Source: Helianthus annuus (taxonomy: Eukaryota > Streptophyta > Magnoliopsida > Asterales > Asteraceae). Taken from it: a DNA stretch of 64,000 nucleotides. The DNA lies in assembly GCF_002127325.2 (NCBI RefSeq), contig NC_035444.2:84185675-84249674 (forward strand), given 5' to 3'. The position numbers and the translations under genes are program-made. Below the pieces are notes generated by a model. It saw only the letters and a list, made by a program, of their open reading frames with translations. It did not search any database and had not been told where the DNA came from. Each line of letters opens with the position of its first letter. The first letter of the stretch is position 1. Positions 1 to 64,000 of this stretch are shown one piece after another.

Positions 1-848
1 TCGTTCGACCCACTAACACTTGTATCGTTTTACGCGTCACTTATCGTTACGCTATCGTTCTGATCACGCTAACCCTACTCTCTAGCGCTCCCTTCAATCC
101 ATCAATCGATGTGAGTATACTCGATCCCTTTTTGCTTTATGCACTTTTGGGTGTTACATATGTTACTTATTCTAAATCACATCAATCACACTGCGCAATA
201 CTTTAACGCTAACCATTACCGCATGTTATACGTGACTTAATGAATGCTTGTTTGTTATGTTTACACATGGAATGTTGTCTACTTGCCTTAGCAACGATAG
301 TACTATAGTTTGGACTAGCACCTATTCACTCAGGGGTTGTTAAGGACAATTAGTTACATGGCTCACAGTGGTGAGTGTGTATCGCGAACTGCCTTTGGCA
401 GTCAACCCGCAGTCATTGGTATCGATAGGTTCCTGTCGATAACTAACATGCCTCATTTTACACCGTGTACGTGCTGGTTATGCGTAACAATTTCGAACTC
501 TAGTATATCTATTAAACTTGTATGCTCACCTTTACACTATGTGTATTGAATTTTACTTTAACGTATGTGACAGGTGCTTAGGATGCTTATTTGCTTACTT
601 TGCTGTGAAATCGAGGCTAGGAAAGACCTAGGTCAACAATAAACAATTGTCTGTAATAAAAATCTGAGTTGTCGGAACAGAACAATTTGACTAGATCTTT
701 TCTGTAGTAATTGTATTATCTTTTATGACATGGTATGGGACGTGTTGCTTTAAATAATTGGTAATTATAGTTGTAATGAAAACTTCTGGACAATCTGTTT
801 CCCTCAGTGTCGCGCCCCGATGATTCCGCCATCGGTTGGGGTGTGACG
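1..848 (-). mobile_element. Ty3/gypsy LTR, cut by left window edge
   Basis: Read on the minus strand, this begins near 848 with a (C/T)GTCACACCCC-type end and an inner GC-rich inverted repeat (ATCGGGGCG against ACCGATGGCGG). I recognise this as the start of a common Asteraceae gypsy LTR family. No coding frame of note lies inside it; the short plus-strand frame at 337-549 has no family features. The boundary at 848/849 cuts the Gag frame of copia element X, so the LTR was inserted there. Its far end, primer-binding site and TSD lie outside the window, so I cannot tell a full element from a solo LTR. Strand is inferred from the TGTCACACC end. Confidence 0.6.
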
Positions 849-3192
849 TTAGGAGCTTTGACACCATCTACAGTTGTAAAGTCCATGGGTTTGAAATTTT
901 CAAGGATGTCACGCTCATCAGACCATGTGGGTTTGAATTGGTATTTCTCAATCTCCTCAAAGGTTGAGGAACCCACAGATCTTTCCAGAGTGATTTTGTT
1001 ACCAGGTTTATCAGTTATTTTAACTTCTTGGCCATCCTTGTTGGTGGGTATGATTTCAACAGAACCAGTTTGATTTGCAGTAGTGTTTTCAACTTGGTCA
1101 TTTTTTCTAAACCCTATGCCAAATTTTACATTGCTTTCAAGCTGTTTTTCAAGCATAATCTCATAACCTTTGCAGGATTCCACCCATTTTTCACAAGTGA
1201 TTTGGGTGGTTTCCAACTCCTTTTTGCAGACTTGATATTTTTCTATAATGGTCTGGAGTTGGTCCTTGGTTATGCTATGCTCTTGTTTGTGGCTGCAAAT
1301 CTCATTTTCTTTTTCTAACAATTTGTTTTTCAATTCTTTTAAAGATTTTTCAAATTGTACTTCATCATTTAACACTCTATCCCTAAGGTTTTCATTTACC
1401 TCTTTGATGTTAGCAAATGCTATAATGCATTTGTCTGAACAAAGGTTTTTAAGAACCTGAGGTGATACCTTAGTTGCAGCCATCATGGCACATTCACAGA
1501 CATGTTCTTTTTCATCTGGCACTTTCTCTTCTTTTTCACCTTGTTTCTTCTCTTCTTCTTCAGACCAGGGGTTAGACAGTGGTTCCAACAGGGGTTCTGA
1601 ATTTTCTCCCAACAGTATTTCACCAGTAACAGCAGTAACCATTGCTTTAGCAATTTCATCCACTGTTTCTTCATTTGACTGTCCTTCTTCAGTTTCCAGC
1701 CCTTCTGGTATTGACTCCAATGCTACAAAACAGTAATCATCATTAGAAGCATCATTGGTAGCATAGAGTGCAAAATTTTCATCACCTAGCTCATCAGGTA
1801 AGCTACTCCAGTCAACAAAGCCTTGGGTGAAAAAGCCTTGCTGATCTGGTTGAACCACTGCTGGTGCAGCTTGTTGAGGTGCAACTGGTTGCATTTGAAC
1901 CTGAGGGACAGGGGCTTGGACATACTGAATTTGAGGAACAGTGGCTTGGACATAATGCACAGGAACAGGGGTTGCAGGATGTGCATAATGAGCAGTGTTT
2001 ACATGGGCAGCAGGGGCATATTGTGAATACTGCACAGTGTTTTGGTTATTTTGTGGTCTAGGGCTAGGGTGTGTGATAATTGGTCCACTGTATTGACTCC
2101 TACACTCTCTAGCAAAGTGACCTAACCTGTTGCACTTGTAGCATTTATTTTTGATTTATCCAACCCTACTTTTAGATTCCCATGCAACCTTGGAAATTTT
2201 CTCCCTGTCCTTTTGTAAAACTTGTTGGTTCTAACACTCAGCAGTGCAAGTTGGTGTAATATGTCCATTTCCTCGAAATCAGTTGGATCAAAATGCTGGA
2301 GATCATTGAGTTCAAAGCACAGATTATCAGAATTCTTGTTTTCTCCATTAGTTGTAAAAGCATAATTAGATGAATAAGAATCAGAGTCATTAAAGGCTCC
2401 ACCAGTTGTTATGTCAATGTAATGGTCATAACCCTGATCCTTACTACTACCAGATTCTTCCTGACCCAGTTGTGCTACCAAATGAATAGTCATCTGCAAC
2501 TTTTCCAGACTCATGTAACTTCTTTTTCTGGTTCAACTCCCTTTCATAGGTCAGGAGTCTATCATGAAGCTGGGTTAGGGTCAGATCTTTGAACCCAACT
2601 GAATTCCTGGTTACAAAAGCAATTATGTCCCATTTATCAGGAAGTGACCTAAGAAACCTGCTATTTTGTGTTGCATTTGGAAATTCAACCTTAACAAGTT
2701 TTAGTTCACTTATGAGACAACTAAATCGCTCAAGTTGTTGTGTTAATGATTCGCCCTTAATGTGATAAAAGGTTTCGTACTGTTAGTTTAAAATTTCCCT
2801 GTTATTTTCAATTACTTCTTCAGTCCACCCAAACTGTTCCTTAAGTGCATCCCATAGTTCCTTGGCACTGTTACAATGTAACAGTCCAGCATAGATCTCA
2901 TTTGGTAGTGCAGATGCAACGATGCTAAATGCCTTGGCATCCAGTTCAATTTTCTGAAAATCCTGTTCAGTATAGTTCTCAATTTTCTTAGGAACCATGA
3001 ACTTTAGATCCTCAGCACTCGGCACCATGGAACATGTGGTCCAAAGATAACCGACTTCCAACATCCGGTATTCTGTTGAGCTAGGATGTGACCCATCCTT
3101 CGCTCCCAGATGTTGTATTCAGATCTCTTCAACATAGGTGGTTTGAAGAGTGAACCAATGTTATTATTGACATCCTGTGATTGTGACGTCAT
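849..3192 (-). pseudogene. gag: Broken Gag of copia element X (Sirevirus-like)
   Basis: This is a retrotransposon capsid and nucleocapsid gene that binds and packages element RNA. The ATG at 3190-3192 opens MTSQSQDVNNN, followed by a UBN2-type Gag core (about 2520-3190), one CCHC zinc knuckle at 2102-2143 (CYKCNRLGHFAREC, spacing CX2CX4HX4C) and a Q/P-rich then coiled-coil region (about 1100-2035). It is dead: there is a frame change near 3065, an in-frame TAA near 2783 after which the frame still reads as Gag, and another frame change just before the knuckle. The C-terminus runs into the gypsy LTR at 848, so the last roughly 44 codons of the open frame are LTR sequence. No pol of X is present in the window. 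Confidence 0.8.
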
Positions 3193-3339
3193 TCTGATTG
3201 TTTTTCAGGTACTGAATAATCAAATTTGTACGTGATTATACCTTACTCTGTTTTACAACAAAACGAACAATTAAAAGTATCAACGATTTTGAGCTAAACT
3301 TTTACGTCAAAATGATTGTTAGATCAAGTTTGACTGTCC

Positions 3340-3353
3340 AAGCTCTGATACCA
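3340..3353 (-). other. Primer-binding site of element X
   Basis: The minus strand reads TGGTATCAGAGCTT two bases inside the LTR end. This matches the 3' end complement of initiator Met-tRNA used by most plant LTR elements and fixes both the strand of X and the inner edge of its 5' LTR. Confidence 0.9.
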
Positions 3354-3355
3354 AT

Positions 3356-3998
3356 TGTTAGGATCTGAGTTTAATAAGATTGTGTTTGTTTAACTAAAAC
3401 GAAGATGAATTAGAAATAATTGCAGCGGAAATAGATGAATAAACTTTCAACACAATCAAAGAGAGAATTGTTTTAAGCAAAACATGTTTAACATGAAATC
3501 GAATGATTATATTTATTACAATCTTCAATTACAATGCATGCATGCATACAATCTCCCCCTTAGCCTGAGCTCACAGTGAATGTTCGTACAGAATGACTTT
3601 GTGATGAAGAGAGCTAATAGAACAGTACAGGGTACTCTTCTATTTATAGTACAGAACAAACCACGGTGGCATCTTTGCTGACGTCACCATGAAAGTGACA
3701 TCTAACCTCCTAACAACCTCTAATAACTGATTTATTACAAACACTGCTTACTAAACTACTGATTACGAATAATACAAATAAAGAAGGTAAACTACTGCTT
3801 ATTCATTCCACTACTTTAGCCCCAGCAGTGCTTTGTGTCTTCAGCAGTACTTGAACCATAACAGCAGATTAAGCAACAGTCCTTTGTCTTCAACAGTCTT
3901 TAGTGTTTATCAGTTGTTGTAGATCAGCAGTTGTTGTAGAAGGGTAGTACTTAGAGATCATCAGATGCTAGGCCACATTCAAGGGGAAAGACTGATGT
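3356..3998 (-). repeat. 5' LTR of element X (right boundary uncertain)
   Basis: On the minus strand the LTR ends CCTAACA next to the primer-binding site. A TATA box (TATAAATAG) lies at about 3643-3651, with a polypurine-like AAGGGGGAG near 3551-3561. It resembles the LTR fragment of element D (13204-13700) in order and motifs: GTTAGATGTCACT, then a GTCAGC stretch, a TATA box and an AGGGGGAG run. The 5' limit near 3998 is a guess, because no second X LTR is available for comparison. Confidence 0.65.
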
Positions 3999-4038
3999 AA
4001 ACAACTGCTTATTGTGAATCCACTTATCTGATCTAGTT

Positions 4039-4652
4039 TTGGCTTTAATCAATTGTTCCTTTGTAGGGTTCAATCCCAACATCAAAGATAGCTACAAAAA
4101 GCTTGAAGCCTTAAGAGCTATAGATCCCTCAGTCCCAAAAATGCCTAACTATGAATTATCTGTTCTCAGGCTACTACATCTGAACTTCCATCTGCTAAAC
4201 ATGTGTTTTCAATGGTTATAAGCCATCTTAAAAGACAAAAGGATATGAGAGTAGAAGAGATAAAAAGATATGAAGATGATTTTTGAAAGGAAGGGATCAG
4301 AAATGTGATTATGTATGGGCATCATGATGCCCATCCAACAGAACTGTTAGGGCAAGTCTTGGGAAAGAATATTCCCTCACCTCCTCCAATAACATCGCTC
4401 CCAGTAACTCTATCTGCCTCTAAAGTTCAAAAATGGTCCTCAGACAAAGCCAGTCATGAATTGACAATAGTTAAGGCGAATGGAGAAGTGAAAAAGACTT
4501 CAATGAATAGTGTGATAAGCCTGAAAATTGAAGATCTACAAGATCTACTAGGTCTTCCACTTGAAAGGGACGCCGATGACTTACTTTCAAAAAGATTTAA
4601 AAAACAATTTAAAGCAAAAATTGGAAGTAATTTGAAAAGGAATAAAGATTAA
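4039..4652 (+). pseudogene. Coding relic upstream of the LTR of element D
   Basis: Two frames read as degraded protein. The first (about 4050-4221) includes FNPNIKDSYKKLEALRAID; the second (4305-4652) includes ANGEVKKTSMNSV and IEDLQDLLGLPLE and ends with TAA at 4650-4652. Between them an in-frame TGA follows DDF near 4283. The relic lies just upstream of D's 3' LTR, where Sireviruses may carry an extra env-like or other ORF. I do not recognise the family; no signal peptide or membrane segment is evident. Its place in D is inferred from strand and order. Confidence 0.45.
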
Positions 4653-4709
4653 TCCAAAATCCAAAGTATGATAGTCTGATCAAGAAATAAACAAGAGTTT
4701 GGACAAGAT
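4653..4709 (+). other. Non-coding 3' end of D, left of the A insertion
   Basis: This short stretch continues without a gap at 13209 once element A and one copy of the AAGAT duplication are set aside. It holds no gene. Confidence 0.7.
4705..4709. repeat. Left target-site duplication of element A (AAGAT)
   Basis: AAGAT directly precedes the LTR start TGTTAG and recurs at 13204-13208 directly after the 3' LTR end. Five bases is the usual copia duplication. Confidence 0.93.
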
Positions 4710-5146
4710 TGTTAGTGCATACATCTGTCGACTTCGTCTTGTATCGAGTCTTAGTCTTAGAATGTTAGATTAGGGCTCATTGTACGAGATTTCCCGACAT
4801 GTCCGTATATGGGAAACTAATAGTTCCGCTTATTCGTACATGTCCGTATATGGGAAACTAATAGTTCCGCTTATTCGTACATGTCCGTATATGGGAAACC
4901 TTTTGAATAGTTTCGCTTATACATACAACACTATATATACCACATGAGCAAACTCATTTGTAACGTTCTTGTTTTCCATACCGAGGTGCTGCCGGTGTGA
5001 GAATTGGTTGTAAATGTTGTTATATCAATCAACAAAGTGATTTAAGTGAAGATCTAGCTATTTCTACGTCAGGTACTTGTTTTACGCACCTGTATCTGAT
5101 CAAAACTCCTCTGATAGACTCGTTCGGGTCAGAATTCGATCCTACA
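4710..5146 (+). repeat. 5' LTR of element A
   Basis: 437 bp from TGTTAGTGCA to GATCCTACA. It holds three copies of a 41-bp tandem unit, then a TATA box (TATATATA, about 4931-4938). The pair partner is at 12685-13203. Confidence 0.93.
4797..4899 (+). repeat. 41-bp tandem array in 5' LTR of A (three copies)
   Basis: Units start at 4797, 4838 and 4879 with ACATGTCCGTATATGGGAAAC; the last is partial. Each full unit carries AGTTCCGCTTATTCG, a variant of the GTTTCGCT word repeated in the leader. The array lies in U3 upstream of the TATA box. The 3' LTR has five units. Confidence 0.93.
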
Positions 5147-5148
5147 AG

Positions 5149-5162
5149 TGGTATCAGAGCTT
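5149..5162 (+). other. Primer-binding site of element A
   Basis: TGGTATCAGAGCTT begins two bases after the LTR end CCTACA and is complementary to the 3' end of initiator Met-tRNA. Confidence 0.92.
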
Positions 5163-6912
5163 CAGGAGGAGGAGTTCTACAAAGATTTGCTGGATTTCAT
5201 CACAAATTCTTACTTCTACACCTTCTTTCTTCATCAGAACGAGATTTTACGGTCGGAATCCGCTCAAAATTTCACAGATTGTGTGTTGTTGATCATAGTC
5301 AAATCCCTGAAAGTTTGAGCTTAAAATTCACACTAAAAATGGATCAAATGGACCTCCGATTAGGTTCCGCTTTTTCGAACATCTGATAGTTTCGCTTATT
5401 GGAACCATTAGTTTCGCTTTTGTGACACATTACACATAAGGTTTCGCTCCAAATTACTTAACAGTTCCGCTTTTGTGTCACTGATTGAGAGGTTTCGCTT
5501 GAAGTACATCAAGGTTTCGCTCATTTGACAAGAAGTTTCGCTTATCTGGACATCTCATGTGACACCTTTATCTCATAGGACCTTCAATTCATATAGTTTC
5601 ACTTATATTTGACAAGAAGTTTCGCTTATCTGGACATCTCATGTGACACCTTTCGCTCATAGGACCTTTCGCTCATATAGTTTCACTTATATGACACCTC
5701 TATAATCTTGGTTTCGCTTTTAAGGTCCAATCATTAATTGAACTAACATCAAACATTGTCGCCTCAATCAGAATACATTTAATACTTTCAAATGTCAGAC
5801 TAATTAGAATTTGCATGTGAAGATTTTCGGCCCAAGAATCAAAGTATATGCCGTCCACTTTTAATTGAAAGGTCCAATGACAAAGAAATGAACATGTAAT
5901 GATGTCGGCTCCTTAATTGATATTGTGTGATTGTTTAACTGTGAATATTAAGTGTTAGCAGCCCACTATAAAGTCATCGGCCCAATCACAATATTGATTC
6001 AGACTTAAAAGGTAGACCTGTTAGATTGTGTCATAAGTTGAATTGATTATTTCATATAAAGTCGGCCCAATCGGAATTAAGAAACAACTTTGGTAGTCGC
6101 CCAAGATTTGTTTTTGTGTGATTGTGTTGCATGTGATCAGTAGGTTGAGGTCCAATAAGTTTGTGTTGAACAATTAAAAAGGTGTCGGATAATTAGACTT
6201 TGCACTTGAATTGTTTGGTCCCATCATTTAAGTTAAAGTGTACTGATAAAAGATAAAATACATGTGTGTTTACTGAAAAGTGTTACAAACGGTCCAATCA
6301 TATTTCAGTTTAGTTGTTTTTAGAGGCCCATTTTTCAACATAAAGTAATCGGTCCAATCTTGTTAGTTTGACCATATCATTTGCGGCCCAATCATTTTTG
6401 TTTACCTATTGATTGTTTGTCAGTCACTTTGTCAAAAATATTCTAATTGTCAAAGATCATTTAACAAGTGGCAGCTCATATGTTGATAAGGTAAACGGCC
6501 CAATAGATTCAAACATACAATTAAAGTTGTCGGACACGTGAATTGTTTGATTGTTGTTTGTCGATATAGTGGTTTTATTAGATCAAATCCATTAAATATA
6601 GAAGCCTAATCACAGTTTGAATTAGATTACTAGTTCACAAGTGGTGTTTCAGTTTGTTTTGAATTCAAACTCGTTCAAGGTCTTGTGGTTTAGCCAGGTC
6701 ATTGGAAAAGATTGTTCGATTTTGATCCGGGTCATATCAGTTCGCACAGTGTGTCAACCCTCAGTCTGCATAGAATATTCATCAGTTCGAGTGATTCAGT
6801 TCACACAGAGTATCAGTTTGATTCAATTGTTTTGATAAGCGTTTAAACTGATTGTGTTTTGTTTGTTTGTGTACGTCAGGTATTTCCCGAAGTATCATCT
6901 GAGTTTTGAAAC
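5163..6912 (+). other. Leader of element A with two repeated words
   Basis: A 1.75-kb untranslated leader. From about 5365 to 5725 the word GTTTCGCT or GTTCCGCT recurs more than ten times with changing spacers. From about 5780 to 6520 a second word, CGG(C/T)CCAATC, recurs about eight times. The open frames at 4997-5386 and 6641-6835 have no homology I recognise. The leader ends at the gag ATG (6913). Confidence 0.75.
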
Positions 6913-9900
6913 ATGGCTGAAGAATTTTACAATGCTTTCGCAACACCGGTTGCCCCTGTAACAGCTGCTGAAGCTTTGTATAATGAGAATGAGACGGGAA
7001 CTCATCAGAAACCACCGAAACTCATGTACATTGAAAATTTTCAGGGTTGGAAAAACCGATTCGAGAACTGGGTTCAAGCTTACAGATTCGATGCATGGTG
7101 TTCATTGCTAAAAGATTATGAGAAACCAAAGAATGAACGTGGATTAGAGAAGGGTTTTAATGATTTTACAGAAGCTGACAAGTTGAAATACACAAGTGAA
7201 AAGATGATGATCAGCATTCTTCAGCAAGCTGTTAAAGAAGATATTTTTGTGTTACTTCAACATAACGGAACAGCTAGATCCATCTGGGAGGCTTTGATTC
7301 AGAAATTCAGAGGGAGTGCTGATATGATCAAAAACAAAAAGGCGTTATTGAAAAAATCATTCGATATGTTTACAGCTTTCGACCATGAAACTACAAAACA
7401 GACCATTAATAGGTATTGTCATCTGGTATTGGAAATGGGTAGGTTGGATATCAAGAAAGAGGACGATGAGTGGGTCGACAACCTAGCTGAGGCGTTACCA
7501 CAGCATAAGTGGGGAACATATTTGATGGTTGTGAAACTGATGAGAAAGTCCGAGAGCATGAATTTGGCTCAGTTTATTCAGAAAATCGAAAAGCGGGAGC
7601 TGGATATTCAAAAGACAGCTATCATGACAAATCCAAATGCAAAGCAAGATGTCAGTCTGTACTATCGAGGGAACAAGTTTGAGGCCACTCCCAGTCAAAG
7701 TCCAAAGATTAGATGGTTCGGCAAGTCCAAATGCAAGTACTACAACTCAAAGTGGTGGATCTACTTCATCATTCTCAAGCTTTGATCCAAACAGCAACAT
7801 GCCTAGCCCTCAGAAGCAAAATTCTACAAATCTGCAGTGTAATGTGACCTTGAACATTCAGAATGGTCAACATCTTTCTCCTGAGGTGGCAAAGCAACAC
7901 ATGGCATCTCTTGTCGCCATGTTAGAGTTATATGAAAGTTTGATTGCTGGAAGAATTGGTAATCCGATGCTCACAAAGCAAGATTACGACCAAATCGATG
8001 CAGAAGAGCTTGAGCTGATGGATGTGAAGTGGTGCTTAGCTAGTGCCTGCAGGAGAGCTGAAAAATTTCAACAGATTACTGGCAGAGACGAGTTTCGAGG
8101 AATGGCTACTTCTCCTCTTGGTTTTGATAAGTCAAAGGTTACTTGTTTCCGATGTAAAGGAAAGGGTCACTTTAAACGGGAATGTAAAAATCAAGAATCA
8201 ACTGGAAGTCAAGAAAAGAGCAATTATTATCAGAAATCAATCTTTCATCAAATCGATCAACAACCTAAACAAAAGGAACCGCAAACTGCTCATGGAAAAT
8301 TGATTGAAGAAGCCAATAGGAAAGCTTATTTTGGGATAATAGATCAAAGTGATGAGGTTGTTGCACAGGGGTTTAGCTGGGACAAGTATATACCTAGTGG
8401 AACTAGTCCTGATGTGGCACTTGTTACCAGAATTTTGGACCAAAATGAGGATTGTCAGAAAAGGATTCCGATATTTCCAGATCTTGGAAGTGATGTTGAT
8501 ACGGATGATGAGGAAGAGTATCTTAACAAATGTAGAAAAAGCATTGATCCTGACAGTTTTAATTTTTTCTATGCAGATAAAGTTGAGATGCTGAATCAAA
8601 AGAAGATCGCTTGATTGCAGAGAGAGCTAGAAGCAGCAAAGCTACTCGCTGATGAAAAGGCGAAGACTGAAATTGGAAAAACAAAAGATGAAGCAGCTAC
8701 TGAGAATGCAACAGAAAAGATTGTTGAAGTAGAGAAAGTGGTTGAGAAAATTGTCGAAGTTGAAAAACTTGTAGAAGTTGAGAAGATTGTTGAAATAGAA
8801 AATATTTTGAGGTCGAGAAACTTGTTGAAGTTGAAAAGACTGTCGAAGTCGAAAAGATAGTTGAAAAGGTGGTTGAAGTTATTAAGCCTTGTGAGAAATG
8901 TTCAGAATCTTGCAAAGAGTGTGATGAGAAAGACAAAAAGATTGCTGAGTTAGAGAAAATGAAGGAAGATTTACTGTCTGATGTGAAGTATGTTAAAGAG
9001 TCCTATGATGTTCTAAACAGGACAGCTGATGGTCTGAAAAGGACAAATGCAGAAATCGAAAAAGCAAATGACAAGATGAGTGCAACTTTAATGACAAAGC
9101 AAAGTGTCATCAAATACTATATTGAAGACTGTGCTAACTTGAAGAAGGAGTTGGAACTTGAGAGAATTGAGAGTGAAAGGATTAACCGATTAGTTTTGAG
9201 TTATACTACTTGCGATTATTTGATTGATCGTGTTTATCCTACTGTTGTAGGTCTTGAAGCTTTCAAGAAAAAAGAAAAAGAAGAGGATACTTGTAAGAAA
9301 CCAAGTGTCAAATATAACAGATGTCCGCCTCCTATCTTTGAGAGTTATTCCCCCAGGAAACCAAATGAGGAACAAGTAGACAAGGCTCTAAACATCAAAT
9401 TAAAGGCTGAAATCACTGATGAATTACCAGACAATATTGATGTTACATTCACAGCGTCTGACACTGTTCATGAGTCCGAGTTAGTTAAGAAAGTTGTCGA
9501 TCAGGTGTTGGATATTGAAGAGTCAAAGTCGGAGTCTAAGTCAGATAGTTCGAGTTCGTCTAAGAAAAGTCAGAGTTCGCCAGTTAAGAGGGTTTACAAT
9601 AAAGAATTTCTGTTATCAAAATCTAATTTGAATGACGGATCAGTCAAAGTAGCATATACGTTGAATGATTCAGACAAATTATATTCTGATGAGGAATTCC
9701 CAATAAGAAGTGTTAAAACTGAAATGATCAAAAAGGTTTTCAAATTAACAGAAATTAATATTTCTGAAATAAAAGATTTAAATCTTTCTGCAAAACCTAA
9801 ACCTTACACTTCAAGGATACAACAAAGAGTAAACAAGAAAATGGGTTATGGTTGTGGTTATAGTTTTCAAAAGAAACCAAACCATAATGGTAATCTCAAA

Positions 9901-10683
9901 AAGAAAGGTCTTGGTTTTATTTCACAAGAAAATTATAAAAAATAGAAAACTTATAAATCAAAAACAAAATTTGTTTCAGGTGGGACTTCTGAAGATGAGC
10001 AGAAGAAACCGTTCTGGAAACAGTCAAATCAAGAGTTTCTTGCTGAAGTAAAGAAGAATGTGAGAAAATCTGCTCAAAGAGTTGACAGAAGAACCTGTTT
10101 CAAATGCCAAGAAGTTGGACACATAGCGTGGAATTGCCCCAAAGCCAACTACCAAAAACAGGGGGTTTCTTCTAACTCTGTTTTGAGAGAAGCTTGTGTT
10201 GATAAGAAAGAACAATCTGTAAAAATTGTTAAAAAGTTTGAAAATTCTACTTCTGAGGAAGGATAAAGTTCAAAAAGGTTTTACAAAAGAAGAGGTGATT
10301 TAAGTAAACAAAAATGGGTTGTTAAATCTGAGGGTAATTCTGACAATGAATCTGATTCCATAAAATCAGAGGAGTCATTGGTTGATAAAAAGATTGTGAA
10401 TTCCGTTCCAGTGGTGAACGATGAGAATTTTCCGTCATTGTCAAAGGTAAATTTGATGAAGAAAGTTGGAAAGGTTGAGATCTCAACTCAATTCTTCGCT
10501 GATAAAGGACAATTTGATGTTGAGAAGGCTTTCAACGGGAAAGTCAAACATATTTTTGGGAAGATGGTTGATAAGAAGGTAAAAGGTGCTAAAGAATTTT
10601 ATAAATCAAAATGTTGGTGGGACAGATGTGTTCCAAAGTCACCCAAGACTGGTGAGGCTTGGGTGGACACTATGTTTGAGTAA
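6913..10683 (+). pseudogene. gag: Very long Gag of element A, broken
   Basis: The ATG at 6913 opens MAEEFYNAFATP, as in elements E and C. In order it has a UBN2-type Gag core (to about 7620), a first zinc knuckle at 8144-8185 (CFRCKGKGHFKREC), a VEVEK-repeat stretch (about 8720-8875), a CX2CX3CX2C cysteine cluster (about 8890-8922), a coiled coil, a YNRCPPP motif (about 9310-9335), a basic region, a second knuckle at 10096-10137 (CFKCQEVGHIAWNC) and a conserved C-terminus ending EAWVDTMFE. Lesions are a frame change near 7740, TGA at 8612-8614, a frame change near 8805, TAG at 9943-9945 and TAA at 10264-10266. The last natural stop is TAA at 10681-10683. The role is capsid assembly and RNA binding; this copy cannot make the full protein. 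Confidence 0.88.
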
Positions 10684-10696
10684 AACACCAGACTAT

Positions 10697-10737
10697 GCCG
10701 GAGATCCCAAGTTGGTAATCGTGGATCAGGAATCGGC
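10697..10737 (+). ncRNA. Post-gag stem-loop, copy A1
   Basis: It starts 13 nt after the gag stop. The outer stem is GCCG with CGGC and the inner stem GATCC with GGATC, with GA on the 5' side and a six-base bulge (AGGAAT) on the 3' side. ATCTTT follows. The same plan occurs at 10809, 38795, 38717 and 44269 with different but still paired inner stems. It is a candidate structured element of the transcript. Confidence 0.6.
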
Positions 10738-10808
10738 ATCTTTCATGTTTAAATAGGATGATTTGGAAGTGTTTGAAATCGTTAAAATTTTACAGGTTGA
10801 AGGACTAT

Positions 10809-10849
10809 GCCGGAGCTTCCAGGTTGGTAAGCGAGGAGCAGGTATCGGC
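10809..10849 (+). ncRNA. Post-gag stem-loop, copy A2
   Basis: A second copy 71 nt downstream of A1. The outer stem is GCCG/CGGC and the inner stem GCTTC with GGAGC (one G-U pair); the 3' bulge is AGGTAT and ATCTTT follows. Elements A and E each carry two copies in tandem. Confidence 0.58.
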
Positions 10850-11530
10850 ATCTTTCTTGAGGAATTTACTATGGTAATTTCAATCATGCAAACGGTAAAA
10901 AAGGTTTTTTTTGTGTTTGTTTACAAGTGATTAGAAGATTTGATTGTGAATAACCTGTGCATATGGTAAATCAAGGACATTAATTTGTACTTGCATTTTC
11001 CTACAAGTGATTGAGAGACAAGATGATGAACCACATCCCTGAACTTAGCATTGATATTCCTACAAGTGATAAAATCAATCAAACTTATTTTCCGGAAAAA
11101 TCATTTTGATTAAAACAAACTTAAGTGTTTTGAAATCTAAATGAGAAAATAGTTTGTTGATAGGGGGAGTTTTGATTGTTTATGCCAAGTGAATGGCGAA
11201 TTGAGGCGATTTGATATCGGTTGTCATGTTTTTGTACAGTTTTGTTTTCAATTTTCGTTAATGTGTTTGCATTTTAGGGGGAGTAGAAATTTTCAGAAAA
11301 TCCAAAAACATTAGAAAATTTGAAAAAGCCAAAAACATGATAAAATTCAAAAATGGGTTTCGTTGTAAAAAGAGGAAATGATAGTAAATCAGTGGACTGT
11401 CACAACATGCTAAAGAATTGGAAAGTTAAAATGTGATAAACAATCTCACTGCGGATATGCCAGTAGGTTTTTGCACATTTAGTAGATTGTGACGAGATAT
11501 AAATCGAAAAAACTCAAACTTGCTTATTCT

Positions 11531-11942
11531 GTGGGTAACAACATCTTGGATATATAGGTAACCCCTGAAATCTTGTTTGAAAGGTCCCTTATTCTGAGAT
11601 ACTAGGTCTTTATGCTCAGTGATATCTGGGGTATTATCCCTGGACTTCTGCTGTATGGAAGTACTGACCTAGTCCCCGGATAATGCTTTTCGCAAATGCT
11701 TGAAACATAGCATCGCCCTCAGCAAGTTGATGAAACAATAAAATTGATAGTCACTGCTGTTGTAATTCAGAAGATCCTCTAAAGGGGACACACCGAAAAG
11801 TCGAAGCCGCCATCTCTCTGCGTATACGGAAGTATCGACCTGAGCTCTCACGGCCCTCGCATTTAACCCCTGAACAGATATCATCTGTGGTATACTAACC
11901 TGTAAGACTGAATATTGGGATCTGGATACGGGAGTATATTCA
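11531..11942 (+). other. Conserved non-coding block, copy in element A
   Basis: A 412-nt block that recurs in B (32832-33243, opposite strand, 412 nt) and E (37642-38052, opposite strand, 411 nt), roughly 85 percent alike by eye and almost equal in length. It contains two related phrases: TATGGAAGTACTGACCT and TACGGAAGTATCGACCT. No frame is conserved across the three copies. Confidence 0.75.
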
Positions 11943-12670
11943 AGTAGTGGGACACACGGATAAGTTTAAGTTCTTAAAACATTAACATCGTATCTCGGAT
12001 CAATTGAACTTTGTGCGAAAATTTAAGTGGACAAATATACTGACAATCTAGGTGAATTGTTTAAAACTTAAAATGAAATGAAGCTTAACGGTGTCGGTGA
12101 TTTGTCTCAAAAACTGATATGATCCTCTTATACGAACTCACAAAAATATTGTCTGTAAATATTTCTTTACTGCATTACATGTTTCTTTATTCCAAAATCT
12201 AAAAAGATTTTCAGTGTGTTTTAGCATAAAGTTTCAGAAAATTCAAAAAGATTTTTGACAACTGGTATTGAAAAGCAGATTTTCAAAATTTCGAGTGCTA
12301 AACATGATGAGCAATAATTGAGGGGAAGTGTATGTTTGAAATTAAATGTTTTCATAATCTAACCTTTCAAGTGGTTCATCAAAATCTGTGTTTGTTTTGA
12401 AGAAGAGTCTGAGTTAGTGCAAGTTTATGTTTGAAATATGTATGTGAGAGAAATTTACTTTGAGGTAGAGCTTTTGCAGGATAAGATAAGAAGCTGTTAG
12501 ACAGAAAGCCAGAAAACGATCCTTAAGCTGATGATGCTGATGAACTGAAGAAATGCCAGCATATCGCAAGGGGGCGTCTGAAGACTTGTGTGAAAAGATT
12601 AAAGAGAGAGAAGCCCAGAGACAGATCAAGACTGAAGATGCGAAGACTCGACACTTAAGACTCGTCAACA

Positions 12671-12684
12671 TCTGAGGGGTAGTC
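12671..12684 (+). other. Polypurine tract of element A
   Basis: TCTGAGGGGTAGTC directly precedes the 3' LTR start TGTTAG and is the expected plus-strand primer site. Confidence 0.75.
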
Positions 12685-13203
12685 TGTTAGTGCATACATC
12701 TGTCGACTTCGTCTTGTATCGAGTCTTAGTCTTAGAATGTTAGATTAGGGCTCATTGTACGAGATTTCCCGACATGTCCGTATATGGGAAACTAATAGTT
12801 CCGCTTATTCGTACATGTCCGTATATGGGAAACTAATAGTTCCGCTTATTCGTACATGTCCGTATATGGGAAACTAATAGTTCCGCTTATTCGTACATGT
12901 CCGTATATGGGAAACTAATAGTTCCGCTTATTCGTACATGTCCGTATATGGGAAACCTTTTGAATAGTTTCGCTTATACGTACAACACTATATATACCAC
13001 ATGAGCGAACTCATTTGTAACGTTCTTGTTTTCCATACCGAGGTGCTGCCGGTGTGAGAATTGGTTGTAAACGCTGTTATATCAATCAACAAAGTGATTT
13101 AAGTGAAGATCTAGCTATTTCTACGTCAGGTACTTGTTTTCCGCACCTGTATCTGATCAAAACTCCTCTGATAGACTCATTCGGGTCAGAATTCGATCTT
13201 ACA
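12685..13203 (+). repeat. 3' LTR of element A
   Basis: 519 bp, 82 bp longer than the 5' LTR because it has five rather than three 41-bp units. Otherwise it differs at about seven sites. It ends GATCTTACA and is followed by AAGAT. Confidence 0.93.
12772..12956 (+). repeat. 41-bp tandem array in 3' LTR of A (five copies)
   Basis: Units start at 12772, 12813, 12854, 12895 and 12936; the last is partial. It is the same unit as at 4797. Confidence 0.93.
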
Positions 13204-13208
13204 AAGAT
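13204..13208. repeat. Right target-site duplication of element A (AAGAT)
   Basis: It directly follows the 3' LTR end TTACA and matches 4705-4709. Confidence 0.93.
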
Positions 13209-13704
13209 TCTCCCCAAAGATAGTGAATCTTGAACACCTAATCAGAACATATGTTGAAGACAAAACAAACATTTGATCAAGCCTTGGAACCGCTGTTAAA
13301 GAAGAAACAACATCTGTTGAAAGCTAAAGTCTGTTAAAGCCAAAGGTCTGATGAAGAAGACCAAACATCTGTATGGCTAAACAGATGTTTGGATCAAAGC
13401 AACAGAGGATAGCTCCAACATTGGTTTCCTAATGTAACAGTATTTGTTTAATCAATGTTTAGACTAGTTAGAATAGATGTTTAGATTTGCATAGATGTTT
13501 GCAACATCTGTGGAATATTTTATATTATAAATGTTAGATGTCACTATCTGGGTGATGTCAGCCAATCACGAAACACAGCTTTCTTACTTAGTATACTTAG
13601 TATAAATAAATCACACCTGTCAGTGATCTATTTGTCACACATATCACCTTTTCCCTTGTACAAACATAGTTGTTAAGTGATAGGCTGAGGGGGAGCTAGA
13701 GCTC
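13209..13704 (+). mobile_element. 3' end and truncated LTR of element D
   Basis: This continues the D sequence from 4709. It contains TGTTAGATGTCACT (about 13525), a GTCAGCC stretch, a TATA box (AGTATAAATAA, about 13599-13609) and GCTGAGGGGGAGCT (about 13684-13697), the same order as in the X LTR. It then stops abruptly against the C Gag remnant, so the rest of the LTR is missing. The exact LTR start is not resolved. Confidence 0.55.
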
Positions 13705-14412
13705 TTCATTTTAGTTGTCTTTCTTAACTCTAAATTATGTCCTTCCAGCTTTTCGATAAACATTTCACGAGTAAAACCATAATACTCTCCACCATTTTTC
13801 AAAGCCATCAGATATGTTGGCCAATCACCATCCTGAGGCAATGCATCAACCAACTTATCAACTAATTCTTCTTTACCTTTTTCAATTCCCAATATCTTCA
13901 ATTCTATTACCAAATAGCAGTATCTCTCGATCAACTGTTTTATTGATTCATCCTTCAAGCTCATAAAAATATCAAACTTTTTTTTCATTAAAGCTCTTTA
14001 GTTTTTAAAATCTGTTGACCACCTATTTGAGTTTAAGCGCATTCCACATTGAAAATGCAGTTCCTTTATGCTGTAAGAGTGTGAGAATATTATCTTTTGC
14101 TGATTGTTGCAAAACATTTATCATTTTCATCTCATTTATGAATTTAGTCCTCTCACATTCATCAAATTGCATTAATGATTTCTTTTGGCCATCATCTGCT
14201 ACTGGTTCTAAATACTCACGTATCATTGAGTACCAACATTCCGTATGATATGCGTAAACCCAGTTACAAAACCGTTCTTCCCAGTCATTAAAATCATATA
14301 TTCTCATCAACCTTGGTGGTTTCTATTGTGTTCTAAGTTCATTCTCTCATTTCAAACTCTGAGCCACCCAACTAGGAGTCGTTGCAAAAGCATTGTAGAA
14401 TTCAGAATCCAT
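13705..14412 (-). pseudogene. gag: Truncated Gag of copia element C
   Basis: The ATG at 14410-14412 opens MDSEFYNAFATTPSW, close to the Gag starts of A and E. The UBN2-type core follows (NDWEERFCNWVYAYHTECW near 14230-14285, LLQHKGTAFSMWNALK near 14027-14080, and MKKKFDIFMSLKDESIKQ just after). Stop codons occur early (near 14357 and 14327), with a frame change near 14000. Homology ends near KMK at about 13705, where element D's LTR begins. Everything downstream (knuckles, pol, 3' LTR) is lost from this place. C's own 5' end is at 49055-49837, displaced by the insertion of B. Confidence 0.8.
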
Positions 14413-14502
14413 AGTCAGAATCTTGAACTTCGTGAAAAATATCTGAAAAAGTCAAAACTTGGTCAAACAGCTCTTCGTGCGAAGGGTAAGTATCCTTCGT
14501 GC
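14413..14502 (-). other. Leader fragment of element C, left of the B insertion
   Basis: It contains TTCGTGCGAAGGG words like those in C's leader at 49060-49180. Its end CGTGC (14498-14502) is the left target-site duplication of element B. The sequence continues at 49060. Confidence 0.8.
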
Positions 14503-14570
14503 TGTTGGACCGTGTTCCGACCTTAAATAGTCAGTTGAGAACGTTCATCTTCACATACGAAGGCTGAATC
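14503..14570 (-). repeat. Fragment of the 3' LTR of element B
   Basis: 68 bp matching the edge of B's 5' LTR at 48607-48674, with at least two differences. It is cut at 14570 by the gypsy LTR TGTGACAACC. The rest of this LTR is absent on the other side of the gypsy (32513). Confidence 0.88.
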
Positions 14571-17500
14571 TGTGACAACCCTCACTAAACCCGGTATCCG
14601 TACGATTTAATTAATAATTAATTGCTGCTTAATTACTGTGCTTACTTGAAATTACTGATGAACTGCTACTTGATTTCTGATACTTGTATACTCCTGCATC
14701 ATACTTTGATTTCCGTCACTACATTACTTACATACTGAACTCTAGTGACAAACATGATGCACAAAAGCACAGTAGGACTATGAACGGATAACCTATTGAA
14801 CATGCTGATAAAGCCAGCATCAGGCAGACACTGCCTCTAAGGCCTGTATGAGCCAGAAATATTTTACTACACCCATAGTGAGTGTAGGGATACAAGGGTT
14901 GTAGAACTGCGTCTCTAGGGATAAGTTATAGTGACCGGATGTGCCTAAAACGTACTCTAAGCACAAAACAAAGCACTTTAATTAACATACCAGCTTCTGG
15001 CTAACTAATAAAGTGCCAAAACATGAGGAAAATATTCCTGACACTTTGGGGAATAAGTTGTTTCACTAAAAATGATATTTACGACACTTAAAAGCTTTGT
15101 TAAGCACTTTAACGGATTACTATCCAACCGAACAACCGGACTATACACGGGACATAAAAATATTGACAGTAACATTATTGGTCTCTTTCTGAGCCAGTTA
15201 GGGTCCCTGAATACCCTAACACCCGCATTAAAGCACAACACACTAGTAACCGAGTTAAACTCTAAACTAACAAAGTTAACCTAACTAATACTTAACCTTT
15301 AGTTGAAATCGAACCAAGACCCCCCCCCCCCCATTGAAACCGTCCCCATGTAAGGGGGACATACTTGGTACTTTGGTGATTAGAATAATCACCCTTGTTT
15401 GATATCTAACCTACACTTGAACCATTGGTTAATGAACAAGGATTTATCTATAAGTAGTAGACTTGGCACAAGAGTTCATCACATTCCATTTTTCCACCTC
15501 AAAAACATCTCTCTCTCTATACAAGGGTCGGCCGAACACCCCCTTGATCATACACCATATTTTCGATTTTGTTCTTCACATTCCAATCATCTACAAGCTT
15601 CAAGGATCACACATAAGGAGTCTTGGAGCAAACGGAAGACGAAGGACCTCTCTACCTTGCTTTTATCCACCTCTTTTTCGCATAGATTCTTCCCTAGCCT
15701 CGAGCTAGAGGTATAATGCTTAAAACTCGTACTCGAACTAATCTAAGGTGGTTAATAAGATATATGATGATTAAAACTCGGAATCTTGCATTTTGAACCA
15801 TTAAAGTCTACTAAAATTACAAGTATTGTTGGTTAAAAGCATATAAGTTGTGTAAAAGTTGTAGTAACTGAAATTTGTGGTTACCTAGACCCGATCTACG
15901 TTGTGGTAGCTCGGATCACCATTTAACCCGGTTTGGTTAAGATCATGGATCTTGACATAAGCTTGTTTTGAATGAGACAAGGGTTAAAAAGTGAAACTCT
16001 ACCACACGAGAAACATGAACTTGTGTAAAAGTATTTTTACTTGTAAAATAGTGTTTGAAACTAGCGGATCTACGTATGTACAAATGGTATTTTCAAAGAA
16101 CCACGTATCAAAGAAAACATGTTTTCTAAAAACCACAAGTGTGTAGACACTTGTGAAATGAAAGGTTCGACAAAATAACAAACTTGTAAAAGATGACGAG
16201 AAGTTGTAAAGATGGATTTACTTTAAAAAAAACGAGGTTTTTACGAGATCGATCTACTTTATATAAAGATCCACAAAGTATAATGGGATTTACACTATAG
16301 TTTTCGGAAAAACTACAAGCTCATGCGATTATGCGATTTACATACTTGTCGACTGGTTTGATGTGTCGGAAATTGTTTGATTGAATAAAGAAGTTGTTGA
16401 AATTGATTTTGTAAAAGAAAATGATACGCTTGAAAGCGTGGCCACCTCCAGTTACAGAGGAAACTCTGGCGAAATTTTTCTAAAAACCTAACACTTAGAA
16501 TTATTTACACTACAAGTGTTAGAATTATTTTTGATATGTTTTCAAAGTATATTTCGCCACGACTTTATTACAAATATTCGGAGGTGGGATTTTCACAAAA
16601 CTAAACGTGATAAATATATATTTAGTAAATATATTTTCACCACATTGTTTATGATTATTTTGTGAAAATACATAAATATTATTTTTAGAGTAAAAATAAT
16701 ATTTCGAACGATAACATATCCAAAATAATACAAACGCTTACACGACAAACATATAAGTTACACCGGTAATTATTATTACCACTTAATCGTTAAAACATAA
16801 CTTGCGCATTATACGGAAATATTCATGAACGCGTATTTTGTCAACGTATTATTTTTGGAAGTATTATGTGAAATGGAAATATAATATTTTTGAGAAAAAT
16901 ATTTATATTTTGGAATTAGAAGTAAAAATATATTAAGTGAGACTTAATGATATAATTCAAACGCACATGTATTAAATCCCCCATCCTTGGGAAGGAGATT
17001 AACTACCAAGTACATACGAAAAGTAAACCCGAAATAGTTGTCTAACTATTTCCCAAAAACTTAAACTATAAAGCTAAGGTACGGCCGTCCGTCTAATAGA
17101 ATTAGCACATGTAGGTCGTTGCACAGCTGCCTGATTTGGAGTGCTTGGTAGAGACGCACCGACTGTGAGTTCATGTCCCCCTTTTCTCTTAACTGTTTTC
17201 AGTTTTATAAACTGCGGGGGTGAAATACATGTTACTATGATTACGAATATTTCTTACATGGTATGGTCAGCTAAGGAAGGAACTGTTAGATTATGAGATT
17301 TGGGTAGGTGAGACCTTAAGAACATTAGTCCTCGTAGTACGATCGAGGGATACAAGTGATAGGCCTATTTGAGCATAACAAACCCCACCCATGCGCCCTA
17401 AGGTTGGACCATGTGGTGACTTTGTCTTAACACCACCCATGCGCCCGCAGGTTGGACCATGTGGTGACCTTGTCTTAACACCACCCATGCGCCCGCAGGT

Positions 17501-18090
17501 TGGACCATGTGGTGACCTTGTCGTAACACCACCCTTGCGCCCACAGGTTGGACCATGTGGTGACCTTGTCCTATCCCCTCCCATGCGCCCGCAGGTTGGA
17601 CCATGTGGTTACACATTAACTGATATGTTTCCTTATTTGCTTTCATACCAGAGTTTACAAAATATTCACACTTGCAATGATTATAAAGGTTTACTCGCGG
17701 GCACATACTAAACACATGAACTCGCTCAACATTATTGTTGATTTTTCAACTTACATGTATTTCAGGGAATTAAAGGATCTGGCACGGTATGGCACGTTTT
17801 CCCGCTGCACTAGTTTCCGAGGTCATCCAGGGTTTAGGGAATGTGACTCTTTCCTGGACAAGTCACAGTCCTTAAACTGTGTTTATGCTATACTTAAGTT
17901 TGTAATGTTGTTGAACAAGGTTGTGGTTGTTAGGGCGTATTCCCGTTAAAACAATGGTATTGTATTTGGTTTTCAAAACTTAATGGATGATCTTGCATGT
18001 TTTTAATTCATATAGCTTTGTTATGATTAAGCTATGGTATTGAGAAGTCACACCAAATTAACCACGCTTCTGCAAAGCCAGGGTGTGACA
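14571..18090 (+). repeat. First LTR of element F (3.5 kb)
   Basis: It starts TGTGACAACCCTCAC and ends GGGTGTGACA, three bases before the primer-binding site. It includes a poly-C run (about 15320-15332), AT-rich stretches (16600-16960) and a 48-bp tandem array. It differs from the second LTR at roughly 16 sites that I could see. No real gene lies inside; repeat-derived frames near 17291-17715 are artefacts. Confidence 0.92.
17388..17609 (+). repeat. 48-bp tandem array in F LTR (4.6 copies)
   Basis: The unit starts CCCATGCGCCC and includes AGGTTGGACCATGTGGTGAC. Because 48 is divisible by three, it opens long frames on both strands, which explains the spurious repetitive proteins there. The same array is at 27724-27945. 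Confidence 0.93.
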
Positions 18091-18093
18091 GCT

Positions 18094-18107
18094 TGGTATC
18101 AGAGCTC
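18094..18107 (+). other. Primer-binding site of element F
   Basis: TGGTATCAGAGCTC follows the LTR end by three bases and is complementary to initiator Met-tRNA. Confidence 0.9.
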
Positions 18108-18253
18108 TGATCATAGCGAACTAGGATTCCTTCTCGAGTCTAGACTATGATCACTAGGGCTCTCACGAAAACATTTTTACTGCATACCACTTAAGTCCAG
18201 ATCCAAAACCTTTTTATAAACAAATGTTGAGCACATTTTATCTATTTATTTTT

Positions 18254-18640
18254 AGGCTCAGTCTTGGAGGCTGAGGCTCGGTCTTGGAGGCCGAGGCTCG
18301 ATCTAGGAGATCGAGGTAGATGGCTAGTGAGACTAGGAAGAGTAGGCTCAGTCTTGAAGGCTGAGGCTCGGTCTTGGAGACCGAGGCTCGATCTGAGAGG
18401 TCGAGGTAGATGGCTAGTAAGACTAGGGAGAGTAGGCTCAGTCTTGGAGGCTGAGGCTCGGTCTTGGAGGCCGAGGCTCGATCTGAGAGGTCGAGGTGGA
18501 TGATAGAGCAGTCTTAGAGACTGGAAGGAATTTGGCTAGTGGGACTAGGAATGTCAGTCTTAGAGACTGGGAAGAATTTGGCTAGTGGGACTAGGAGTGT
18601 CAGTCTGGGAGGCTGGGAGGCTAGTGGGACTAGGAGAAGT
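18254..18640 (+). ncRNA. Array of about 17 mini-hairpins in F leader
   Basis: Three 90-bp units start at 18254, 18344 and 18434, followed by shorter units. Each is built from tiny palindromes with 3-5 nt loops: CTCAGTC/GGCTGAG, CTCGGTC/GGCCGAG, CTCGGTCT/AGACCGAG, CTCGATCT/AGATCGAG, CAGTCT/AGACTG and CTAGT/ACTAG. Sequence changes between units keep the pairing. It begins 147 nt after the primer-binding site, where packaging and dimerisation signals of LTR elements often lie. The open frame across it is an artefact of the repeats. Confidence 0.65.
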
Positions 18641-19816
18641 ATTTGATTGCTTATTGACTAACATGTTTATATGATAATATGATTGATTGTTATACGTATG
18701 AGTATTTGTGTTACAAACGTCATGGACACTACGAATCCCATGGGCATCAGACGACATAGTTTCATCGGAGCACGAGGTGTACATTTCCGATACTACCGGC
18801 ACAGACAATAACGACTTCCAGCCCTTTTGCGCTACCTGAAGTCGTAGCAGAGCCTACTGATGGCCATCTTGTAGGGAATTTGCCACTCGCGGTGATCCCT
18901 GCTCCTGTGCCCCCTTGCCGCTTATCCCATTGTTGATATGCCCCCGACGTGGCCTCTGACGACGATAACGATCTACTAGAGGAGGACCTATTCGAGGGCG
19001 AGGCCCTATTGCTGCTGGTATTAGCCTACTGCTTGCGGACGCTCCTGCAGGGGAAACTCATGCCCATTCCCCTGTCCCAGACTCATTTGAGTTGCTAACA
19101 TCCGCATTTTCGCATATACAGGGAGTGTAGCACCATTCACACAACGCCGACCCTGATACAGCATCATCGGCTGCACCGGTTCCCGCACATAGCTTTGAGT
19201 TTGATCACAGTATTGAGGGTGATCTTGTTCTTTCACCCAGTTTTGATCCAGACCATGACCTTGAGTTCATACACTTAGACCAGCCCTTGGAGGATCCTGC
19301 AACCCCCCTGTGATGGTTGATCCAGCTGATTTTTGAGACGGAGTTTGTTGATCCGGAGCCAGCCGTGGCCCTGAGCCAGGCGTTGCTCCTGACCCCGCAT
19401 TGGAGCATGACCCTGTTCATGCCAATGCACCTGCTATCGCTCCTTGGTTGATCATCTGCTTGGACGAGAGAAAATGTGGGGTAACTATGCAAGATAATTT
19501 ATTATTACGGGGGCCCACGTAATAACGACTTGTAGTGCACAGAAATCCCAGTGGACTCTGCGAGTCAAGCTAATGGAAACAAATGTAGTAGGAAATAACT
19601 AATGACCAAGGCGATATAGCCTCGAGTTCATTCTATTACAAGCATCAAGCCAAATTGGCAAGCCTATGTGAAGGCCTAGTAATTTATTTCCCCACCCATA
19701 CATTGAGTATATTTACATGTAAAATTAGGTGAGTACATGATGGCTTATGGTGCTATGTATCTCATAGACAATTGGAAAGTTGTCTAACCCACTTCATGCC
19801 ATTTCGGCAGAAGAGA
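18641..19816 (+). other. Long leader of F with decayed acidic coding traces
   Basis: Scattered plus-strand frames rich in D, E, P and A (for example DLVLSPSFDPDHDLEF near 19220-19265) resemble the low-complexity region ahead of Gag in related gypsy elements. Frame breaks are many, and there is no intact ORF. The rest, 19480-19800, shows nothing recognisable. Confidence 0.4.
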
Positions 19817-20347
19817 ATGCCACCCAGGCGTGACACAAACACTAGTATGTTGCCAGGGATAGAAGCCGACCTGCAAAAACGCAACTCACAGGCAATTGCA
19901 TGACATGAAGCTCTCCGTTTTTAGCACAGCAATGGCACTACTGGAAATAACCCCCCAAGCTGACCGCACCTATAAGTAGTTCCTGAACTGCAAGCCTTTG
20001 AACTTCGACGAAACAGGAAGCGCCATTGCATTTGTTTGTTGGTCCGAAAAGATTGACCCCATTCTAAGAAAGACTAACTGTTCGCCCCAACAGAGTGATA
20101 CCTTTACCTCGGGGCATTTCTAGACGGCACACTCTCATGGTGGGACCATCAGGTTCAGGCCCTTGACACAGATGCTGCTTATGCACTGAGCTGGGATGAG
20201 CTCAAGGAAATGATGGAGGAAAAATGTGGTTCTAAGACTGGAATCCAGAAGCTTGAGATAGAGTCCTGGAATTTGAAAATGGACGAACCAGAGATTCCTG
20301 AACATGTCCAGCGATCGCACGACTTGCCTAGGGTCGTCACCTACTAA
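19817..20347 (+). pseudogene. gag: First, decayed gag copy of F
   Basis: It starts ATGCCACCCAGGCGTGAC, parallel to the start of the second gag (MPPRRD). Degraded blocks match that Gag in order: GTLSWWDHQVQALDTDAAYA, then SWDELKEMMEEKCGSKTG, then WNLKMDEPEIPEHVQ. It is full of stops and lacks the second half, including both knuckles. It lies about 220 bp upstream of the better gag, so F carries a tandem gag duplication with one dead copy. Confidence 0.75.
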
Positions 20348-20565
20348 GTCATTGATGTTGTATGATACAGTTGGGTACCTGTAAACCTTACATTCTGGTC
20401 TCGATTTGTGGCAATGAAATCGATGTAATCTATTGTTTATGTCCTATGACATGAGATGTTATGTGATTGATTTATTGATAACATGAGATGTTATGTGTTG
20501 ATATTGTTGTATACTCACGCACATTTTACTTACTATGACCTGACCCGTACGATCAGCATAGGAAG

Positions 20566-21660
20566 ATGCCTCCAAGACGGGATGTATGCATACCCACCAA
20601 TGAGGCGGAACTTCAGGGAATCATTGCTGCAGTCATCGCACAATACGAGGCCCATCACTCCGAGCGCAACGGAGGTACCTCAGGAAATAACCCACCCAAC
20701 GGCTGCACCTACAAGCAGTTCTTAGGCTGCCAACCCCTACATTTCGACGGCACTGGGGGTGCCGTAGCCTTCGTACGCTGGATTGAGAAGACGGACACTG
20801 TTTTGCGTGCGAGCAAATGCGCCCCAAGAAATCAGGTCACGTACATTTCCGGGCTGTTCCGAGATGGGGCTCTGTCATGGTGGAAACTTCAGGTTCAGAC
20901 AATGGGCGAGGCTGCTGCGTATGCTCTATCATGGGACGAGCTGAAAGAACTAACGCATAAAAAGTACTGTTCGAGAACAGAAAGCCAGAAGGTAGAAACT
21001 GAGTTCTGGAACTTGAAGATGGAAGGTCCAAAAATAGCTGAGTATGTGGAGAAGTTCCAAGTTCTATCGCGTATCGTTCCTTACATGGTAGATCTGGAGT
21101 TTAAAAGGATTGAGCGTTTCATTTGGGGATTGGCACCCCAAATCATGAGCATGGTAACGGCATCAAAGCCTGCCACAATCTCTGAGGCCATCAATCTAAG
21201 TGTAGCCCTGACGGAAGAGGCAATCAGGATGAACAAATTTTCAGCCTCTGAGGAGAAGAAGGAGACTCATGTAGAGTCATCTGGGGACAACAAGAGGAAG
21301 TTGGCGAATTTCAAACAGGGTACCCAGTCGAGTAGCGACGACAAGGCCAAAAAGAGAAAAGAGTACACGGGTATCCTACCAAAGTGCGACAACTGTCGAC
21401 GTCACCATAACGGGCGGTGTAGATATGGAAAATGTGGTAACTGTGGCAAGGTGGGACATGTCAAGGAAACATGTCGGCAAGGTACTGAACATGGAAATAG
21501 AGGTCAAGATGGTAACGGAAATCGCGGAGGAAATAACGACGACGACAACTATCAAGGCAGGGATGGTGACAATCAAGGCGGTGGCCAAGCATGTTTTAAT
21601 TGCGGTGATGTGGGGCATTTCAGGAAGTATTGCCCTAAGAACACTCAGGCACGTGGATGA
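20566..21660 (+). CDS. gag: Gag of gypsy element F
   Basis: 364 residues, open from ATG to TGA. The N-terminus is MPPRRDVCIPTNEAELQ. The Retrotrans_gag core spans about residues 50-220 (LHFDGTGGAVAFVRWIEKT, LSWWKLQVQ, SWDELKEL, WGLAPQI). A lysine-rich linker follows, then CX2CX4HX4C knuckles at 21433-21474 (CGNCGKVGHVKETC, residues 290-303) and 21592-21633 (CFNCGDVGHFRKYC, residues 343-356). It forms the capsid and binds RNA. It is the only intact gene of F; the second unit carries a nonsense codon at the equivalent of residue 39. Expression is unproven. Confidence 0.88.
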   Translation: MPPRRDVCIPTNEAELQGIIAAVIAQYEAHHSERNGGTSGNNPPNGCTYKQFLGCQPLHFDGTGGAVAFVRWIEKTDTVLRASKCAPRNQVTYISGLFRDGALSWWKLQVQTMGEAAAYALSWDELKELTHKKYCSRTESQKVETEFWNLKMEGPKIAEYVEKFQVLSRIVPYMVDLEFKRIERFIWGLAPQIMSMVTASKPATISEAINLSVALTEEAIRMNKFSASEEKKETHVESSGDNKRKLANFKQGTQSSSDDKAKKRKEYTGILPKCDNCRRHHNGRCRYGKCGNCGKVGHVKETCRQGTEHGNRGQDGNGNRGGNNDDDNYQGRDGDNQGGGQACFNCGDVGHFRKYCPKNTQARG

Positions 21661-24600
21661 AAGCTCAACAGCGGGGATAGAATCCAAGCGTGGATATCGG
21701 TACGTCTCATAATAGTCAATGTTACGCTCTATTTGACAGTATTGTCAAATTTTAGCTTTAGAAAATATAGTTGTTTTAGTAGTAAGTAACCTAGATACCT
21801 AGTTCTCGATAGAACAAGCCTAACGGAAGCTTCGATGTGATAATTGGGATGGACTGGTTGTCGAACAACCCAGCGGAGATTGTCATCCGCACCCCGACGA
21901 CGAACGGAGAAATGATGGTGATTCATGGAGCAGGATACGCTCCTACGGATCATCAGGCAAAGAAGACACAAAAATTTTCGCACAAAGGATGTGTTGCATT
22001 CTTGGCTCATGTCGTGGAAAAAGAAGCCGAAGAACCAAAACCCGAAGACATCCCTGTGATTGGAGAATACCCCGAAGTCTTCCTCGAAGACTTGCCGGAA
22101 TCGTCTCCTCAACGATTAGTCGAATCCCGCGTCAACTTAATTCCAGGCACTGCACCCGTAGTCAATGCATCGTAGCGACTTACATTTTCGGAGATGCAAG
22201 GATTGACAGAGAAGCTTTAGCAATGGATAGAGAAGGAAGATAACAGATCAAAATTCGCTTTTGGGGTAACCCCATTACCACTCGAATAAACATCATCTAC
22301 CGGGAGCTGAACAAGCCGGCGATCAAGAATAGATACCCTCTGCCAAGAATTGATGATCTGTTTGATCAACTGCAAGGTTCAAGCTTTTACTCAAAGATCG
22401 ACTTGCGATCTGGATACCATCAGTTAAGGATACAAGAGGAAAGTATCCCGAAGACAGCCTTCAGAACTCGTTATGGACACTACGAGTTCCTTGTTATGTC
22501 GTTTGGTTTGACAACGCACCTGCAGTGTTTATGGACTTGATAAATAGAGTTTGCAAGCCGTACTTGGAAAGATCATGATTGTGTTATCAACGACATCTTG
22601 ATTTATTCAAGAACAAAGGCTGAGCACGAACAACATCTAAGAGCTATTTTGGAACTGCTAAAGAAAGAGCAGCTGTATGCCAAATCCTCTAAGTGCGAGT
22701 TTTGGCTACACGAAGTCCAATTCCTTGGGCACGTGGTAAATGGAGATGGAATCCACGTGGATCCCACCAAGATCGAAGCGATTAAGAATTGGGAAACGCC
22801 AAAGACGCCAACCAAGATTCGACAATTCTTGAGTTTGGCTGGCTACTATCAAGGGTTCATTAAGGATTTTTCTAAGATCGCTCAACCATTGACGCTCCTC
22901 ACACAGAAAGATAAGAAGTTTGATTGGGAAATCAAACAGGAAGAAGCGTTCCAGATATTGAAGGATAAGCTCTGCAATGCGTCAAACTTAGCACTACCGG
23001 AGGGTACAGATGATTTCGTGGTATACTGTGACGCTTCGCGTCAAGGATTGGGCTGTATGTTGATGCAACGCCAAAAGGTTACTGCCTACGCATCACGCCA
23101 ATTGAAAGTACACGAAGAGAACTATACCAAACATGATTTGGTGCTAGGCGTAGTGATATTTGCACTGAAGATCTGGAGACACTACCTTTATGGTACGAAG
23201 TGTACGATCTTCACAGATCACAAGAGCCTACAGCATATATTCAACCAGACAGAATTGAATATGAGGCAAAGACGATGGGTTGAGCTGTTGAATGACTACA
23301 ACTGCGAGATAAAGAATCATCCAGGGAAGGCGAATGTGGTCGCCGATACCCTAAGTCGAAAAGAAAGGATCAAGCCCATAAGGGTTAGGGCTTTAGAAAT
23401 GATTATTCAAACCGACCTTTCCTCACGCATTCGTACAGCGCATAAAGAAGCTCTCAAGGAGAGAAACCTTGCAGAGGAATATCTCCGTGGGATGGAGAAG
23501 TTATTGGTACCAAACAGGGAAGGAACGTTGTGTTTTGAGAAAAGGATTTGGGTTCTTTTGTTTGGAGGTCTAAGGAAGGTTATTTTCGATGAAGCTCACA
23601 AGTCACGGTACTCTATCCACCCTGGAGCGGATAAGATGTACCAGGATCTTAAAGATTGTTATTGGTGGCCTAGGATGAAAGGCGATGTTGCTGTTTATGT
23701 GAGCAAGTGACTAACATGCGCCAAGGTTAAAGCGGAATACCAGAAGCCTTCGGGACTTCTGCAACAACCAGAGATTCCCAAGTGGAAGTAGGAACAAATC
23801 TCCATGGATTTTGTTACAAAATTGCCAAGAACGCCAAGAGGCCATGACACTATTTGGGTGATAGTGGATCGATTAACGAAGTCAGCACACTTCTTGCCTA
23901 TCCGAGAAAAGGATAATACAAGCAAATTGGCTGAAATTTACATGAGAGAGATTGTTACACGCCATGGAGTACCTCTCTCGATCATCTCCGATAGGGACGG
24001 AAGGTTCGTATCAAGGATATGGCAATCCTTCCAAGAAGCTTTTGGCTCGAAGTTGAATATGAGCACCGCGTTTCACCCGCAGACCGACGGTCAAAGCGAG
24101 CGGACGATACAGACTTTGGAAGATATGCTGAGAGCATGTGTTATGGATTTGGGCGGTAGCTGGGATAAGCATTTGCCTCTGGATGAGTTTTCATACAACA
24201 ACAGCTACCATACCAGTATTAGTGCCGTGCCATTCGAAGCTTTATATGGGCGCAAATGCAGATCACCGCTCTGTTGGTCTGACACCGGTGATAGACAGTT
24301 GGTTGGTCCTGATGTAGTCCAGGAAACCACCGATAAGATTGCACAGATACGAGATCGCATCAGTGCGGCTCGTGACCGGCAGAAAGCCCACGCGGATCGA
24401 AGTAGGAAACCTCTAGAGTTTGAGGTTGGTGATATGGTTTTGTTGAAGGTATCACCCTGGAAGGGTGTGGCACGCTTTGGGAAGCGTGGAAAGTTGAATC
24501 CGTGATATATTGGTCCGTTCAGAATTTTGGGAAGGAATTGGGACTGTAGCATACAAGCTGGACTTACCTGCTGAACTAAATGGAGTTCACGATACATTCC

Positions 24601-24810
24601 ATGTATGCTACCTGAAGAGAAGTCCAACACAAGATACCGTTGCCATTCCTACCGACGAAATTCATGTTGACGACACGCTCCACTTCGTTGAAGAAACTGT
24701 TGAGGTCACGGATTGGAAGGTAAACAAGACCCGCCGGAGCAGTGTCAAGCTCGTCAAGGTTCGTTGGAATGCCAGACATGGTCCTGAATTCACCTAGGAG
24801 CGTGAGGACC
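21661..24810 (+). pseudogene. pol: Broken pol of F: protease, RT, RNase H, integrase, chromodomain-like end
   Basis: The protease is shortened and lacks a DTG active site (FDS-I at about 21732-21746), but its end is readable (IIGMDWLSNN, 21837-21866). The reverse transcriptase start is deleted; from about 22300 come [18 protein letters not shown] and [11 protein letters not shown], then a frame break near 22510, and the catalytic YVDD region reads VIND (about 22583-22597). The frame 22598-23710 has RNase H ([15 protein letters not shown]) and the integrase zinc region. Stops at 23708 and 23788 precede the integrase core ([32 protein letters not shown]) at 23804-24505. After another break, 24510-24797 ends with a chromodomain-like VKVRWNARHGPEFT. 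It cannot be active. Confidence 0.88.
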
Positions 24811-24896
24811 GAATGAAAGAGAAATACCCCCACTTATTTCCTAAGAACCCTGCTTCTACAAGCAGAACTTAAAATTTCGGGACGAAATTTTTCTAA

Positions 24897-24907
24897 CGGG
24901 GGGAGAA
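24897..24907 (+). other. Polypurine tract of element F
   Basis: CGGGGGGAGAA lies directly before the second LTR start TGTGACAACC. Confidence 0.8.
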
Positions 24908-27900
24908 TGTGACAACCCTCACTAAACCCGGTATCCGTACGATTTAATTAATAATTAATTGCTGCTTAATTACTATGCTTACTTGAAATTACTGATGAAC
25001 TGCTACTTGATTTCTGATACTTGTATACTCCTGCATCATACTTTGATTTCCGTCACTACATTACTTACATACTGAACTCTAGTGACAAACATGATGCACA
25101 AAAGCACAGTAGCACTATGAACGGATAACCTATTGAACATGCTGATAAAGCCAGCATCAGGCAGACACTGCCTCTAAGGCCTGTATGAGCCAGAAATATT
25201 TTACTACACCCATAGTGAGTGTAGGGATACAAGGGTTGTAGAACTGCGTCTCTAGGGATAAGTTATAGTGACCGGATGTGCCTAAAACGTACTCTAAGCA
25301 CAAAACACAGCACTTTAATTAACATACCAACTTCTGGCTAACTAATAAAGTGCCAAAACATGAGGAAAATATTCCTGACACTTTGGGGAATAAGTTGTTT
25401 CACTAAAAATGATATTTACGACACTTAAAAGCTTTGTTAAGCACTTTAACGGATTACTATCCAACCGAACAACCGGACTATACACGGGACATAAAAATAT
25501 TGACAGTAACATTATTGGTCTCTTTCTGAGCCAGTTAGGGTCCCTGAATACCCTAACACCCGCATTAAAGCACAACACACTAGTAACCGAGTTAAACTCT
25601 AAACTAACAAAGTTAACCTAACTAATACTTAACCTTTAGTTGAAATCGAACCAAGACCCCCCCCCCAAATGAAACCGTCCCCATGTAAGGGGGACATACT
25701 TGGTACTTTGGTGATTAAAATAATCACCCTTGTTTGATATCTAACCTACACTTGAACCATTGGTTAATGAACAAGGATTTATCTATAAGTAGTAGACTTG
25801 GCACAAGAGTTCATCACATTCCATTTTTCCACCTCAAAAACATCTCTCTCTCTATACAAGGGTCGGCCGAACACCCCCTTGATCATACACCATATTTTCG
25901 ATTTTGTTCTTCACATTCCAATCATCTACAAGCTTCAAGGATCACACATAAGGAGTCTTGGAGCAAACGGAAGACGAAGGACCTCTCTACCTTGCTTTTA
26001 TCCACCTCTTTTTCGCATAGATTCTTCCCTAGCCTCGAGCTAGAGGTATAATGCTTAAAACTCGTACTCGAACTAATCTAAGGTGGTTAATAAGATATAT
26101 GATGATTAAAACTCGGAATCTTGCATTTTGAACCATTAAAGTCTACTAAAATTACAAGTATTGTTGGTTAAAAGCATATAAGTTGTGTAAAAGTTGTAGT
26201 AACTGAAATTTGTGGTTACCTAGACCCGATCTACGTTGTGGTAGCTCGGATCATCATTTAACCCGGTTTGGTTAAGATCATGGATCTTGACATAAGCTTG
26301 TTTTGAATGAGACAAGGGTTAAAAAGTGAAACTCTACCACACGAGAAACATGAACTTGTGTAAAAGTATTTTTACTTGTAAAATAGTGTTTGAAACTAGC
26401 GGATCTACGTATGTACAAATGGTATTTTCAAAGAACCACGTATCAAAGAAAACATGTTTTCTAAAAACCACAAGTGTGTAGACACTTGTGAAATGAAAGG
26501 TTCGACAAAATAACAAACTTGTAAAAGATGACGAGAAGTTGTAAAGATGGATTTACTTTAAAAAAAAACAAGGTTTTTACGAGATCGATCTACTTTATAT
26601 AAAGATCCACAAAGAATAATGGGATTTACACTATAGTTTTCGGAAAAACTACAAGTTCATGCGATTATGCGATTTACATACTTGTCGACTGGTTTGATGT
26701 GTCGGAAATTGTTTGATTGAATAAAGAAGTTGTTGAAATTGATTTTGTAAAAGAAAATGATACGCTTGAAAGCGTGGCCACCTCCAGTTACAGAGGAAAC
26801 TCTGGCGAAATTTTTCTAAAAACCTAACACTTAGAATTATTTACACTACAAGTGTTAGAATTATTTTTGATATGTTTTCAAAGTATATTTCGCCACGACT
26901 TTATTACAAATATTCGGAGGTGGGATTTTCACAAAACTAAACGTGATAAATATATATTTAGTAAATATATTTTCACCACACTGTTTATGATTATTTTGTG
27001 AAAATACATAAATATTATTTTTAGAGTAAAAATAATATTTCGAACGATAACATATCCAAAATAATACAAACGCTTACACGACAAACATATAAGTTACACC
27101 GGTAATTATTATTACCACTTAATCGTTAAAACGTAACTTGCGCATTATACGGAAATATTCATGAACGCGTATTTTGTCAACGTATTATTTTTGGAAGTAT
27201 TATGTGAAATGGAAATATAATATTTTTGAGAAAAATATTTATATTTTGGAATTAGAAGTAAAAATATATTAAGTGAGACTTAATGATATAATTCAAACGC
27301 ACATGTATTAAATCCCCCATCCTTGGGAAGGAGATTAACTACCAAGTACATACGAAAAGTAAACCCGAAATAGTTGTCTAACTATTTCCCAAAAACTTAA
27401 ACTATAAAGCTAAGGTACGGCCGTCCGTCTAATAGAATTAGCACATGTAGGTCGTTGCACAGCTGCCTAATTTGGAGTGCTTGGTAGAGACGCACCGACT
27501 GTGAGTTCATGTCCCCCTTTTCTCTTAACTGTTTTCAGTTTTCTAAACTGCGGGGGTGAAATACATGTTACTATGATTACGAATATTTCTTACATGGTAT
27601 GGTCAGCTAAGGAAGGAACTGTTAGATTATGAGATTTGGGTAGGTGAGACCTTAAGAACATTAGTCCTCGTAGTACGATCGAGGGATACAAGTGATAGGC
27701 CTATTTGAGCATAACAAACCCCACCCATGCGCCCTAAGGTTGGACCATGTGGTGACTTTGTCTTAACACCACCCATGCGCCCGCAGGTTGGACCATGTGG
27801 TGACCTTGTCTTAACACCACCCATGCGCCCGCAGGTTGGACCATGTGGTGACCTTGTCGTAACACCACCCATGCGCCCACAGGTTGGACCATGTGGTGAC

Positions 27901-28426
27901 CTTGTCCTATCCCCTCCCATGCGCCCGCAGGTTGGACCATGTGGTTACAAATTAACTGATATGTTTCCTTATTTGCTTTCATACCAGAGTTTACAAAATA
28001 TTCACACTTGCAATGATTATAAAGGTTTACTCGCGCGCACATACTAAACACATGAACTCGCTCAACATTATTGTTGATTTTTCAACTTACATGTATTTCA
28101 GGGAATTAAAGGATCTGGCACGGTATGGCACGTTTTCCCGCTGCACTAGTTTCCGAGGTCATCCAGGGTTTAGGGAATGTGACTCTTTCCTGGACAAGTC
28201 ACAGTCCTTAAACTGTGTTTATGCTATACTTAAGTTTGTAATGTTGTTGAACAAGGTTGTGGTTGTTAGGGCGTATTCCCGTTAAAACAATGGTATTGTA
28301 TTTGGTTTTCAAAACTTAATGGATGATCTTGCATGTTTTTAATTCATATAGCTTTGTTATGATTAAGCTATGGTATTGAGAAGTCACACCAAATTAACCA
28401 CGCTTCTGCAAAGCCAGGGTGTGACA
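24908..28426 (+). repeat. Second LTR of element F
   Basis: 3,519 bp, nearly identical to 14571-18090. It is followed not by host DNA but by another primer-binding site (28430-28443) and interior sequence. Confidence 0.92.
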
Positions 28427-28429
28427 GCT

Positions 28430-28443
28430 TGGTATCAGAGCTC
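28430..28443 (+). other. Second primer-binding site of F
   Basis: TGGTATCAGAGCTC, same position relative to the LTR as at 18094. It shows that the middle LTR also serves as the 5' LTR of a second unit. Confidence 0.88.
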
Positions 28444-28589
28444 TGATCATAGCGAACTAGGATTCCTTCTCGAGTCTAGACTATGATCACTAGGGCTCTC
28501 ACGAAAACATTTTTACTGCATACCACTTAAGTCCAGATCCAAAACCTTTTTATAAACAAATGTTGAGCACATTTTATCTATTTATTTTT

Positions 28590-28976
28590 AGGCTCAGTCT
28601 TGGAGGCTGAGGCTCGGTCTTGGAGGCCGAGGCTCGATCTCGGAGATCGAGGTAGATGGCTAGTGAGACTAGGAGGAGTAGGCTCAGTCTTGAAGGCTGA
28701 GGCTCGGTCTTGGAGACCGAGGCTCGATCTGAGAGGTCGAGGTAGATGGCTAGTAAGACTAGGGAGAGTAGGCTCAGTCTTGGAGGCTGAGGCTCGGTCT
28801 TGGAGGCCGAGGCTCGATCTGAGAGGTCGAGGTGGATGATAGAGCAGTCTTAGAGACTGGAAGGAATTTGGCTAGTGGGACTAGGAATGTCAGTCTTAGA
28901 GACTGGGAAGAATTTGGCTAGTGGGACTAGGAGTGTCAGTCTGGGAGGCTGGGAGGCTAGTGGGACTAGGAGAAGT
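28590..28976 (+). ncRNA. Mini-hairpin array, second unit of F
   Basis: Copy of 18254-18640 with units at 28590, 28680 and 28770. One hairpin loop differs (CTCGATCT CGG AGATCGAG here, AGG in the first unit) while the stem is unchanged. Confidence 0.63.
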
Positions 28977-30152
28977 ATTTGATTGCTTATTGACTAACAT
29001 GTTTATATGATAATATGATTGATTGTTATACGTATGAGTATTTGTGTTACAAACGTCATGGACACTACGAATCCCATGGGCATCAGACGACATAGTTTCA
29101 TCGGAGCACGAGGTGTACATTTCCGATACTACCGGCACAGACAATAACGACTTCCAGCCCTTTTGCGCTACCTGAAGTCGTAGCAGAGCCTACTGATGGC
29201 CATCTTGTAGGGAATTTGCCACTCGCGGTGATCCCTGCTCCTGTGCCCCCTTGCCGCTTATCCCATTGTTGATATGCCCCCGACGTGGCCTCTGACGACG
29301 ATAACGATCTACTAGAGGAGGACCTATTCGAGGGCGAGGCCCTATTGCTGCTGGTATTAGCCTACTGCTTGCGGACGCTCCTGCAGGGGAAACTCATGCC
29401 CATTCCCCTGTCCCAGACTCATTTGAGTTGCTAACATCCGCATTTTCGCATATACAGGGAGTGCAGCACCATTCACACAACGCCGACCCTGATACAGCAT
29501 CATCGGCTGCACCGGTTCCCGCACATAGCTTTGAGTTTGATCACAGTATTGAGGGTGATCTTGTTCTTTCACCCAGTTTTGATCCAGACCATGACCTTGA
29601 GTTCATACACTTAGACCAGCCCTTGGAGGATCCTGCAACCCCCCTGTGATGGTTGATCCAGCTGATTTTTGAGACGGAGTTTGTTGATCCGGAGCCAGCC
29701 GTGGCCCTGAGCCAGGCGTTGCTCCTGACCCCGCATTGGAGCATGACCCTGTTCATGCCAATGCACCTGCTATCGCTCCTTGGTTGATCATCTGCTTGGA
29801 CGAGAGAATATGTGGGGTAACTGTGCAAGATAATTTATTATTACGGGGGCCCACGTAATAACGACTTGTAGTGCACAGAAATCCCGGTGGACTCTGCGAG
29901 TCAAGCTAATGGAAACGAATGTAGTAGGAAATAACTAATGACCAAGGCGATGTAGCCTCGAGTTCATTCTATTACAAGCATCAAGCCAAATTGGCAAGCC
30001 TATGTGAAGGCCTAGTAATTTATTTCCCCACCCATACATTGAGTATATTTACGTGTAAAATTAGGTGAGTACATGATGGCTTATGGTGCTATGTATCTCA
30101 TAGACAATTGGAAAGTTGTCTAACCCACTTCATGCCATTTCGGCAGAAGAGA
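28977..30152 (+). other. Leader of second F unit
   Basis: Near-identical copy of 18641-19816 with the same decayed acidic coding traces. No intact gene. Confidence 0.45.
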
Positions 30153-30683
30153 ATGCCACCCAGGCGTGACACAAACACTAGTATGTTGCCAGGGATAGAA
30201 GCCGACCTGCAAAAACGCAACTCACAGGCAATTGCATGACATGAAGCTCTCCGTTTTTAGCACAGCAATGGCACTACTGGAAATAACCCCCCCAGCTGAC
30301 CGCACCTATAAGTAGTTCCTGAACTGCAAGCCTTTGAACTTCGACGAAACAGGAAGCGCCATTGCATTTGTTTGTTGGTCCGAAAAGATTGACCCCATTC
30401 TAAGAAAGACTAACTGTTCGCCCCAACAGAGTGATACCTTTACCTCGGGGCATTTCTAGACGGCACACTCTCATGGTGGGACCATCAGGTTCAGGCCCTT
30501 GACACAGATGCTGCTTATGCACTGAGCTGGGATGAGCTCAAGGAAATGATGGAGGAAAAATGTGGTTCTAAGACTGGAATCCAGAAGCTTGAGATAGAGT
30601 CCTGGAATTTGAAAATGGACGAACCAGAGATTCCTGAACATGTCCAGCGATCGCACGACTTGCCTAGGGTCGTCACCTACTAA
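30153..30683 (+). pseudogene. gag: First, decayed gag copy in second F unit
   Basis: Counterpart of 19817-20347, with the same stops and the same truncation before the knuckles. The duplication of gag therefore predates the tandem duplication of F. Confidence 0.72.
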
Positions 30684-30901
30684 GTCATTGATGTTGTATG
30701 ATACAGTTGGGTACCTGTAAACCTTACATTCTGGTCTCGATTTGTGGTAATGAAATCGAAGTAATCTATTGTTTATGTCCTATGACATGAGATGTTATGT
30801 GATTGATTTATTGATAACATGAGATGTTATGTGTTGATATTGTTGTATACTCACGCACATTTTACTTACTATGACCTGACCCGTACGATCATCATAGGAA
30901 G

Positions 30902-31996
30902 ATGCCTCCAAGACGGGATGTATGCATACCCACCAATGAGGCGGAACTTCAGGGAATCATTGCTGCAGTCATCGCACAATACGAGGCCCATCACTCCGAG
31001 CGCAACGGAGGTACCTAAGGAAATAACCCACCCAACGGCTGCACCTACAAGCAGTTCTTAGGCTGCCAACCCCTACATTTCGACGGCACTGGGGGTGTCG
31101 TAGCCTTCGTACGCTGGATTGAGAAGACGGACACTGTTTTGCGTGCGAGCAAATGCGCCCCAAGAGAACAGGTCACGTACATTTCCGGGTTGTTCCGAGA
31201 TGGGGCTCTGTCATGGTGGAAACTTCAGGTTCAGACAATGGGCGAGGCTGCTGCGTATGCTCTATCATGGGACGAGCTGAAAGAACTAATGCATAAAAAG
31301 TACTGTTCGAGAACAGAAAGCCAGAAGGTAGAAACTGAGTTCTGGAACTTGAAGATGGAAGGTCCAAAAATAGTTGAGTATGTGGAGAAGTTCCAAGTTC
31401 TATCGCGTATCGTTCCTTACATGGTAGATCCGGAGTTTAAAAGGATTGAGCGTTTCATTTGGGGATTGGCACCCCAAATCATGAGCATGGGAACGGCATC
31501 AAAGCCTGCCACAATCTCTGAGGCCATCAATCTAAGTGTAGCCCTGACGGAAGAGGCAATCAGGATGAACAAATTTTCAGCCTCTGAGGAGAAGAAGGAG
31601 ACTCATGTAGAGTCATCTGGGGACAACAAGAGGAAGTTGGCGAATTTCAAACAGGGTACCCAGTCGAGTAGCGACGACAAGGCCAAAAAGAGAAAAGAGT
31701 ACACGGGTATCCTACCAAAGTGCGACAACTGTCGACGTCACCATAACGGGCGGTGTAGATATGGAAAATGTGGTAACTGTGGCAAGGTGGGACATGTCAA
31801 GGAAACATGTCGGCAAGGTACTGAACATGGAAATAGAGGTCAAGATGGTAACGGAAATCACGGAGGAAATAACGACGACGACAACTATCAAGGTAGGGAT
31901 GGTGACAATCAAGGCGGTGGCCAAGCATGTTTTAATTGCGGTGATGTGGGGCATTTCAGGAAGTATTGCCCTAAGAACACTCAGGCACGTGGATGA
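30902..31996 (+). pseudogene. gag: Second gag copy in second F unit, nonsense codon
   Basis: Same length and knuckles as 20566-21660, but TCA is changed to TAA at 31016-31018 (codon 39), so the full protein is not made. Downstream of that stop the frame is open to 31996 and retains both zinc knuckles. A few other substitutions distinguish it, for example V to G near 31490. Confidence 0.85.
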
Positions 31997-32512
31997 AAGC
32001 TCAACAGCGGGGATAGAATCCAAGCGTGGATATCGGTACGTCTCATAATAGTCAATGTTACGCTCTATTTGACAGTATTGTCAAATTTTAGCTTCAGAAA
32101 ATATAGTTGTTTTAGTAGTAAGTAACCTAGATACCCAGTTCTCGATAGAACAACCCTAACGGAAGCTTCGATATGATAATTGGGATGGACTGGTTGTCGA
32201 ACAACCCAGCGGAGATTGTCATCCGCACCCCGACGACGAACGGAGAAATGATGGTGATTCATGGAGCAGGATACGCTCCTACGGATCATCAGGCAAAGAA
32301 GACACAAAAATTTTCGCACAAAGGATGTGTTGCATTCTTGGCTCATGTCGTGGAAAAAGAAGCCGAAGAACCAAAACCCGAAGACATCCCTGTGATTGGA
32401 GAATACCCCGAAGTCTTCCTCGAAGACTTGCCGGAATCGTCTCCTCAACGATTAGTCGAATCCCGCGTCAACTTAATTCCAGGCACTGCACCCGTAGTCA
32501 ATGCATCGTAGC
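31997..32512 (+). pseudogene. pol: Start of pol in second F unit, cut at 32512
   Basis: Protease end (IIGMDWLSNN from 32173) and the linker to reverse transcriptase, ending at a TAG also present in the first unit (22173-22175). Identity with the first unit ends at 32512, where B's non-coding sequence begins. The reverse transcriptase, integrase and any third LTR are missing. Confidence 0.85.
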
Positions 32513-33507
32513 CAAAAATAAGCAGAAATAAAATCTTTTTGGATTTTATAATGTGTTCTAAACTAAGAAATAAAATGTAGAAAAACTTAAATGCAGAAAG
32601 TAAACAAAGTAAACTATATACAAACTTATTTTTGGCGAGCGTGTCAGGGAATCATATCAGCTTTTCAGACAAATTACTAGTACCGTTAAGCTTCATTACA
32701 TGCTCAGACTTAAACAATTCACCTCGATCATCGGTATACTGATCCATCTTAAATTCTCACACAGATTTCAATCTATTCAGGATACGATTTAGATGACTTA
32801 TGAACTTAGCTCATTCAGGTGTCCCACCTTTTGAATATACTCCCGTATCCAGAATCCCAAATATTCAGTCTTACAGGTGAGTATACCACAAATGATATCT
32901 GTTAGGGGTTAAATGCGAGGGCCGTGAGAGCTCAGGTCGATACTTCCGTATACGCAGAGAGATAACGGCTTCGACTTTCTGGTGTGTCCCCTTTAGAGGA
33001 TCTTTTAATTACAACAGCAGCGACTATCAATTTTATTGTTTCATCAGCTTGCTGAGGGCGATGCGATGTTTCAAGCATTTTCAGAAAGTATTATTCGGGG
33101 ACTATGTCAGTACTTCCATACAGCAAAAGTCCCGGAATAATACCCCAGATATCACAGAGTATAAAGACCTAGTATCTCAGAATATAGGACCTTTCAAACG
33201 AGATTGCAGGGGTTACCTATATATCCAAGTAGTGTTCCCCACAAATTTCACAAGTTTGAAATTTTAGGTTTATATCCCGAATAAATCTACTAAATGTGCG
33301 AAAACCTATCGACACATCATTAGTGAGACTGTTTAACTCATTTAGACTTTACAATTCTTTAGCATACTGTAATTGTCTAGCCGATGTACTATCATTTTCC
33401 CTTTATACACAAGCTCTTTTTCAGTTTTATCATGTTTTTGTATTTTTGCATTTTTTACTGTTTTTGTATTTTCTGAAAATATATCTATATACATCTATCT
33501 ACTCCCC
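32513..33507 (-). other. 3' non-coding region of element B
   Basis: It follows B's pol stop and contains the conserved 412-nt block (32832-33243). Its expected 3' LTR should lie to the left but has been deleted together with the end of F. The frames at 33049-33511 on the plus strand are shadows. Confidence 0.8.
32832..33243 (-). other. Conserved non-coding block, copy in element B
   Basis: 412 nt, matches A 11531-11942 and E 37642-38052 in reverse orientation, as expected for minus-strand elements. The position between pol and the 3' LTR is the same relative place as in A and E. Confidence 0.75.
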
Positions 33508-36333
33508 CTAAATACCAAAACAGGTAAACAATCGACAAACCATTGCAGATTGTTTCTCATCTTTATCCACAACAGTACTCTCATCAACGCCAATTATGCC
33601 ATCCGACACCGAAAGAAGCTTCATACCATTCAGTTTTAACAAATATTTAAACCGATTTTTATCAAAAGCTTTGGTATGTAAATCAGCTTTCTGTTCGTCA
33701 ATGTGGATTTTCTCAATTCGTATCGACTTTTGCTCGAAGCAATCGCGAATAAAGTGATGACGAATCTCTGTATGTTTAGTTTTAGCGTGATGTATTGGAT
33801 TCTTTGTTATATTTATAGCGGCCTCATTATCAACAAACAGAGGTGTGTTAAGAAACTGCAAACCGTAGTCGCGCATCTGTTGCTGTATCCACAAGATCTG
33901 AGAGCAGCAACTGCTAGCAGAAACGTACTCTGCTTCACATGTAGATAACGCCACAGACGTTTGTTTCTTACACTGCCAGGTAACCAATCTAGGTCCAAAG
34001 AACTGGCATCCTGCAGTTGTTGATTTGGTATTGATTTTGCAGCATCCGAAATCCGAATCGGAATACCCTTCGAGCGTAAAGTCGCCTTTTCTAGGATACC
34101 ACAACCCCAAAGTAGGTGTTGCTTTCAAGTAGCGTAATATCCTCTTCACAATAATCATGTGCGAAGCTCTCGGGTTAGATTGATATCTTGCTGCGAGGCA
34201 CGTTGGGTACATGATATCAGGACGTGAAGCAGTTAGATACATCAAAGAACCTATCATGGAACGGTAGAACGTTTCATCAGCCCTGTCTCCGGTGAGATCT
34301 GGGTGAATCCCATGATTTGTTGCAAGTGGGGTAGCAGCTGGAGTAGAACTTGACATTCCAAATTTCTCTAGAATATCATGCACGTACTTCGTCTGGTGAA
34401 TGAAAATTCCCTCAGGTAGTTGTTCAACTTGAAGTCCCAGAAAGAATTTCATCTCCCCCATTGATGACATTTCGAATTTTTTCTTCATCACCTGTTCGAA
34501 ATCTTTGCACAATTTCTCATTCGTTGACCCAAAAATTATACCGTCTACATAAATCTGAACTATCAGAAGGTGTCCGTCGACCTCCTTAGTGAAGAGAGTG
34601 GCATCCACATTTCCACGAATGAACTTGTTGGCTAGTAGGTGTTGAGACAAAGTCTCGTACCAAGCTCTCGGGGCCTGGTGTAAACCATACAGCGATTTGT
34701 CCAATAGGTAGACCTTGTTTTTGTGGATTGGGTCAGTATAGCCCGGCGGCTGACCGACATAAACCTCCTCTTTGACCTTCCCATAAAGAAACGCCGATTT
34801 TACATCCAACTGATAAACTTTGAAGTTCTTCCAAGACGCAAATGCAAGGAAAATTCTGATTGCTTCTAGTCGTGCCACAGGAGCATAGACTTCAGTAAAA
34901 TCAATCCCTTCCTTTTGACTAAAGCCCTGAACAACGAGTCGAGCTTTGTTCCTTACAACAACCCCTCTGTCATCTCTCTTACACTTGAATACCCATTTTG
35001 TATTGATTTTCCTTTGACCATCCGGTAAATCCACTAACTTCCACACTCCCAACTTTTCAAACTGACTCAACTCTTCTTGCATTGCAATGACCCAAGAGTC
35101 TTCAGTAAGCGCCTCTTTATACGTTCTCGGTTTGATCTGCGAGATAAAACAACTTAATGAAAATTCAGTTTGTAAAGGTGCTACTGTAGAATAAAAACAT
35201 GTTAAGCCCGGGTCTATTTGACGTCTCGTGCGAACGCCTGAATGCAATTCTCCTATGATCAACTCCTCTGGATGATAAGAAAAAGTTCGCGGCATCACTT
35301 CGCTTGGAACATCCACATCACCTTCCAGATTAGTAACATTTTGATTTGCACTTTGTTCACCAATTTGGTTTATTTGACTTGAATCCTGAATCTGCTCCCC
35401 CTCAGAATCTGAATCTCCATGATCAAAGATCGGCGTGTTCTCTGATTCTTGGTTATCATTCTGATCTGACTGATTATCTTGAGCAACTTCATTCTGTTGG
35501 ACATCATCGTGTTCACCAGCATTACTCGGACCTGCTTCATCATCATTTGAAGTTTCCCGTGGTCGTCTTGAATACTCAGCTGGGAACCTTTGCTGTGACT
35601 CGTACTCACGCAAAATATCCAATTCATCAAAGAAATCTTCTTCTTCTTCTTCTTCCATCATGTCAAATGATTCCCACAACTTGTCATAATGATATCGCCA
35701 TGAATCTCCTGGACTTTGTGGCGGCATAGTATAACCTTGACATTCAACATTTGCAGCTTCAATAATTCGCTTCTCACTTGGAACGAAGACACGGCGCGTA
35801 GGACATGAATATCCAACAAAGATACCCTCAATGCACTTCGGACCAAACTTTCCATAAGGCTCTATAACTGTACAGGGTGACCCGAACGGTTCTAGATACT
35901 TCAAATTCGGTTTGCAATTATTGATCAGCTCAAAGAATGTTTTGTTGAACTTCTTGACAGTGAGAACCCTGTTGAGCGTATAGCATGCGGCAGAAACAGC
36001 TTCAGCCCAAAAATTAATCGGTAACTTTGAATCTACGAGCATCGTTCTAGCCGTCTCAATTAGTGTCCGTTTTTTGCGTTCTGCGACTCCATTCTGCTGC
36101 GGAGTGTACGGAGCACTAAACTCATGTAATATACCTCTTTCATCACAAAATTCTTCCATTCTGCTGTTCTTGAATTCAGTACCATTATCACTTCGAATTC
36201 TTTTGATACGCCTCTGGTATAGATTCTCAATCTTCTTGAACAACGCCATTAAACTACCAAACGTTTCATCTTTCGTCTTCAAGAAAGAAACCCACGAAAA
36301 TCTGGAATAATCATCAGTAACCACAAGACAATA
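33508..36333 (-). pseudogene. pol: Pol of element B, downstream part: integrase core, RT, RNase H
   Basis: A 938-codon open frame. The integrase core begins [13 protein letters not shown], with RSDNGTEF and [10 protein letters not shown] supplying the other acidic residues. The reverse transcriptase follows ([37 protein letters not shown]). Its catalytic box reads YVDG at the place of YVDD, so the second aspartate is lost. RNase H follows ([47 protein letters not shown]). The motif set fits the Sirevirus branch of Ty1/copia. TAG at 33508-33510 runs into a GGGGGAG polypurine motif. The gene is split from its N-terminal part by element E. Confidence 0.9.
36329..36333. repeat. Left target-site duplication of element E (CAATA)
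   Basis: CAATA lies before the LTR start TGTAGG and recurs at 43542-43546 after the other LTR. Confidence 0.95.
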
Positions 36334-36795
36334 TGTAGGATCGTTTGTTGACCTGTTTGAGTCGTTCAGAGAAGTTCGTATCCGAATTAAGAGGCGGAAA
36401 CTAATAATTCGGTGCTATTCACGCTGTATTCACTTTAATATTGCTGTTGTATTGATTTCTTGCAAGTTTACACGATCAGACAACACTTCAGCAGAGTACC
36501 GGAACAATACACCTCTAATTCTATGCTTGGATCGCCCCTACTATATATAGACTAGCTGGGCCGCTCATACGACAAGTCCGTATGAGCGGTTCTACATAAA
36601 GCCATATAAGCGGTCCACCTATATTACCCTATGAGCGATCCATGACTGATATTGACACAAAGGCGATCCTAGAACTATGTACACATAAGCGATCCATATA
36701 CACATAACCTATTCTAGGATTCCGTGCCATGTCCGATCTATTCAATCTTCAAGACTTGATGGAAGACGTAGTCAGCAGACGTAAGTGCACTAACA
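36334..36795 (-). repeat. 3' LTR of element E
   Basis: 462 bp. The minus strand reads TGTTAG to CCTACA. The TATA box (CTATATATAG) is at about 36541-36550, and an 11-bp inverted repeat at 36561-36589 lies just upstream of it in the direction of transcription. Confidence 0.94.
36561..36589 (-). promoter_or_regulatory. Inverted repeat next to TATA box, E 3' LTR
   Basis: CCGCTCATACG and CGTATGAGCGG are perfect complements separated by 7 nt. Its arms contain the GAGCGG word repeated in E's leader. The copy in the other LTR is at 43307-43335. Confidence 0.7.
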
Positions 36796-38716
36796 AACTC
36801 CCCCTTGGATGTTGACGGAGTCTTCATAAATCTTCATAGATCATTCCAGTCTGCATTTGCACATGTCTATCTACTGTCTTCATCAGTCGACAATCTGCTT
36901 TTCAAATATCTGTCATTTCAAGAATCCTCGTTCTCTATCTTCATCATCATCAAACTCTTCTATTTTGAATGTTGACTCGGTGTCTTCAGACTCCCCCTCT
37001 CACATAGCTGGGATCGTAGTCTGGAATTCAAACTTTCACTGGTTCTGAGATTGTTCCATCAAGTTCAAGATTGTAATCTGGCTCCATTCTCTCTTAGGAT
37101 CAATACCTGACTCAAGTCCTGCACAATCTCTACCCAACCATAAATTTCTACAAAGATTAAACTTTTCAACAATTTAGAAACTATGTTGAACAAATACAGT
37201 AATAATTTTGTATTCAAGAATATTACTGGTTCTTATCAAAACAACTTTACCAACCATACACAACACTCCCCCAAACCAGTTCTTCAGGTTTAGCACTTTG
37301 AATTTCGAAAATCAGCATCTCAACACCAGTTGTCGAAAATATTTTTGATTTTTCAAAATTTATGCTAAAACACTCTGAAACTATTTTTGGATTTTTGAAT
37401 AAAAATAAACGCAGAAATGAAATATTTACAAACAATATTTTTGTGAGTTTGTGCAAGAGAATCATATCAGTTTTGAAGCATATCACAAACACCGATAAGC
37501 TTGATTACATGATAATTTCTAAACAATTTACCTAGATTGTCAGTATGTTTGTCCACTTAAATTTTCAACACAAATTTCAATCGATTCGAGATACGATATT
37601 AATGTTTTAAAGATTTAAACTTAATTGTGTATCACTCCACTTGAATATACTCCCGTATCCAGATCCCAAATATTCAGTCTTACAGGTGAGTATACCACAG
37701 ATGATATCTGTAAAGGGGTAATGTGCGAGGGCCGTGAGAGCTCAGGTCGATACTTCCGTATACGCAGAGAGATGACGGCTTCGACTTTTGGTGGGTCCCC
37801 TTTAGAGGATCTTTTGTTACAACAACAAAGATTACCAATTTTATTGTTTAATCAGTTTGCTGAGGGCGGCGCTTATGTTTCAAAGCTTTTTGCAGAAAGT
37901 ATTATTCGGGGACTAGGTCAGTATTTCCATACAGCAGAAGTCCCGGGATAATACCCCAGATATCACTGAGTATAAAGACCTAGTATCTCAGAATACGGGA
38001 CCTTTCAAACAAGATTTCGGGGGTTACCTATATATCCAAGAATAGTTAGCCACGAATTAAGTAAGTTTGATTTAGGTTTATATCTCGTTTCAATTTACTA
38101 AATGTGCGAAAATCTACTGACACATCCACAGTAAGATTGTTTATCACATTTTGACTTTACAATTCTTTAGCGTGTTGTGATAGTCCACTGATGTACTATC
38201 ATTTCCTCTTTTTCGCAACAAAACTCATTTTTCAATTTTATCATGTTTTTGAGTTTTTCAAATTTTCTGATGTTTTTGGATTTTCTAAAAATTCTTACTC
38301 CCCCTAAAATTCAAATACATCTAAAGAAAATTGAAAACAAACTGTACAAAACATGACAACTGATATCGAAACGCTTCAATTCTCCATCCGTTTGGCTTAA
38401 ACAATCAGAACTCCCCCTCACAACAAACTATTTTCCCATAATGATTTCAAAACACTTAAGTTTGTTTTAATCAGAATGGTTTTTCTGGAAAATAAGTTTC
38501 GTTGTATTTACTTTTTGTAAAAATGGGGTTCAAATCATCACTTTATTTACCAAATTCTTGAATGATCATTAAATCAAGTCCAATTCAATGACCTTGATTT
38601 AACCACTTGTAAGATTTACACCAATCACTACCATACAACCACTTGTAGATTTAGCAATTAAGCTTATCAATCCTGTTTTTCAACCAATTACCATCTTTTG
38701 GTTGAATTCTCAAGGT
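36796..38716 (-). other. 3' non-coding region of element E
   Basis: It holds several GGGGGAG-type polypurine motifs on the minus strand (about 36796-36805, 36990-37000, 37264-37272, 38296-38305, 38409-38419); the first adjoins the LTR and is the likely plus-strand primer. It also holds the conserved block at 37642-38052. No credible gene. Confidence 0.78.
37642..38052 (-). other. Conserved non-coding block, copy in element E
   Basis: 411 nt, colinear with the blocks in A and B. By eye it is closer to the B copy than to the A copy. Confidence 0.75.
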
Positions 38717-38757
38717 GCCAATTCCTACTCCTCGCTTACAAACCTGGGAGTTCCGGC
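38717..38757 (-). ncRNA. Post-gag stem-loop, copy E2
   Basis: Outer stem GCCG with TGGC (one G-U pair), inner stem ACTCC with GGAGT, 5' GA and 3' AGGAAT. Both arms of the inner stem differ from the other copies yet pair perfectly. It lies 37 nt downstream of E1. Confidence 0.58.
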
Positions 38758-38794
38758 AAGTCCTGCAACTTTTCACGCACAAATTTAGAAAGAT

Positions 38795-38834
38795 GCCGAT
38801 TCATGATCCACAATACCATCTTGGGATCTCCGGC
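38795..38834 (-). ncRNA. Post-gag stem-loop, copy E1
   Basis: It begins 11 nt after the gag stop. The outer stem is GCCG/CGGC and the inner stem GATCC/GGATC, with 3' bulge ATGAAT followed by ATCTTT. Confidence 0.6.
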
Positions 38835-38845
38835 AAGTCAGGTTT

Positions 38846-41800
38846 TCATTCTTGAAAAAATATATCCACCCAAGCCTGACCTTCCTTGGGTGTAACCTCA
38901 TCATTTTCATTGTTTCTTTCAACCGACCTGTAAACCCATCCTTTGGAAGCATAAAAATCTCTAATGCTCTGGGCCTTACCACTGATCATTTTTCCAAAGA
39001 TGCGTTTTACATTTCCATTGAAAGTTTTTTCAACATCAATTTTCTCCTTGTCAGAATAAAACTGATTTGAAATATCAACTTTTCCGATTTTAGATTTATA
39101 ATTTTTAGCACTTAGTGGCGGAAAATTCACATCATCCACTTTCTGTACTTTCTTTTCAATCTTTTTCTCAACACGTGACTCCTCTGATTTTATGGAATTA
39201 GATTCATCACCAGACTTGTTACCTGAACCTTTTACAACCCATTTCTGATTTGTAGCATTGTCTATTCTTTTAGAAGCACTCTTTGAAGATTCTCCTTTTT
39301 CATAAGTCGAATTCTCAAAGCCTGTGAACTTCCGGGTTGATAGTTCAGTCTTCTCAACAACTTTTTCTTTCATTTTTCTTGAGACTTCTTGTTTTGGTCG
39401 AAATGTCTTTGGACAATCTTTCGCAACATGACCCATAGCTTTACACTTAAAACAAGATCTCTTTTCAACCTTCTTCGGATCCTTCTTCTTCATATCCTCT
39501 TGCTTCTTAGCAAGGAATTCTTGATTTGTCTGATTTCTGAATGATTTTTCTTTTTCAGCTTCTGTAGTTTTTCCTGCAACAAACATTGTTTTTGGTTTAT
39601 AAACTTTTTCATTTTTATAGTTTTTCTGTGGAGCAAAACCAAGACCTTTCTTTTTGTAATTACGATCATGGTTTGGTTTCTTTTGGAAACTATAACCACA
39701 ATTGTAACCCATTTTCTTGTTGATTCTTTGTTGATCTCTTGAAGTGTATTGTTTAGATTTTCCATTAAGATTAAAATCTTTTATTTCAAAAATATTAATT
39801 TCTGTAATTTTGAAAACCTTTTGAATCATTTCAAGTCTGACACTTCTTATTGGAAAACTTTCATCTGAATATAATTTGTCAGAATCTTTCAAAGTATATG
39901 CCACTTTGACTGATTCATCATTCAAATTAGATTTCGAAAGTAAAAATTCTTTATCATAAACCCGTTTGTCCTTTTTGACTGTTGGCTTTGACGCACTGGA
40001 CCCAGACTTTGACTCGGGTTTTGATTCCTCAGTGTCATCTGTGTCTAACACCTGATCGACCATACTTTTTATCAACTTTGACTCATGATCAGTGTCGGAT
40101 GACGTATATGTGACATCAATACTTTCTGGTAAGTTATCCGACGACCCAGACTCCCATTTCAAATTGATTGCTTGATTGACTCTTTCTGAATTTGGATTTC
40201 GAGGTGAATATCCATTTTCGACCGGGGGCGGACATCGGTTATAGGATACACTCGGTTTCTTACCAGAAGTCTTCAATTTTTCTTCATCTTTTGTCACGGA
40301 TTTTTCTTTTTCAAATATGTTCACTTCTTCAAAAGTTTTCAAATCTTTCACGACTGGATAAATCCTGTCAACAACAAAAGTAGAACATGAGTAACTGTCT
40401 AATAATTTCTTAACTTTCTCAGTTTCTATCTTTTGTGTTGCCAACTCAAGCTCGAGATCTGCACATTTCTTTATGTTATAGTTTGCCGTATCAAGCTGTC
40501 TCAGATAAGCTATCTTCAAAGTATTCATCGCTTCAGCTTGTTCACCATCAGAATCAGTATATTTGTTGATTTCTCTGTTCATAGTATCATACGATTCTTT
40601 CAGCTTGTGAATGTTGTGCAACAGCTCGTTGTTCTGCTTAATCAGCGAATCACAATTCATGCACTTTTCTTGGACCATGACCGGTTCAGCATCCACTTTA
40701 ATCTCAAATTCAGGAACCTCTTTGGCTGTCCTGCTTGAATTTAAAAAATGAGCTCTTCTCAATTTCTCAGCTTTCGCTTCTTCCTTTAATCTCTCTTCCT
40801 CTTCAGCCTCCTCTATGATCTTTCTTCGTCTTTCTTCAGCAGCTTCCATGACTTTTCTGCATCTTTCTGCACATTTCAAATCATACGCATTAGCAAAGAA
40901 AGCATGAGAAGTGTTTTTAGACATCTCTTTGGCCATAAGATTTTGATCTGGACAAAAATCATCCCAGGTAAAACCTTCAACCATCTTTTCATCATCTTGT
41001 TCAGCTAGACACACTTTGCTATCTTTTGGAAGATACTTTTCCCAGGTAAAATTATCATATTTTCCCTGACTAACAACACATGCTCTTTTATCAGCCACAT
41101 CTCTTCCATGAGCTGTTTGTGCCTGATGCTGCTGTGCTGGTTGAGTGATTTGATGATAAATGGCCTTCTTGTGATAATCATTGTTTCCGAAAGGATTCTG
41201 GGCACCGGTAGCTTCACGGTTTTTACATTCCCTCTTGAAATGCCCCTTTTCCCTGCAACGAAAACATGTAACTTTAGATTTGTCAAAACCTAAAGCTGAA
41301 ACATTTGCATCACGAAAATCATCACGGCCGGTAATTTGTTTAAACTTTTCAGCGCGTCTCATCACACTCGCCATACACCATTTTATATCCATTAATTCCA
41401 TTTCTTCAGCATCAATTTGATCGTAATCCTCTTTTGTGAGCATTGGATTTCCGATCTTTCCTGCAACAAAACAACTATAAGATTCTAAAATCATCCCTAA
41501 CAAAGACATCTGATTTTTAGCAATATCTTCAGTGTAGTCTTGATCATTTTCAAGGCTTAACACAATGTTACACTGAAGTTTTCTACCATTCTTTGTTACA
41601 GAGATGTTAGGATCAAAAGATGAAAATCTTGTGCTGTTGCTTGATCCTTGAGATGTCTTCTTTTCAACAGAATCTTTAACACTGTAAGCAGTTTCGATCT
41701 TAGGAGAGAACTTTGTTGAATCAGTAACACCATGCTTGTAGTACAGACTGATATCCTGCTCTCCATCGTAGTTCTTCATCCTAGCGATCTTTCTCTGCTC

Positions 41801-42481
41801 CATCTCTTGAGCTTCCAAATGTTTGATAAAATCTCCCAAAGTCATAGTTTTGTAATCTTTTCTGTTAGATCTCAGCATCATCAGAAATGTTCCCCATGTT
41901 TCGTATGGAAGCGCATCTGCAAGTTTTTCAATTAACTCATCAGTATCTTTTTTAATACCTAATTTTGTCATATTTCTCACCAAGTTACAATATCTATCAA
42001 TAATCTGCTTGGTGTTTTCAGACTTTAAACCACGAAACAAATCAAATTCTTTCTTCATGAGAGATTTTTTATTCTTAAGCATATCATCACTTCCAATAAA
42101 TTTTGCTTCCAACTCTGTCCAAATTGAATATGCAGTTCCATCGTGTTGAAGCAGAATCAAGATATCCTCTTTTATAGCTTGCTGAAGCAGACTCACCATG
42201 AGTTTTTCATCCCGATATTTCTTTTTATCATCTGAACTCATTTCTCGAAGTGTTTGCTGCACACCATTTTTAACTGGTCTAACATATGGTTCTTCAGTAT
42301 GTTCCCATGCATCAAGATGATAAGCTTCAACCCAATTTCCGAATCGTTCCGACCACACATTGTAATCATCAATATCCATGAGTTTCGGTGGCTTCTGAGA
42401 CGTTCTGGTTTCATTTTCTATCAAAGCACTCTGAGTAATCGAAGTCGGGGTGGCAAAAGCGTTATAAAATTCCGTATCCAT
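38846..42481 (-). CDS. gag: Intact 1,211-residue Gag of element E
   Basis: Open from ATG (42481) to TGA (38846-38848). The UBN2-type Gag core covers about residues 30-250 (DDYNVWSERFGNWVEAYHL, LLQHDGTAYSIW, RYCNLVRNM). Knuckle 1 is at residues 406-419 (CFRCREKGHFKREC, 41225-41266). An E/K-rich helix follows (about 555-590), then CMNC and a coiled coil (about 620-720), YNRCPPP (about 760), an acidic serine-rich stretch, a basic aromatic stretch, and knuckle 2 at residue 1010 onward (CFKCKAMGHVAKDC, 39413-39454). The C-terminus reads EAWVDIFFQE. The role is particle assembly and RNA packaging. It is far longer than typical copia Gags; coiled-coil Gags are known in Sireviruses. It is the best-preserved copia gag closed within the window. 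Confidence 0.93.
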   Translation of the reverse strand: MDTEFYNAFATPTSITQSALIENETRTSQKPPKLMDIDDYNVWSERFGNWVEAYHLDAWEHTEEPYVRPVKNGVQQTLREMSSDDKKKYRDEKLMVSLLQQAIKEDILILLQHDGTAYSIWTELEAKFIGSDDMLKNKKSLMKKEFDLFRGLKSENTKQIIDRYCNLVRNMTKLGIKKDTDELIEKLADALPYETWGTFLMMLRSNRKDYKTMTLGDFIKHLEAQEMEQRKIARMKNYDGEQDISLYYKHGVTDSTKFSPKIETAYSVKDSVEKKTSQGSSNSTRFSSFDPNISVTKNGRKLQCNIVLSLENDQDYTEDIAKNQMSLLGMILESYSCFVAGKIGNPMLTKEDYDQIDAEEMELMDIKWCMASVMRRAEKFKQITGRDDFRDANVSALGFDKSKVTCFRCREKGHFKRECKNREATGAQNPFGNNDYHKKAIYHQITQPAQQHQAQTAHGRDVADKRACVVSQGKYDNFTWEKYLPKDSKVCLAEQDDEKMVEGFTWDDFCPDQNLMAKEMSKNTSHAFFANAYDLKCAERCRKVMEAAEERRRKIIEEAEEEERLKEEAKAEKLRRAHFLNSSRTAKEVPEFEIKVDAEPVMVQEKCMNCDSLIKQNNELLHNIHKLKESYDTMNREINKYTDSDGEQAEAMNTLKIAYLRQLDTANYNIKKCADLELELATQKIETEKVKKLLDSYSCSTFVVDRIYPVVKDLKTFEEVNIFEKEKSVTKDEEKLKTSGKKPSVSYNRCPPPVENGYSPRNPNSERVNQAINLKWESGSSDNLPESIDVTYTSSDTDHESKLIKSMVDQVLDTDDTEESKPESKSGSSASKPTVKKDKRVYDKEFLLSKSNLNDESVKVAYTLKDSDKLYSDESFPIRSVRLEMIQKVFKITEINIFEIKDFNLNGKSKQYTSRDQQRINKKMGYNCGYSFQKKPNHDRNYKKKGLGFAPQKNYKNEKVYKPKTMFVAGKTTEAEKEKSFRNQTNQEFLAKKQEDMKKKDPKKVEKRSCFKCKAMGHVAKDCPKTFRPKQEVSRKMKEKVVEKTELSTRKFTGFENSTYEKGESSKSASKRIDNATNQKWVVKGSGNKSGDESNSIKSEESRVEKKIEKKVQKVDDVNFPPLSAKNYKSKIGKVDISNQFYSDKEKIDVEKTFNGNVKRIFGKMISGKAQSIRDFYASKGWVYRSVERNNENDEVTPKEGQAWVDIFFQE

Positions 42482-43063
42482 CTTTCAAATTGTTTAAAAG
42501 TTCTCAATAATTTTCAAATTTTATCAATCAGTTCACAACAACGGTCCAATGAAATAACTAAATGACCAAATAAGCGGTTCAAACTAATCCAGATGAGCGG
42601 TCCAGACAGTTAATCGTTCGAGCGGTCCAACAATGTCACTAAAAGCGATCCAAAAGCTTGTTCGTTCGAGCGGTTCACACAATATCTGTTCGAGCGGTTC
42701 AACTGTTTTAGTTCGAGCGGTCCAACTGTTACGAGCGGTCCAGAAAAACTGTCAAATGAGCGATCCAAGATTATATTTTCGAGCGATCCAACTGAAAACT
42801 GTTCCTTGGAGCGGTCCTGGCACGTAATTTGGAGCGGCCCAGAAGCTGATGTCACCTTTTGAGCGATCCTGAATGAACAAATCACCTAAAATCTTGATTT
42901 CTACTTTGATTTTAGTTCTGAAAACTTCAAGGATTTGTTAATTCATGTTTCCGAGTGCACTGTGTGATTTTGAGCTTGTTTTACTGTGAAAAATTTTGAA
43001 AAAGTGAAGAAAGTGTAGAAAATCAGAAGAATAGCAGCTATAATGGCAAGAACTCCTCCTCCT
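42482..43063 (-). other. Leader of element E with repeated GAGCGGTCC word
   Basis: Between about 42569 and 42870 (plus-strand reading) the word (G/A)AGCG(G/A)(T/C)CC or its TTC form occurs about 13 times. The same word recurs in the LTR. No ORF of interest; small frames here are shadows. Confidence 0.8.
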
Positions 43064-43077
43064 GAGCTCTGATACCA
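43064..43077 (-). other. Primer-binding site of element E
   Basis: The minus strand reads TGGTATCAGAGCTC two bases inside the 5' LTR, complementary to initiator Met-tRNA. Confidence 0.92.
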
Positions 43078-43079
43078 CT

Positions 43080-43541
43080 TGTAGGATCGTTTGTTGACCT
43101 GTTTGAGTCGTTCAGAGAAGTTCGTATCCGAATTAAGAGGCGGAAACTAATAATTCGGTGCTATTCACGCTGTATTCACTTTAATATTGTTGTTGTATTG
43201 ATTTCTTGCAAGTTTACACGATCAGACAGCACTTCGGCAGAGTACCGGAACAATACACCTCTAATTCTATGCTTGGATCGCCCCTACTATATATAGACTA
43301 GCTGGGCCGCTCATACGACAAGTCCGTATGAGCGGTTCTACATAAAGCCATATAAGCGGTCCACCTATATTACCCTATGAGCGATCCATGACTGATATTG
43401 ACACAAAGGCGATCCTAGAACTATGTACACATAAGCGATCCATATACACATAACCTATTCTAGGATTCCGTGCCATGTCCGATCTATTCAATCTTCAAGA
43501 CTTGATGGAAGACGTAGTCAGCAGACGTAGGTGCACTAACA
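43080..43541 (-). repeat. 5' LTR of element E
   Basis: 462 bp, paired with 36334-36795. The TATA box lies on the minus strand at about 43286-43296, and the inverted repeat at 43307-43335 lies just upstream of it. Confidence 0.94.
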
Positions 43542-43546
43542 CAATA
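43542..43546. repeat. Right target-site duplication of element E (CAATA)
   Basis: It matches 36329-36333. Ignoring E and one copy of CAATA, B's integrase frame continues without a break in the DKYC/VVTDDYS region. Confidence 0.95.
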
Positions 43547-44268
43547 TTTATCTCCTGTAATGCTCTTGACATTCAGCGGACCAAACAAATCCATATGAAG
43601 TCTCTCCAGGGGTCTTGAGACTGAATTGACTTGCTTTGTAGGGTGTGAATTTTTCTTCTGATTGCCTTTAACACAACTAATGCACTCCCCTTCCAAATGA
43701 AAACCTTTGACATGAACTCCTGTAACCAAATCATTATGCACCAAATGATTCATTTTTCTAAGATGTATATGCCCCATCTTCCGGTGCCACAATCTTGATT
43801 CTTTCTCAGTTGCTCTGGACACGAAACAATGAGCCTGACCCGTGGTTGTAGTAGCTACACTCATATCCAACACGTACAGATCATTAACTCTTGGTGCCCT
43901 CATGATAATCCATTCCTCAGGGATAACAAATCCTGGTTTCAAGATCAAACATTCTTTATCAGTGAAGTGAGTGGTATACATCCTATCACAGATCTGCGAG
44001 ATACTCAACATATGTTCTCCAGCTCAGCAATGTAGTTAACTCTCTCAAATGTCATAATCCTGTTAGATAACGTTCCTTCACCAATAATCCTTCCTCCTTG
44101 ATTACCCGCAAAACCTACGTATGCTCCATTTATGTTTTTTACATCATACAGCAACGCGGTCTTCCCTGTCATATGTCTTGAAGCTCCACTATCCATGATC
44201 CATCTGGATACAAGTTTTGGAAGATCCTGCACATAACAAACTTTGACTTAACCAACTTCAATAAAGAT
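43547..44268 (-). pseudogene. pol: Pol of element B, upstream part: protease and GAG-pre-integrase
   Basis: The frame 44005-44232 has the aspartic protease site WIMDSGASRHMTG and NQGGRIIGEGT. A frame break at about 44005-44011 separates it from the next frame, which carries SISQICDRMY, the HHCC zinc region (LWHRKMGHIHLRKMNHL, then CISCVKG) and LHMDLFGPL before E interrupts it at DKYC. The protease frame is offset by -1 from the gag frame, and a TAA in the protease frame lies between the stem-loop and the protease start. Pol is thus not simply fused to Gag in this copy. Confidence 0.88.
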
Positions 44269-44303
44269 GCCGATTCATGCTTCGCGACCAAGGAAGCTCC
44301 GGC
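44269..44303 (-). ncRNA. Post-gag stem-loop, element B
   Basis: Outer stem GCCG/CGGC, inner stem GCTTC/GAAGC (perfect, and different from the GATCC/GGATC of A1 and E1), 5' GA and 3' ATGAAT, followed by ATCTTT. It begins 12 nt after the likely natural gag stop (TAA, 44316-44318) and lies between gag and pol. Confidence 0.6.
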
Positions 44304-44315
44304 AATTCAAACTGC

Positions 44316-47300
44316 TTAGTCAAACATGGTGTCCACCTAGGCCTCATCAGCCTTAGGTGTAACCTTGACCGTTTTAACTCTCGCAACTTGAATTTTAAAG
44401 TTTTCAGCCTTCAGAGGTGGAAAATTCGCATCATAATCAACTTGAATTGACTCCTCAGAAGGTGAAATCTTTTTCTCTGTTTTCGGTTTCCAAACTTGTT
44501 GAGATAATGCAACCCGTTTGTAAAATTTGTCATTTTTAGTTACCGACTTCTTTAAAGGTTCATTTTTCACACTATTTTTCTCAACAACGATTGGTGTTTT
44601 ACCCTTCATAGCAACTTTCTTCTGTTGAGTCTTCACAGTTTCAGTCTTAGGCTTCTCGTTGGTACACTTTCGTGCAATATGACCAACTTGATTACATCTG
44701 AAACATGTTCGAGTATCAGCCACTCGACTTGTGCCTTCAGACTGAGACTGAGAAGCTCTTTTCTCAAAGAATTCTTTGTTTGATTTTGAAAAAATTTCTT
44801 TCTCTTCATCAGCAAGTGAACTCGAACTGTTCACAAACTTTTTCTTCTCAGCAAACCTCTTGTTTGAAACATTTCTTTTCTGATACGATTTACCCCCTGA
44901 TAACCACCCGACCAATTGTTTCGGTTGTTATTATAAACACGCGGTGGATTAACAGATTTCTTGTTGTAAACTTTTTCTTTCTCAAACCTTATTTTACTTT
45001 TCTTTTGACTCAGATTGTTCACTTCTGACAACTCAACTTCGACCAACTTGAAAACATTTGTCAATTTGTTCATGTTAACATTCTCTATCGGAAACTCTGA
45101 ATCCGAAAACAACTTATCTGAACCCAACATCTTGTACATGACAAGATTTGATTCTTCATTTAAGTTGTTCTTGGACTTTTGTTTCGGAATGTATTTGTCC
45201 AAGAAACACCCATCTTCCTCAGTAGTGTCACTATCTGTTTTTAGCACATTTTCAACAACACCTTTTACAATATCATTTTGGACACTATCGTCATTGGAAG
45301 ATGTGAACGTGACATCAATGTTCTTCGGAAGTTTTACTTCACTTTCTTCTCCAATTTCAACCAACCCTAATTGCTTTTTCGTGTAATTATCCAAAATCGG
45401 CAGTGGAACTCTATGAAAACCCACCCCGGTTCCGTCAGAATAAACATCTTCGCCAGCTTTGTTTTTCCCGATAGGTTTTGGAACAATGTGTTGCAAAACA
45501 AAGCTTGCGGAGCTGTAGCTGTTAAGCTTCAACTGGATTCGCTCGTTTTCAATCTCAGCCTCTTGAAATTTAAGTTTCAGATTAGCGATTTCATCCAGTT
45601 GTTTGTTGATTGATTCTTCTTTTACTCTCAGCACTGCTTTTAAATGAACGTTTTCTTTATGAGTTTTACCATTACGATCATCACAATCTTTCATTGTGCT
45701 TTTGAGTTTTTCAAACTTTTCAGAAATCTGACGGTTTTCAAGAATTAGCTTTTCATTTTCATTTTTAACTTTTTCATGATCAATTTTATCTTTTTCAATT
45801 TGACTAGTTAATTCTTATCCATTCAGTTGAAGCTTTAACTGTTTTGTCACGATTAAGAATTTGATTCTCAACACTTCTGACCTTTGCTGTTAGATCTTCA
45901 ACTTTCTTACCGTTGAGATACGTGACTGTATTACAAAATTTGCACTCTTTGTTGCAATTTTTGCAATCAACATTTCCATCAATTTGTTTACCTGACGCAT
46001 TTGTTGACAAGTTTGAACTGACCTGGCTTTTTGACTCAGACACGGAGTTAGAGTCTACCTCAAGTGCCTTAGCAGCCAGCACTTTGTCAGCCATTTTTCC
46101 CAGGTTCTCAGCAGTCAACTCCTGCGTTGTATCAATAACTCCAGTATCAATCTTCTTTGATTTCTCCTTCTCTTCTTTCTCCTTTTTCTCTTTCTCTTCT
46201 TTCTCTTTCTCATCTCCAGTTCCCCACCATTTATTCTGCCAATACTCATCTTCTTCTTTTAACTCCTTGATTATGGCTTCGATATCAAGCGTTTTGTCAA
46301 CGATCGCAATATTTCCATCCTGATCAAGATAACACTCCCTGTCCGGATCCCATCTTCTCGCTCTTCTCGCTTCCAGATAGATACCAGAAATTCTAATGAT
46401 TCTGTTCTCAGCAATCATTTTTCTGTATCTATACTTCTGCTCTTCAGTACGAGTATCTTTCCATGGAATAGGTTCAGTTTTCGCCATGAATGCGTAACCA
46501 ACCGCATCTTCCTCTGGTAGAACCTCTTGACTCCAATCATACCCCTCATCATCGTAAATCACCGAAAGAGCTCTAGATTTCTCTTTGTTGTCTTCAGCCT
46601 GCTTCAATCTAGGTGGCTCAGATTTATTCTGGTGATAAATCGCCTTCTTGTAGTAATCATCTCTGAAAGGGTTCTCCGACTCATCAGCATATGCGTTTCT
46701 GCATTCACGCTTGAAGTGACCTTTCTGCTTACACTTGAAGCATGTCACTTTGGATTTATCGAATCCCAGCTTGGTAAATGGACCACCAATTGTCTTCCTG
46801 CCGGTAATTTCCATGAAACGCTGTGCTCGACGAACAGCACTAGCCATAGCCCAACGAATATCGATCAGCTCCATTTCTTCAGGATCTATCTGATCATAAT
46901 CTTCCTTCGTTAAGTTGGTATTGCCTATCTTCCCAGCTACTAACCCTTCATACGATTCCAACACCGATGCTAAGAAGATCATCTGCTGTTTGGCCGACTC
47001 CTCATCAAAATTCTGAGCATTCTTCAAGTCTATTGCAATGTTGCATTGAAAACGATTCTTTGCATCAGAATAACTTGCAGATGATGAAGATCCACTGTGA
47101 TAACCACTGTGATTTCCACTGCTTTGACCACTTTGACTTTCTTTGCTTGATGTGGACACATTTTCAGCAGAAAAAGCAGTTTTGGGAGAAGTTGCTTTTG
47201 GCATCATGCTTTTTGGATAATACAAATCCAAATTTTGATGATAGGATGAGTGATTGACTTTGTATGTCTTTTTCAGTTCCAGCTCGTGACTTTCAAGTCT

Positions 47301-48020
47301 CTCAATCACCAAATCCACAGTCAACTTTGAAGGCTCGATAGTGTTTTCCAGCATCAGCGCATAATATCTCCAATCCATCTCGTCAGGTAATGAATCGAAT
47401 AGTTTGTCGATAAGCTCTTCATCAGGAAATCTGATATCATGTCTTGCTAATTCCGGCTTCAGATGACCAAACCTTTCTATCATTTTACAGACTGACTCAT
47501 TCTTTAAACAGCTAAACATATCAAATTCTTTCCTAAGAAGATTCTTTTTACTTTTTACAATTTCAGCACTTCCTAGACATTTCGTTTCTAGCTTTTTCCA
47601 GAGATCTTTTGCGTTCGAATAATCGATCAAAGAAATAATATCCTCTCGGACAGACTGGAATAACAAAGCCACACATTTTTGCTCAGCTACAAACGATTCA
47701 ATCTCATCAGCAGATGTTAAAGTTTCACCATTTTTGTTTCCATGTTCATAACCGTTTTTCAGACTCTTCCAGCTGGCAAATGCAAATGCCATCAACCAAT
47801 CTTCAAACTTTCTTGACCACCGACTGTATTCCTCGATAGCCATTAGCTTTGGAGGTTTATTGAATGTTCCGAAGGCACTTTCCGATTCCCAAGCTTCCGT
47901 TATCTTTTTCTTCGCATTTGGCGGATTCTCATTTGCATTACTTGACGAAGTATCATTGTTTCCAGAATTTCCAGCAAACGCGTACATATCACTGAACGGG
48001 TTCAAGAACATATCATCCAT
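44316..48020 (-). pseudogene. gag: Long Gag of element B, broken
   Basis: The likely start is ATG at 48018-48020 (MDDMFLNPFSDMY); an earlier GTG at 48050 is less likely. The UBN2-type core spans about 47250-47900 (FNKPPKLMAIEEYSRWSRKF). Knuckle 1 is at 46701-46742 (CFKCKQKGHFKREC). A K/E-rich run follows, then a CX2CX3CX2C cluster near 45925-45960, a coiled coil, and a second half with knuckle 2 at 44664-44705 (CFRCNQVGHIARKC). The frame breaks near 45804 and near 44900, and TAG replaces a conserved Trp codon at 44337-44339; after that the frame reads VDTMFD to TAA at 44316-44318. The layout matches A and E, which supports B as a related element with pol. Confidence 0.87.
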
Positions 48021-48590
48021 CTTGAGTATACCTGCAAAATCAGCCAACACTTAGAAAAAAATTTCGAATTTTTGAACAGTAGTGAAAAACAAGCGAAACT
48101 ATCAACTATTGTGACAGATAAGCGAAACCACACTTGTTCATATAAGCGAAAGTGATAAATTGACCGTATGAGCGAAACTATGCTTGTTAGTATGAGCGAA
48201 ACTATATGGTTCGTACGAGCGAAACTACCCAATGTCCGTTCGAGCGGAACTAAAATGTCCGTTTGAGCGGAACGTCTGTAAGAGCGAAACCTGTATGTCC
48301 GAATAAGCGAAACTACAGGTTATTTTCGAGCGAAAGCTATGTATTACGAGCGGAACCTGCGATGTCCGTAAAAGCGGAACTCCAATTTTAACTGATTTTA
48401 ACCATTTTTAAGCCGTGTTTTAACCTGAAACTTTCTAGGGTTTGTTAATTGTATGTTTTACACGTTATACTCGATTTTCAGGCCATTTCAACCGTAGGAA
48501 CCAGTTCAAATCAAAAAAGTATGAGAGAAGGTGAGTAGAAATCAGAGAATTCTGTAGAATCAAGCTGTAGTAGTATGAACTCCTCGTCCT
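48021..48590 (-). other. Leader of element B with repeated AGCGAAAC word
   Basis: Between about 48090 and 48385 (plus-strand reading) AAGCGAAAC, GAGCGAAAC or GAGCGGAAC occurs about 13 times with varied spacers. On the sense strand this is GTTTCGCT, the same word as in element A. No gene. Confidence 0.8.
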
Positions 48591-48604
48591 GAGCTCTGAT
48601 ACCA
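48591..48604 (-). other. Primer-binding site of element B
   Basis: The minus strand reads TGGTATCAGAGCTC two bases inside the 5' LTR, complementary to initiator Met-tRNA. Confidence 0.92.
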
Positions 48605-48606
48605 CT

Positions 48607-49054
48607 TGTTGGACCGTGTTCCGACCCTAAATAGTCAGTTGAGAACGTTCATCTTCACATACGAAGGCGGAATCAACGTAAATGAAGTTACACAGCTTTT
48701 TCTATTCAATTCCTTCTCTTTTATTGCTTTCTGATACAAATTTGACAGAGTTTTGTTACAAAAGCAATGCACAGGTTCCGCTCCAACGTTCGGAATGAAT
48801 AATCAGGTTTCGCTCCTAATCCCTATATATAGTCCCTGTGGATTCGCTTATATGGCATGACACATAAGCGAAACTACCCACTAACTATATGAGCGAAACG
48901 ACAAATGACACAAGAGCGGAACTACTTCTACATAAGTACATAAAAGCGAAACTACAACATAAAATCCTAATTTTGACTTTCTAGCTCCTATGTTGACCTA
49001 TCTTGACCTAAGACTTAATGCAGACGTAGTCAACAGACATTCCATGCATCAACA
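48607..49054 (-). repeat. 5' LTR of element B
   Basis: 448 bp. The minus strand reads TGTTGATGCATGG to the CCAACA end. The TATA box is at about 48822-48832. The inverted repeat TTCGCTTAT/ATAAGCGAA (48843-48872) lies just upstream of it in the transcribed direction. The edge matches the fragment at 14503-14570, and both are flanked by CGTGC. Confidence 0.92.
48843..48872 (-). promoter_or_regulatory. Inverted repeat next to TATA box, B 5' LTR
   Basis: Nine-base perfect arms with a 12-nt spacer, placed like the inverted repeat in E's LTR but with a different sequence. The arms contain B's own leader word AAGCGAA. Confidence 0.65.
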
Positions 49055-49445
49055 CGTGCGAATGGGCAAATGTCGTTCATGCGAATGGGCAAGTGTCCTT
49101 CTTGCGAATGGGCCCTTCCTCTCGAAGGTCCCTTCCTCTCGAAGGTCTCTTTGCTCGAAGGTCCCTTTGCTCGAAGGCCAAGTTACGCATTTTAACATTT
49201 TTTCACAAATTTTCAAAGATTCTGATTGTATTTTGGTCTAATTTGTTCAAGGGTTTGTCATTAGTGTATTTCGCACAATATGTTCAAAAATTAAGCCAAT
49301 TTGTCCATGAATTCATTGTGACTATGATCAAAAAGAAGAAAGAGTAGAAGAGAGATGTGAAAAACTCTTCAATTTGATGAAATCTGTTGGATTCTTGTGT
49401 TGCTAGTCGCTGAAATCATTGGTTTCATTGATGATTTGATGAAAT
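49055..49445 (-). other. Leader of element C, right of the B insertion
   Basis: It starts with CGTGC (49055-49059), the right target-site duplication of B. It carries repeated GCGAATGGGC and CTCGAAGGTCC words at 49057-49180, which fit the C fragment at 14413-14502. No gene. Confidence 0.82.
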
Positions 49446-49456
49446 CTCTAATACCA
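49446..49456 (-). other. Primer-binding site of element C (mutated)
   Basis: The minus strand reads TGGTATTAGAG; one C-to-T change from TGGTATCAGAG. It lies two bases inside the 5' LTR. Confidence 0.82.
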
Positions 49457-49458
49457 CT

Positions 49459-49837
49459 TGTGAGGACCGTTTCACTCTTGAAAATGCTCCGGCCAACTCA
49501 AATACTCACTCCGTAATGTGCGGAATCCATTAGGAATGATGACACACACAAGATATCATATTTAATCATTGGTTTCATTGATGATTTGATGTTACAGAAC
49601 CAAGAAACCAAACTAACAGAGCTTCGCTACCAAATCTCCAAAGTTACAAATGAGAACATCAACATTCCTATTTATACTAGATGCCATTCGTGCGAAAGGG
49701 CCTAGGATTGGCTGGACTTTCGTGCGAAGGGTCCTTCGTGCAAAGGGTCCTTCCTCTCGAAGGTCCATTTACATATTTTTATACATTCAAACATGACTCA
49801 ATACATTGACGGAGACAACAGACATTGTGTATCAACA
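49459..49837 (-). repeat. 5' LTR of element C
   Basis: 379 bp, minus strand TGTTGATACACAATG to CCTCACA. The TATA-like box (TATAAATAG) is at about 49670-49678, and TTCGTGCGAA words lie beside it. The start resembles the LTR starts of A, B and E (TGTTRGTGCA or TGTTGATRCA), suggesting one related group. C's 3' LTR is not in the window. Confidence 0.85.
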
Positions 49838-51433
49838 AATTTATGCATTCACGACAAATAAACTTTTTATGACCACAAGTTTGACACCACAACAATTCAT
49901 ATAACATTATAAAACATAGTTTAACATGTTAAACTCATCAAATTCAGTTTAGTACTCAATTCCTAGTCGAAAGTCAATTAGTTTGACTTATGCTTTGACT
50001 TTCGATTCTGACCTGTTTGGTCAATCTAAAGTTCAATTAAAACTCACCACATGATCGTAATATCATACGGAATAACTCTCTATGATTACACCTTCTGGTC
50101 ATTACGTTTGGATTAGTCAAATGACGAGTTAAAGATATATTCCTTAAAAAGGTCGAAACTGCTCTTTTTGGCATAAAAGCAAATAAATTGGTTATAAGCT
50201 TACGAAATCTGCATTCTGACCATAAGATTAATTATATAACATCATAAAATGTGTTTTGACATATCGGACTCGTCATAGAACCATTTGACCATCCGAACCA
50301 GCTGTTACGCGCATGACTAATTATACGAACATAATCCATATAAACTAGTCATAACGGGTCAAATGTTTTCAAAACCTTTCCAAATCAGTATTTTTGGTTA
50401 AACAACCCGCATCCAATGAGGATTTGCACTCGGACGGGTATAAACCACATCCTATCTGATCAACGCTTAATCTAGCGAAACCGAGCAAAATTCAAAAGTT
50501 AACGCGTCAAATCAAAAGATTTACTAATGACCCATAAACATTCTCAAGGATAATAGTTTTGTTCATTCCGTACTCTAGAGCCCTCCAGATAATCATGCCC
50601 AGGATTAATAAATTTTGAATACGACTTTGCTACGAGAACTAAATACGTTGTTTATTACAGCTAGCAAAGGTAAATACTTTTAGCCTATTTTGTTTTAGAA
50701 ACTTGGATATGGCATTAGCCACTTGGAATGAGTATTATAAAAATGGGCAACTGCTTTCATAAATATAAGAATCAGGTTTAATCTGTATTGCTTGATTAAC
50801 ATTAAACACTTGGAGTTAATGATAACGTGTCTGGGCGTTCTGAGTCATTAAATTGTAATAACCATATAAAATATGTGCGGGGTGTAGGCATACACCTGAC
50901 ATACGCAAATATTAAATATGGTGTGTGCATTGATCAAGAAACGGCATATGATTTCTAGTCCCCGACTGTATTGATAAGCATATAAATCTAGTGATAAGAA
51001 ATCTATCCTAGGAAATACTAAATGATTACCTACGGTTTTCATAATATATAGTAAATAAGATTTCGAAATGACTTTCAAAAAGAGTCTGTTATTAGTATTT
51101 ATCAGTGAAAACTTATCAGTGAAAACTGACATATTTTCAAAAGATTGACCACAGGTAACGAACCTTGATAGTAGGATGGATACGGTTCTGCCAGAAAGCT
51201 TTGGAATTTGTGACTCTATGGCTAAAGACCTATGATGTCCGAAGTCTATTTTATTTGATCCTACATTGTGGGATATTTTGTACCGAACAAATTGTTACAT
51301 ATTTTATTTAATATTTTTCAAGATTTTATATTTAATAATTTATCATCCTATTTTCCGATGTTTATTGTGAAACTGTTATTAATCGTCACGCATAAACCTA
51401 CCGTCCGGGCCCACCGGAAATCAGGGTGTGACA
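49838..51433 (-). mobile_element. Gypsy LTR interrupted by element C
   Basis: The minus strand starts TGTCACACCCTGATTTCC at 51433, a typical Asteraceae gypsy LTR start, followed by a GGTGGGCCCGGACGG stretch. About 1.6 kb is present before the C insertion at 49837/49838. No coding domains are visible, so this may be LTR throughout. The far end and TSD are not in view. Confidence 0.6.
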
Positions 51434-51990
51434 TTAAGTCCACAATCGACATCAAGGTCATCTCCTACTCAACCGGTTTGCTTTATGTCTAAAAAATGGA
51501 TTGGCGGATACACATGGTAGGGTGATCGAGGAGGTCTCATTGGATGTATTAGATACTTGTCCCGGTGTGACGTCTCTAATGGAAATTTCATCAATGGAGA
51601 ATGATTTTGAGGAAGTGAACCAAGACGTTTCATTAAGTTCTATGGACTCGCAACCTCTTAAACAATTTATTGATTAATTGATCTGTTACACAACATCCTC
51701 ATCTCTTGAAGACTTATCAGTGTTTAAAGAAACTAATTCATTTTGGTCTGGTTCAGATTGATGTGGGTCTGATGAAACAATGGATTTAAATGGAAGATCT
51801 TTGAATTTTTGAGATTGTTTGACTAAAGATCCTCTATCTTTGGAAACCTAAACAAACTTGCTATTTTCTTAGACTGATTTAAATAATTAACTCGAATGTT
51901 CAGACATTTTGCTTACTTCAAAAAATCAAATTAAAAATATGAATATCAAGGATACTACTTCTAAACATAATGGGATTTGTGGAGATAATA
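51434..51990 (+). other. Old coding relic, family not recognised
   Basis: A plus-strand reading gives traces such as EVSLDVLDTCPGVTSLMEIS and FEEVNQDVSLSSMDSQPL between about 51528 and 51660, then many stops. It probably continues beyond the DNA transposon at 53169, because both sides share the same base composition and strand. I cannot name the gene or element. Confidence 0.3.
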
Positions 51991-53168
51991 AGAGTAAATT
52001 ACAAAAATCGCCTTTTATGTTTACACCAAATTGCAAACTATGTCCTTTATCTTCAAAACGAGCAAATAACGTACTCGATGTTTGCAAACCCTTACATATT
52101 ATGTCCTTTGTCCCTAACTGAGTTTATTTTCATGGTTAAATCTGACCAAGTGGACCTCAAATGAGGGTATTTTGGTCATTTTATCATTTATTTAAATAAA
52201 ACAATTTTATAAAAAACTATAAAAACATTTAGTCTCTCTTCTTCCTGCAATACCTCTCTCTCTCTATATACACAAACACACCTATTCGCTCTCCGGCCAC
52301 CAAGATCTCTAGTCACCATCACCACCTACCTCCGGCGACCAAGAATCCCCACTTGTTTCTCTCATCCCTGCGACAGACCCATATCCTACAAGTCTACAAC
52401 CACCACCACCCATTTCAAGACCTTCAACATCCAAGCCAGATTCAATCAAATCCATATCCAAACCCTAATCTAGATTCAAGCTACTAACCCCTAAACAAAC
52501 CCCAAATATAGATTTAAACTACAGAACCCCCCAATTCAAACACAACAAAAACCACCAACTCAAACACAACATGCAACCGAATCAGTGTGGATCGATGACG
52601 GCGACGAGATAGGTTGAACTAGTGTGGATCGAGCTCAGGCGACGGCGACGGAATCTGGTTGGATTAGGTTGTGTGGTGGCGGTTGTAGTGTTGGTGTTTT
52701 CGTGCTGGTGGTTGTAGTGGTGGCAATGACGGAATCAGGCTGGGTGGTGCCTGCGTGGTGGTGATGGTTGTGTCCTGGTGGCCAGCTGGTGATGGTTGTT
52801 GCGCGGTGGTGGTTGTAGTGGTGGTGGCTAGGTGGTGGTGGTGGTGATGGGCCTGATGGCTAAGAAAGAGAGAGAAGAATCACTGCACTTTTAGAGAGAG
52901 AAAGGGTAGGGTTGGGTGGGTGGGTTTTATTTGTTTTTAAAAAATAAAATTATTTATTAAATTTCTTTAAATAAATGGGTTAAATAACAAAAATACCCTC
53001 ATGTGAGGTCCATTTGGACAGATTTAACCATAAAAATAAACTTAGTTAGGGCTAAAGGACATGTAAGGGTTTGCAAACATCGGGTGCGTTATTTGCTTGT
53101 TTTGAAGATAAAGGATATAGTTTGCAATTTTGTGTAAACATAAAGGACGTTTTTTTGTAATTTACTCT
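51991..53168. mobile_element. Non-autonomous TIR DNA transposon, MULE-like
   Basis: Long inverted repeats of roughly 200 bp: AGAGTAAATTACAAAAA at the left and its complement GTAATTTACTCT at the right, with matching inner blocks (TTGCAAACTATGTCCTTTAT against ATAAAGGATATAGTTTGCAA). The middle holds CT-rich, CCACCACC-rich and GGTGGTGG-rich sequence with no transposase. Long TIRs suggest a Mutator-like element, but I found no clean 9-bp target duplication, so the class is tentative. Confidence 0.7.
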
Positions 53169-54740
53169 ACGCACATCCACTTGTGCTAGGAATGTTAGTA
53201 AGTCAAAATTAGAGGCCATTGATGGTTTGCAACACCAATTTTTAAACACCCTATAAAGGTCTACTGGGACATTAGAAGGTGAACTTATTGATGTTATTGA
53301 GCTTTAAACAAAGGGTGGGGAGTTCGGCTCTTCTACTAGGACGATCCAAATGGGAGTGCAGGCAAGCCATGACAAGTTATATATTGTACAAATGAAAGTG
53401 AAGAAACAGATGAACTTGCTCCAAATGAACCTACTACCACTCGTGAAAAGTCTATAAATAGGCTAACACTTGGGTCGAAGGAAACAAAGGACATGTGGCA
53501 AGGAACTTAATTTTGTTCATTTCCTTTGGTGTGCGAAATTTCTACTATCCTTCCTAGTCCTATTTCAAAAGGTTTAAGCCCAAAATTTAAGTTTGAGTAT
53601 GATAACATTTTAAGCTTGGATAATCAGGAGTTCAATTATGATTTTGTTATGGGAACAAAATTTTGGAATAAAGACTCTATATGGCCATCTAGTTGGAGCT
53701 AAACTCTATGAGGGGGTCAAATTGATAGTGAGCAAGAAACGACCCAATGCTCCCTTTGACCCAGGTCGTATAGGTCTAGAGCCGGGTAAGACGACTTATA
53801 AAGTTGATATGTTTAGGTTGGGCAGACATAGGAATCGGGTTGATATTCCTTTTGATCCAAGTGCTTGTTGTCTAGATTCGACTTACTAGAGGCCAAGTTT
53901 TCTTTTAATCTGGAGAGGATGACGCAGGAGCATCAGATTTAATCTGACCCGAACCCGCACCCAATGATAATCCGTTGGAGTTAGTTAGAAAGTGGTGTTT
54001 TCTTTGTAGAAGATGAGACGATGTCTTTTATTTTAATTTGAGTTTTAGTATTTTGGATTTTTTTTTAACTCAGTTTCCTATGGTATAGAACTATTATTTA
54101 AGTATCTATAGATAGATGATAGGATTATTCAGATTTTGAAATTAGTTTTTAAAATACTTATTTTGCTGTCTAAAATGGAAGTACGATGTAGTATTTTCCA
54201 GTTTACCTTCCATTTTTATATGTCAAAATTAACACAAAACAGTTTTTAAAATATGGTTGTATACTATTCGCTTCTATTTGAAGCTTTTGAATAAAAACAA
54301 GCTTATGAGTTATGACCATTTGGCTTTGCCTCGCGTGCATTACACTTTTTATAATATCATTCCCGTTACAATAATCAAACACTTAATTATATAAATACAA
54401 AATTTCAACTTGTGCAATGAAAAGTAAATATAATAATTTATAAGCGAAAAAGACAAGTCGCAAAAGTATAAATGTGATAAGAGTTTTATGGGAAAGCATG
54501 ATAAAGCGCACCAACTTTTATTTGTTTAGTGTATTCAACATTAATATTAATAAATATAAGGTGCAAATTGTGGACAGTTTCTCTAAAGATTTTGATATGC
54601 AATTATTTAAATTATGTGGTATAAAAATGTATTGTGCATGATATGTATATTAAAAGTTTATTTTTTTTTCAAAACTGATGGGCAAAACTTTCTAATCACT
54701 TCTTATAAAGCGTAATTTTATAGAAAGAGTGTATTAAACA
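53169..54740 (+). other. Intergenic or relic sequence; one unrecognised fragment
   Basis: The frame 53638-53889 reads LYEGVKLIVSKKRPNAPFDP and FRLGRHRNRVDIPFDPSACC and ends with TAG. It may be part of the relic at 51434 but I do not recognise it. The remainder (53890-54740) is AT-rich and shows nothing I can name. Confidence 0.3.
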
Positions 54741-54753
54741 TCTTGGCGTGCTT
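54741..54753. repeat. Left target-site duplication of the LINE
   Basis: TCTTGGCGTGCTT occurs here and at 55540-55552; its last bases merge with the poly(T) run. Confidence 0.88.
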
Positions 54754-55539
54754 TTTTTTTTTTTTTGTAAGGTAAATTTCATTAAAACGCCACGGACGGT
54801 CCTCAAAACAAGGACCCCCGGGCCAACCAACGAATTACATCAAGTCTAGCGGGTAATTATTCCAAACTTTCCAATCCATATTTTTAATTCTAGCTCTATT
54901 ACGAATCCAGAAAAAGGAAGTGGACTTGATGATTTCAACGACTTCCGCGGCTCTCTTCGACTTGTCCTCAAATATCCGATTGTTCCGTTCAATCCATATC
55001 GACCATAGCGTAGTAAACACAATACCTCTAAGAGCATACTTCTTTGACTTAGACATCGAATATGTTTCCGCGAAATTCAAAATGCCTTGAACGTCGAACG
55101 CAAAAAACGGACCAAGACGGCACCAACAACTAACTCTATTCCATACCTCTATAGAGAAAATGCAGCCAGAAAACAAATGTAAAGCTGTTTCTTGGTCCGA
55201 TTGGCAGAAAACACAAGAATCGTCTCGAATCGGAACCCCACGTTTCATCAGCTCAAAACGAGTAGGAAGACGGTCGCGAACGGCTCTCCAAACCATAATT
55301 TTACATTTAAGAGGAACCCAAACTCTCCATTTTATTGACGGACCTGTAGGTCGGTTGGAAGTCGAATACAGCAGCACTTTAGCCGATCTAACAGTAAAAC
55401 TTCCGCTATCATCAGCCTTCCACTTCCATACATCAGTACCTCCCTTCCAATGAAAAGCATATAGATCGTCCAACAGCTTAAATAATTCCGCGACAGCTGC
55501 TGCAGAAGTTGGATTCGAGCGCCATCCCCAAGTGATACT
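54754..55539 (-). mobile_element. 5'-truncated L1-type LINE
   Basis: On the minus strand it ends in poly(A) (the T run at about 54752-54766) after a short 3' UTR, and it is flanked by a 13-bp target duplication. Only the last part of ORF2 is present. The clean 5' cut at 55539 next to the duplication is normal for target-primed reverse transcription. Confidence 0.88.
54835..55539 (-). pseudogene. C-terminal fragment of LINE reverse transcriptase (zf-RVT)
   Basis: Open without an internal stop from the truncation point to the TGA near 54835. It carries the zinc-binding reverse-transcriptase tail common to plant L1 elements: WKWKADDSGSFTVRSA, IKWRVWVPLKCKIMVWRA, RLPTRFELMKRGVPI, then CVFCQSDQETALHLFSGC and WSIWIERNNRIFE. 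The endonuclease and polymerase core are missing, so it is non-functional. The lack of stops suggests a fairly recent insertion. Confidence 0.88.
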
Positions 55540-55552
55540 TCTTGGCGTGCTT
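55540..55552. repeat. Right target-site duplication of the LINE
   Basis: TCTTGGCGTGCTT, matching 54741-54753. Confidence 0.88.
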
Positions 55553-55877
55553 AAGGTAACATAATCTGACTAATAGAAAAAAAAAAAAAAAACAGATTGT
55601 TTTTGATGGACAAATTAACTAATAGAACTCTGCTTTTAGTAATATATCGGATTCTACTTAATAAAAAATGTTTGATATATTGTAAAAAAATTAAATCTGT
55701 TATGTACATATATAGATAAACATTTTGTTAAACTTTTTTTAAAAAATATACTAAAACGATCTTGGAAATATTTGAAAAAAAATATCCTTTCAATTTCTTT
55801 TTTAAATATGATGTGACCTGGGTTAGAACCAAAATCCTATTACTTTCAAATGGTGGACGGTGATTTTTTTAAAAGTT
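55553..55877. other. AT-rich spacer
   Basis: It contains an A run near 55577-55593. I see no gene or element. Confidence 0.6.
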
Positions 55878-56544
55878 GGGGCTAGCAATTCTGACACGAA
55901 TACGATAACACGACACGAATCTATACAAAGTTATCATGTTTCGTGCTTAATCTTAACAGATTTCGTGTCTAAAACAGGTCGATACGATAAGACCTTAACA
56001 GGTTTCATGTCTAAACAGGTTAAAGCACGTTAACCTGTTAAGACCGGTTAAGTGCATGTTAATAATTAAAAATTAAAAAAATATTATATATGGGTGTGGA
56101 CATGGGGTCATCAGTCGTAGGACCTGGGGTGAATTATACACAAACACACGCAGTTTTTTTTCCACAATCTAAACCCTAATTTTTAAATCTCTCTCACAAA
56201 CACCGCCATTCCAAATTCAGTTCACAGCTTCCCCAATTCGATCGTGTTCTTGTCTTAAACAGGTCGTGTTCGTGTCTTAAAAGGTCGTGTGTGTGTCTTA
56301 AACATGTCGTGTTCGTGTCTTAATTGGTTGTGTTCGTGTCTTAAACAGGTCGTATGATACGTTGGTATTTTTTTCGTGTCTTAACAGGTCGTTTCGTGTA
56401 ACATGTTTATCAACATGTTCGTGTTCGTATTTCGAAAATCTGACACGATAAGATTTCGTGTCGTTTTCGTGTTTACGTGTTTCGGGTTCGTGTCTTATCG
56501 TATTCGTGTTTTAACATATCGGGTTGACCCGTTATGCCAGCCCT
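55878..56544. mobile_element. MITE, hAT-like
   Basis: Terminal inverted repeats GGGGCTAGCA at the left and its complement GCCAGCCCT at the right, with CACGAATACGATAA blocks mirrored on both sides. The inside repeats TTCGTGTCTTAAACAGGTCG several times. AGGGCTGGCA ends resemble hAT MITEs. An 8-bp target duplication could not be seen, so the copy is old. Confidence 0.6.
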
Positions 56545-56654
56545 AGCTTATAAGCTTAGTTTTTTGAGTATATGTTTTGGAATTACTAAACTAATGTTGC
56601 ATCATTGTTACGTCATCGTCATATAAGAATTTGAGCAATAGCAATATACCATTA
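56545..56654. other. Short spacer
   Basis: Nothing recognisable. Confidence 0.5.
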
Positions 56655-56972
56655 GGGTGTACGGTATGGGTGGGGGGAGTGGGTGATTGAGTGGGCACAC
56701 CACCGCCAACCCTTGTTTAAGTTGGGTGATTGAATTGAAGCGGAGAGTAGTCACCGTGCAAGGGAAGAGGAGAGAGAGAGCATAAATGGTGGGCCCTACA
56801 CTTTTCCAACCTATTACACATTTAGTCTTTTTTTAAGAAAAAAATGTTTGGGTGGGCCACCCCTTACGTTTAAGTGCAAGAGGGAAGTTGGAGAGAGAAT
56901 TGACATAGAATGAGATGATTGCCTTGGTGAATAGTTTACCAAATTCCTACGAATGAACCACCCCTAACACCC
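56655..56972. mobile_element. MITE, possibly PIF/Harbinger-like
   Basis: 318 bp beginning GGGTGT and ending ACACCC, with TTA on each side (56652-56654 and 56973-56975), the duplication typical of PIF/Harbinger. The inverted similarity beyond the first bases is imperfect. Confidence 0.45.
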
Positions 56973-56975
56973 TTA

Positions 56976-57203
56976 ACAATGTGTTATTGAATAATAAAAG
57001 AAAAAAAAAACGATATGATCGTTTTATATCGGTGTGTGCCCCACCATCATCCTCACATTCTTTCATTGGCATCGTTAATGGAATGACTATGGCTCTAATA
57101 ACTTAACCGAATAACAAAGGGCGGCGGTGTTTGACCCGTTAACGAGTGATGTGGTACCCACTCACCATTTCACAACGGATGATCTTAGTAAAACAAAGTT
57201 ATA
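56976..57203. other. Spacer
   Basis: No gene or element recognised. Confidence 0.5.
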
Positions 57204-57212
57204 TTTTTTAAA

Positions 57213-57640
57213 GAGTAAACTGCCAAAATGGTTCCTGGGGTTTGCTCACTTTTGTCACTTTAGTCCATAACTCATATCTTTTGAATTTGGGTCCCTATGG
57301 TTTCAATTTTGTTGTCATTTTCATCCAAAAGCAAAATCAGGTCAGATTTTTCAGTTAACATCCAGTTTTTTTTTTTTTCCTCCCTTTTAATCATGGGCAA
57401 AATTGTCAGATTTTTTTAATTTGTTATAATAGAACGTTAAAATACCATTTTGCCCTTCATTAAAAGGGAAGAAAAAGACAAAAAAAAATGGATGTTAAGT
57501 GAAAAATCTGACCAGATTTTGATTTTGGATAAAAATGGCAACAAAGTTGAAACCACAGAAATCTAGATTCAAAAGGTTTGAGTTTTGGACTAAAGTGGCA
57601 AAAGTAACCAAACCTCATGAACCATTTTGACAGTTTACTC
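57213..57640. mobile_element. MITE with long TIRs and 9-bp duplication, MULE-type
   Basis: 428 bp, close to a full palindrome: GAGTAAACTGCCAAAATGG at the left and CCATTTTGACAGTTTACTC at the right, with matching blocks over about 190 bp on each side. The flanks TTTTTTAAA (57204-57212 and 57641-57649) form a 9-bp target duplication, the Mutator signature. No protein is encoded. Confidence 0.82.
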
Positions 57641-57649
57641 TTTTTTAAA

Positions 57650-57968
57650 AGATAAAAAAGTTTTTAGTATATGAAACCCGTAAATTTTTCAAAAGTTTAA
57701 GCTTATCATACTTTCAACCCACTTGAATGTTTTGACTTTATCTTTTTTATGTAGATAGAGTTATTCAACAAAAGTTTTATCTCCAAATATTGATATGTTG
57801 CTAATAGTACATGGCATTTGTAAAATGGTAATTTTAATCTGCATGCAAAATTGTAATTTTTAACTTGAGAAAAAAATCGTAATTTGAACCGATGGAAAAT
57901 TGTAATTTTAAGCTGGGTTACAGGCATAATTTTATTTTGCACGGGAGGCAAAAACGTAATTTTGAACT
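57650..57968. other. AT-rich spacer
   Basis: Repeated AAATTGTAATTTT or CGTAATTTT words; no gene. The minus-strand frame at 57706-57951 is low-complexity. Confidence 0.5.
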
Positions 57969-58101
57969 AAGAATAAAAGCGTAATTTTAAAACGGGAATA
58001 AAATCGTAAATTGGTTGGACTAACAGGAAGTGTCAAACAGCTGTCTAGCACTAGTCTTCAAAGTACTCTTTCAATATAAGGATAGTATAATTACAATTGT
58101 G

Positions 58102-58133
<32 letters not shown>

Positions 58134-58319
58134 GGCTACCGGCACTATTCACCAATTGCAGATGACAACTATTACCTCATTGTAAAAAGAATAAAAGCGT
58201 AATTTTAAAACGGGAATAAAATCGTAAATTGGTTGGACTAACGGGAAGTGTCAAACAGCTGTCTAGCACTAGTCTTCAAAGTACTCTTTCAATATAAGGA
58301 TAGTATAATTACAATTGTG

Positions 58320-58356
<37 letters not shown>

Positions 58357-58409
58357 GGCTACCGGCACTATTCACCAATTGCAGATGACAACTATTACCT
58401 CATTGTAAA
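57969..58409. repeat. 218-bp tandem duplication with poly(A) inside each copy
   Basis: Copy 1 is 57969-58186 and copy 2 is 58187-58409. They are almost identical, differing by one visible substitution (ACAGGAAG and ACGGGAAG) and in the A run (30 and 35 bases). Unit edges are AAGAATAAAAGCG and CATTGTAAA. No gene. Confidence 0.9.
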
Positions 58410-58736
58410 TGTAATATAGAAGATTGTTTCACTTTTGAATCTTTACACACATATTTTTATAGATAATTCGTCGTTTCCATATATTCTTTTAATGTGTATT
58501 TCAAAGCTCTTTATGTTTTTTTTCACCAATATGTTGTTACTTTGTATTTTTCATCCATTATTTTCACGGTAGGCCTTAACTATTGAACATGTCTATTTTT
58601 TTCATCATCAGCTAGCTAGAAACCTGTTTTACACTATTAGTATAATAATGTTTAATGTCTACGTCTTTTGTAATAGCCATTTTGTTTGTATCAATTTGAG
58701 TGTTATGTGTCTTAGGTCCAAGGCTTGATACAAAAC
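58410..58736. other. AT-rich spacer
   Basis: No gene or named element seen. Confidence 0.5.
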
Positions 58737-58881
58737 TACAATCGAGCCGGGGGTCTTACTGGAAGCAGCCTCTCTATTCCTACGGGGTAGAGGTAAGGCT
58801 GTCTACATCTACCCTCCTCAGACCCTATCTTAGCTTTGCTATTGGTGGGATTTACTGAGTATGATGATGATGATGATGATG
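58737..58881 (+). mobile_element. Au-like SINE, 3' part, with GAT tail
   Basis: It contains GGAAGCAGCCTCTCTATTCC, GGGGTAGAGGTAAGGCTGTC and TACCCTCCTCAGACCCTA, then GGTGGGATTTACTGAGTATG and a GAT microsatellite (58860-58881). This is the body and tail of plant Au-type SINEs. The tRNA-related head with box A and B is not evident, so it is probably 5'-truncated. Confidence 0.75.
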
Positions 58882-58909
58882 TTTGTATAAGTTTGTGTTT
58901 GATTTGAAT

Positions 58910-59224
58910 TGTAAACACTATTCATACGTACGCAGGAGTCCTGCGTAACGCATAAGTAGTCCGTGCGCAAGAGTCACGCGCTAGGTGTCCTACGCCTATA
59001 AATAGGGTAGTGATGCGCATGACTTAGTAGACTTAAATTTGAAGCTTTTGAAAGCAGTTGTCTTTGTAACGAAGTGCTGCCAAATTTTCATCAGAAAGTT
59101 TATTTGGTATCTCGGAGCATACACAATACATATATATGGATTATGCACTTATATTTGTGTCGTAGATTCCATTCATGTCATTCTAAACATTTAACCGCGT
59201 CGTGATCGATTCCTGGAACTTTCA
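58910..59224 (+). repeat. 5' LTR of copia remnant G
   Basis: The end is fixed by the primer-binding site: GAACTTTCA then AA then TGGTATCAGAGCTA (59227-59240). A TATA box (TATAAATAGG) lies at about 58999-59008, preceded by GCGCAAGAGTCACGCG words. The start TGTAAACAC at 58910 is a guess. Confidence 0.6.
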
Positions 59225-59226
59225 AA

Positions 59227-59240
59227 TGGTATCAGAGCTA
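59227..59240 (+). other. Primer-binding site of remnant G
   Basis: TGGTATCAGAGCTA, complementary to initiator Met-tRNA apart from the last base. Confidence 0.85.
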
Positions 59241-59451
59241 AGGAAGTGATGTCTACCTCTGCTATAGCTTAGAAGTGAAGATTTCGACTTAAAACTTCGT
59301 TTATTTGTGTTTTTAAGCGTTCTCACAGTTGAAAATTGTCACATTTCATCTCGGAAGCTTTCTTTTTCATTCTTGATCTTTATCTTAGAAGATTACATCA
59401 TAAAATTCCAAAAACACATTCAAAATGTCAAAATTTAGCTTGTATGCTCCA
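59241..59451 (+). other. Leader remnant of G
   Basis: A short leader followed directly by protease sequence. The whole gag is missing, which indicates an internal deletion. Confidence 0.55.
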
Positions 59452-59954
59452 AAGTCGTGTGCAGGGGCTGCCACGTAGGTCCGCATTTTCGAAGTGGATC
59501 ATGAACAGTGAAGCTTCCAGACAAATGACGGGTATGCTCGCCCTGCACTACAATGTCACACGTATAAATGGCAGGTACGTGGGGTGTGTGGGTAACCAAG
59601 GAGGGAGGATGACCGGTGAGGGAATATAGAGGTGTCGTTCGATAAAGTCAACTACATCGCCGAGTTAGAGAATAATTTGTTGTGTGTTTCGCAAATTTGT
59701 AATAAGAAGTTTTCAACTCACTTTACTGACAAATAATACATGAGCTTAAAACCGGGTTTTCATATTCCTGAAGAGTGGATCCTCATCGGGGCTCCTCGAG
59801 AGAATGATTTTTACGTTCTCGAGATGAGTATTGCCTCCACTACTTCTCAAAGTGCACAATGTTTCTGAACAAAGACTACCGAGAAAAATCAATCTTATAG
59901 CACTTGATAATGGGGCACATTCACCTGAGAAGGATGAATCACTTAGTGAAGAAT
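59452..59954 (+). pseudogene. pol: Pol fragment of G: protease and GAG-pre-integrase
   Basis: The protease site is degraded (WIMNSEASRQMTG, where WIMDSGASRHMTG is seen in B), so the catalytic Asp and Gly are both changed. NQGGRMTGEGI and TAG follow, then frame-broken traces of CNKKFSTHFTD, PGFHIPEEWILIG and GHIHLRRMNHLVKN. It is cut at 59954 by the LTR of H; AGAAT (59950-59954) would be the left target duplication of H. Confidence 0.82.
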
Positions 59955-60355
59955 TGTTGGAACCTGAAGGTTTATTCATGTAGGTTAACAGTGTTTAGGG
60001 GTTGATTTTGTAATTAGTTTGTTTATGTTTTGGGTTAAACACTTGTGGGTTGGGCTAGAATGATAGTGACATGGGCCTAGGTTTCGGCTTGCATGTTTAG
60101 TATTTAAACACCCTTAATCTATTGATTAAGGGTTGTTGTTCACGTGTAACAGGCAGGCAACATAAGCAGTCGCAACCGGGGTCCCATCCGATCTTGTATC
60201 AGTCATCGTTTAAGTTGAATGCAAGTTTCGGTTTGTTTGATTCATCTTATTATTTGTTATTTGATCTTTATATTGTTTCTTGAATCGCCTTGTGATTGGT
60301 TTCCGCACTCTCACATGGTTAGATTGATATCATTGTGATCCTCACGGATTTTACA
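59955..60355 (+). repeat. 5' LTR of element H
   Basis: 401 bp, TGTTGGAACCTG to GGATTTTACA. TATTTAAACACCC at about 60101-60113 may be the TATA region. Confidence 0.85.
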
Positions 60356-60357
60356 AT

Positions 60358-60371
60358 TGGTATCAGAGCCA
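60358..60371 (+). other. Primer-binding site of element H
   Basis: TGGTATCAGAGCCA begins two bases after the LTR end and is complementary to initiator Met-tRNA. Confidence 0.9.
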
Positions 60372-61038
60372 TTGAAGCCATTCAAGGGCTCGGTTTTGAT
60401 ATCAATCGGATTCAAGAAGTTTCATATATTACTGATCCGGTTTGTTGAAGTGTGTTTGCAGATCTGTTCATCGACTGTTCTTAAAAATTCATTGAAAAAT
60501 CACTGATTTTGGTTCTGTTGATTTCAGCATTGGTGTTTGCTGATTTTTCGGGATTTCGGTGCAACAGATTCAAAGATTACAATATCTTTGAATTTTGGAA
60601 TTTGCTGAAAAGTCGGGATTGCGAGTAAACAGTTCTTATCACTTTTGTTTTGCAGGTTACGACTCGCAATCTCTTAGTTGCGGTTCATCACGTCTCAGTT
60701 ACGACTCGCAACAGTTGCTGGTTTCGGTTCATCCTGCCCAGTTACGACTCGCAATCAGTCTTGGTTTCGGTTCATCTTGCCCAGTTACGACTCGCAACCG
60801 GCTTGTTTGATCTTCACTCGCAATCGTGGTTTCGGCTCATCCTGTCTTGTTACGACTCGCAACCATTCCGGTTACGACTCGCATCCAAGGTTGACTTGAC
60901 TCGCAACCATCTTCAATCACGACTCGCAAATTCGACTCGCAACCCCGTTTCGACTCGCAACGACACATTGTGACGGACATTTGGACTGTTGACTTGGACT
61001 AAATAAAATTAATTAATTAATTAACTGATTAATTAGCA
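60372..61038 (+). other. Leader of element H with repeated GACTCGCAA word
   Basis: From about 60657 to 60962 the word TTACGACTCGCAA, or its core GACTCGCA, occurs about ten times. The frames that cross it (60595-60973) are repeat artefacts. Confidence 0.8.
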
Positions 61039-64000
61039 ATGTCAACCACCAACAGTGAATTGTCTACCCTAACTCAGCAACAAGAACTTGATTCAAAACT
61101 TGGGACCACATCACGCATTCCTAGGCTAACTGATGCCAACGACTTTCCCGAGTGGAAGTGGCGCTTTGAACAGCATCTTAAGGTTAAAGATTACAAGCTA
61201 TGGCGCAGCATCTTGAGGGGACCTAGGGAAATTATGATGGAAAGTCCTACAGAACCTGATGTTAAAGTTAAGAAGCCTCGAGAACAATACACTGAAGATG
61301 ATTTGCTTATTGTTGAAGAAGATGATCGAGCTTTCTCTTACTTGACCATGGGTTTGGGTCCTAATATTGCCATGGGCTTTCGCACCTGCAAATCTGCCAA
61401 GGAACTGTGGGACTCTCTGGTAGAAGTGTATGAAGGTAACGAAGATATGAAAGAAAGTCGAAGGAACTTGCTGCAACAAAATTTCAACAATTTCAACCAT
61501 ATTTATGGTGAAACAGTAGATAATCAGATCCAAAGGTTTGTCAAGCTGGTGACTCAAATGCAGATGGAAGAAATTCATACCTCAAACGCCTCCACCAACA
61601 GACAACTTCTCAATGCTTTGCCCAAGAGTTGGGATCATCATGTTGCTATGATCAAGAAGACTAAAGATCTTGCAAGATGCACCCTGTCTGAGATGATCTC
61701 GCACATCAAAGCTTGTGAATTGGATGACAAGCAGAGAGAGACTAACTACAAGAACAGCATGCTGGCTGCCGGTTTCTCAATAGCTCCAACCACGTCTAGC
61801 GACAGCAACACAGCTCTTCTATCACAAGGAGGATTTCAGATGTTTCGCAATAATTCCTCTGTCTCTCAATCTGGATCCTCAAATCAAATCGTCTCTTCAG
61901 CTTCTCCAGCTTCAGTTCAAAATGCTGGAAAGGCTTCTGCTGCTGCCTCTGCTTCTGCTCACTCTACGAACAATGAGATGATGGCATTTTTCGCAAGTCA
62001 GTCAAAGGAAAAGCTAGACATAGCAGCTTCTGTAATCAACTGTTTGAATGCTTTTCTTGCAGGGAAGCTTGATCCACCAAAGTGGAGTCAAGATGATTTG
62101 TCACAGATTCATCCAGATGATGTTGAAGAAATGGATATCACCTGGCAAATGGCAATGGCGGCATTCAGAGCTCAAAAGTTTGTGAAGAAAACGGGTAAAA
62201 ACAGGTGGGGTAACGCTTGGAATGGAGCTTCTAAAGTGCCCTTCAATCTTCGCTGTTTCAACTGTCATGAGGAAGGACACTATGCTAGGAACTGCCCGAA
62301 GCCACCCATGAACAGAGATCAGAATCCTACTACTCCTGCACAACCAGCTACTCCTAATCGAGAAAGGGCTCTTGTGTCTACTACAAGTATAGCAGATGCA
62401 GCTGCCTCTGGAAGTCCACAGCCGCAGGGATTAGCACAAGCGCTGGTGGTGCAGCCAAATGTCAACTTTGACTGGTCTTCTGAGATTGAGCGTCTGAACA
62501 TATCAGCTCCAGATAATCAAGCTGCAACTTCTAACATTGCTTTCATGACCTCAAACGAGCATGACCCTGAGCCACAGGAAGAGACTGCTGCTGACGATTT
62601 CGCTTTCATGACTCAAATCCTGTCAGCACCTGTCAAAGGTCTCACCAAAGAAGAGGTACTTTCAGTTTTCTGCACTCCTGAATGTAGGGAACGTGTTGAG
62701 GCTTATAGAATACACAACGCTGAGCTAATCGAAGATTACAATGAAATTAAAAGAAAAAATTTCACTTTAACGAAAAATGAAAAACTTTTCAAAGAGAAAG
62801 TCGAAGCTCAGCGTAAGGACATCGTTCAACTAAAGGACGATGTCAGTGTAGCTAAAGCCCAACTCATGATAGTCAAAGAAAAATTATGTGAAGTAACTAA
62901 GGAACTGGAGAATGTAAGAGACAAATATCAAATCAATCAATTAAACATCAAGAAATTTGATTCCTCCAGTAAGTTAGTAAAAAATCTGTGTGATGAACAA
63001 TTGGCTTACTCTAAAAAGAAAGGGTCGGGTTTAGGTTACAATCAGACTCCTCCTCCATACAATAACAATTACACTTATTTGCCAATGTCTGAGGAGGAGA
63101 TCTTGAATGAAAGCAAAATGACTTATGGCTCGTCTAGCAAATCGTCTGTTCACAACAAACCTGTTGAGCCACAAAAGTCCTCGCCTTTAAAGTTTATTCC
63201 TAAAGGCACAATTGATCCTAACATCTCGTTGTCATGTGCAGATGATAGCTCAGAAGTAAGATGTGATGATGTTCATGGGAGTGAACCAGTTATTGTTTCA
63301 AACGTTTCTGAACCTTATTTTGAATATTATTCTGAACCAACTGAGTCTGACATTGCTTTTACTAATTCTTTGTTTGCGTCGTTTTCTGCGTTTGTTTCGT
63401 CTTGTGAGCCTGCTGTTTTGGGCAAAACTGATAATGTTTGTGTGGATGATTTGAACAATATTTGTGGTGATGATTGTTTTTCAGCTAATGTTTGTGATGA
63501 TAACATATCAAATGTTTCAGCTTGTGATAATGTTACAGGTGCGGTCCCCAAGGATGCATTCAGTGAAACCACTGAAACTATTTCTCAAGAAAATCAAGTG
63601 TATCCTGATTCTTCTTCTGAACCTGTCTCAGTGGGTGTCCCTAATGTTGAATCTAGTGGGACCCCATTGGAAACCGAATTACCAAATGAATCAGAACCTG
63701 TGTCACAAAGTAAATGCTCTGAGGAAATGCATGTTGATGAAACTTCTTCAGGATCAGAAAGTGAACCTGAATCAGTTTCACTCGAGAAATGCATTAAGGA
63801 AGAGCATACTGTTGAAACTTCTTCTTGTTCGGAAAGTGAACCTGAATCAGTTTCAGATGATAAATGTGTTGATAAAACACATTTGGATGAAGCTCATACA
63901 TGTTCAAATTCGGAATCAAGAGTAAGTGAAAAGGAAAAGGGGGTTGGTAAAAGGGTGAAATCATCAGCAGAAAAGTTGATTAAAGAAAAACCACAAATCA
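61039..64000 (+). CDS. gag: Long Gag of element H, open to window edge
   Basis: ATG at 61039-61041; 987 codons without a stop. The UBN2-type core spans about residues 25-235 (DANDFPEWKWRFEQHLKV, SAKELWDSLVEVYEG, LLNALPKSWDHHVAMIKK). An S/A/Q-rich linker follows, then the zinc knuckle at residues 406-419 (CFNCHEEGHYARNC, 62254-62295). FAFMT is repeated twice. A coiled coil lies at about residues 560-650, then LGYNQTPPPYNNNY (about 671-684) and a long acidic tail with a repeated SESEPESVS phrase (63763-63780 and again from 63832). The role is capsid and RNA binding. It shares the extended layout of A, B and E but differs in sequence. The end, and any second knuckle, lie beyond the window. Confidence 0.9.
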   Translation, partial: MSTTNSELSTLTQQQELDSKLGTTSRIPRLTDANDFPEWKWRFEQHLKVKDYKLWRSILRGPREIMMESPTEPDVKVKKPREQYTEDDLLIVEEDDRAFSYLTMGLGPNIAMGFRTCKSAKELWDSLVEVYEGNEDMKESRRNLLQQNFNNFNHIYGETVDNQIQRFVKLVTQMQMEEIHTSNASTNRQLLNALPKSWDHHVAMIKKTKDLARCTLSEMISHIKACELDDKQRETNYKNSMLAAGFSIAPTTSSDSNTALLSQGGFQMFRNNSSVSQSGSSNQIVSSASPASVQNAGKASAAASASAHSTNNEMMAFFASQSKEKLDIAASVINCLNAFLAGKLDPPKWSQDDLSQIHPDDVEEMDITWQMAMAAFRAQKFVKKTGKNRWGNAWNGASKVPFNLRCFNCHEEGHYARNCPKPPMNRDQNPTTPAQPATPNRERALVSTTSIADAAASGSPQPQGLAQALVVQPNVNFDWSSEIERLNISAPDNQAATSNIAFMTSNEHDPEPQEETAADDFAFMTQILSAPVKGLTKEEVLSVFCTPECRERVEAYRIHNAELIEDYNEIKRKNFTLTKNEKLFKEKVEAQRKDIVQLKDDVSVAKAQLMIVKEKLCEVTKELENVRDKYQINQLNIKKFDSSSKLVKNLCDEQLAYSKKKGSGLGYNQTPPPYNNNYTYLPMSEEEILNESKMTYGSSSKSSVHNKPVEPQKSSPLKFIPKGTIDPNISLSCADDSSEVRCDDVHGSEPVIVSNVSEPYFEYYSEPTESDIAFTNSLFASFSAFVSSCEPAVLGKTDNVCVDDLNNICGDDCFSANVCDDNISNVSACDNVTGAVPKDAFSETTETISQENQVYPDSSSEPVSVGVPNVESSGTPLETELPNESEPVSQSKCSEEMHVDETSSGSESEPESVSLEKCIKEEHTVETSSCSESEPESVSDDKCVDKTHLDEAHTCSNSESRVSEKEKGVGKRVKSSAEKLIKEKPQI

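Follow-up and report, generated by a model that had tools for sequence, protein, structure and literature searches.

Behind the gag stop codon of three Sirevirus-type elements of Helianthus annuus lies a conserved, covarying sequence, here called HP-II, that is predicted to fold into a hairpin in the element RNA. Five copies of this hairpin 3' of the gag stop were found in elements A, E and B of the window (the whole 64,000-nt stretch of contig NC_035444.2 that was analysed), and the two elements without pol carry it twice. The explanation we favour, with a probability of about one in three, is that HP-II would be a stop-proximal stability element of the full-length RNA, comparable to that of Rous sarcoma virus. 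Sireviruses reach very high numbers in some plant genomes, and since 2003 it has been a puzzle by what means they express pol and select the RNA to be packaged. A second covarying hairpin, retained where pol is lacking, separates an RNA function from pol recoding, and the stretch between gag and pol in B yields a splicing hypothesis for the sunflower elements.

10697..10737, + strand: HP-II copy A1, 13 nt past the gag stop of A
10809..10849, + strand: HP-II copy A2, the second hairpin of A
38795..38834, - strand: HP-II copy E1, 11 nt past the gag stop of E
38717..38757, - strand: HP-II copy E2, the second hairpin of E
44269..44303, - strand: HP-II copy B, between gag and pol of B, 12 nt past the gag stop

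Structure, covariation and uniqueness of HP-II

A preliminary description of this DNA had reported five such stem-loops 11-13 nt after the gag stop. All five are present and are the only ones by pattern and covariance model, and the distances measure 13 (A), 11 (E) and 12 nt (B), although the stop codons differ (TAA, TGA and TAA, respectively) and so do the flanks. The second copy lies 88-125 nt past the gag stop; counted from the stop to the end of that copy, the stretch spans 166 nt (A) or 129 nt (E). Of the stem plan proposed earlier, the copies and arms stand and the six unpaired bases do not: a U pairs with a G, and the outer stem comprises 6 bp (UGCCGG with UCGGCA, the last pair being G-U) that are invariant among the copies. 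It is followed by a 1x5 internal loop (A opposite RKGWA), a 5-bp inner stem whose letters vary, and an end loop of 15 nt (A1, A2, E2), 14 nt (E1) or 9 nt (B), the whole hairpin measuring 35-41 nt. As had been noted, AUCUUU usually comes next (4/5 copies); UCUUU occurs once per hairpin, except at E2, which is without it.

In the five-copy alignment all 55 base-pair cells are formed and no pair is broken, and three of the 11 pairs, all in the inner stem, have changed on both sides (alignment pairs 14-38, 15-37 and 17-35), which agrees with the earlier claim that compensatory change points to a selected RNA structure. E2, for instance, has A-U in the inner stem where A2, its counterpart by order, has G-C. 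Among 500 shuffles, 8 attain the covariation score and percentage paired, 36 the doubly changed pairs and 146 the further pair types; structures slid along the same alignment pair 18-40% of the cells, and RNAalifold, unaided, recovers these 11 pairs plus one. Coming from five related rows, this covariation is good but not final evidence for the structure. The folding energies of single copies (z -0.7 to -2.5) are weak evidence, the outer stem forming in 5/5 folds and the inner stem in 4/5, with that of A2 in another register. Longer stretches do not clearly exceed shuffles in stability: in A (251 nt, z -1.1) the best fold pairs A1 with A2, in B (z -1.5) both HP-II and the upstream hairpin HP-I (see below) form, and in E (z +0.4) E1 forms and E2 does not.

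These energies, the restriction to five copies and the fact that related rows can exceed shuffles speak for HP-II having no present function, its pairing having been kept by chance in a few lineages of recent common descent. We consider this improbable, as three pairs have changed on both sides with none broken, and divergence is far greater in the spacers next to the hairpins than in the hairpins themselves.

The covariance model built from the five copies scores them at 62.5-79.5 bits (filters off, window), and the next best of its 23 window matches up to E 10 reaches 12.6 bits. No HP-II was found in the window outside the five sites by either pattern or covariance model, and none in the LTR-like repeats; the plan matches five times in the window and once in total in 60 Markov-simulated windows of the same dinucleotide make-up. 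Rfam gave no window match at gathering score and none at E up to 1 for 10600-10900. No relative was found in IMG/VR, where a loose HP-II DNA pattern hit at least 120 stretches that were taken as chance matches and left out, and no gag relative was found among GTDB contigs. The latter contain 17 loci with copia pol, of which the frames were viewed in seven and the gag/pol junction in one, L121, a copia contig in a bacterial assembly with separate gag and pol; HP-II is absent from L121, and the covariance model does not exceed 11.7 bits across the 17 loci.

Two other origins of the sequence were considered. A coding sequence is ruled out by the one-base gap that separates A1 from E1 in the five-copy alignment, because of which HP-II keeps no reading frame. 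A relic of a pol start was not adopted: the local similarity is weak, and comparing the five copies with two pol starts, one of them that of a further element, F (10 comparisons), gave 0/400 shuffles at best (E1 with F) and 9-314/400 for the rest. Among 175 proteins, P0014 and P0023 read into HP-II-like sequence and may be protein-level traces of it, which is suggestive only, as codons are not visible in proteins; a third protein matching the pattern, P0124, is unrelated.

Host elements and conservation without pol

4797-5147 and 12854-13204: LTR-like direct repeats of A
10681..10683, + strand: gag stop of A
36334-36795 and 43080-43541: LTR-like direct repeats of E
38846..42481, - strand: gag ORF of E, 1211 aa, open, with its stop at 38846-38848 and then no pol
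44014..44226, - strand: pol (protease) start of B, directly 3' of TGCAG/GAT (here and below, a slash marks the pol boundary)
33508..36324, - strand: remainder of B pol (integrase, RT), beyond the inserted E
59227-59560, + strand: element F, decayed, with gag missing between a PBS-like site and the pol start

Elements A, E and B can be assigned to the Sirevirus/SIRE lineage of Ty1/copia by their features (a large gag with a zinc knuckle, and the order PR-INT-RT) and by their relatives, Helianthus proteins being nearest to the gag of E and the pol of B in a protein search. The Pfam domains in the host elements are Retrotran_gag_2, zf-CCHC, gag_pre-integrs, rve and RVT_2. E is inserted within B, and the pol protein P0033 accordingly matches B in two parts (tblastn, 44241-43538 and 36354-33511). 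The same protein, searched by tblastn over the whole window, revealed no pol in A or E, in line with the earlier account of both. It also revealed the additional decayed pol start of F (59444-59954), which has a PBS-like TGGTATCAGAGC, presumably of tRNA-Met type, ∼230 nt upstream of the pol start SRVQ/GLPRRSAFSKWIMNSE. The gags of A and B are broken into several ORFs, unlike the open gag of E, and B is a decayed copy whose frames prove little.

Other features of the window concern its elements more generally. Ty3/gypsy-like gag and pol ORFs (by ORF reading) lie in a 7.6-kb stretch that occurs twice, at 14571-22176 and 24908-32512, with 99.4% identity and 10.3 kb apart. Polypurine-like GGGGGAGT tracts precede a common linker in B (33420-33560, -), A (11160-11290, +) and E (38300-38420, -). 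These linkers are 82-87% alike among A, E and B, yet a gag of E's family matches A at 41-49% and B at 24-34%, and linkers may have been exchanged between families.

Aligning A with E confirms that the hairpin is kept, and kept doubled, in Gag-only elements, as the preliminary description had it: the first copies are identical at 39/42 positions (1 gap column) and the second copies at 37/43. HP-I is identical at 22/26, the last gag codons at 86/138 (21 gap columns), the spacer at 10/23 (33 gap columns) and the 203 nt downstream of the hairpins at 98/185 (25 gap columns). The hairpins of A and E are therefore islands amid fast-changing sequence, whose conservation is high but not unique; they are not the sole conserved noncoding part, since the linker at 11061-11310, with no known function, is also 81-85% alike (102/120 and 105/129). 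The stretches downstream of the hairpins in A and E are related beyond chance, their local score being reached by none of 500 shuffles, and the pol-less layout is hence probably ancestral to both elements and predates their split. As HP-II has been kept in A and E, pol recoding cannot be its only job, and a signal serving pol alone should have decayed there; its retention suggests that it likely serves the RNA itself and not only pol production.

One such service would be packaging or dimerisation, in which Gag or its zinc knuckles would bind the hairpin and thereby select full-length RNA, a place within an intron excluding the spliced form. Gag-only elements would need packaging and not recoding, which fits the retention and doubling of the hairpin there; tandem copies would suit a protein-binding site, as would an outer stem that is invariant while the letters of the inner stem vary. 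We nevertheless hold this reading to be possible but doubtful, as packaging does not require a fixed distance to the gag stop, no palindrome common to the loops was seen by eye that could serve kissing, and the loop of B is short, unlike the others.

HP-I, the gag/pol interval of B and the expression of pol

In A, E and B a second hairpin, HP-I, lies within the final gag codons.

10640..10665, + strand: HP-I of A, with stem CACCCAAG pairing with CTTGGGTG, candidate for the published Sirevirus motif
38867..38892, - strand: HP-I of E, with the same 8 bp and a 10-nt loop
44334..44359, - strand: HP-I of B, a variant in which, read by eye in the A/E register, one C-G pair has become U-A and one pair is mismatched

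HP-I measures 26 nt and in A comprises 8 + 2 bp around a 4-nt loop (centroid fold). Its folding z-scores are -2.0, -2.1 and -3.4 in A, E and B, and the gag end of L121 has a similar stem (z -1.7). In a four-row alignment, in which L121 is poorly aligned, 84.4% of the cells are paired (67/500 shuffles), and sliding the structure by one column gives a higher covariation score than the structure in place (0.292 vs 0.208). The gap from HP-I to HP-II is 31, 32 and 30 nt in A, E and B, with the gag stop inside it. A ribosome covers about as much RNA as this gap of ∼30 nt.

Gao, Havecker, Baranov, Atkins and Voytas (2003; via PMC5009743 and PMC2829016) described a covarying stem-loop at the Sirevirus gag/pol boundary, summarised in a 2016 review (PMC5009743) as a motif of 27 nt with an 11-bp covariant stem and a 4-nt loop. 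We infer that this motif corresponds to HP-I and not to HP-II, because its size and place, as summarised there, fit HP-I better, best in A and less in E.

HP-I and HP-II could be read as flanking a ribosome-sized slot around the stop, in which pol would be recoded by bypass, frameshift or re-entry; recoding was proposed for the genus in 2003, and the 30-32 nt spacing with the stop inside recurs in three elements. As the sole role of HP-II, recoding, one of the options that the earlier note had put forward, is not supported: the hairpin is retained in A and E, stop codons differ, and read-through of the gag stop in B halts at the third codon. The pol frame of B, said to be blocked by one stop before the protease, is indeed blocked, but by two (UGA and UAA between gag stop and protease), in what is a decayed copy. 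Nor is a frame kept through the hairpin, given the one-base gap between A1 and E1. No downstream frame encoding a recoded product was found in the three elements, A and E having no pol and the pol frame of the decayed B being closed, and we regard a recoding role as quite unlikely. In L121 the pol ATG overlaps the gag stop (ATGTTTGTGA, within L121:2560-2660, followed by TTCTTTTTCAG/GAC), and re-initiation at this overlap is an option there.

The interval between gag and pol in B has features of its own.

44227..44336, - strand: 110-nt GT...TGCAG interval of B that contains HP-II and the stop of the gag frame; predicted facultative intron, from protein records

It runs from GTG at 44336 to TGCAG at 44227 and is, by eye, in phase 0 with gag and pol at its ends. 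Splicing it out could join gag to the protease, with the hairpin lowering or timing the splicing. Such a boundary is apparent in protein records: 23 of the 29 proteins matching the pol start pass from gag-like sequence to pol at one boundary ([DEG]LP in 20; ELL, GLS and bare LP in the other 3), while of the remainder four begin at an inner Met, one is joined a few residues later and one reads VQ/DLP. Four of the 175 proteins (P0051, P0111, P0153 and P0174) join just after the position of a gag W (R in P0153), and P0153, which has the gag end of B, joins exactly at the interval's GTG. CAG/G is found at the pol boundary in all three DNA copies read (B; F, at 59462-59464, where the pol start also has TGTGCAG/GG; and L121), and Q, placed by eye, stands just before the boundary in 15 of 59 rows with the protease motif, five of them nearly identical.

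Set against this, Q is absent from 44/59 rows, including joined ones and some that are not alignable, 9 of the 23 joined proteins share one upstream sequence (FGSVSE or FGTVSE), and the majority of copies are probably dead. B has a weak donor and, in this copy, a stop codon directly before the GTG; the corresponding interval of L121 is not an intron, because its 29 nt are too short to splice; and A and E, having no pol, would have no need of splicing. The protein records are moreover annotators' predictions, in which an annotated intron is indistinguishable from a genomic deletion, and splicing is therefore kept here as a hypothesis. Control of splicing as the role of HP-II appears to us to have a slim chance. 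In E, a GT...TTGCAG/GACTTGCC interval of 107 nt (vs 110 nt in B) was seen at 38763-38869 (-), ending just before the second hairpin; its likeness to the pol start of B is not significant (68/400 shuffles).

A broader proposal, which we rate as unlikely, would have sunflower Sireviruses make pol by splicing out an intron with the stop and the hairpin, the hairpin marking and protecting the unspliced RNA that is both genome and gag messenger; parasitic gag-only elements, needing no pol, would keep and double the mark. If true, splicing would take the place of the mechanisms that were put forward in 2003 for Sirevirus pol expression, namely internal entry or bypass by the ribosome.

A proposed role in RNA stability and comparison with known systems

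The favoured stability reading fits several features: the place of HP-II is fixed at the gag stop, the identity of the stop codon and the frame of pol are indifferent, a long tail follows, and the hairpin is doubled where pol is lacking. The tail between the gag stop and the second LTR-like repeat is 2170 nt long in A and 2050 nt long in E. A hairpin behind the gag stop would shield an RNA with such an untranslated tail of at least 2 kb from nonsense-mediated decay, and RNA stability would be the role for which HP-II has been selected. A protein may bind the outer stem, which is invariant, together with the purine internal loop and the AUCUUU behind the hairpin; this AUCUUU we take to resemble PTB motifs. 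In pol-bearing relatives the hairpin would sit in a facultative intron, so that only the unspliced RNA would carry it, this being the form expected to end translation at the gag stop and to serve as genome.

In Nicotiana, a 3' untranslated region of 747 nt is reported to trigger decay already (PMC6277124). The stability element of Rous sarcoma virus is described as lying immediately 3' of the gag stop, with a minimum of 155 nt, and as protecting unspliced RNA independently of the stop codon (PMC2925335); binding of PTBP1 to its many CU-rich sites keeps UPF1 off (PMC4764554). The number of sites speaks against the stability reading, as HP-II has one UCUUU each and E2 none. So does a result from TCV, in which absence of structure after the stop went with decay resistance and a stable hairpin placed there abolished it, recoding structures protecting RNA when positioned to allow recoding (PMC6277124). 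Also against it are the second copy, 88-125 nt from the stop, the conservation of the linker, and longer folds that are no better than shuffles.

Among known systems, the nearest in genus and place is the stem-loop of Gao et al. (2003). It is a closer precedent (PMC5009743, PMC2829016) than the stop suppression at the SIRE1 env-like ORF that had been invoked earlier. HP-II shares with it the genus, the boundary and a covariant stem, and differs in its size (35-41 nt), its 1x5 internal loop, its end loop of 9-15 nt, its position after the stop and its doubling in pol-less elements. As summarised in the reviews, pol lies in the +1 frame there, whereas in the decayed B it lies in the -1/+2 frame, with UGA and UAA and no such UAG. 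HP-II thus looks like an additional partner of the published hairpin. Among the papers listed in literature searches, at the level of openings of abstracts and with most subscription papers outside this scope, no hairpin after a Sirevirus gag stop and no Sirevirus gag/pol intron were found.

The RM boxes of Sireviruses are palindromes of 10-20 nt with a CGG-CCG core, located in LTRs or before env (PMC2829016). HP-II is likewise a GC-rich inverted repeat in Sireviruses, but it is longer, is interrupted by an internal loop, closes in an end loop and is placed behind gag, with none in the LTR-like repeats, and does not qualify as an RM box by this description.

To the Rous sarcoma virus element HP-II bears a likeness of place, lying 11-13 nt past TAA, TGA and TAA, and each is found 3' of a gag stop on an RNA that is both messenger and genome. 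By description, which is the level of this comparison, and not by sequence, the viral element is otherwise unlike HP-II, with 155-400 nt, several stems and CU-rich sites.

The predicted interval of B, finally, resembles the short optional introns at or near the gag/pol border of Ogre, which has a facultative intron between its gag and pol ORFs (PMC6317226), and of BARE1, where splicing of a 104-nt intron at the protease start creates a stop and yields Gag (PMC3735527). In B the gag stop would be lost on splicing and gag joined to pol, which is the situation in Ogre and opposite to BARE1. A covarying hairpin at the Sirevirus gag/pol boundary and a facultative gag/pol intron in Ogre are thus both known, according to these sources.
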